Positions 1 through 32,914 of a stretch of DNA of 32,914 nt are shown here, piece after piece. The translations under genes and the position numbers were made by a program. Under the pieces are notes generated by a model. It was given only the letters and a program-made list of their open reading frames with translations, ran no database searches and was not told the origin of the DNA. The first letter of the stretch is position 1; the number at the start of each line of letters is the position of its first letter. The stretch comes from Terriglobia bacterium (GTDB taxonomy: Bacteria; Acidobacteriota; Terriglobia; Bryobacterales; Bryobacteraceae): positions 1-32,914 of the forward strand of contig JAIQFN010000068.1 in assembly GCA_020073265.1 (NCBI GenBank), written 5' to 3'.

Positions 1-57
1 CACAGCCCTTGGAAATCGCTGGTCGCGATTCCCACATTTCCACCGCCCCTACTCGAC

Positions 58-100
58 GTGGAAAAGTGGAAAACCAAGAGCAGGTTTCCCACTTTCCCAC
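58..100. repeat. 18-bp imperfect inverted repeat (stem-loop)
   Basis: Positions 58-75 are the reverse complement of 83-100 with two mismatches in 18 pairs, around a 7-nt spacer. A second nested pair, AGAGCA (77-82) and TGCTCT (105-110), overlaps it. A related TTCCCACATTTCCAC stretch lies just upstream at 27-41. This density of TTTCCCAC-type repeats resembles the end of a mobile element, but no transposase is visible on this side and the element type is an inference. Confidence 0.6.
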
Positions 101-157
101 TCACTGCTCTTCCTCTCAAAACCCAATTCAGAAAGGAGGCCTGGCGGCAGTCGCTCC

Positions 158-207
158 GCTCCCGCCTTCAGGCTCATTCTTCAATGAGAAAATGCTGGAG
201 CGGGAGC
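158..207. repeat. Nested stem-loop with similarity to the right-end mobile-element repeat
   Basis: GCTCCCGC (158-165) pairs perfectly with GCGGGAGC (200-207). Inside, CTCATT (173-178) pairs with AATGAG (183-188) around a CTTC loop. The stretch from TCCCGC through TTCAGGCTCAT to TGAGAAA (160-190) is collinear with the reverse complement of the direct repeats at 32701-32763, with small insertions. It lies just downstream of the minus-strand 56-residue gene and could also act as its 3' structure, although no T-run follows. I read it as a degenerate copy of the same element end. Confidence 0.5.
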
Positions 208-210
208 AGA

Positions 211-381
211 TTACTTTTCTGGTGGCTCGGCGACGGCGGACGCGCTGAGGGAACCGGGCGGGCGCTTTCTCGGGGCGGTGACGAAGGAGTAGGGATCTGC
301 CGGTGGTTCGGGTTTTCGGCGGAACCAGCGCTTCAGTCTGCGCAACGCGTCCTGGAATCGAGTTGGTCGCGGAGGGGGCAT
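211..381 (-). CDS. Small basic, proline-rich hypothetical protein (56 aa)
   Basis: This short minus-strand frame runs from ATG (379-381) to TAA (211-213). An in-frame TGA lies two codons upstream of the ATG, so the start is fixed. The product has three parts: a basic amphipathic N-terminus rich in Arg, Lys and Trp (about residues 5-24), a central DPYSFVTAP segment followed by basic and Pro-rich residues, and an Ala/Pro/Glu tail ending EPPEK. There is no signal peptide or membrane segment. The residue pattern looks like a real small protein rather than random high-GC translation, and it resembles in style short conserved hypotheticals I associate with Acidobacteria (from memory, unverified). 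The ribosome-binding site is weak. Function is unknown. Confidence 0.5.
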   Translation of the reverse strand: MPPPRPTRFQDALRRLKRWFRRKPEPPADPYSFVTAPRKRPPGSLSASAVAEPPEK

Positions 382-427
382 GGTTCAGCTCGAGGCGATT
401 TCAAGGTAGCACGGCTGCCGGTCCCTA

Positions 428-470
428 GCGTTCACACGAGTGTGAACGCGGCACGCATGAGTGCGTGCGC
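428..470. repeat. REP-like double-hairpin repeat, copy 1
   Basis: Two adjacent hairpins. The first has 10-bp arms GCGTTCACAC / GTGTGAACGC (428-437, 440-449) around two bases. The second has 7-bp arms GCACGCA / TGCGTGC (451-457, 462-468) and may extend by a G-T pair. A near-identical 43-bp copy sits at 27747-27789. The unit ends 34 bp before the trpD ATG. Two copies with conserved stems and variable loops suggest a dispersed palindromic (REP-type) element. Confidence 0.75.
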
Positions 471-504
471 CACGGGAGTGGTAAACTCACCAGCAAAGAC
501 TTGC

Positions 505-1521
505 ATGTTGTTGCCTTATCTGCATCGGGTGGTGGCGCGCGAGAGCCTTTCGGCTGCGGAGGCGCGCGAGGCTATGCTGGCGGTTCTGAGCGGAGAGGCA
601 ACCACTTCGCAGATTGCGGCCTTCCTGGTGGCGCTGCGCATGAAGGGGGAGACCGCGGACGAAGTGCTGGGCTTTGCGCGGGCCATGCGGGAGAAGGGTG
701 CGCGGGTGGAGGCTCGGGCCGATTCGGAAGCACTGCTGGATACCTGCGGCACGGGCGGCGACGGCGGGAATACTTTCAACATTTCGACTATCGCGGCGTT
801 CGTAGTGGCGGGCGCGGGAGTGCGCGTGGCCAAGCACGGGAATCGCTCGCTTTCGAGCTTGTGCGGCAGCGCCGATCTGCTGGAGGAGCTAGGCATCGGG
901 CTGCTGACTTCGCCGGATGAAGTGGCGCGCGCCATCCGCGAAGTAGGTATCGGATTCATGTATGCGCCGGCCTTTCATCCGGCCATGAAGCATGCGCAGC
1001 CGGCGCGGGCGGAGTTGAAGATGCGCACGGTTTTCAATCTGCTGGGGCCGCTGGCGAATCCGGCGGGCGCCACGCACCAGTTGATCGGCGCGCCGTCGGA
1101 GGTTACGGCGGAGTTGATGGCCAACGCGCTCGCTCGGCTCGGATGCGAGCATGCGTTCGTGGTGCACGGCTCGGACGGACTGGACGAAGTGACAACCACC
1201 GGGACGACGGCGGTGTTCGAAGTGACGCAGGGCGCGGTGAAGCAATTCTTGTGGACTTGGGCGGACTTCGGAGTTGAGCAGGGGCGCGGCGCCGATCTGG
1301 CGGGTGGGGATCGCGCGCGGAATTGCGAGATTGCGATGTCGATCCTGACGGGCGAACGCGGCCCGCGTCGCGACATCGTGCTGGTGAACACGGCGGCGGC
1401 GCTGCTGGCGGCCCGCGCGGCGCAGGATGTGCCGGAAGCGATGCGGCGTGCTGAGGAATCGCTCGATTCGGGCGCGGCGCGAAAGAAGATGGAAGCGCTG
1501 GCGGAGTTCAGCCGGCGTTGA
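505..1521 (+). CDS. trpD: Anthranilate phosphoribosyltransferase
   Basis: TrpD transfers the phosphoribosyl group of PRPP to anthranilate, the second committed step of tryptophan synthesis, in the cytoplasm. The 338-residue protein matches the usual family length (about 340). Visible signatures are the PRPP-binding glycine-rich loop CGTGGDGG (residues 81-88), KHGNRS (110-115), the segment around R174 in KMRTVFNLLGPLANP, and HGSDGLDE further on. The frame is open far upstream, but homology starts at MLLPYLHRVV, so ATG 505 is preferred; GTG 478 is a possible alternative. No other trp gene is adjacent. Its 3' end overlaps the converging phosphatase gene by 14 bp. The double-hairpin repeat sits just upstream and may affect its leader. 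Confidence 0.95.
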   Translation: MLLPYLHRVVARESLSAAEAREAMLAVLSGEATTSQIAAFLVALRMKGETADEVLGFARAMREKGARVEARADSEALLDTCGTGGDGGNTFNISTIAAFVVAGAGVRVAKHGNRSLSSLCGSADLLEELGIGLLTSPDEVARAIREVGIGFMYAPAFHPAMKHAQPARAELKMRTVFNLLGPLANPAGATHQLIGAPSEVTAELMANALARLGCEHAFVVHGSDGLDEVTTTGTTAVFEVTQGAVKQFLWTWADFGVEQGRGADLAGGDRARNCEIAMSILTGERGPRRDIVLVNTAAALLAARAAQDVPEAMRRAEESLDSGAARKKMEALAEFSRR

Positions 1522-2158
1522 GCACGTAGTCGACGAGCTGGTTCATGTCGTCGATGACCAGATCGGGCGGGTCCTGCTCGAAACTTTCCGGTTGAAACCC
1601 GTAGGTGACGCCGCAAGCCACCACCTGCGCGTTGCGCGCGGTGCGGACGTCCACGCCGCTGTCGCCCACCATCACCGTCGACTTCCGGGAGATGCCGGTT
1701 TCTTCGAGCAATACTTCGATGCCGATCGGATCGGGCTTCTTCTGCTCGAAGCTGTTGCCGCCGTAGACGCGGAAGAAGTGGGAGCCGAGGCCGAGGCCGT
1801 CCACGATGGCCTGGCTGAAGCGCACCGGCTTGTTGGTCAGCACGGCCATCCTGGTCCCGGCATCGAACAGGCGATTGAGCGCGTCGCGCACGCCGGGATA
1901 GAGGTAGGTATTGTCGAGCATGTGCTCGCGATAGTAGTCGAGAAAATATCTGAGCGCGTGCTGGACGTCGGCTTCACTGGCGTCGGGGCCCAAAGCGCGG
2001 CGCATCAGGATGGGAGCGCCGCTGCCGACGTAGGAAGAGACCAGCTCGGCCGAGATGGGCGGCAGGTTCATCAGCGCGCGAGCCGCGTTGACCGAATGAA
2101 CCAGGTCCAGCTTGGAGTCGATCAGGGTCCCGTCGAGGTCGAAAATGAGCAGTTTCAT
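1508..2158 (-). CDS. gph: HAD-family phosphatase, phosphoglycolate phosphatase-like
   Basis: A 216-residue HAD hydrolase of the Gph type, which removes phosphate from 2-phosphoglycolate or similar small phosphates. All four HAD motifs are present: DLDGT with nucleophile D7 and acid D9, LTNKP with T108, KKPDP with K141, and VGDSGVD with D166 and D170. The alpha-helical cap between motifs I and II (about residues 15-90) is of subclass I, as in Gph. Its ATG overlaps the stop of cvpA in an ATGA arrangement, so translation is probably coupled. It is the last gene of the purC-cvpA-gph operon. True substrate could differ, since HAD members are promiscuous. Confidence 0.85.
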   Translation of the reverse strand: MKLLIFDLDGTLIDSKLDLVHSVNAARALMNLPPISAELVSSYVGSGAPILMRRALGPDASEADVQHALRYFLDYYREHMLDNTYLYPGVRDALNRLFDAGTRMAVLTNKPVRFSQAIVDGLGLGSHFFRVYGGNSFEQKKPDPIGIEVLLEETGISRKSTVMVGDSGVDVRTARNAQVVACGVTYGFQPESFEQDPPDLVIDDMNQLVDYVLNAG

Positions 2159-2715
2159 TCGCGGCGCAGACCCTTGGGCTGGTGGGAAGCTTGCTCGGAC
2201 CAGGCCTTCTCGACTTTGTCCTTGGTATCGCGGAAGGCGTCCTGGAGGTCATGCGGGGTCATGGCGGCCAGAACGCCGGCGACATCGGTGACGTATGGGA
2301 GCAGTCTGGATTCCACCACCGAGCGCGGCGGCGGCGATGGCGCGAACGCGAGCAACACGGCGGCGATCGCGGCGGCGACGATGAATCCGCGCACCAGTCC
2401 AAAGGCGCCGCCCAGCAGACGGTCGAACCAGGAGAGGCCGGCCCACTTAAAGAACTTGCCGAGGATGCGACCAACGATGGCGCCCAGGATTACCATGCCG
2501 AAAAAGATCACGAAGAACCCGATCAGATTCGCCATCTGGCGCGAGCTGACATAGTCGAGCACGTAGGCGCCGGCGATTCCGTAACACCAGAAGCCGACGA
2601 AGATGCCGAGGATCGCGGCGATGAATTCGATGCCGACGCGCGCGAAGCCGGCCGTCAGACCGGAAAGCACGGAGAGGCCGAGCAGCAAGACCAGGACGGC
2701 ATCGATCCAGTTCAC
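2155..2715 (-). CDS. cvpA: CvpA family inner-membrane protein
   Basis: A 186-residue membrane protein with an N-terminal MNWIDAVLVLLLGLSVLSG helix and about four hydrophobic segments in the first 125 residues. It has the glycine-rich, Asp-Arg-containing WFDRLLGGAFGLVRG stretch typical of the CvpA (colicin V production) family. A charged cytoplasmic tail follows. CvpA homologues are linked to envelope stress and often sit beside purine genes, as here beside purC. The start is GTG (2713-2715), overlapping the purC stop as GTGA; the stop overlaps the phosphatase ATG. Biochemical activity is unknown for the family. Confidence 0.85.
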   Translation of the reverse strand: MNWIDAVLVLLLGLSVLSGLTAGFARVGIEFIAAILGIFVGFWCYGIAGAYVLDYVSSRQMANLIGFFVIFFGMVILGAIVGRILGKFFKWAGLSWFDRLLGGAFGLVRGFIVAAAIAAVLLAFAPSPPPRSVVESRLLPYVTDVAGVLAAMTPHDLQDAFRDTKDKVEKAWSEQASHQPKGLRRE

Positions 2716-3596
2716 AGGGCTTTTCCGGTGAGAACGCGGTAGGCCTCGCGGTATTTTTCGGAAGTCTGCCGGATCACGTCAGGCGGCAGCGCGGGCGCCG
2801 GAGGCTGCTTGTTCCAAAGGATGGATTCCAGATAATCGCGCACGTACTGTTTGTCGAAGGACGGCTGCGGGCCGCCGGGCTGATAGCTCGCGCTGGGCCA
2901 GAAGCGGGACGAATCCGGAGTGAGCACTTCGTCGGCCAAGGTGAGTTGATCGCCCAGGAATCCGAATTCGAACTTGGTGTCGGCGATGATGATGCCGCGC
3001 GTCTCGGCGTAGCGCGCCGCGCGTTCATACAGTTCGAGCGTCAGGTCGCGGATGTGGCCGGCGAGCGGCTGGCCGAGACCGGCGGCCACGGTTTCAAATC
3101 CGATGTTCTCGTCGTGGCCGGACAGGGCCTTGGTAGCGGGCGTGAAGATGGGATTGGGAAGACGGTCGCCCTCGCGCAGGCCGGCGGGCAACGGAATGCC
3201 GCAGATCATGCCGTCCCGGCGGTAGTCCTTCCAGCCGGACCCGGAGAGATAGCCGCGCGCGACGCACTCGAAGTCGATCATCTTGGCGCGGCGCACCAGC
3301 ATGGAGCGGCCTTCGAGCTGATCGCGGAAGGGGTGGAACTGGGCGGGATAGTCGCTGACGTCGGCGGACACGAAATGATTGGGCACGATCGATTCGAGCA
3401 GGTCCAGCCAGAAGATGGTGAGCGCGGTGAGCACCTTGCCCTTGTCGGGGATGGGCGTGGGGAGGATGTAGTCGAAGGCGGACAGGCGGTCGGTGGCGAC
3501 GATGACCAGGAATTCGCCAGCGGCATAAATATCGCGGACCTTGCCGCGGGCATGCCGCTCGATGCCGGGCAGGTTGGTCTCGAAGATGGGCTCCAA
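2712..3596 (-). CDS. purC: Phosphoribosylaminoimidazole-succinocarboxamide synthase
   Basis: SAICAR synthase joins CAIR and aspartate with ATP in purine synthesis. The 294-residue protein carries GKVRDIY (18-24), ATDRLSAFD (34-42), IPDKGKVLT (49-57), the VARGYLSGSGWKDY segment, GHDENI and IIADTKFEFG, as in the family; its length fits the approximately 300-residue form. The start is TTG (3594-3596): an in-frame TAG lies two codons upstream and no ATG or GTG occurs before the conserved RGKVRDIY motif, so this unusual start is well supported. No good Shine-Dalgarno is seen, and a GTTAGC/GCTAAC inverted repeat lies 8 bases upstream. It is the first gene of the operon with cvpA and gph. Confidence 0.95.
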   Translation of the reverse strand: MEPIFETNLPGIERHARGKVRDIYAAGEFLVIVATDRLSAFDYILPTPIPDKGKVLTALTIFWLDLLESIVPNHFVSADVSDYPAQFHPFRDQLEGRSMLVRRAKMIDFECVARGYLSGSGWKDYRRDGMICGIPLPAGLREGDRLPNPIFTPATKALSGHDENIGFETVAAGLGQPLAGHIRDLTLELYERAARYAETRGIIIADTKFEFGFLGDQLTLADEVLTPDSSRFWPSASYQPGGPQPSFDKQYVRDYLESILWNKQPPAPALPPDVIRQTSEKYREAYRVLTGKAL

Positions 3597-3604
3597 TCTC
3601 TACA

Positions 3605-3623
3605 GTTAGCACAGCGAGCTAAC
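3605..3623. promoter_or_regulatory. Inverted repeat upstream of purC
   Basis: GTTAGC (3605-3610) and GCTAAC (3618-3623) form a perfect 6-bp inverted repeat with a 7-base spacer, 8 bases before the purC TTG on the minus strand. It could be an operator or an mRNA hairpin covering the initiation region. It does not show purine-riboswitch architecture. Confidence 0.4.
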
Positions 3624-3756
3624 GGGTGCGAATCCAGGTTGTGGAATCGCGGGAGGTAAGTTTTGCCCGGTTACAAAAGGATAGCGCTACGGGGTTCAAC
3701 ATTTTACAAGACGGTCATCGGCTTGCGCTTCTTGGACAGAAAGGAGTAAACCAACT

Positions 3757-3993
3757 ATGAATTGGGACAGAATCGAAGGCAATTGGAAACAGTTCACGGG
3801 CAAGGCCCGCGAGAAGTGGGGCAAGCTCACTGACGATGACTGGACACACGTTGCCGGCAAGCGAGAACAACTGATCGGCCGCATTCAAGAACGTTACGGC
3901 ATCAGCAGGGACGACGCACAACGGCAAGCTGACGAATGGGCGCGCGCGCAAAAAATGGAGACGCGCGAACGGGAGCACGCGGTGAAGCAGTAA
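3757..3993 (+). CDS. CsbD family stress-response protein
   Basis: A 78-residue hydrophilic protein beginning MNWDRIEGNWKQFTGKARE and continuing with GKLTDDDW, which are the hallmarks of the CsbD family (general-stress protein of Bacillus and YjbJ-like proteins). There is no signal peptide or membrane segment; the C-terminus is a charged helix. Start choice is firm: a strong AGGAG (3742-3746) sits ten bases before ATG. It is monocistronic, read away from purC and closed by a Rho-independent terminator at 4020-4049. Members are stress-induced in other bacteria; the molecular function is not established. Confidence 0.9.
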   Translation: MNWDRIEGNWKQFTGKAREKWGKLTDDDWTHVAGKREQLIGRIQERYGISRDDAQRQADEWARAQKMETREREHAVKQ

Positions 3994-4019
3994 TTCCAAG
4001 TAGCCAGCCGAAACGACCA

Positions 4020-4049
4020 GGGCCGCCTCTCCTGTGCGGCCCTTTTTTT
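4020..4049 (+). terminator. Rho-independent terminator after the CsbD gene
   Basis: GGGCCGC (4020-4026) pairs with GCGGCCC (4036-4042) and is followed directly by seven T residues (4043-4049). It lies 27 bp after the CsbD stop. It overlaps the longest possible reading frame of the next gene, which is one reason to place that gene's start downstream. Confidence 0.9.
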
Positions 4050-4081
4050 CCGCCGGGCTCCTTCCGGACGCGGGCCGCCTA

Positions 4082-4087
4082 TATACT
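4082..4087 (+). promoter_or_regulatory. Possible -10 element, leaderless start
   Basis: TATACT (4082-4087) matches a -10 hexamer at five of six positions and lies seven bases before the TTG at 4094. Transcription from it would begin close to that TTG, giving a leaderless mRNA. No convincing -35 is seen, so this is tentative. Confidence 0.3.
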
Positions 4088-4093
4088 GGACAA

Positions 4094-5500
4094 TTGCGGT
4101 TATCGATCCTTGTTCCGGTTTACAACGAGCGCACGGTGGTGGAGCGCAGCCTGGCTCAAGTGCTGGCCGCGCCTCTGCCGGAGAACATGGAGCGTGAGCT
4201 GATCATCGTGGATGACTGCTCGACCGATGGGACTTCCGAGATCCTGGAGCGGTTGGCGGCCCAGGAACCGCGGATTCATCTGACGCGCAAGCAGGTCAAC
4301 GAGGGCAAAGGGGCCGCGGTGCGAACAGCGATCCAGTTGGCCAGCGGCGATTTTTGCATCATCCAGGACGCGGATCTGGAATACGATCCCTGCGAGTATC
4401 CACGGCTGCTGCGGCCGCTGCTGGACGGCAACGCCGACGCGGTGTTCGGATCGCGCTACCTGGTGAGCGAGCAGACGCGTGCGCTGCCCTTCTGGCACTC
4501 GATGATCAACAAGCACCTGACGCTGTTGTCGAACATGTTCTGCAATTTGAATCTGACGGACATGGAAACCTGTTACAAGGTTTTTCGCACGGACCTGTTA
4601 AAGAGCATTCCGATTCGTTCCGACCGATTCGGATTCGAGCCTGAGATCACGATGAAATGCGCCAAGCGCAAGCTGCGCATTTACGAAGTGCCTATTAGTT
4701 ATCACGGGCGCACGTACGAGGAAGGCAAGAAGATCGGCTGGAAGGACGGACTGAAGGCGTTGGGCGTGATCCTGCGGTATTGGGTGATCGACGATCTTTA
4801 CGCCGAACCTTACGGGCGGGCGTTCCTCAACAACCTGACCGGGACGCCGCAGTATCTGAGCTGGCTGACCAGCGTGCTGCGGCCGCACTTGGGCGACACG
4901 GTGCTGGAGCTGGGCGCCGGGATCGGGAATATCTGCGGACGGCTGATGGGACGCAGGCTGCTGTACGTAGCGGCTGAGAAGGACCCGGTGTATCTGCATG
5001 CGCTGAACAATCGATTTCTGCGAACGCCGAACGTGTCGGTCCTGCGCCTGGATCCGGAGCGGGGCGAGGATTTTGAGAACGCGGGCGGGCCATTCGACAC
5101 GATCCTGTCGGTGAACGTGCTCGAAGATCTGGATCATCCCGAGGGCGCCATCGGCTCGGCCGCGAGTATGCTGAAGAAAGGCGGATCCATGGTGGTTCTG
5201 GTTCCGCAAGGCCCCGCGCTGTTCGGAAGCCTGGACCGGGCCCTGGGACACCGCCGCCGCTTCAGCCAAGCCGATTTGCGCGCGCTGCTGGCGAGGCACG
5301 GCCTGGCAGTAAAGCAGATGTATCAGCTCAACAAGATTGGAACGCCGGGCTGGTGGCTGTACGGAAAAGTGCTGCGCAGGAAGCACATCAACAAGCTGAT
5401 GCTGAAAATTTTCGACAAGACGGTCTGGATCTGGCGGCGGATCGATGGACTGCTGCCGTGGCGCGGCCTGTCGCTGATCGCCGTGGCCGTCAAGGAATAG
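4094..5500 (+). CDS. GT2 glycosyltransferase fused to a SAM-dependent methyltransferase
   Basis: The 468-residue protein has two domains. Residues 1 to about 230 are a GT2 fold of the dolichyl-phosphate-mannose-synthase type: LSILVPVYNE at the start, IIVDDCSTDGT, GKGAAVRTA, and the metal-binding QDADLEYDP. From about residue 255 a class I methyltransferase follows, with glycine-rich motif I VLELGAGIG (near 270-278) and FDTILSVNVLEDLDHPEG. There are no C-terminal GT2 membrane helices. It probably moves a sugar from a nucleotide donor to a polyprenyl carrier and methylates the sugar or a related acceptor. The frame is open to a GTG at 4034, but that lies inside the terminator hairpin, so TTG 4094, which directly precedes the conserved strand, is preferred. 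The epimerase follows 15 bp later. Confidence 0.85.
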   Translation: MRLSILVPVYNERTVVERSLAQVLAAPLPENMERELIIVDDCSTDGTSEILERLAAQEPRIHLTRKQVNEGKGAAVRTAIQLASGDFCIIQDADLEYDPCEYPRLLRPLLDGNADAVFGSRYLVSEQTRALPFWHSMINKHLTLLSNMFCNLNLTDMETCYKVFRTDLLKSIPIRSDRFGFEPEITMKCAKRKLRIYEVPISYHGRTYEEGKKIGWKDGLKALGVILRYWVIDDLYAEPYGRAFLNNLTGTPQYLSWLTSVLRPHLGDTVLELGAGIGNICGRLMGRRLLYVAAEKDPVYLHALNNRFLRTPNVSVLRLDPERGEDFENAGGPFDTILSVNVLEDLDHPEGAIGSAASMLKKGGSMVVLVPQGPALFGSLDRALGHRRRFSQADLRALLARHGLAVKQMYQLNKIGTPGWWLYGKVLRRKHINKLMLKIFDKTVWIWRRIDGLLPWRGLSLIAVAVKE

Positions 5501-5515
5501 CGGGCGTTGGCCGGC

Positions 5516-6451
5516 ATGACAACCTACGTCGTTACCGGAGGAGCGGGCTTCATCGGTTCCTGCCTGGTTCGCGCGCTGCTGGCTCAAGGCGACGGCGCGG
5601 TGCGCGTGATCGACAATCTGCTGACGGGATCGGAGAAGAACCTGGAGGAGGTGCGTTCGCGGATCGACTTGCAGCGGGTTGACATTCGCGATTACGACGC
5701 GGTGGCGGGAGCGGTGCGGGGCGCGGACGTAGTGTTCCATCTGGCCGCGATCCCGTCGGTGCCGCGGTCGATCGATTCGCCGGCGCTCTCGCACGAAGTG
5801 AACATCGACGGGACGTTCAACGTGTTGCGGGCCAGCGCGGAGAGCAAGGTGCGGCGAGTGGTGTATAGCGGTTCCTCGTCGGCCTACGGCGACACGGAGG
5901 TGTTGCCCAAAGTGGAGACGATGGCGCCGCGGCCCAAATCGCCGTACGCGGTCCAGAAGCTGACGGGGGAATATTACGCCAGCGTGTTTCATTCCTGCTT
6001 CGGGCTGGAAACCGTCTCGTTACGGTTCTTCAATGTGTATGGCGAGCGGCAGGATCCTTCCAGTCCGTATTCCGGAGTGATCTCGGTGTTCATGCGCGCT
6101 TTGATCGAGCGCCGCTCGCCCACGATTTTCGGAGACGGGGAGCAGACGCGCGATTGGACCTACGTGGAAGATGTCGCGGCGCTGTGCCTGAAGGCGGCCT
6201 CGGCGGGCGGCGTGGCCGGCAAAATGTACAACGCCGGAAATGGAGAGCGCTGTTCGCTCAATCGCGTTTGGGAGCTGTTGCAGAAGATCGAAGGCGTGTC
6301 GTTGCCGGCCAAGTACGGCGCGCCGCGCGAAGGCGACGTGCGAGACTCGCAAGCCGACTGCACGGCGGTCCGCCGCGACTTGCGCCACCAGCCGCAATAC
6401 ACGGTTGAACAGGGCCTGCGGCGCACGCTGGCCTGGTATCGCGCGCAATAG
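5516..6451 (+). CDS. NAD-dependent UDP-sugar 4-epimerase (WbpP/Gne-like)
   Basis: A 311-residue extended short-chain dehydrogenase. The NAD loop TGGAGFIG is at residues 7-14, the catalytic SSSAYGD serine region and YAVQK (Y144, K148) follow, and SVPRSI plus FNVYGERQDP resemble UDP-N-acetylglucosamine 4-epimerases of the WbpP type more than housekeeping GalE. It would supply an epimerised UDP-sugar to the neighbouring glycosyltransferases. ATG 5516 is chosen because it sits immediately before the Rossmann strand; an in-frame TTG at 5507 is possible. It lies 15 bp after the GT2-methyltransferase gene and 7 bp before the next one, indicating one transcript. Exact substrate is uncertain. Confidence 0.88.
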   Translation: MTTYVVTGGAGFIGSCLVRALLAQGDGAVRVIDNLLTGSEKNLEEVRSRIDLQRVDIRDYDAVAGAVRGADVVFHLAAIPSVPRSIDSPALSHEVNIDGTFNVLRASAESKVRRVVYSGSSSAYGDTEVLPKVETMAPRPKSPYAVQKLTGEYYASVFHSCFGLETVSLRFFNVYGERQDPSSPYSGVISVFMRALIERRSPTIFGDGEQTRDWTYVEDVAALCLKAASAGGVAGKMYNAGNGERCSLNRVWELLQKIEGVSLPAKYGAPREGDVRDSQADCTAVRRDLRHQPQYTVEQGLRRTLAWYRAQ

Positions 6452-6458
6452 GTTCGGG

Positions 6459-6782
6459 ATGCTGGCGACCATCCGCGAGACAGTCCGCAAGATTCCCAGA
6501 GGCAAGGTGGCAAGCTACGGCGACGTGGCTCGAGCCGCCGGATTTCCGGGACGGGCGCGTCAAGTGGTGTGGGCTCTGCGCGCGGCCGCTGGTCTGCCGT
6601 GGCATCGCGTGGTGGGCGCGGGCGGGAAAATTCTCCTGCCCGGCGAGAATGGACTGGAGCAGCGGCTGCGGCTTGAAACCGAAGGCGTGGTGTTTCACGG
6701 CGGGCGCGTGTGGATGGAGAAGCATCAGCATCAATTCGGCGGCAAGGCGCGACGGCGGGCGACAAAGAAGCGCGGCCGCTGA
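6459..6782 (+). CDS. Alkyltransferase-like protein (MGMT family lacking the active Cys)
   Basis: A 107-residue protein made of the DNA-binding domain of O6-alkylguanine-DNA alkyltransferases. It has Y20, the RARQVVWAL helix with arginine finger R34, and PWHRVV at 47-52. The methyl-accepting Cys of the usual PCHRV motif is replaced by Trp48, which is the signature of ATL proteins (E. coli YbaZ type). ATLs bind alkylated guanine without repairing it and hand it to nucleotide-excision repair. The tail from about residue 88 is extra and very basic (ARRRATKKRGR), perhaps adding DNA affinity. ATG 6459 follows the epimerase stop by seven bases. Its place among polysaccharide genes looks incidental. 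Confidence 0.88.
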   Translation: MLATIRETVRKIPRGKVASYGDVARAAGFPGRARQVVWALRAAAGLPWHRVVGAGGKILLPGENGLEQRLRLETEGVVFHGGRVWMEKHQHQFGGKARRRATKKRGR

Positions 6783-6846
6783 TTTTTGCCGGAATATTTC
6801 AGGATTGGGGCGGAGTTACAATGGAACTCCGAAGGTATTCGAACCT

Positions 6847-8802
6847 ATGTCAGCACCAGCTACAGCCGTCGTTCAACTGGCGGATCGAAGCACCCCGCTC
6901 GGTGCGACGATCGTTCCAGGCGGAGTGACACTCCGAACCTGGGCGCCGTCCGCAATACAAGTATTCGCACTTACCGGAGACTCGCTGGCCGCCGCGCGGC
7001 AACCGGGTTTCGTTCCCGCTGCCAGCCAGGCGTTGTCCTCGCTCGGCGACGGTACGTTCGCAGGTTTTTTGCCTGGAGCCGACGAAGGAACAACATACAT
7101 GCTCTGGGTTGTGGGCACCGGCAGCACGGGCCTGAAGCGCGACCCGCGCGCTCGCGAGTTAACGCCGGACTTCCCGGCCTCCGATTGCGTGGTGCGGTCT
7201 GCGTCGCTCTACCCGTGGCATGACGCTGGGTTCCGTCCGGCCGAGTTTCGCGACCTGATCCTGTATCAACTGCACGTGGGCGTGTTTTACGCCGTCGATG
7301 CGCAGGGCAACGACAAACGCGCAAACATCGGCAAGTTTCTGGACATTTTGGGTCGCGTCGATTATTTGCGCGAATTAGGCGTAAATGCCCTGCAGCTTAT
7401 GCCGATCCAGGAATTCCCGGGCGAGTCGAGCCGAGGCTACAACGGTCTCGACCTGTTTTCGCCGGAGATGGACTATGAGATTCGCGGCGCCGACCTGGCC
7501 CGCTACGTCACGAAGGCGAATGCATTGCTGACGGCGCATGGCAAGCCGCCGGTCACCGCCGACCAGTTGCGATCGGGAGCCAACCAGCTCAGGTGCGTTA
7601 TCGACATCCTGCATCTGAACGGAATGAGCGTTCTGTTCGACTTGGTTTTCAACCACGCCGGCGGCGGATGGGATGACGCCTGCCTTCAGTTCTTCGACCG
7701 GCAGCCGCAAGACAACCTGAACAACAGCCTGTATTTCACCGATCAGGGCTGGGTGGGCGGATTGATCTTCGCTTACTGGAGTCAGGACGTGCGGCAGTTT
7801 CTGATCGACAACGCGATGGCGTGTCTGGAGGAATATCACATCGACGGCATCCGCTACGACGAAGTGACGGTGATTGACACGCATGGCGGAGGACGTTTTT
7901 GTCAGGATCTCAGCGGCACGGCGCGTTTCGTGAAGCCGCAAGCGATCCAGATCTCGGAGTACTGGGGAGATGACCGCGCCGCTGCCGTCCGCACATCGCC
8001 TGGGGGACTCGGGTTCGATGCGGCCTGGGGCGACCGGGTGCGTGAAGGTGTGCGGACCGCGATCGCGCAAGCCGCCGGCGGCCGGGATGCTTTCGTGGAT
8101 CTGGGCGCGCTAGCCGCGAGTCTGGACAATCCGCCCGGATTCCCCGCGGCGTGGCAAGTGGTCAATTGCCTGGAGAACCACGATATCGTTTACGACGGCA
8201 ATCAGCCGAGGATCGCGGCACTGGCCGACAGAACGAACGCGCGTTCGTGGTATGCGCGAAGCCGCGCGCGAGTGGCCACCGGCCTGCTGGCGGCCGCGCG
8301 TGGAATCCCGATGCTCTTCATGGGCGAGGAATTCCTGGAAGACAAGCAGTGGGACGACAACGTCCAGTTTCACTCCAACCTGCTCATCTATTGGAGCGGC
8401 CTCAACACCGACCACGCGATGCAAGACCAGCTCCGGTTTACGCAGGACCTGCTGTGGCTGCGGCGCAACCAGCCTGCCTTGCGCAGCGATTCGATGCGGG
8501 TCTCGCGGGCGCATAGTATCGACCGCGTGCTGGCGATCCACCGCTGGATCGAGGGCGCCGGTCAGGACCTGCTGTGGGTCGTGAACCTGCAGGAGTTCAA
8601 TCGCTTCGGCTATCGCGTCGGGTTCCCGGGCGCAGGCGGCTGGAGCGAGTATTTCAACAGCGACTACTACGATCAGTTTCCTAACGCGTCGGCGGCCGGA
8701 AATGGCGGAGGCATCACGGCGGAAAACGTGGCGTGGGACGGCTTGCCCGCATCGGCGGAGATCACCATCCCGGCCAACGGGTTCATCGTGTTCGGCCGGT
8801 GA
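6847..8802 (+). CDS. GH13 alpha-amylase-family protein, glucan branching-enzyme-like
   Basis: A 651-residue glycoside hydrolase. An N-terminal beta-sandwich (about residues 15-120, with TLRTWAPSAIQVFAL) precedes the GH13 barrel. The four GH13 motifs are complete: DLVFNHAG (D265, H270), GIRYDEVTVID (nucleophile D338), ISEYWG (acid/base E371) and ENHD (stabiliser D446). LMPIQEFPGESSRGYN resembles branching enzymes and maltooligosyltrehalose trehalohydrolases. A C-terminal beta domain ends at FIVFGR. There is no signal peptide, so it should act in the cytoplasm on alpha-glucans. No glgA, glgC, treY or treS is adjacent. The frame extends upstream to 6649 over the ATL gene; ATG 6847, with GAAGG upstream, fits the domain start. 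It overlaps the converging GT4 gene by 20 bp. Confidence 0.85.
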   Translation: MSAPATAVVQLADRSTPLGATIVPGGVTLRTWAPSAIQVFALTGDSLAAARQPGFVPAASQALSSLGDGTFAGFLPGADEGTTYMLWVVGTGSTGLKRDPRARELTPDFPASDCVVRSASLYPWHDAGFRPAEFRDLILYQLHVGVFYAVDAQGNDKRANIGKFLDILGRVDYLRELGVNALQLMPIQEFPGESSRGYNGLDLFSPEMDYEIRGADLARYVTKANALLTAHGKPPVTADQLRSGANQLRCVIDILHLNGMSVLFDLVFNHAGGGWDDACLQFFDRQPQDNLNNSLYFTDQGWVGGLIFAYWSQDVRQFLIDNAMACLEEYHIDGIRYDEVTVIDTHGGGRFCQDLSGTARFVKPQAIQISEYWGDDRAAAVRTSPGGLGFDAAWGDRVREGVRTAIAQAAGGRDAFVDLGALAASLDNPPGFPAAWQVVNCLENHDIVYDGNQPRIAALADRTNARSWYARSRARVATGLLAAARGIPMLFMGEEFLEDKQWDDNVQFHSNLLIYWSGLNTDHAMQDQLRFTQDLLWLRRNQPALRSDSMRVSRAHSIDRVLAIHRWIEGAGQDLLWVVNLQEFNRFGYRVGFPGAGGWSEYFNSDYYDQFPNASAAGNGGGITAENVAWDGLPASAEITIPANGFIVFGR

Positions 8803-9895
8803 GCTGTTCGTGTGGGTCCGGTGGATGGAGGAATGGCGCCATCTTCCTGGCGAATTCGGTTTCGGAGAATCGGGCGGCGTAGGCCTGAAGGGCGCGGGGG
8901 TCGACCTGCTGTTCCGAGCGATCCCATTGTTCGATTGCTTGCTGGAGAGCTTCGTCGCTGGCTTGCGCGTAGAGCAGTCCGCCCAGCGGGTCGGTTGTCG
9001 GCACGCTCTCGAGCGCCCCGCCCCGCCCGAGCGCGATCACGGGCTTTCCGCTGGCCAGCGCTTCGACGGCCGTGATGCCGAAGTCCTCTTCGCCCGGCAT
9101 GAGAAAAGCGCGGCAGCGCGCGTAGAGTTCGCGCAACTCGGCGTCGCTCGCGCGCCCGCAGAATTCGATGTTGGCCGTGGCGGCGCGCTTCAACGACTTG
9201 AATTCCGGACCGTCGCCCACCAGCCGAAGCTTGCGGCCGTTGCGCGCGAATACTCGGACGGCTGCGTCCAAACGCTTGTAGGCGACGAACTCGGAGACGA
9301 TCAGGTAATAATCCTCCGGCGGCTTGTTGTAAAACGTCTCGACCGCCACGGGCGGATTCACCACCTCGGATTCGCGGCGATAGGTTTTCCAGATCCGCCG
9401 CCGGACGTTCGCGCTGTTAGCGACAAAATCGTCCACGCGCGCGGCCGAGGCGTAGTCCCACAGCCGGAGATAGTTGGCGAGCGGCGCCATGAGCGCGCGC
9501 TTCAGGCGCGAACGCGTCCATTCGTTGCGATAAGCCGGATAGAGGTCCCACAAGTACCGCATGGGTGTGTGGCAATAGCAGACGTGCCGCGCGCTGGAGG
9601 GCGCGATCACGCCCTTGGCCGGACCGGATTCGCTGGAGACCACCAGGTCGTAGCCGCGCAAGTCGAAGCTTTCGAGCGCCATCGGCATCAGGGGAAGCAG
9701 CGAGCGATAGCGTTTTCGAAAGGGCTGCAGGAAAGAAGCGTGCACGCGATGCGAGCGAATGAGCGGCGACACGCGATCGGGATCGTAGAACAGGGTGAAC
9801 AGATCCGCATCCGGCAGCAGGCGGCAAAGCGCCTCCACGACTTTTTCGCCGCCGCGCATGTTCAACAACCAGTAGTGGACGATGGCGGCGCGCAT
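8783..9895 (-). CDS. GT4 family glycosyltransferase
   Basis: A 370-residue GT-B glycosyltransferase. The N-terminal domain starts MRAAIVHYWLLNMRGGEKVVE, with the donor/acceptor loop GGEK, and includes CYCHTPMRYLWDLY. The C-terminal nucleotide-sugar domain has YYLIVSEFVAYKRLD, LVGDGPE and the E-x7-E motif EEDFGITAVE (about 269-278), typical of retaining GT4 enzymes. It probably adds a sugar, such as mannose, to a lipid-linked glycan on the cytoplasmic side. Starts at ATG 9893-9895. It is transcribed divergently from the flippase gene (53 bp between starts) and overlaps the GH13 gene tail to tail by 20 bp. Confidence 0.88.
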   Translation of the reverse strand: MRAAIVHYWLLNMRGGEKVVEALCRLLPDADLFTLFYDPDRVSPLIRSHRVHASFLQPFRKRYRSLLPLMPMALESFDLRGYDLVVSSESGPAKGVIAPSSARHVCYCHTPMRYLWDLYPAYRNEWTRSRLKRALMAPLANYLRLWDYASAARVDDFVANSANVRRRIWKTYRRESEVVNPPVAVETFYNKPPEDYYLIVSEFVAYKRLDAAVRVFARNGRKLRLVGDGPEFKSLKRAATANIEFCGRASDAELRELYARCRAFLMPGEEDFGITAVEALASGKPVIALGRGGALESVPTTDPLGGLLYAQASDEALQQAIEQWDRSEQQVDPRALQAYAARFSETEFARKMAPFLHPPDPHEQLTGRTR

Positions 9896-9948
9896 GCGGA
9901 AGTTCCGTAGTGGACTATCGTAGGAAGTATGCCACGCCTGGATCGCCG

Positions 9949-11319
9949 ATGAATACTTCCTTCGACTACCGGGCCGCCGCGCAACCTCGCCGGCTGACGA
10001 GCTGGCGCATGTTCGCGGACACGCTGACGGTGGGCGGCTGGACGGCGGTGACCAAGGTGGCGGGAGCGTTGAAGGTGATCCTGGCCGCGCGATTGTTCGG
10101 CGCGGGCGACGCCATGGACGCCTATCTCATCGCGCTGCTGGTGCCGTCGTTCTTCATGGACATGCTGGCGGGCCCGCTGGATTCAGCGTTGATCCCGTCG
10201 CTGATCGAAGCGCGCGAAAAGCACGGACGGGCGAGCGAGGAGGCGCTGTACACGGCGGTCTTGGCGTGTTCGGGCGCTACCCTGTTGATCGCCGCTCTGC
10301 TGGCTGTCGCGGCGTCCGGCTGGATCGTGCCGGCGCTGGGCGGCAGTTTTTCCGCCGGAAAACTCGCGCTTACGCAGCAACTGCTGCTCCTCATGATGGT
10401 GGTTGTGCCGCTCAGCGGACTCAGTTGCACCTGGCGCGCGGTGTTGAATTCTCACCATCAATTCGCTTACGCCGCCGCGGTGCCCGCCATCACGCCGGTG
10501 GTTTCGATCATCGCGCTTCTGGCCGGCGGAAAGCAGTACGGCGTGCTCACGCTGGCCATCGGCACGGTGGCGGGAGGAAGCCTGGAGGCGATCCTGAGTT
10601 GCGCTGGCGTCAAGAGGCTGGGATATCCGGTGCTGCCGCGCTGGACCGGAATGACGGCGTCGCTCGGCCAAGTGACGTGGCAGTACGCGCCACTGGTCGC
10701 GATCACGCTGGTGATGACTGGGTCGACGCTGGTGGACCAGGGGCTGGCGGCGCGGCTCGGGTCGGGCAGCGTAGCGGTGCTGAGCTATGGAACCAGGCTG
10801 CTGGGAGTGCTGATCGTGATAGGCCCGACCGCGGTGGGAACGGCGGTGCTGCCTCACATGTCGTCCGCGGCGGCGCGCGCTGAACCAGACGCCGGACGCC
10901 GGAGCCTGCGCACCTATGTTCTCTACATCGCGGCGCTCATCGTGCCGGCCACCATCGCGCTCATGTACTTCTCCGAGCCGATCGTCCGCATCCTTTTCGA
11001 GCAAGGCGCCTTCAGCCAAGAGGCCACGCATTTGGTAGCGGCCGTGCAGAGAGCGTCGCTGCTGCAGCTTCCCCTCACGGTACTGCTGTCGCTTGAAATT
11101 CGGCTGACCTCGGCATGGAAAGCGAACCGCTTGCTCTACCGCGTGGCGGCGTTGAGCGTGGTGCTGACGTTCGCGCTGGATCTGATCTTCATGCGGTGGC
11201 TGGGGGTGATCGGAATTGCATTGGCGGGCGTCGCGATCCGCCTTGTTTCGAGTTTGTATCTTTCTTGTAAAATCTACGCTTTGCGAGCCTCTTCCTCTGG
11301 CTTTTCAGCCCGTCGATGA
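9949..11319 (+). CDS. MurJ/MviN-type lipid-linked glycan flippase
   Basis: A 456-residue polytopic membrane protein of the MOP superfamily with about 12-14 hydrophobic segments. It shows GWTAVTKVAGALKVILAARLFGAGDAMDAYLIA-like N-terminal features, the FFMDMLAGPLDSALIPSL segment, and RILFEQGAFS, all typical of MviN/MurJ. These proteins flip lipid II or other undecaprenyl-linked saccharides across the inner membrane. Its location among glycosyltransferases and Wzy/Wzz genes suggests it exports the local polysaccharide unit rather than being the housekeeping MurJ. ATG 9949 has GGAT just upstream; GTG 9910 would add 13 residues. The HprK-related gene follows after 28 bp. Confidence 0.87.
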   Translation: MNTSFDYRAAAQPRRLTSWRMFADTLTVGGWTAVTKVAGALKVILAARLFGAGDAMDAYLIALLVPSFFMDMLAGPLDSALIPSLIEAREKHGRASEEALYTAVLACSGATLLIAALLAVAASGWIVPALGGSFSAGKLALTQQLLLLMMVVVPLSGLSCTWRAVLNSHHQFAYAAAVPAITPVVSIIALLAGGKQYGVLTLAIGTVAGGSLEAILSCAGVKRLGYPVLPRWTGMTASLGQVTWQYAPLVAITLVMTGSTLVDQGLAARLGSGSVAVLSYGTRLLGVLIVIGPTAVGTAVLPHMSSAAARAEPDAGRRSLRTYVLYIAALIVPATIALMYFSEPIVRILFEQGAFSQEATHLVAAVQRASLLQLPLTVLLSLEIRLTSAWKANRLLYRVAALSVVLTFALDLIFMRWLGVIGIALAGVAIRLVSSLYLSCKIYALRASSSGFSARR

Positions 11320-11347
11320 ATTAACCTGACATCGAACGCCAAGCCGT

Positions 11348-12334
11348 ATGCAGCACGACGTCTTCATCGAACCAATCCTCTCCGACCCGGTCCATTGTGA
11401 ATTCGAGTTGCCGCTGCGGCGCACCTTTTACCCGCTGGGATTTCCGTTGCAACTGGAGACCAATTCGCCCGATGTGATCGAAGCGGCGTCGGAGGGCTGG
11501 GGGCAATTCTCGCAGGCCTTCGATGAAACCGCGGTGCGGATGAGCCTGGCCGTGAGCGAGAGCGACACGACGCTTGTGAGTGTGCGCTCGCACGTCCGGT
11601 CACGCGAGCACCTGATGTCGTTCTTCGCCGATCCGGAAAACTTCGCAGTGTGCGATTTCAGTCAGAATTACGCGTTTGGCTGGGTGACGCGGGCGGTGGC
11701 GGCCGACCATCCGCTGCTCCGCTACCGCTTTCTGACAGCGCCCGGGCTCTCGCTGATCGGTCAACTGGCGCTGGCGCCGCTGCATGGCGCATTGATCGAG
11801 CGAGCAGGCTGCGGCGTAATGCTGTGCGGAGAATCCTTCGCCGGCAAGAGCACGCTGGCCTACGCCTGCGGGCGCGCGGGTTGGACCTTTATCGCCGACG
11901 ACGGGACTTGTCTGGTCCGGAAACGGCTGGACCGTTACGCGATCGGAGATCCTCACACCATCCGTTTCCGCGAAGATGCCGCGCGCTTCTTCGGCGAGTT
12001 AGCGGATCGGCTGCCGGTGATTCGACCCAGCGGCAAGACCGGCTTCGAGGTTTTCACCCGCGATCTGCCGCTGCGAACCGCGCCCGGATGTTCCGTCGAT
12101 CACATTGTGTTTCTCGACCGCCAGAGGTCCGGTGACGCCAGGATTCGCCGCTATCCGCGGGAGCAGGCGCTGGAGTACTTCGAACGCTTCGCGGCCTACG
12201 GCGTGTCGGAAGTGCGCGCCGCACAAAAGAGCTGCTACCGGCGCTTGATCGAAGCCGGTATCTGGGAGATGCAATACGCCGATTTGGACGACGCGGTCGC
12301 GTGCCTGGAGCGGCTGGCTGATCGGGCTTCATAG
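11348..12334 (+). CDS. HprK-related serine kinase-like protein
   Basis: A 328-residue protein whose C-terminal half resembles the kinase domain of HPr kinase/phosphorylase. It carries a Walker A loop GESFAGKST with K167 and S168, then FIADDGTCL with the paired aspartates D184-D185 at the place of the HprK catalytic region. The N-terminal half (1-150) lacks the normal HprK N-domain and is not recognised. No HPr, enzyme I or other PTS gene is present, so the target is unlikely to be HPr. Related HprK-like kinases occur in peptide-modification and polysaccharide clusters together with NTP_transf_5-type proteins, which fits the gene 3.3 kb downstream. It lies 28 bp after the flippase gene and 4 bp before the TonB receptor gene. 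Substrate is unknown. Confidence 0.75.
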   Translation: MQHDVFIEPILSDPVHCEFELPLRRTFYPLGFPLQLETNSPDVIEAASEGWGQFSQAFDETAVRMSLAVSESDTTLVSVRSHVRSREHLMSFFADPENFAVCDFSQNYAFGWVTRAVAADHPLLRYRFLTAPGLSLIGQLALAPLHGALIERAGCGVMLCGESFAGKSTLAYACGRAGWTFIADDGTCLVRKRLDRYAIGDPHTIRFREDAARFFGELADRLPVIRPSGKTGFEVFTRDLPLRTAPGCSVDHIVFLDRQRSGDARIRRYPREQALEYFERFAAYGVSEVRAAQKSCYRRLIEAGIWEMQYADLDDAVACLERLADRAS

Positions 12335-12338
12335 AGCG

Positions 12339-15300
12339 ATGAGAAACTACCGAAGCAAGATAGCGCGTGTCCTTTTCCTGGCTTGCTGGGCGCTCCCTTC
12401 GGCCGCCCAGGTTTCTTCCGGCAGCTTGCTCGGGGATGTGCGCGACCAAAAGAAAGCCACGGTGGAAGCTGTCACCATCGTCGCGCGCAACAACGAGACT
12501 GGATTTTCCCGAACTGCTTCGAGCAATGCGTTCGGCAGTTACCGCATCGACGATCTTCTTCCCGGGGCGTACACGGTGACCGCGCAGCACGATGGTTTTC
12601 AGACGGTCACCGTGTCGCCCGTTTTTTTGGAAGTGAATCAGAAGGCGCGGCTCGATTTCGAACTGCGCGTCGGCTCGGCGCACGACACGGTCACGGTGAC
12701 CGCACGCACGTCGCCGGTTCAGAACGACGACGCTTCAGAAGGCTATCTGCTGAGTTCCAATTTCGTAGAAGCGCTGCCGCTGCTGGGGCGAAACATCATC
12801 AGCCTGGTGACCTTAGGGCCGGGATCGATTCCACGGCAGCTCGGCGGCTTCACGCACGATCAGATCAACGATCTGCAGGGCAATCGCGGGGCCGTGGCGT
12901 TCAACGCGCCCGTGAACGGCGCACGCTCGACGGAGAACAGCTACATTCTCGACGGCGCTTACAACACCGACCGCAACGTCTTCGCGATCGGAGTGGTGCC
13001 TCCCATGGAGACGGTCGCGGAGTTTCGCATCCAGACCTCGCTCGCTCCGGCCGAGTTCGCGCAATCCGGAGGCGCCGTGGTGGACGTGGTTACCAAGCCG
13101 GGCAGCAGCGCATTTCATGGAAACGCGTTCGAGTTCCTCCGCAATGAGGCCACCGACGCAAGAGGTTTCTTCGAGGTCCCGTCGCTCGCGCGGGCGATCT
13201 TCCGTCAAAACCAATACGGAGCCACGCTGAGCGGTCCGCTGGCGCGATCGACTTACTTCTTTGCGTCCTACGAAGGGCTGCGTTCGAAGTCCGCCAACTC
13301 GACGCAACACCTGGTGCCCGACGCCACCGTCCGGGGCGGCGATTTCACTGGCCGCGCCACGATTTTCAATCCGCTGAATCTGGACGCCAACGGGCAGCGA
13401 GTGCCCTTTGCCGATAACCGGATTCCGGCCAGCATGATCGACAAGGCGGCGGCAAAATACCTGGCGCTGTACGAGCCGCTCCCCAACGCGACGCTGGGGA
13501 ACGGCAGCAACTACCTGGATTCGACGCCTAACCGGGATCACGCCGACAACGGATCGATGCGCATCGATCGGGCCTGGGGCCAGCGCAGCCGTTTGTTCGG
13601 CCGCTACACCATCAATGACGACCGGTCTCTGCTGGCGGGATCCTTTCCGGCGCTGCCCACGGCCGAGACGCTGCGGGCGCAGCAGGCCACCATCGGACAC
13701 ACGCTCTCCGGATCGTCGTGGGTGAACGAAACGCATTTATCATTCACGCGCCTGAGGGTTTTCGATCTGGCCACCAGCGGCCTGGGAAAGAACGTGCTGG
13801 CGGACCTGGGAATTCAGGGCGCGCCTGCCGATCCATTCACCTTCGGCCTGCCCGCGCTCACCGTGACCGACTTCGACACGGTGCAGGACTCGCGCAACCT
13901 TCCGCAAACGCAGCGCGACAACACCTGGTACTTTTCCTCCGACTTTTCGAGAAGCGTGGGCCGTCATACCTGGAAGGCCGGCTTCCAGTTCACGCATTTC
14001 ACCATGGCGTATCTGCAGAGCATGTATCCGCGCGGGAACTATATTTTCACGGGCGCTTACACGCAGGATCCATTGAACCCGGACACCACCGGCGATTCGT
14101 TCGCGGATTTTCTGCTCGGCTATCCGGCTCAGACGCAACGCCAGGCCGGAATCGCGCAGGCTTATCTGCGGCAGAACACCTACGCCGGCTACGTCGAAGA
14201 CGACTGGCGGATCACGCCGCACATCAGCATCACGGCCGGATTGCGTTATGAATACATCGCGCCGTTCAGCGAAGATCGCGGCAATCTGTTCAACCTGGAT
14301 TACTCGACGCTGCCCCAGGCGCCCCTGCTCCGGCACGTCAGCACCGTGACCGAGACCGACCGGCGCAACTTCGCGCCGCGCATCGGATTGGCGGCCAGGC
14401 TGCCGCATCTGCTTTCGAGCACGCGCGAGACGGTGTTTCGCGCCGGCTACGGAATCTACTACAGTCCCGAGATCGCGGTGGAAGCCTACGATCTGTTGCA
14501 GAACGGCGTCCGAACGGAGATCAACCAGCCGGGCGGCCTGCAGCCGGTGCTCAGCATCGAGAACGGCTTCCCGCAGACCAGTTCCACGGGTTTTCCCAGC
14601 TACTTCGGCATCGACCCCCACGCCGCGACGCCGTACGTGCAGCAATGGTCGGCGAGCATCCAGCATGAATTGCCCAGCCAGGTACTGGTGGAGCTCAGTT
14701 ATGTGGGGACGAAAGGCACGGACCTGGCGCTGTTCCGACGCTTCAACACGCCGGCGCACGTGGAGACCGGCGAGAATCTATCTCCGCGCCCCGGTGACCT
14801 GCAATCGCTGCGGACGTTCTCCCAACTGGGCCCGCTATTTCAGATCCAGCACATCGCCAACTCGATCTATCACTCGCTGCAGATCAAAACCGAGAAGCGA
14901 TTCACCAAGCGGCTCTCGTTCCTGGCGAGCTTCGTGTGGGCCAAGTCGATTGATGACGCCGACACGCAGATTCCGGGCTTGTTCGAAAGCTTCGGCGCGC
15001 AGGACGAGCGCAACCTGCGCCTGGAGCGCGGCCTGTCGTTCTTCGATGTTCGCCGCCGGTTGAGCGGTGGCTACGTGTATTCGATTCCCGCGGCGCCGGT
15101 CTGGAAGCCGGCGTTGAAAGACTGGCAACTCAGCGGCACCTTCACGTTTCAGGACGGAACGCCTCTGAATCCGGTGTACTTCGGAACCGATTTCGCGAAC
15201 TCCGGCACGCCCAACCGGCCCAACGTGGTTCCGGGCCAGGCGGTGTTGCTGCCAAGCGGCCAGCGCAACGCCGACCATTTCTACAACGTCAACGCGTTTT

Positions 15301-15566
15301 CGTCTCCCGCGCCATTCACCTTCGGCAACGCCGGCCGCGACATTTTGCCGGGTCCGGGCAACGCGGTGGTGGACGTCGCGCTGCACCGGCAGTTCACCAT
15401 CCGGGAAGGTAAAACCATTCAGTTTCGCGCAGAGTCCTTCAACCTGGTGAATCATCCCAATCTCGGAGTTCCCGGCCCCTACCTGGACTTCGGCCCGTTC
15501 TTTGGCAAGGCCTTTTCGGTGGGTGACCCACGGCGCATGCAATTTGCTCTAAGATTCGATTTCTGA
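12339..15566 (+). CDS. Oar-like TonB-dependent outer-membrane receptor
   Basis: A 1075-residue secreted protein. A signal peptide (about 1-23, ending PSAAQ) is followed by a carboxypeptidase-regulatory-like beta domain (25-112, with NETGFSRTASSNAFGSYRIDDLLPG-type features), a plug domain (about 120-250, with NSYILDGAYNTDRN and VVDVVTKPGS), and a large beta-barrel ending in Phe (RFDF). This architecture is the Oar/TonB-receptor family that is greatly expanded in Solibacter-like Acidobacteria. Substrate cannot be read from sequence; glycans, peptides or siderophores are all possible. It starts 4 bp after the kinase gene, so the two are probably translated from one message. Its TGA overlaps a potential CTG start of the next gene. 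Confidence 0.9.
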   Translation: MRNYRSKIARVLFLACWALPSAAQVSSGSLLGDVRDQKKATVEAVTIVARNNETGFSRTASSNAFGSYRIDDLLPGAYTVTAQHDGFQTVTVSPVFLEVNQKARLDFELRVGSAHDTVTVTARTSPVQNDDASEGYLLSSNFVEALPLLGRNIISLVTLGPGSIPRQLGGFTHDQINDLQGNRGAVAFNAPVNGARSTENSYILDGAYNTDRNVFAIGVVPPMETVAEFRIQTSLAPAEFAQSGGAVVDVVTKPGSSAFHGNAFEFLRNEATDARGFFEVPSLARAIFRQNQYGATLSGPLARSTYFFASYEGLRSKSANSTQHLVPDATVRGGDFTGRATIFNPLNLDANGQRVPFADNRIPASMIDKAAAKYLALYEPLPNATLGNGSNYLDSTPNRDHADNGSMRIDRAWGQRSRLFGRYTINDDRSLLAGSFPALPTAETLRAQQATIGHTLSGSSWVNETHLSFTRLRVFDLATSGLGKNVLADLGIQGAPADPFTFGLPALTVTDFDTVQDSRNLPQTQRDNTWYFSSDFSRSVGRHTWKAGFQFTHFTMAYLQSMYPRGNYIFTGAYTQDPLNPDTTGDSFADFLLGYPAQTQRQAGIAQAYLRQNTYAGYVEDDWRITPHISITAGLRYEYIAPFSEDRGNLFNLDYSTLPQAPLLRHVSTVTETDRRNFAPRIGLAARLPHLLSSTRETVFRAGYGIYYSPEIAVEAYDLLQNGVRTEINQPGGLQPVLSIENGFPQTSSTGFPSYFGIDPHAATPYVQQWSASIQHELPSQVLVELSYVGTKGTDLALFRRFNTPAHVETGENLSPRPGDLQSLRTFSQLGPLFQIQHIANSIYHSLQIKTEKRFTKRLSFLASFVWAKSIDDADTQIPGLFESFGAQDERNLRLERGLSFFDVRRRLSGGYVYSIPAAPVWKPALKDWQLSGTFTFQDGTPLNPVYFGTDFANSGTPNRPNVVPGQAVLLPSGQRNADHFYNVNAFSSPAPFTFGNAGRDILPGPGNAVVDVALHRQFTIREGKTIQFRAESFNLVNHPNLGVPGPYLDFGPFFGKAFSVGDPRRMQFALRFDF

Positions 15567-15616
15567 CCGAATTCGAACCAAACATCCCCGCCTATGCCCG
15601 CGCGCCGTTCGAAGCT

Positions 15617-17998
15617 TTGCGCTTCGGTGCGCCGCGGCTGGAACTGCTGAGCGCTTTCAGCGAACAGGATTGGAAGCGAGCGCTGGACTGGTGCGATCGC
15701 ATGCAACTGACGCTGGCGCTCGGGTTGCGCCACCGCGAACACATGCCGGAAGCGGTGCAGTCGCGAGTCGATTGCGACTTCGCGAAGAACGCGCAACGCT
15801 GGCTTCGCATGAAGTCGGTGTACGAAGAAATCGCGACGGCGTTGGCGGCCGAGGGATTGGAATGCGTGGTTCTGAAGGGTTTCAGCCACTGCCCGCGCTT
15901 CGTACGCGATCCGAGGCATCGCTGGCAGGGCGACCTGGATCTTTTGCTGACCGAACCGCAGGTCCGGCAGGCGCGTGAAGTCGCTTTGGGATTGGGATAC
16001 GAACCGCTGCGGCGTGTGGAACGGCGGCCGCTGGATCACCTTCCGACTTTGATCCGCCGGACCGGATGGCGGTGGCGGGGCGACTATTTCGATCCTGAGA
16101 TGCCGGTGTCGCTGGAGTTGCACTTCCGGCTGTGGGATCAACGGACGGAAGACTTCGGCCCGAGCGGGCTGGAGCACTTCTGGGAACGTCGCGCGCGCGC
16201 GGTGGTCGACGAGTTGAAGTTCACTGCTCTGCACCCGGCCGACGCGGTTGCGAACGCGTCGCTGCATTTGCTCCGGCACTTGCTGCGCGGCGACTTGCGG
16301 CCGTCGCACGTGTACGAACTGGCCTGGCTGCTGGACAACAGCGTGGACGACGCGGATCTGTGGCGATCCTGGCGCGAGCTGCACGGCGAATCGCTGCGGC
16401 GTTTGGAGGCCATTTCGTTCGCGCTGGCCGAACGGTGGTTCGCTTGCCGGCTTCCCGAGGCGGCGCGCGAAGGGGTCGATCGGCTTCCTGAGGACGTGAA
16501 GCGCTGGCTGGAGATGTATGCTGCTTCGCCGCTCGAGAGCAGATTCCATCCGAATAAAGACGAACTGTGGCTGCACTGGAGCCTGCTGGATTCGTCCGGC
16601 GCGCGGATGGCGGTGCTGCGGCGCAGGCTGCTGCCGGAGCGGTTGCCGGGCCCGGTGGAAGCTGTGCACGTGCCGGAGAAACAGCGAACGTTGCGAATCC
16701 GCCTGGAAGGGCGCTGGCAGTTTTTCGTCTACGCCTCCTCCCGCGCGCTCCACCACACGCGCGCGCTGCCTGCCACAGCCTGGAGCGCGGCGCGATGGTT
16801 CGGCGGCGGCATCGGGTTGGGCGCGCAATACTGGCGGTTCTTCTTCGCCGAAGGATTTTTTGACTTCGGCATGTTTATTTTCGTTTTCCTGTACAACCTG
16901 TATCTGCTCCAGCTTGGCTTTCGGGAAAACTTCATCGGGTTGATATCGGGGGTCATGACAGCGGGCAGCGTGGTGGGATCTCTGGTTGCCGCGCTTGCAA
17001 TCCAGCGCTTCGGCCTGAGAAGAACGCTGCTGATTTCTTTCGGACTGACGGCGTCGCTTTCCGCCTTCCGCGCGTATGCGACGTTCGCACCGGAGCTGCT
17101 GGGGCTGGCTTTTGCAGCAGGCTTGACGTCTTCGGTGTGGCCGGTGGCTTTTTCGCCCGCCATCGCGCACCTGACGAACAACAAGAATCGAGCGCTGGGA
17201 TTCAGCCTCTCATCGTCAGCCGGAATTGCCATCGGGATCGTGGGCGCGCAGGCTGCGGGACGCTTGCCGGGTTGGCTTTCGCGGCTCGGTTGGGCGTCGT
17301 CCACGCTGTGGTCCTACCGGGAAGCTTTGCTCGCAGGCTGTGTGATGGTGGGGCTCGCCATCTGGACGTTTTCCGGAGTCAGCATGGGCTCCGCGCCGGC
17401 GCCCGAAGCGCGAAAGCTTCACCGGCCCAGCCCGCTGGTACTGCGTTTCTTGATCGCGATGCTGGCGTGGAACCTGGGCACCGGTGCTTTGAATCCGTTC
17501 TTCAACGTGTTTTTCTCGCGGCACGTGGGCATGCCGGTGGAGCGCATCGGGATGGTGTTTTCCGGATCCCAGATCGCCCAAGTCATCGCAATCCTGGCCG
17601 CGCCCATCGTGTTCCGGCGTTTCGGTCTGACGCGCGCCATTTCCGGAATGCAGTTCGCCACCGGGCTGGCGCTGGTGGGACTGGCGGCGGCCAGCGGTCC
17701 GGCCTGGGCCGCGGCGGGTTACTCGGCCTACATGATGACGCAGTACATGAGCGAGCCCGGCATGTTTACTTTGCTGATGGAAGGCGCCCCGGTCGCCGAA
17801 CGCGGCAGCGCGTCCGCTTTGAATTTTCTGGTGTCGTTTGCCGGACAGGCGATCGCCGCGGCGGTGGCGGGCCAGATGCTGGCGCGCTTCGGATATCCGC
17901 CGGTGTTTCTGGCTGCCGCGGTCATATGTGGCGCTGCGGCGTTGCTGTTTCGCGTTCTGCTCGACAAAGCGAGACCGAGCGCTCCATCAAATCCGTGA
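15617..17998 (+). CDS. Nucleotidyltransferase-like (NTP_transf_5 type) domain fused to an MFS transporter
   Basis: A 793-residue two-part protein. Residues 1 to about 380 resemble uncharacterised nucleotidyltransferases (NTP_transf_5): VVLKGFS with K87-G88, then GDLDLLL with G105, D106 and D108 as the presumed metal site, then SLELHFRLWD and a helical tail with SHVYELAWLL. From about residue 405 to 785 there are some 12 hydrophobic helices of a Major Facilitator transporter, beginning GMFIFVFLYNLYLLQLGF. The only standard start before the homology is TTG 15617. The frame stays open upstream, and residues encoded from CTG 15563, which overlaps the TonB stop as CTGA, read as natural protein (TEFEPNIPAYARAPFEAL), so the true start may be CTG. 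The 3' end overlaps the opposing GT4 gene by 77 bp. The fusion is unusual and its role unknown. Confidence 0.82.
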   Translation: MRFGAPRLELLSAFSEQDWKRALDWCDRMQLTLALGLRHREHMPEAVQSRVDCDFAKNAQRWLRMKSVYEEIATALAAEGLECVVLKGFSHCPRFVRDPRHRWQGDLDLLLTEPQVRQAREVALGLGYEPLRRVERRPLDHLPTLIRRTGWRWRGDYFDPEMPVSLELHFRLWDQRTEDFGPSGLEHFWERRARAVVDELKFTALHPADAVANASLHLLRHLLRGDLRPSHVYELAWLLDNSVDDADLWRSWRELHGESLRRLEAISFALAERWFACRLPEAAREGVDRLPEDVKRWLEMYAASPLESRFHPNKDELWLHWSLLDSSGARMAVLRRRLLPERLPGPVEAVHVPEKQRTLRIRLEGRWQFFVYASSRALHHTRALPATAWSAARWFGGGIGLGAQYWRFFFAEGFFDFGMFIFVFLYNLYLLQLGFRENFIGLISGVMTAGSVVGSLVAALAIQRFGLRRTLLISFGLTASLSAFRAYATFAPELLGLAFAAGLTSSVWPVAFSPAIAHLTNNKNRALGFSLSSSAGIAIGIVGAQAAGRLPGWLSRLGWASSTLWSYREALLAGCVMVGLAIWTFSGVSMGSAPAPEARKLHRPSPLVLRFLIAMLAWNLGTGALNPFFNVFFSRHVGMPVERIGMVFSGSQIAQVIAILAAPIVFRRFGLTRAISGMQFATGLALVGLAAASGPAWAAAGYSAYMMTQYMSEPGMFTLLMEGAPVAERGSASALNFLVSFAGQAIAAAVAGQMLARFGYPPVFLAAAVICGAAALLFRVLLDKARPSAPSNP

Positions 17999-19076
17999 TG
18001 CGTTCCTGATAAACCGCGAGCGTGTAGGAACGCTCCCAGGTTTGCCGCGCGTTCGCGACGATCCTGCGCAGCGAATCCGGCTGGGTGGTCATGACGGTGG
18101 CGATCCGGTCCGCCAGAGCCTCGGACGACTTTTCGGGCGCCAGGAATCCGGTTTCGCCATCGACCACCAACTCGGGAATTCCTCCGGTTGGATAAGCAAC
18201 CACCGGCACGCCGGCCGAGAAAGCCTCCACCACCACGCGGCCCATGCCTTCCTGCCTGGACGGAACCACCAGCAGATCCAGATCCGCGAAGACCGAAGCG
18301 ACGTCATCGCGCCAGCCGAGAAACTCGACTGGCAAGCCGCGCGCCTGGCTTTGGACCCGATTGAAATAAGCGGGGTCCGCGAACAACGGCGCGCCGCAGA
18401 TGAGAAATTTCGCGTTCGGGAATTTGGGATGAAGCAGGGCTGCGGCGTGAACGAACTCAGCCTGGCCTTTTTCCGGACTGATCCGGCCGACTACGCCGAT
18501 GCGCCAGCCTGCTTGGCGGCCGAACGCGCGCTCGCGAAACTGGATTTCGGGCACGCCATTCGCGATGACTTCCAGCTTGGCCGGGTCGATGTATCCGCGG
18601 AAAAGCTGCAGCACCGAATCGCTGCAGGCCGCAACGGTGGCGTTGGCCCGCCGGACGCTCCGGGCGGCGAGATTCAGAGCCGAGCGTTGTGGAATGTGGC
18701 TGTGTGCTCGAAAAACTACCGCAGTGCGTTGACGCGATGCGAGCACGGCCGCGGCCGGCAGCAATCGCGGCCCGTTGACGAAGATCAGGTCGAATGAGAC
18801 GCGATTCATCAGGTCGCCGAGAATGCGCACCTGCGCTTTGCGATCGGCGACGAAACGGAGTGCGTCCGCGATCGTCTTGGTCCCTGAATGATACGGCCCG
18901 CAGGGGATTTCGGTCACCGGCACGTTTCGTGCTTGAAGCTGCCCGACCAGCTGCCCCGCGCCGGGGACAGCGGCCCAAGCCTGCCAGCCGCGCTGCTCGA
19001 CGGCCGCCAATGTTTCAAGAAGGCTGCGCTGCGCGCCGCCCATTTCGCTGAATTGATCGAGAAAAAGAATCTTCAC
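17922..19076 (-). CDS. GT4 family glycosyltransferase
   Basis: A 384-residue GT-B glycosyltransferase. It begins VKILFLDQFSEMGGAQRSLL, with the GGAQ acceptor loop typical of GT4 proteins. The C-terminal half has IGVVGRISPEKGQAEFV, FLGWRDDV, and the E-x7-E pair in RQEGMGRVVVEA, then PTGGIPELV. GTG 19074-19076 is the start because it overlaps the upstream gene's stop as GTGA and sits right before the first beta strand; the frame further upstream is antisense translation of the O-antigen-ligase gene. It is the last gene of the Wzz-Wzy-GT4 operon. Its final 77 bp overlap the convergent fusion gene, an unusually long antisense overlap. Sugar specificity is unknown. Confidence 0.9.
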   Translation of the reverse strand: MKILFLDQFSEMGGAQRSLLETLAAVEQRGWQAWAAVPGAGQLVGQLQARNVPVTEIPCGPYHSGTKTIADALRFVADRKAQVRILGDLMNRVSFDLIFVNGPRLLPAAAVLASRQRTAVVFRAHSHIPQRSALNLAARSVRRANATVAACSDSVLQLFRGYIDPAKLEVIANGVPEIQFRERAFGRQAGWRIGVVGRISPEKGQAEFVHAAALLHPKFPNAKFLICGAPLFADPAYFNRVQSQARGLPVEFLGWRDDVASVFADLDLLVVPSRQEGMGRVVVEAFSAGVPVVAYPTGGIPELVVDGETGFLAPEKSSEALADRIATVMTTQPDSLRRIVANARQTWERSYTLAVYQERITDLMERSVSLCRAERETATPQRHI

Positions 19077-20485
19077 GCTTCTTGCCGCGCCGCCAATGCC
19101 AGCACCAAGGAGTACACCGGAAGGATGCGCCAATAGGTGAGCAGATCGGCCGAGAGCATCTGCACTACCTGGCCGGACCAGAAGCACAGCATCCAGGTTC
19201 CGCAAAAAGATCGCAGTTCGCCGGTGGAGCGGGCGGCGCGATACGCCGCGACGAGGATCGCCGCATTGAGCGCCAGGACGGCGGCCAGCCCAGCGATGCC
19301 GGTTTCCGCCAACAACGTCAGGTAGGTGTTGTCGCCAACGGCGGTGCTCCCGATGAAATCCGAGTAAGGCAGCGTCTTGTATCCCACGCCCACCAGCGCG
19401 TGCCAGGGGTTCGACGCCAGGAAGTGAACCAGCGACTGCCAGCTCTGGACGCGGCCGCTCAGCACCATGTCGGGCGACTCGCCGAAATATTGGAACGCGG
19501 CCCACACGCGCTGCCAGTAGGCCGAGGTGACGCGCGGGAACGCGATTCCCAGGATGGCCACTGAGGCGGCGCCGAAGATGCCTGCTCCGAAGGCCAGCCG
19601 CCGCCAGCGAATCCGGTCGCGGTGGAACCAGAACAGAACCGCGAGCGCCACGGCGAGATTCACCAGCGAGGCGCGCGAATAGGACAGCACCAGAGCCGCG
19701 GCCAGCGCCGAGCCTCCCGCCAGGAGCGCAACCGGCGAAACCAACCGGGCTCCGCGAGGCCGGAACAGCGCCACAGCGATCATCTCGAGAAAAAACGCGC
19801 ACAGGTTGCCCAGCGTGCTGGCTTCGTAAAAGATTCCCTGCGCGCGACGAAAAACTCCAGTTTCAAGCCAGATGAACTGTTGTTCGTAGCCGGCCGGCGC
19901 GGGGAACTGAAAATAGAAATCGACGCAGGCGAACAGGGCCGAGATGGACGCCGCGTAGAACAACCATCGAATCCAGCGGAACGATTGCCCTGTCTCCAAG
20001 CGGCCGGGACCGTTGCGGACGTAGAGGAACACGTACACGGAGACGCCCAGCAGCAGCACGCGCGCGAAACTTCCGGCGGCGATGGGAAAGCCGGAGTAGA
20101 TCAACGCGGGTCCGATGCTGGCCATCAGGATGGCCGGAAGTGCCAGGATGGAGAGCGTTAAGGCGTCGGCCTGGAAGCGCCATTCCGCCAGGCGCAGGAA
20201 GCCGATCAGGAGTCCAGCGGCGGCGAAGAGAATTGCGACGTGCGGCCCGGAGTCACCCAGGTGGATGGGAAGCGGCGGCAACAGCAGCGCGCATCCGAAG
20301 AACAGCGCCAGCCAGGAATTCGGGGTGCGAAGGATGCGCCAGACCAGCGGCACGCAGACTAAGGGGGCGCACAGGACCGCTTTCCAAGCCAGGCCGGGCG
20401 CCAGAGCCACCACGGCCGCATAGAGACCAAGCGCTAGACCGGCCAGAGTTTCACGCCGGTCCGGTGCGCGCAGCGCAGCGATCAT
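19073..20485 (-). CDS. O-antigen ligase / Wzy-type polymerase family protein
   Basis: A 470-residue inner-membrane protein with about 12 predicted helices and a periplasmic loop around residues 315-385. The loop contains SGRVQSWQSLVHFLASNPWHALVGVGYKT-like features and GDNTYLTLLAETG, matching the Wzy_C/WaaL signature (an Arg-rich periplasmic loop before GxNxxLxxxxExG). Such proteins polymerise or ligate undecaprenyl-linked oligosaccharides. Overlaps the Wzz-like gene (ATGA) and the GT4 gene (GTGA) at its two ends, so all three are translationally coupled. Pairing with Wzz favours polymerase over ligase. ATG 20483-20485. Confidence 0.85.
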   Translation of the reverse strand: MIAALRAPDRRETLAGLALGLYAAVVALAPGLAWKAVLCAPLVCVPLVWRILRTPNSWLALFFGCALLLPPLPIHLGDSGPHVAILFAAAGLLIGFLRLAEWRFQADALTLSILALPAILMASIGPALIYSGFPIAAGSFARVLLLGVSVYVFLYVRNGPGRLETGQSFRWIRWLFYAASISALFACVDFYFQFPAPAGYEQQFIWLETGVFRRAQGIFYEASTLGNLCAFFLEMIAVALFRPRGARLVSPVALLAGGSALAAALVLSYSRASLVNLAVALAVLFWFHRDRIRWRRLAFGAGIFGAASVAILGIAFPRVTSAYWQRVWAAFQYFGESPDMVLSGRVQSWQSLVHFLASNPWHALVGVGYKTLPYSDFIGSTAVGDNTYLTLLAETGIAGLAAVLALNAAILVAAYRAARSTGELRSFCGTWMLCFWSGQVVQMLSADLLTYWRILPVYSLVLALAARQEA

Positions 20486-21585
20486 GCACGCATCCCGCGC
20501 GACATCGCCGGCTCGAAGCCTACGGGCCGCCGCCGGTACACGAACGCAATGCTGAGGTAGACGAACGAAGCAACCAGCGCCACCAGGATCGCGGCGGCGA
20601 CATTGAGCGGGATGTTCGGCGAACTGGGCCGCTCGGGAACGATTCCCGGGTCGATCACCCGCAACTGCTCGGCGTGGGCGCCGGCGGTGGCTCGCATCTC
20701 ACGCACGCGCGCGGTGTCCGTAGCGTAGGCGGTCTGTGCAACGTCCAGTTCCGACTGCAAGGCATCCCGCTCGGCGGTTCGGCGGGCCAGCGTAGCGCTC
20801 TTCTGTTGAATCTCGCGAGATAATTCCTGGACGCGCTTTTCGAGCAAAACCGCACGAGCCTGCGCCGCCCGCATTTGCTCACGGCCAAATTGGCCGGCAT
20901 CGGGAGTTTGCTGCTGATACTCGGCGACGTTGGCCTGCGCATCTACCAGCTCTTGGCGCAACTGGCCCCGCAGGGCCACCACCGAGTCAATCTCGCTTTG
21001 CAGCGACTCGACCGGCGCGCCGGTGGCCAGAGTGGTCCAGGCTTTCTGCGCCCGCTCCAAGCGCGCGTGCGCCTCCGTCGCCTGCTTCTGAGCCTCTTGT
21101 ATGAAAGGACTGTCCGACGCCGCATTCTCCGCCCGGCTCATGCTCACGGTCTCATTGGCAAGGAACTGCGCGACTCCCTGGGCCTGCTTGGGATCCCGAA
21201 GCGTCACGCTGATTTCCAGGATCTTGGTGTCCCGGATTTTGGACACCTTCAGAACGGCTCGCTTCAGCGACTCGACGGCTTGCGAGCCGCCGGCGCCCCG
21301 CAGATGAAACCGGTCGACCGCGCGCGTGAACAGGCTGTCGCTGGTGGCGAAGCGTTCGTAGGTCTTCAACGACTCCAGGTAAACGGCGCTCACCGCCGTT
21401 CCCACGCGCACATCATTTCCGCCGGGCGGTTCGATGACGATGCTAGCGGTGGCGGTGTAGCGCTTCGGAAGCAGGAGACTCACGGGCAGCGAAATCAGCA
21501 CTGCGGCGCTCAGGGCGGCCGCGAACACGCGCCACCGCCGCCGGAGATACTCGAGGTATTCGAAGGCATCAAATGAGTCGTACAT
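20482..21585 (-). CDS. Wzz-like polysaccharide chain-length determinant
   Basis: A 367-residue inner-membrane protein of the Wzz/PCP family. It has a short cytoplasmic N-terminus (MYDSFDAFEYLEYLRRRWR), a first membrane helix (about 22-42), a Wzz beta/alpha domain with ATASIVIEPP, a long periplasmic coiled coil (about 180-310, rich in Gln, Ala, Glu and Arg), a PERPSSPNIPLN proline-rich approach, and a second helix (about 327-350). No cytoplasmic tyrosine-kinase domain follows, so it is a PCP-1-like protein or depends on a separate kinase. It controls polymer length with the downstream Wzy-like protein. ATG 21585 is selected because the hydrophilic Wzz N-terminus begins there; the open frame upstream runs into the divergent gene. 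Confidence 0.87.
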   Translation of the reverse strand: MYDSFDAFEYLEYLRRRWRVFAAALSAAVLISLPVSLLLPKRYTATASIVIEPPGGNDVRVGTAVSAVYLESLKTYERFATSDSLFTRAVDRFHLRGAGGSQAVESLKRAVLKVSKIRDTKILEISVTLRDPKQAQGVAQFLANETVSMSRAENAASDSPFIQEAQKQATEAHARLERAQKAWTTLATGAPVESLQSEIDSVVALRGQLRQELVDAQANVAEYQQQTPDAGQFGREQMRAAQARAVLLEKRVQELSREIQQKSATLARRTAERDALQSELDVAQTAYATDTARVREMRATAGAHAEQLRVIDPGIVPERPSSPNIPLNVAAAILVALVASFVYLSIAFVYRRRPVGFEPAMSRGMRA

Positions 21586-21622
21586 AGTGTTTCTGCCCGC
21601 CACGTGCGCTAGCCTGTTCGAT

Positions 21623-23470
21623 ATGCGTTTCGTCGTGCCGCTGGTGGCGGCGCTAGTCCCGCTGCTGATCACGCCCGGCTGGTTGGCTCACTTCGATATT
21701 ACGCCCAAAGTGGCGATACTCCTATTCGGCTTGACGCTAATTTTCTTATACCCCAGCGCAAACGTACACAATTTTTACGAATTGATCGGGAGTCGAGCTG
21801 GGCGCTGGTTCGCGGGACTGCTGGCGGCCGGCTGGACGTGCTCCGCGCTGGCCTCGGCGTTCTCCACCAACGTGGCGCTGTCGATCCACGGCAGCACCTG
21901 GCGCCGCTACGGACTGGCCTCCGAATCCGGCTTGCTGCTGTTCGCCCTTCTCGCGGCTGGATGGCTGGCAGCCGAACCGGACAACGTTCGCCTGCTTTTG
22001 CGGGTCTGCACCGCCGCAGGCGCGCTCGCGGCCTTGTATGGCATCGCGCAGTATTTCGGCTGGGATCCCTTGCTGCCGGTTCACGCCTATGAAGCCGGAG
22101 AAGGCGCGCTCACCATCGTTCGACCGCCCGGAACGCTGGGGCACGCCGACTATTTCGCTGCCTGGCTGGTGGTGATCGTATTTCTGGCGCTAGCTCTGAG
22201 GAGGCTGGAGCCGGCGGGTTGGCGGAAGGTCGCGGCCGGCGCGGTGGCGGCTCTCGCGGTGGCGGCCATCATTTTGAGCGGCACTCGTTCGGCGATGCTG
22301 GGACTGATGGCCGGAGCGATCGTCTACGCCTCGGCGCAGCGGTCGCGCGTAAAGGTCCGGGCGCTCGCACTAGGGGCCGCGTGCGCGGCTGGACTGGTGG
22401 TGTTTTTCTTCTCACCGGCGGGCGCCAGGCTGAGGGCACGCCTGCACTGGTCGGTCGAAGACGCTCTCGGTGGCGCGCGTCTGCTGCTCTGGCGGGATTC
22501 GCTCAGAATGGCGGCACACCGGCCGCTCGCCGGCTTCGGCCCGGAGACCTTCGCCACCGAGTTTCCGCGCTTCGAATCGCTGCAGTTGGCGCGAGCGTAT
22601 CCGGATTTCTATCACGAGTCGCCGCACAACATGTTTCTGGACGCGCTCGCCTCACAGGGCGGGTTGGGATTGCTGGCGCTGCTGGGGCTGTGCGGGCTGG
22701 GCGTCTGGGCGGCGACGCTCGGCCTGCGATCCGGTCGTCCGCTGGCCGCCCCGCTCGCGGCAGCACTGGCCGGGCTGCTGGTGGCGCAGCAGTTCGTGGT
22801 GTTTGTCTTCGCAACCGCGTTGTATTTCTACCTGCTGATCGGGCTGCTCATCGCCGGCCTGCCCGCAAGGCTTCCACGGAGGGACAAACCGCGCGAATCC
22901 CGTCTGCTACAGTACAGCGGCCTGGCCGTCAGCGTTATTCTGCTGGCGTTCGCGGTCCGCCTGGTAGTGGCCGATGCGGCTCTGGCCGCCTCCCAACGCC
23001 GGATCGCGGCCGGCGACGCGCTGGGCGCCGCAAGAGCCTACCGGGTGGTGCTGCGATGGCAACCTCCGGGCGCAGGCGACGATCTCGACTACTCGCGAGC
23101 CATGCAGCAACTTTCGGCCAGCACGACGCTGCCGGCCACCAGGCTGGTGGCGCGCGGGCAGGCGGTGGAAGCTGGAATCCGCGCCGTCAGCACCGCCGAG
23201 GCTCGCCAGAACGCCTGGTACAACCTGTCCGTGGTGCTGGCCAGCGGGAACGACGTGGCCACGGTGGAACGCTCGCTGCGCAACTCCATCGCGTGCGCGC
23301 CGAACTGGTTCAAGCCGCATTGGGCGCTAGCGCGAGTTCTGGAGCTGACCCACCGTCAAACCGAAGCCCTGACTGAAGCTCGGACCGCCGTGGAGCGGGA
23401 CGGAGGCCGTGACGCGGAAGTTACCGCGACATGGAACAGGTTGAAAGAGCGCGACAGCCGCCAGCCGTAG
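21623..23470 (+). CDS. O-antigen-ligase-like membrane protein with C-terminal helical (TPR-like) region
   Basis: A 615-residue protein. Residues 1 to about 440 contain around 12 membrane helices of the Wzy_C family, with the SGTRSAMLGLMAG segment and periplasmic loop RDSLRMAAHRPLAGFGPETF followed by ESPHNMFLDALASQGGLG. After a last helix (about 435-455) comes a soluble region of helical repeats (about 460-610) with ARAYRVVLRWQPPG, NAWYNLSVVLASG and PHWALARVLELTHRQTEALTEA, which read like TPR units. This fusion is found in Wzy-like or protein O-oligosaccharyltransferase-like proteins. ATG 21623 is preferred over GTG 21587, which would almost abut the divergent wzz start. It is the second Wzy-like protein of the locus, so one may polymerise and the other ligate. 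Confidence 0.83.
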   Translation: MRFVVPLVAALVPLLITPGWLAHFDITPKVAILLFGLTLIFLYPSANVHNFYELIGSRAGRWFAGLLAAGWTCSALASAFSTNVALSIHGSTWRRYGLASESGLLLFALLAAGWLAAEPDNVRLLLRVCTAAGALAALYGIAQYFGWDPLLPVHAYEAGEGALTIVRPPGTLGHADYFAAWLVVIVFLALALRRLEPAGWRKVAAGAVAALAVAAIILSGTRSAMLGLMAGAIVYASAQRSRVKVRALALGAACAAGLVVFFFSPAGARLRARLHWSVEDALGGARLLLWRDSLRMAAHRPLAGFGPETFATEFPRFESLQLARAYPDFYHESPHNMFLDALASQGGLGLLALLGLCGLGVWAATLGLRSGRPLAAPLAAALAGLLVAQQFVVFVFATALYFYLLIGLLIAGLPARLPRRDKPRESRLLQYSGLAVSVILLAFAVRLVVADAALAASQRRIAAGDALGAARAYRVVLRWQPPGAGDDLDYSRAMQQLSASTTLPATRLVARGQAVEAGIRAVSTAEARQNAWYNLSVVLASGNDVATVERSLRNSIACAPNWFKPHWALARVLELTHRQTEALTEARTAVERDGGRDAEVTATWNRLKERDSRQP

Positions 23471-23498
23471 GTTTCACAAACATTTTACTTCTCATCCA

Positions 23499-23527
23499 TT
23501 GCCTGGTTCGGGTCCCTCGCCTATAGT
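23499..23527 (+). promoter_or_regulatory. Sigma-70-type promoter for the TIGR03437-like gene
   Basis: TTGCCT (23499-23504) and TATAGT (23522-23527) match the -35 at four of six and the -10 at five of six positions, with a 17-bp spacer. Transcription would start near 23534, just before AGGGA (23535-23539), which lies 7 bases from ATG 23547. The leader would be only about 13 bases. Confidence 0.6.
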
Positions 23528-23546
23528 GAGCCCTAGGGACACGATC

Positions 23547-24374
23547 ATGAAGACTCGCCTGATTCTGGTGTTACTGACGGTTACCGGCCTGGGGGTCGCG
23601 CAAACACCCACCATCCGGGACACCAACTCAGTGCTGAATGGGGCTAGTTTCAACACACCCGTGGCTCCGGGGGCATTGCTGTCGATTTTCGGCAGCAATC
23701 TGGCGAGCACCCTGGCTTCGTCCGATACCGTGCCGCTGTCGACCTCCATCGCGGGCGTGAGCGTCCAGTTCGTACAGGGAAGCCAGACCTACGTCGCCCC
23801 CCTGCAGTTCATCTATCAGGGCGATCCTACGCAGAACATACCGGCGCAGATCAACGCTCAGTTGCCTTGGGAGATCACTCCGGATGGACCCTCCGTCAGC
23901 GTGACGGTGACAGCCAACGGAGCGACTTCGGCTCCCGCTACGGTACCCGTCGGCAGGTTTGGACCGGGTGTCTTCTCCAGTAACGGGCTGGCGATCGCGG
24001 TGAACAATGCGGATGGAGCGTTGGCTTGGGCGGCAGGCTCGGTTCCGGGTTTGACTACGCACGGCGCCAAGGCTGGGGATGTGGTGATTCTCTACGTCAC
24101 GGGCCTGGGTCCGGTGGATACCCCCATCGCGGACGGGACGGCCCCCGTTTACCTCGACAATCTGCTGCGCAACACGAACGACAGCCCGGGCGTTTTTGTC
24201 GGTGGGAAACAGGCGCAACTGGTCTACTCAGTTCTCAGCCCGCAGTTTCCAGGCGTTTACCAGTTGGCGTTTATCGTTCCGAGCGGCGCACCGGTCGGCG
24301 ACAAGGTCTCGCTGCAAATTGCTATCGGGGGAGTCGTCAGTCCGAACAACACCACCATGTCGGTGGTCCAGTAG
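23547..24374 (+). CDS. Secreted protein of the TIGR03437 (Solibacter) type
   Basis: A 275-residue exported protein. A signal peptide (about 1-19, cleaved after GVAQ) precedes a beta-rich domain with SVLNGASFNTPVAPGALLSIFGSNL, then LPWEI, VPVGRFGPGVFS and GDVVILYVTGLGPVDTP, then VSPNNTTMSV at the end. These are the recurrent phrases of the TIGR03437 domain, described as a paralogous, poorly characterised C-terminal domain abundant in Solibacter. Here the domain is nearly the whole mature protein, without the repeats or enzymes it is often attached to. The gene has its own promoter and Shine-Dalgarno (AGGGA). It lies between polysaccharide genes and converges on the sugar transferase; function is unknown, probably a surface or extracellular role. 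Confidence 0.83.
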   Translation: MKTRLILVLLTVTGLGVAQTPTIRDTNSVLNGASFNTPVAPGALLSIFGSNLASTLASSDTVPLSTSIAGVSVQFVQGSQTYVAPLQFIYQGDPTQNIPAQINAQLPWEITPDGPSVSVTVTANGATSAPATVPVGRFGPGVFSSNGLAIAVNNADGALAWAAGSVPGLTTHGAKAGDVVILYVTGLGPVDTPIADGTAPVYLDNLLRNTNDSPGVFVGGKQAQLVYSVLSPQFPGVYQLAFIVPSGAPVGDKVSLQIAIGGVVSPNNTTMSVVQ

Positions 24375-24456
24375 CTGCTGATCGCCTGCGATTGCGTTGA
24401 GATCCGGCGCGAAGCAGCAGTAGCAAACCGGCCGCAATCTCCCGCGGGACGGAGCG

Positions 24457-25131
24457 TTACCAGGCGTTCTTGCCGAAGATGACTTCGGGTAGAGTGCGCA
24501 GCAGAATCTTCAAGTACATCGCAGGCGTCAGGCTTCGCACCAACGCGAGATCCATGGCGCTGCGCTCGGGAAAGCGGATGGCGCTGCGTCCATAAACCTG
24601 CCAGAGGCCGGTGATTCCGGGCTTCACCGCAAGCAGTTCGGCCGTGCGAAGCCCATAATGGCGAACCAGTTCGCTGCGCGTGAGAGGCCGCGGCCCTACC
24701 AGCGACATCGCGCCGCTTGCTACGTGCCACAATTGCGGAAATTCATCGATGGAGTGGCGGCGGCAAAAGGCTGCGAAGCGGCTGCTGATGCGAGGGTCGG
24801 AGGCCGCCTTCTCGTCCCCGGCCGGTTCGGCGATGACGCGCTCGATCCAGCCCCGCTCAGACGGCGACGGACAGTCCGCCGTCCACATGGTTCGCAGCTT
24901 GAGGACCCAGAACTCCCGGCCGTCCTTACCCACGCGCAGGTGCGCGACGAAGGGCGAGCGACGGGAAAGCGCCGCGACCGCCAGGGCGGAAGTCGCGATC
25001 ACGGGACTGGAAAGCGCCAGCAGCAAAAAGCCCGTGGCGCGCTCCGCCAGCTCTCCCAGCCGGAACCGCGATGAGGCGGTGGTGGTGGGGAGAAACGGGC
25101 TTTCGACGGGGCCGAGATTGATGGTAGACAC
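24457..25131 (-). CDS. Initiating sugar-phosphate transferase (bacterial sugar transferase family)
   Basis: A 224-residue protein of the polyprenyl-phosphate sugar-1-phosphate transferase family. It has one hydrophobic segment (about 34-55) and then the catalytic domain: VGKDGREFWVLKLRTM, the DEFPQLWHVASGAMSLVGPRP block with its Asp-Glu pair, and VKPGITGLWQVYGRS. This is the minimal PglC-like form, lacking the four extra N-terminal helices of WbaP/WcaJ. It should load the first sugar phosphate onto undecaprenyl phosphate on the inner membrane, starting the polysaccharide made by the neighbouring genes. The start is GTG 25129-25131; an in-frame TAG seven codons upstream and no other candidate before the conserved region support it. 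It converges on the TIGR03437-type gene. Confidence 0.9.
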   Translation of the reverse strand: MSTINLGPVESPFLPTTTASSRFRLGELAERATGFLLLALSSPVIATSALAVAALSRRSPFVAHLRVGKDGREFWVLKLRTMWTADCPSPSERGWIERVIAEPAGDEKAASDPRISSRFAAFCRRHSIDEFPQLWHVASGAMSLVGPRPLTRSELVRHYGLRTAELLAVKPGITGLWQVYGRSAIRFPERSAMDLALVRSLTPAMYLKILLRTLPEVIFGKNAW

Positions 25132-25173
25132 GCGAAGTCCGGAGCTGTCCTACTTGCAGTATACGGTTGGACT

Positions 25174-25190
25174 CCCCGCTTAGAAAGCGG
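25174..25190. promoter_or_regulatory. Small inverted repeat upstream of the sugar transferase
   Basis: CCGCTT (25176-25181) pairs with AAGCGG (25185-25190) around AGA. It lies 45 bp upstream of the sugar-transferase GTG, and a TATACT sequence on the minus strand follows between the repeat and the start. It could be an operator or a leader hairpin; there is no adjacent T-run to make it a terminator. Confidence 0.3.
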
Positions 25191-25278
25191 CCTACAAATT
25201 GTTTGCATTCTTTTTACAGGTGCGTCCGGCAGGGGGGACGGCGCCGGGAGTTTTATGATGTTCTTGCGGTGAAATATC

Positions 25279-25806
25279 CTAGCGGCCGCGGCCGCGCGGC
25301 TCCGAAGACGGCGGCACCACGCCCTTCAGGCGCATGTACACCGACATGTAGCCGTACATTTCGTTGTCGTGGACCACTTGGCCATACAGCGCTCCCAGGC
25401 GGGTGCGCTGGCCCCGGCCCGCGGAGACGGCTTCGTTCGCATTCGCATCCGTCAGTGCATCGAAAGCTTTGTCGCATTCGGCGAACGAGTCCTTGAGCGC
25501 CGCCACCAGATCGGCTTTTTCCGTCTTGGAGCCAGCGCTGGGCTGTTTCATTTCGCCGTTGAGGGCCGAACATCCACGCAGTTGTGAATCCGCCACGTGG
25601 CCGATGAGCTGGCCAAACGTGCGGACGTCGGGCGTGGCCTTGAAGTTGTAGTCCGCGTCCGAGACTTTATCGGCGGCGGCGGTGATGTTCCTCTTCACGT
25701 TGTTGTAGGCTTGCTTGACTTCGGCAGCCGAGGATGCGGATTGCGCCGGAAGCAGGCAGGCGCCGGCCAAGGCCGCTGCTGAGACTGACAGGAGAATGCG
25801 AAGCAT
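25279..25806 (-). CDS. Secreted DinB-like protein
   Basis: A 175-residue protein with a signal peptide (about 1-23, ending LLPAQS) and a four-helix DinB/YfiT-like domain: VKRNITAAADKVSDADYNFK, TFGQLIGHVADSQ, then VVHDNEMYGYMSVYMRLKGVVPPSS. DinB-fold proteins usually bind a divalent metal through three histidines. H70 and H146 are present, but position 150, where I would expect the third His in an HDNEHYG motif, is Met. ATG 25806 is strongly supported by GGAGG a few bases upstream. It follows the TolC-like gene by 36 bp and may be its last operon member. Activity is unknown; exported DinB-like proteins are common in Acidobacteria. Confidence 0.85.
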   Translation of the reverse strand: MLRILLSVSAAALAGACLLPAQSASSAAEVKQAYNNVKRNITAAADKVSDADYNFKATPDVRTFGQLIGHVADSQLRGCSALNGEMKQPSAGSKTEKADLVAALKDSFAECDKAFDALTDANANEAVSAGRGQRTRLGALYGQVVHDNEMYGYMSVYMRLKGVVPPSSEPRGRGR

Positions 25807-25842
25807 GTGAGTCCTCCAGGGTTCGAGTCTCATTATAGACGG

Positions 25843-27720
25843 TCAGCGGCCCCGCATCGCGGAGTCGATTTCCACGTGATTGTCGTCCAGGATGGAGCCG
25901 ACCGCGCGCTCCAGCGCCGCGCGAGCCTTCAGGTAAGAACTCTTGGCGGCGACCACGGTGGAGCTGGCCTGCGCCAGGAAACTCTGGTACTGGATGATGA
26001 AAAAGCTGGTGGAGGCGCCCACTTCAAACTTGGCCTGCTCGGCTTCGAGCGATTCCTTCTGCAGGGCCTCGGTCTGGACCGCCGCTTCATAAGACGCCCG
26101 CGCGCGCCGCATGGCCACCAGCGCATCCTCGACTTCGAGTTGGGCCTGCTTGCGGAACTGCTCCAGCCGGATCTCGGTCTGCCGTGTCTGGATCTGGTCG
26201 CGGGCGACATCGGCCTGCGCGATGCGGTTGCGCAGCGGCAGGGTCACATTGATTCCGACTCCGTAGGTCGGATAGTTGCGCGCGAAAATCTGCTCCAGAG
26301 CGCTGCCGTAGCCGCCGATGAAAGCGATGTCTCCGCCGGTGGCGAGCGGATTGGGTTGGCCGGCCAGCGCGTTGTTCTGAGCGATGCCGACCAGGTCGAC
26401 TTCCGGCAGCAGCGCGTTGCGCGAGCCTTCCAGACTGATGCGCGAGTTTTCCACCTGCACGCCGGCCTGGAGAAGGTCGGGCCGGTTGACGAAGGCCTGA
26501 ACGATCAGTTCCTGAATCGGGCGGGTTTCGTCCTTCGCCGGCACGTCGATGGTGTCGGTGGGAACGATTCGCGCGGCCAGCACCTCCGGATCGTCCGAAC
26601 TGCGGCGCGTGATGACGCTCTTCACGATGGCTTCCTGTTCCTCGAGCAGGGCGCGGGCGTTGATCAGATCCTGGCGAATCGAATAAACCTGGGCGTTGGC
26701 GCGCGTCAACTCGATGGGCGCTTGAGTACCCTCTTCGACTCTGGCTTGCGTGTCCGAATATAGCTTTTCAGCCGACGCCAGGGTTCCTTCCTTCACCTTC
26801 ACATCCTCATTCAGGGCCACGAGGTCGGTGTAGAGACGCACCACGCCGTAGACGGTGGCGATGAGCTGCTGGCGCAGCAGCAGCCCGGCGATCTTGCGCT
26901 CGTTCTTGGCGATGCGAATGAAGCGGCGGTTGACGGCCAGTCCGAAGCCGCGCAGCAATGGTTGGGTGATGGTGAAGCCCAGGTTCGAATTCGTAAAGGG
27001 GCTGTAGCTGGTTCGCGTCGAGTTCAAAGTCTGTCTCGAGTTGTTGAAGCCGACGCTCAGCAGCGTGCCGGGGCCGAAGCCTTCGACGAATCCGCCGTTG
27101 GCCACGGTGATGTTGGACTCGAGCGCGCTGGTGCCCACCGTGAACGAGTTGGCCTGGGGCGTGGTCTGGTGGGTCCAGTTCACTTGAGCCGTCAGAGCGG
27201 GATCGAACAACGGAACGACGGGTCCGGTGGAGAGCGGTAGAGTGCCTTGCACCAAGAGGTTGTCCTGAGGTTCTGCGAGGACGCCCAGCTCGGAAGGATT
27301 GGTTGGAACCGAACCGACGCTGAAGCCGGATGAGGCCGCGCTGGTCACCAGCGGGCTGGCAGGGCCACCGACGCCCACGGGCACTTCCGCCAGGCCGTAC
27401 GACAGGCCGCGCAGCAGTCCACCGCCCTTGGCGCGCAGGATTTCCGTGTCGGCGCTGGGCAAGGCGTAACGCTGCAACTCGATGTCGAGATTGTTCTCGA
27501 TCGCCAGCGCGATGGCGTCGTTGAGCGAGAGATAAATGTTCCCGGCGCGCAGCAGTTGGCGGATGCGCGCGGAACTGCGCATGTCAACCGGCGCGAGGGG
27601 ACGCTCCACGTATGGCTCGGTGAGACGCTGCCAGACCGCTGGCGGGCTAGCGTCGGCGGCGGGAAGGCTCACTGATTGAAGAAGCGTCAGAAGGACGGCA
27701 ACGAGGCTGTTTTTTTTCAT
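25843..27720 (-). CDS. TolC-like outer-membrane efflux channel
   Basis: A 625-residue outer-membrane factor. A signal peptide (MKKNSLVAVLLTLLQSVSLP, about 1-24) is followed by two OEP-type repeats rich in long helices: LSLNDAIALAIENNLDIELQRYA at the start of repeat one, and RPIQELIVQAFVNRPDLLQAG at repeat two, then YGVGINVTLPLRNR and a final coiled coil. The segment between about 100 and 210 is longer than in E. coli TolC and Gly/Ser/Pro-rich. It forms the exit duct of a tripartite pump with the adaptor and RND permease encoded upstream. ATG 27718-27720 is selected because the signal peptide begins there; a TTG at 27744 would add eight residues. The double-hairpin repeat lies between this gene and the adaptor gene. 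Confidence 0.9.
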   Translation of the reverse strand: MKKNSLVAVLLTLLQSVSLPAADASPPAVWQRLTEPYVERPLAPVDMRSSARIRQLLRAGNIYLSLNDAIALAIENNLDIELQRYALPSADTEILRAKGGGLLRGLSYGLAEVPVGVGGPASPLVTSAASSGFSVGSVPTNPSELGVLAEPQDNLLVQGTLPLSTGPVVPLFDPALTAQVNWTHQTTPQANSFTVGTSALESNITVANGGFVEGFGPGTLLSVGFNNSRQTLNSTRTSYSPFTNSNLGFTITQPLLRGFGLAVNRRFIRIAKNERKIAGLLLRQQLIATVYGVVRLYTDLVALNEDVKVKEGTLASAEKLYSDTQARVEEGTQAPIELTRANAQVYSIRQDLINARALLEEQEAIVKSVITRRSSDDPEVLAARIVPTDTIDVPAKDETRPIQELIVQAFVNRPDLLQAGVQVENSRISLEGSRNALLPEVDLVGIAQNNALAGQPNPLATGGDIAFIGGYGSALEQIFARNYPTYGVGINVTLPLRNRIAQADVARDQIQTRQTEIRLEQFRKQAQLEVEDALVAMRRARASYEAAVQTEALQKESLEAEQAKFEVGASTSFFIIQYQSFLAQASSTVVAAKSSYLKARAALERAVGSILDDNHVEIDSAMRGR

Positions 27721-27746
27721 TGGGATTTGCAGGACTGTTTCCAAAA

Positions 27747-27789
27747 GCGTTCACACCAGCGTGAACGCGGCACGCACAAGTGCGTGCGC
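27747..27789. repeat. REP-like double-hairpin repeat, copy 2
   Basis: GCGTTCAC (27747-27754) pairs with GTGAACGC (27761-27768), followed by GCACGCAC (27770-27777) pairing with GTGCGTGC (27780-27787). The 43 bp match the copy at 428-470 at all but a few positions, mostly in the loops. It occupies most of the 73-bp gap between the adaptor and TolC-like genes of one operon, so it is transcribed and could act as an mRNA-processing or partial termination signal. Confidence 0.75.
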
Positions 27790-27793
27790 AACA

Positions 27794-29143
27794 TCAGCGC
27801 CGTGCGGCTCCGGGGGAGAGCGGACGGACCTGGACGCCCTCCTGGACCGAGTCGTTCGGGTTCACGATCACTCTTTGCTGTTCTACCAGACCGCTGAGCA
27901 CCTCGATGCGGCTGCCCAAGTCGCGGCCTACCGCGATGCGCTGAAAGTGGACCACGTTGTTCGCATCCAGTACGGCCACCATGGTTCCTTCGGGCCGCAG
28001 CACCAGCGTGTCGCCTGGGATCAGCAAAGGGGGATCCTGGCTGGGAAGATTCAGGTCCACTTGAACGTACATGCCGGGCAACAATTTGCCATCGGGATTG
28101 GCTACCTGAACCTCGGCCAGCAGCGTGCGGGTGGCCGGATCAAGGGCGTTCGCCGTGCGGGTCACGGTGCCGCGAAACTTCCGGTCCGGAAGCTCGGTGG
28201 TGCTGAGAAGAGCGGCCTGCCCGACGCGCACGTCGGACGCGCTCGACTGGGGCACGTTCAGATAAGTGCGCAGCAGATTCGTCTGCGCGATGCGAAACAG
28301 AAGCGTACTGCCGTTGTTCACCAATGCGCCGACGTCCACGTTGCGCTGCGTGACGACGCCCGCGAAAGGCGCCCGCACCTTGAGGTAACCTTGCATGTCG
28401 GTGAGGCGGGCGACGTTGGCTTGAGCCGCGGACAAACTGGCCCGGCCGGCCGCCACGGCCCGGTCGAGCGCGCGAACATTGGCCGCCTGGGCCTGATACT
28501 GCGCCTGGTATTGATCGTTTTCCTGGCGGGACACCACGCCGCGGCGAGCCAGATTGTCCCAGCGCGAGGCGGTGACCTGCGCCAGCGATTCGTTGGCCTT
28601 GCCTTGCTCGAGTGCCGCACTCGCGCGTTCCAGATCGGCCTGAACCTGTTGGACCGAGGCCTGGGCTTGCCGGACTTGCTGATCGAGGTCCGGAGCTTCC
28701 ACTTCGGCCAGAAGCTGCCCGGTTGCGACGCGGTCGCCGATATCGACGTAGCGCGTCTTCACGAAGCCCTCGGCGCGAGCCAGAATGGGCGCCTCCGTCA
28801 CTGCCTGAATGTTGCCCGGAAGCACCAGCGTGCCGTTAGCCGGGGCGCGAACCGCTGAGGCGACGCTCACCTCTGGCAGCGATTCCTTCTGCGCGCCCGC
28901 CTCCGCTACCAATTGCAGCTCGCGTCGCTGGCGCGGAATGTAGCCCAGCGCGAAGGCCGCCGCCAGAATCGCCACGCACAGTACGAACAAGCCGAAAATG
29001 GTTTTGCCCGACGGCCGGCCGGAATGCGAGGCGGTGGCGTGCAGCCCGCGCTTGTGCTCGTCCAGCAGCCGCGTGAGCCGTTCGACTTCCGAGCGAAGCT
29101 GTTCCTCGCTGCCGGACTCCACCGGATTGTCTGGCTTTGGCAC
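27794..29143 (-). CDS. RND efflux membrane-fusion (periplasmic adaptor) protein
   Basis: A 449-residue HlyD/AcrA-type adaptor. A charged cytoplasmic N-terminus with an EEQLRSEVERLTRLLDEHK coiled coil precedes a single membrane anchor (about 48-69) instead of a lipoprotein signal. Then come the lipoyl half-motif ILARAEGFVKTRYVDIGDRVATGQLLAEVEAPD-like features, a long alpha-hairpin (about 150-245, Gln/Ala-rich), the second lipoyl half with VRAPFAGVVTQRNVDVGALV, and the beta-barrel and membrane-proximal domains. It bridges the RND permease and the outer-membrane channel. The start is GTG 29141-29143, directly preceded by an in-frame TAA and by AGGGA. The RND gene ends 43 bp upstream. Confidence 0.92.
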   Translation of the reverse strand: MPKPDNPVESGSEEQLRSEVERLTRLLDEHKRGLHATASHSGRPSGKTIFGLFVLCVAILAAAFALGYIPRQRRELQLVAEAGAQKESLPEVSVASAVRAPANGTLVLPGNIQAVTEAPILARAEGFVKTRYVDIGDRVATGQLLAEVEAPDLDQQVRQAQASVQQVQADLERASAALEQGKANESLAQVTASRWDNLARRGVVSRQENDQYQAQYQAQAANVRALDRAVAAGRASLSAAQANVARLTDMQGYLKVRAPFAGVVTQRNVDVGALVNNGSTLLFRIAQTNLLRTYLNVPQSSASDVRVGQAALLSTTELPDRKFRGTVTRTANALDPATRTLLAEVQVANPDGKLLPGMYVQVDLNLPSQDPPLLIPGDTLVLRPEGTMVAVLDANNVVHFQRIAVGRDLGSRIEVLSGLVEQQRVIVNPNDSVQEGVQVRPLSPGAARR

Positions 29144-29186
29144 TTAATCTATATCCCTTTTCCTGCCTGGTTCATTTCACCATTTC

Positions 29187-32100
29187 TCAGAGCATCGAGC
29201 CGTGGTCCACCGGCGGCCGTTTGCGCAAGTACGTGTACACGATCGGGACGATGACGAGCGTAGTCACCGTGGCCATCAGCAGACCGCCGATGACGGCGCG
29301 ACCGAGTGGCGCGTTCTGTTCCCCGCCCTCGCCCCAACCGAGCGACATCGGCAGCATCCCCAGGATCATGGCCAGAGCGGTCATCAACACGGGCCGCAGC
29401 CGCGTGGCCCCAGCCGACAGTGCGGCGCTCCTGGCGCCCAGGCCCTCCATGCGCTCATCATTCGCAAACACCACCATGAGGATGCTATTCGCGGTGGCCA
29501 CGCCGATGCACGTGATGGCGCCCATGAGCGACGGCACGCTGAAGGTGGTTTGGGTGGCGAACAACATCCACAGGATGCCGGCCAGAGCGCCCGGCAGCGC
29601 GCTGAGAATAATCAGCGGATCCATCCAGGACTGGAAATTGACAGCCATCAACAGATATACCAGAATCACCGCGGCGATGAGTCCCAGGCCCAGCCGCTGG
29701 AATGAAGTGCGCATGGTGGCGGCTTGCCCGCGCAGCATCAGGGAACTCGCCCGCGGGATCTTGGTTTCGCTCATGATCTTCTCCACCGCGGAGGTGACGC
29801 CGCCCAGGTCACGCCGGTTCACGTTGGCATACACGTCGAACACAGGTTGCACATTGTAGTGATTCACGATCTCCGTGGTCACCCGATGATCCACCGTGGC
29901 CAGGTTGGAGAGAAGTTGCGTTGAAGTAGCCAGAGCACCGGGATTGCCGTAGGCGCTGGAGGTCTGGCTCGGAGCGGCGCCGGTGAACGATGCGGTCGCG
30001 TTGGCGGAGCCGGCCATCGAGCCAGGCGTGGTGGAAACTACGCCGGCCCCGGCGGGCGAGATGGGCGTCCGCATGAGCGCATCCACCGAGTCGAGCTTGT
30101 ACTGCGGCGTCTGGACCAGGATCTGATAATTCACTCCATTGGACCAGTTCAGCCATTGATTCGGCGCCACCTGCCCGCTGCCGCTCAACGAGATGAGCAT
30201 GCTGCTGGCAACGTCACGCTGAGTCAGTCCGATTTGCCCAGCCTTGGTTCGATCCACGTTCACGCGCAACTCGGGGGCGTCGAGAACCTGATGGATGTGG
30301 ACGTCGGCGGCGCCCGGAATGCGCTGGATGCGTTCGGCCAGTTGACGCGCGATCTGATAGTTCGGTCCCGCATCGCGTCCGGTGACCTGGACATCGATCG
30401 GCGCCGGCAGTCCGAAGTTCAGAATCTGGTTGGTGATATTGGCGGCTTCAAAGAAGAACGTGACGTCCGGGAATTTTTCATTCAGGCTCTTACGAAGGCG
30501 CTGGGTATAGATCTCCGTCGAGGTGTGTTCCGGTTGGAGCGAAATCAGGATGTCGCCGTCGCTCACGCTGATGGTGGGGTTGTCGCTGAATCCCAAGTTG
30601 AAACCGCCGGGCGGCAGACCGATGTTATCGAGCACCGTGTCGAGTTCCCGGGCCGGAATAACGCGGCGAATCTCATTCTCGATGTCGGCGAAGATCGTCT
30701 CCGTTCTTTCGATGCGAGTGCCGGCGGGAGCGCGGGCATGCAACCGGATCTGTCCGGAATCGACGGCGGGAAAGAAGTCGCTTCCCACCAGATAGACCAG
30801 GCCCAGCGATCCGATGGCGAACACCACAAACACCGCCAGCACGCCAGGCCGGTGATCCAGGCACCAGTCCAGCAGGCCGGTATAAGCATCTCGAAAACGC
30901 TCGAACCAGTGGTTGAAAACGAAGTGTACGCGCCAGATGAGGCTGTGCCCGGCGGCCGACCCGCTTTCGCCGTGCTCCCCGCGGCGGTACATGTCCACTT
31001 CCGAGCCGAGCATGTAGTGAACCAGAGTGGGGATCAGCGTGCGCGAAAGCAGGTACGAAGCCAGCATGGCGAAAACCACAGCCAGGGCCATCGGCGTGAA
31101 CAGATACTTGGCGGCTCCGCTCAACAGCAGCACCGGAACAAAGACGATGCAGATGGCCAGCGTGGACACAAAGGCGGGAATAGCGATTTGCATGGCGCCA
31201 TCCAGCACTGCCCTGACCAGCGGCTTCTTCATGGCTAGATTCCGGTGAGTGTTCTCGACGGTCACCGTGGCGTCGTCCACCAGCATGCCGACCGCCAGCG
31301 CCAGGCCGCCCAGGGTCATCACGTTGATGGTCTCGCCCATCAGATTCAGCACCACCAGCGAAGTGAGAATCGAGAGCGGGATCGTGATGCAGACGATCAC
31401 AGTGCTGCGCCAGCTACCGAGAAACAGCAGGATCATCAGCCCGGTCAGGATCGCGGCGCTGACAGACTCCTTGAGCACTCCGTTGATGGCCGCGCGCACG
31501 AACAGAGACTGATCGAAGAGCTCCCGGACTCTGAGCTCGGGCGGCAGGCCGGCCAGGATCTTGGGCAGCACTGCTTTCACCTCGTTCACGATGTCCAGCG
31601 TGGAAGCCTTACCGTTGCGCATCACCGTCAGTAGCGCGCCGCGCGTGCCATTGGTTCGCACGATGTTGGTTTGAACCGCGAACCCGTCGCGCACGTTGGC
31701 TACGTCTTTCAGGTAGACCGTGGCGCCGTTGATGGTCTTGATGGGGAGATCATTCATCTCGCTCAAAACCTCGGGACTGCTGTTGAGCCGCACCTCGTAA
31801 TCGCGATCGCCGATCTTCACGTCTCCGGCGGGCAGAATCAGATTCTGCAGATTCACGGCGTTGGAAACGTCCACGGCCGAGACCTGCTTGGCGTACATGG
31901 CGGCCGGCTCGAGATCGACGTTGATCTGGCGCTGCTTGCCGCCGTAGGGCGAGGGAACCGCGGCGCCTTGCACCGTGGCTAAACGAGTGCGGATGAAATT
32001 CTGCCCCAGGTCCTGGATTTCCTGCTCGCTGAGAGTCTGGCTTTCGAGGCCCAATTGGAGCACCGGAACGCTGGAAGCGTCGTACTTCAAGACCGCGGGC

Positions 32101-32477
32101 GGAAAGATTCCCGGCGGCATGGCGCGCACAATCGAATTGGACAAGGCCGTGATCTGAGCCATCGCCATTTCGGGTTTGGCTTTGGGCTGAAAGTAAATGC
32201 GGATCACCGACACGCCCGTGTAGGACTGCGACTCGATGTGCTCCATGTCGTTGACGGTGGTCGTCATGGCGCGCTCAAAAAGTGTGACGACGCGCTTTTC
32301 CATTTCCTCCGACGAGATACCGTTGTACGTCCAGACCACGCTGATAACCGGTATGTCGATGGTCGGGAAGATGTCCACCGGCATGGTGACGATGGCCGCG
32401 ACGCCCAGCAGCAGGATGGCCAGCGACATCACCACGAAGGTGTAGGGGCGGCGCAGCGCCAGTCTGACTATCCACAT
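29187..32477 (-). CDS. RND-family multidrug efflux permease (HAE1-like)
   Basis: A 1096-residue inner-membrane proton-driven pump with the duplicated RND plan: helix 1 (PYTFVVMSLAILLLGVAAI), a large periplasmic loop, helices 2-6, a second loop, and helices 8-12. GMLVDDATVTVEN in helix 4 holds the proton-relay aspartates D401-D402; GVATANSILMVVFANDERMEG is the helix-10 counterpart. VDIFPTIDIPVISVVWTYNG is typical of the HAE1/heavy-efflux group. About 50 residues (807-855, coded around 29913-30059) form a low-complexity Gly/Ser/Ala/Thr insert in the second periplasmic loop that ordinary AcrB-like pumps lack. ATG 32475-32477. It is the first gene of the RND-adaptor-TolC operon; no regulator gene is adjacent. 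Confidence 0.93.
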   Translation of the reverse strand: MWIVRLALRRPYTFVVMSLAILLLGVAAIVTMPVDIFPTIDIPVISVVWTYNGISSEEMEKRVVTLFERAMTTTVNDMEHIESQSYTGVSVIRIYFQPKAKPEMAMAQITALSNSIVRAMPPGIFPPAVLKYDASSVPVLQLGLESQTLSEQEIQDLGQNFIRTRLATVQGAAVPSPYGGKQRQINVDLEPAAMYAKQVSAVDVSNAVNLQNLILPAGDVKIGDRDYEVRLNSSPEVLSEMNDLPIKTINGATVYLKDVANVRDGFAVQTNIVRTNGTRGALLTVMRNGKASTLDIVNEVKAVLPKILAGLPPELRVRELFDQSLFVRAAINGVLKESVSAAILTGLMILLFLGSWRSTVIVCITIPLSILTSLVVLNLMGETINVMTLGGLALAVGMLVDDATVTVENTHRNLAMKKPLVRAVLDGAMQIAIPAFVSTLAICIVFVPVLLLSGAAKYLFTPMALAVVFAMLASYLLSRTLIPTLVHYMLGSEVDMYRRGEHGESGSAAGHSLIWRVHFVFNHWFERFRDAYTGLLDWCLDHRPGVLAVFVVFAIGSLGLVYLVGSDFFPAVDSGQIRLHARAPAGTRIERTETIFADIENEIRRVIPARELDTVLDNIGLPPGGFNLGFSDNPTISVSDGDILISLQPEHTSTEIYTQRLRKSLNEKFPDVTFFFEAANITNQILNFGLPAPIDVQVTGRDAGPNYQIARQLAERIQRIPGAADVHIHQVLDAPELRVNVDRTKAGQIGLTQRDVASSMLISLSGSGQVAPNQWLNWSNGVNYQILVQTPQYKLDSVDALMRTPISPAGAGVVSTTPGSMAGSANATASFTGAAPSQTSSAYGNPGALATSTQLLSNLATVDHRVTTEIVNHYNVQPVFDVYANVNRRDLGGVTSAVEKIMSETKIPRASSLMLRGQAATMRTSFQRLGLGLIAAVILVYLLMAVNFQSWMDPLIILSALPGALAGILWMLFATQTTFSVPSLMGAITCIGVATANSILMVVFANDERMEGLGARSAALSAGATRLRPVLMTALAMILGMLPMSLGWGEGGEQNAPLGRAVIGGLLMATVTTLVIVPIVYTYLRKRPPVDHGSML

Positions 32478-32792
32478 ACGGTCAAGCCTGGGTTGATCGA
32501 GAGATGAGCCGCTCTCTGGGAGCCCCGGTCTGGGCGATGTTTACCCGGAATGGCGGCGCGAATCATTTTCTGCGGAAGCCCGTGCTCCGCGGGCCTGAAT
32601 GGAGGCGCGCACCCAGAGGATACGGGCCCGGGGGGAGGCACTGCTTTGCACACACTTTTCAGTTTACGAGATTCCCGCCGCATACGCATCGAGAGTCTTA
32701 TCTCATGCAAGATGAGCCTGAAGCGGGAATCGGTTTCTCACACAAGATGAGCCTGAAGGGGCGATTGCGCATGCTGGGGATTGAAGATCAGC
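32478..32792. other. Intergenic region between the RND operon and a mobile element
   Basis: This 315-bp stretch should hold the promoter of the minus-strand efflux operon, but I see no convincing -35/-10 pair. It contains a GC-rich hairpin, GCCCG/CGGGC around 32578-32594. From 32701 onward it contains the direct repeats that lead into the transposase-like gene. No protein-coding frame here looks real. Confidence 0.5.
32701..32763. repeat. Direct repeats of 28 bp with 35-bp period (mobile-element end)
   Basis: Units at 32701-32728 and 32736-32763 agree at 24 of 28 positions and share CAAGATGAGCCTGAAG. They lie 30 bp before the transposase-like gene, as terminal subrepeats or transposase-binding sites would. 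A degenerate, inverted relative is present at 160-190. Confidence 0.7.
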
Positions 32793-32914
32793 GTGCTAGA
32801 AGGACAACGATTGAGCCTGGAGCAGATCCGGGCATTTCTGGAAGGCAGTTCGGAGCTGCGTTTTCAAGCCAGCCATCGGCAAGAGCTGTATGCCTGGGTG
32901 GAGCGAACCTTGGT
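32793..32914 (+). CDS. Transposase/integrase-like protein, N-terminal fragment cut by the window edge
   Basis: From GTG 32793 an open frame continues off the window for 40 full codons. It reads LEGQRLSLEQIRAFLEG, then SSELRFQASHRQELY and AWVERTL. This resembles, from memory, the N-terminal helix-turn-helix-like region of an integrase-core (rve/DDE) transposase common in Acidobacteria and Proteobacteria. No catalytic residues are inside the window, so the call rests on the N-terminus and the preceding terminal-type repeats. ATG 32771 is in another frame. The start is preceded by a weak GAAG. Confidence 0.5.
   Translation, partial: MLEGQRLSLEQIRAFLEGSSELRFQASHRQELYAWVERTL

Follow-up and report, generated by a model that had tools for sequence, protein, structure and literature searches.

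Gene content of the locus

The locus described here raises the question of whether a flippase, an HprK-like kinase, an Oar-type receptor and an NTP_transf_5-MFS fusion lying in a row on one strand form a single system, as an earlier note had proposed, and what such a system would act on. It lies in a stretch of 32,914 nucleotides from a Terriglobia bacterium of the Bryobacteraceae, a family of soil acidobacteria (contig JAIQFN010000068.1), hereafter the window. Open reading frames and domain matches place all four genes on the + strand. The exopolysaccharide (EPS) cluster that surrounds them (Wzy, Wzz, initiating transferase and glycosyltransferases) is absent from the earlier note. Below, L, G and C numbers are our own for loci, genomes and contigs, and f2 is a sister family.

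8783..9895, - strand: GT4-type glycosyltransferase, divergent neighbour, conserved in many relatives (domain matches)
9949..11319 (alternative start GTG 9910), + strand: MurJ-family flippase (PF03023, E 1.4e-56)
11348..12334, + strand: HprK-like kinase, core gene (family profile matches, alignment of 33 relatives, solved-structure matches)
12339..15566, + strand: Oar-type outer-membrane receptor, accessory, with signal-like N-terminus, CarboxypepD_reg and OMP_b-brl_4 barrel (domain matches; 16 of 32 same-contig relatives leave a gap of receptor size)
15563..17998, + strand: fusion of a core NTP_transf_5 domain with an accessory MFS carrier (domain matches; start CTG 15563 probable, TTG 15617 by ORF rule)
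17922..19049, - strand: GT4-type glycosyltransferase, convergent neighbour, start uncertain (domain matches, relatives' loci)
19073..20485, - strand: Wzy_C (O-antigen ligase/polymerase) type protein (domain match)
20482..21672, - strand: Wzz-type chain-length determinant (domain matches)
21587..23470, + strand: second Wzy_C-type protein (domain match)
24457..25131, - strand: initiating sugar phosphotransferase, EPS_sugtrans-like (TIGR03025, E 1.7e-47, below its cut-off)

The gaps of 28 and 4 nt reported earlier stand, while the 50-nt gap before the last gene holds only for a start at TTG 15617, which is probably too late because the profile of relatives aligns already from 15572. As judged from the sequence, translation probably starts at the in-frame CTG 15563, which overlaps the receptor TGA stop (15564-15566) by 4 nt. 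Neither promoter-like sites (1 vs 1.6 in shuffles) nor terminator-like sites (12 vs 10.1) stood out above shuffled sequence.

The flippase, which the earlier note had counted in, was rejected as a member of the module: it was next to the kinase in only 6 of 35 loci by BLAST, with several more added by a profile search, and its place is among the EPS genes. Of the two MurJ-family genes in the genome it is the lower-scoring one (193 vs 392 bits, PF03023), and it reaches 191.9 bits against the MurJ lipid II flippase model TIGR01695, below the cut-off of 235.55. Probably, it serves the EPS cluster as a Wzx-like flippase.

Conservation of the linkage in relatives

The linkage of kinase, receptor and NTP_transf_5-MFS fusion, which the earlier note had asked to be checked, recurs in related genomes of the family. 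Among 121 family genomes, the window's own included, 41 match the NTP_transf_5-MFS protein strongly; all of these carry the kinase, which was found in 43 overall. Where a single contig holds both genes (32 genomes), kinase and NTP_transf_5 gene are separated by either 48-176 nt (15 genomes) or 3.25-3.6 kb (16 genomes), the latter being the room taken by the receptor, with one case of 2.2 kb. Since it recurs across family genomes, the gene arrangement is more than chance.

The wider set, built with profiles, thresholds and scripted gene calls made for this analysis, comprised 114 loci, reduced to 88 distinct ones, of which 67 hold both core genes; after short matches were dropped, 59 entered the NTP_transf_5 tree, with one very long branch (L170), and 57 the kinase tree. 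The core is the kinase with NTP_transf_5, and receptor and MFS are optional accessories with a joint occurrence: both are present in 24 of the 67 loci, MFS alone in 9, the receptor alone in 1 and neither in 33. Thus 24 of 25 receptor loci carry MFS, the sole exception (L091) lying at a contig end. The association test is weakened because the loci share descent, and a descent-aware test gave only 3 well-supported independent pairs (mean 1.7 concordant, 0 discordant, 1.3 without difference). Fisher values for the family-genome counts and for the receptor/MFS, radical SAM and Wza comparisons ignore shared descent.

Partners of the core vary. In f2, MFS and NTP_transf_5 are separate neighbouring genes, and in L154, L155, L156, L163, L165 and L168 a stand-alone MFS gene adjoins the kinase gene (profile scores 300-402). 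G344 and G612 carry NTP_transf_5 and a Poly_export/SLBB (Wza-type exporter) protein in a single frame; in G360, G400, G545, G573 and G596 NTP_transf_5 stands immediately before a Poly_export/SLBB gene. Other module loci contain B12-radical-SAM arrays. No locus of the 67 has both these and MFS, 33 having MFS only, 16 radical SAM only and 18 neither (p 3e-6, descent ignored; L076, L158 and L160 counted on a single match 5-7 kb away), and 7 descent-aware pairs gave a mean of 2.7 opposite and 0 same. As the loci are not independent, the idea of two alternative accessory sets was kept as description only.

Predicted enzymes

The Pfam family nearest to the kinase is Hpr_kinase_C (PF07475, E 2.9e-07; 30.6 bits, below the cut-off of 33.3), and the best solved-structure matches of its profile are HprK (E 8e-07). 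An alignment of 33 relatives places the P-loop at about residues 161-168, with His146 and Asp184-Asp185. By pattern, 35 of 36 kinase copies carry the P-loop, L090 being the one without it, and Asp-Asp is replaced in some copies (Gly-Asp in L081 and L083; Asp-Glu in L067 and in the first copies of L065 and L089). The best NCBIfam match is HprK-related kinase A (TIGR04352), whose P-loop and Asp region align, yet the score of 32.6 bits lies below the equivalog cut-off of 200. With the bifunctional HPr kinase/phosphorylase (TIGR00679; solved structures 1ko7 and 1jb1) the P-loop, the preceding His and the Asp-Asp region align, but over only ~60 residues and with a score (27.8 bits) below the cut-off of 240.

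The last gene joins NTP_transf_5 (PF14907, E 3.3e-30; 105.9 bits, above the curated cut-off of 31.2) and MFS_1 (E 7.9e-30) in one frame. A DxD followed by a later carboxylate is a nucleotidyltransferase motif; D106, D108 and E178 of the domain are invariant in 17 sequences, and the K-G...DxD motif is present in all 28 copies. A simple scan gave 10 hydrophobic segments in the MFS half (residues 417-781).

EPS neighbourhood and proposed role

Like a Wzx/Wzy-type EPS cluster, the window has a flippase, two Wzy_C proteins, a Wzz, an initiating transferase and glycosyltransferases; it differs by the added module and by the lack of a Poly_export (Wza) gene on its contig (C53), the genome's two matches being on C49 and C63. 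The module reads as EPS-linked because a Wzy-, Wzz- or Wza-type gene is present in 50 of 72 distinct loci of at least 11 kb, and an EPS-type gene of some kind in 61. No Wzy/Wzz/Wza-type gene was found in the other 22, some of which are short contigs; loci without one include the receptor-bearing L066, L069, L073, L075 and L110, as well as six loci of f2 in which the kinase is accompanied by NTP_transf_5 or MFS (L154, L155, L156, L166, L168 and L169).

We tentatively propose, with a probability of about 0.4, that the module is an EPS-attached tailoring pair with its own transport arm, which phosphorylates and then caps a small component. The HprK-like kinase would phosphorylate a hydroxyl of this component, for instance a sugar, a polyol or another building block of the EPS. 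By analogy with pseudomycoidin, the NTP_transf_5 domain may then take the phosphate as acceptor and add a nucleotidyl or glycosyl group. Substrate or product would pass the inner membrane by the fused MFS and the outer one by the TonB-type receptor, perhaps rather in the direction of export, and the neighbourhood suggests that the component would be built into, or released with, the EPS of the adjacent genes. Against this reading, EPS genes are not universal, the link of receptor and MFS is not independent of descent, and some kinase copies deviate.

Comparison with lasso-peptide clusters

The titles and abstract openings of the literature searched do not name the module, and in the literature found the kinase/NTP_transf_5 pair appears only as a lasso-peptide tailor. 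According to a review, an HPr-kinase homologue (K) and a nucleotidyltransferase (N) lie side by side as tailoring pair in the paeninodin and pseudomycoidin clusters; in the latter an NTP_transf_5 relative is reported to add hexoses to the phosphorylated lasso peptide, giving a precedent for the two enzymes acting in turn, kinase first, on one acceptor, and N also occurs fused to the B2 protease (PMC8498205). The module thus shares with the reported lasso pair the adjacency of the same two families and the fusion of N to a cluster protein. It differs in having EPS genes, receptor and MFS, and cyclase, PqqD, B2 and precursor were not found nearby. That this sole precedent in the literature found acts on a peptide was counted against an EPS component as substrate.

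If the module were a peptide-modifying (RiPP-like) system whose precursor is encoded elsewhere, it would use the pair in the same way as reported for lasso clusters (PMC8498205), the kinase phosphorylating a C-terminal serine, NTP_transf_5 glycosylating the phosphate, and MFS and receptor exporting or re-importing the peptide. The window's genome itself has a lasso cluster on C95 (cyclase, PqqD, B2, HprK-like and NTP_transf_5 genes) and a YcaO/SagB cluster on C33 (PqqD-HprK protein and NTP_transf_5), and the B12-radical-SAM arrays of other module loci point the same way. Yet the module pair has low similarity to the C95 pair (28% and 24% over aligned parts), and its surroundings are polysaccharide genes. 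The earlier note had seen no Asn synthetase, PqqD or precursor peptide, and this extends to relatives: across 30 genomes that carry the module, the matches listed include neither gene within 20 kb of it. An all-against-all comparison covered 3177 ORFs (22-120 aa, none inside a larger gene) from 114 loci, duplicates included; it gave, among the clusters listed (25 at most, each with at least 3 different sequences), no plausible precursor-like ORF that recurs in fused-type loci. On this evidence we regard a RiPP-like role as unlikely.

The small-ORF clusters that include fused-type loci (L096, L102, L121) look like shadow frames, being by position on the strand opposite to adjacent GT4/Wzy/Wzz genes, and were set aside. 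Two further clusters, both from f2 loci, do resemble genuine small proteins: one, in 8 loci, has a CxxCH motif and was read by eye as cytochrome c, and the other, in 4 loci, was judged cupredoxin-like, also by eye.

Receptor and direction of transport

The receptor matches CarboxypepD_reg (PF13620, E 5.7e-19) and OMP_b-brl_4 (PF25183, E 4.1e-201), both above cut-off, and TonB_dep_Rec_b-barrel with 19.9 bits, below the cut-off of 27. A TonB-box-like stretch follows its first domain (by eye, against the consensus); the domain search gave no Plug match in it, and one in the L168 receptor. By family type, namely an N-terminal carboxypeptidase-regulatory-like domain and a large barrel rather than direct sequence comparison, it is likened to Oar of Myxococcus xanthus, a TonB-dependent transporter reported as needed for PopC secretion (PMC6434023).

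An Oar-type gene nearby means little by itself, because the window's genome has ~51 (79 match pieces merged). This abundance, together with the 15 of 32 same-contig pairs that leave no room for the receptor and the receptor-MFS statistics limited by descent, would suit an account in which only kinase and NTP_transf_5 serve EPS, receptor and MFS being passengers or having another purpose. However, the module receptor is one tight subfamily in the window's family: most receptors scored also served to build its profile, but five that did not (L096, L100, L108, L110, L121) reach 1640-1803, while 20 paralogues from the window's genome, scored on the barrel part, reach 210-494. Of 17 kinase/receptor junctions in relatives, 10 are overlaps of exactly 4 nt; a different Oar-type gene (410-480 bits) directly precedes the kinase in L105, L155, L163, L165 and L168; and MFS, a fused domain in the window's family, is a neighbouring gene in f2. 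We hold this account of the accessories to be unlikely.

As a further alternative, receptor and MFS might import a sugar or polyol, which the kinase would phosphorylate and NTP_transf_5 convert to an NDP-activated donor for the glycosyltransferases. Kinase and nucleotidyltransferase follow the usual order of nucleotide-sugar salvage, as in AmgK/MurU or fucokinase/GDP-fucose pyrophosphorylase, and the EPS neighbourhood would fit. Most known TonB-dependent transporters are reported to import (PMC6434023). Nonetheless, NTP_transf_5 is no known sugar-nucleotide pyrophosphorylase family, and its fusion partners are an exporter-type protein and, in reported lasso clusters, the B2 protease; we hold salvage to be quite unlikely.

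The boldest version, a self-contained trans-envelope pathway in which a glycan component, given a phosphate-linked cap by kinase and nucleotidyltransferase, would leave through the fused MFS and a TonB-powered Oar-type channel, a non-protein export replacing Wza where absent, seems very improbable. Module receptor and long-type Wza share no locus (0/22 vs 12/50, p 0.013, descent ignored), but within loci of the window-family type the comparison gives 0/22 vs 4/31 (p 0.13, descent ignored), and long-type Wza is also missing in 27 of 31 such loci without the module receptor. Built on only three long proteins, the long-type profile may overlook short ones; these are covered by a genome search for Poly_export, which found such genes somewhere in all 41 genomes searched. 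The idea of the receptor in place of Wza was retained only as part of this boldest version.

Implications

Returning to an EPS-attached tailoring pair, a fixed pair of enzymes that lies mostly beside polysaccharide genes and is joined to an MFS in one family and a Wza-type protein in another suggests phosphate-linked tailoring of a sugar-coat component. Moreover, one Oar-type receptor, of a kind that the window's genome has in dozens, gains stable genetic partners, and its substrate and direction of transport therefore become testable.

Gene borders and locus of the module

The window is the entire contig C53 (32,914 bases) of a draft genome of 6.4 Mb in 131 contigs, and the four genes proposed in the earlier note, encoding a flippase, an HprK-like kinase, an Oar-type receptor and an NTP_transf_5-MFS fusion, are present in the order and on the strand claimed. 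Glycosyltransferases (GTs) flank them at either end, and further genes nearby encode two Wzy_C-type proteins, one of Wzz type and an initiating sugar phosphotransferase, which places the four genes inside an exopolysaccharide (EPS) cluster. The gene starts considered were:

9910 (GTG) or 9949 (ATG), + strand, candidate starts of the flippase gene
15617 (TTG), + strand, start of the fusion gene by the ORF rule
15563 (CTG), + strand, probable start of the fusion gene at the opening of its frame, with a 4-nt overlap with the receptor stop TGA (CTGA, 15563-15566)

Relatives align to the fusion frame from 15572, upstream of TTG 15617. In relatives the overlap measures exactly 4 nt at 10 of 17 junctions between kinase and receptor, and at 7 of 12 where the kinase directly adjoins NTP_transf_5. 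Together with the CTG overlap, this makes translational coupling of the module genes likely, and the 50-nt gap between receptor and fusion is probably not a real gap. The CTGA of the window corresponds to an ATGA often found in relatives. At its other end (17922-17998) the fusion gene overlaps a convergent GT4 gene by 77 nt, as is likewise called at locus L061; many relatives have an overlap there of about 70-106 nt. A secreted-looking protein lacking a Pfam match (23499-24374; cluster c1) recurs in the EPS locus of 10 of 35 loci.

Conservation of the linkage

Among 121 genomes of the family, matches at E <= 0.001 were obtained in 49 for the fusion protein and 53 for the kinase, with paralogues making up many of the weaker matches; strong matches were found in 41 and 43 genomes respectively, all 41 lying within the 43. 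Kinase and NTP_transf_5 share a contig in 32 genomes, separated by 48-176 nt in 15, by 3253-3597 nt in 16 and by 2158 nt on opposite strands in one (G034), and lie on separate contigs in 9. In the regions inspected, the long gap is the receptor gene. Gene order was compared in 34 relative regions plus the window and in 59 scan loci, many genomes being common to both sets. The common order is a divergent GT, sometimes the flippase, the kinase, sometimes the receptor, and NTP_transf_5 with or without MFS, followed by a convergent GT, Wzy, Wzz and Wzy2. The linkage of kinase, receptor and fusion recurs across related genomes, so the observation withstands the refuting condition set in the earlier note; the proposed four-gene unit is not borne out, since the flippase is only sometimes part of this order. 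All 59 scan loci, from a collection of 84,980 species, are by title Acidobacteriota, although the scan used a pair of peptide patterns and can overlook distant relatives.

Core and accessory genes

Deduplication left 88 distinct loci, 67 of which hold both core genes, kinase and NTP_transf_5. The MFS part accompanies them in 33, an adjacent receptor in 25 and both in 24, the sole receptor locus without MFS (L091) lying near a contig border. B12-radical-SAM matches occur in 16 of the 67 and never alongside MFS or an adjacent receptor; some are grouped in arrays, of five at most, together with methyltransferases, others are single and distant. Two to five B12-binding radical-SAM genes stand near the core pair in L081, L083, L086, L133, L141, L157 and L172. 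MFS and receptor each require 8 changes on the NTP_transf_5 tree, and 9 and 10, respectively, on the kinase tree. A descent-aware test of receptor against MFS gave, for three well-supported pairs, a mean of 1.7 concordant, 0 discordant and 1.3 equal, too few for significance. What stays constant is kinase and NTP_transf_5, mostly beside polysaccharide genes; what varies is transport or radical-SAM chemistry.

Among the 72 distinct loci that are 11 kb or longer, 61 have an EPS-type gene of some kind and 50 a Wzy-, Wzz- or Wza-type gene (39 of 53 loci from the window's family or the scan, 11 of 19 from the sister family f2 and other inspected regions). The 22 loci devoid of the latter include receptor-bearing L066, L069, L073, L075 and L110, as well as L154, L155, L156, L166, L168, L169, L170 and L173. 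Short contigs account for only part of these, so the module can occur with no polysaccharide cluster beside it, which makes a role confined to EPS less likely.

Fused and unfused forms

Family f2 belongs to the same class, and 24 of its genomes, from a 396-genome phylum sample, match the kinase at E <= 1e-40. A separate MFS gene homologous to the fused half lies beside the kinase in L154, L155, L156, L163, L165 and L168, scoring 300-402 with the MFS profile (447-595 for intact fused proteins). An Oar-type gene directly precedes the kinase in L155, L163, L165, L168 and L105 (Sulfotelmatobacter). With the module-receptor profile these score 410-480, which is where 20 paralogues from the window's own genome also fall (210-494, scored over the barrel), whereas receptors of the window's family outside the training set reach 1640-1803; on these scores, recruitment of an Oar-type receptor seems to have happened repeatedly. 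A barrel-like outer-membrane protein with no Pfam match (cluster k3) lies near the kinase or NTP_transf_5 gene in L154, L155, L156, L159, L164, L166 and L168 of f2, accompanied by a small CxxCH and/or cupredoxin-like protein recognised by eye and, in L168, by a sulfatase and a sulfatase-modifying enzyme.

NTP_transf_5 also shares a single open frame with a Poly_export/SLBB (Wza-type) protein in two genomes:

L202:2315-6436, - strand, genome G344, ORF of 1373 aa
G612:C1:3954215-3958537, frame of 1463 codons

The exporter's signal-like sequence comes after the NTP part, and a predicted cytoplasmic domain preceding an exporter signal sequence is topologically odd. G431, of the genus of G344, has a Poly_export match in a frame as long as that of G344 (1378 codons), and NTP_transf_5 directly precedes a Poly_export gene on the same strand in G360, G400, G545, G573 and G596.

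Enzyme motifs and the lasso pair

Of 36 kinase copies, 35 show the P-loop by pattern (L090 does not), and His146, G161, G166 and K167 are invariant in 33 aligned copies, L090 left out. In place of Asp-Asp, L081 and L083 carry Gly-Asp, while L067 and the first copies of L065 and L089 carry Asp-Glu. The latter two hold tandem kinase genes (L065:5938-8119; L089:894-3033), with Asp-Glu after the P-loop in the first copy. The best solved matches are HprK structures, and scores fall far under the cut-offs of every named HprK model. NTP_transf_5 carries K-G...DxD in 28 of 28 copies and an invariant E178 in 17 sequences; among solved structures, the best hit of the fusion profile, an organic cation transporter at E 0.021, is not convincing.

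In the literature found, functional precedent for the pair was limited to lasso tailoring. The review PMC8498205 reports, for lasso clusters, an HPr-kinase homologue phosphorylating the C-terminal serine, a pseudomycoidin nucleotidyltransferase adding one or two hexoses onto the phosphate, and lasso-cluster nucleotidyltransferases sometimes fused to a B2 protein. The window's genome has further NTP_transf_5 copies on C33 (two), C81, C91 and C95, and C10 has one match under the cut-off. Two settings are:

L198 (G000:C95:1-16000), 4039-9558, lasso-type cluster: NTP_transf_5, cyclase, HprK-like protein, PqqD, B2
L199 (G000:C33:1-18000), 4108-11783, TOMM-like setting of the same enzyme pair: YcaO, SagB-type, PqqD-HprK, NTP_transf_5

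On C95 the cyclase scores 758 bits (cut-off 525) and B2 93 (cut-off 33), PqqD being assigned by Pfam; on C33 the C-terminal part of the PqqD protein reaches 130.8 bits against HprK-related kinase A (cut-off 200). C81 combines PqqD and an HprK-like protein with NTP_transf_5. The window pair shares 28% and 24% identity with the C95 pair over aligned parts and, by sequence, is a different branch. Among the matches listed for 30 genomes that carry the module, none to Asn-synthetase or PqqD falls within 20 kb of it; where one shares the module's contig, the closest are a weak match about 40 kb off (G073) and a separate cluster about 44 kb off (G512).

Possible role of the module

The simplest account is that kinase and NTP_transf_5 would carry out phosphate-based tailoring of a component that belongs to the EPS or is released together with it, and that receptor and MFS would be a dedicated pair transporting it. 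As to direction, two things lean towards export: the proteins to which NTP_transf_5 is fused (a Wza-type protein here, B2 in lasso clusters) and the part that Oar plays in PopC secretion (PMC6434023). The order of kinase then nucleotidyltransferase leans towards import of a sugar and its salvage. According to PMC6434023, no features are known that tell receptors which secrete from those which import. A bolder reading, in which a glycan product leaves by a TonB-dependent export route, is weakly supported. The earlier interpretation is half right: the module is a variant of a known enzyme pair, in which two transport genes are linked to the two core genes, mostly in an EPS locus, and the flippase does not make a fourth member.
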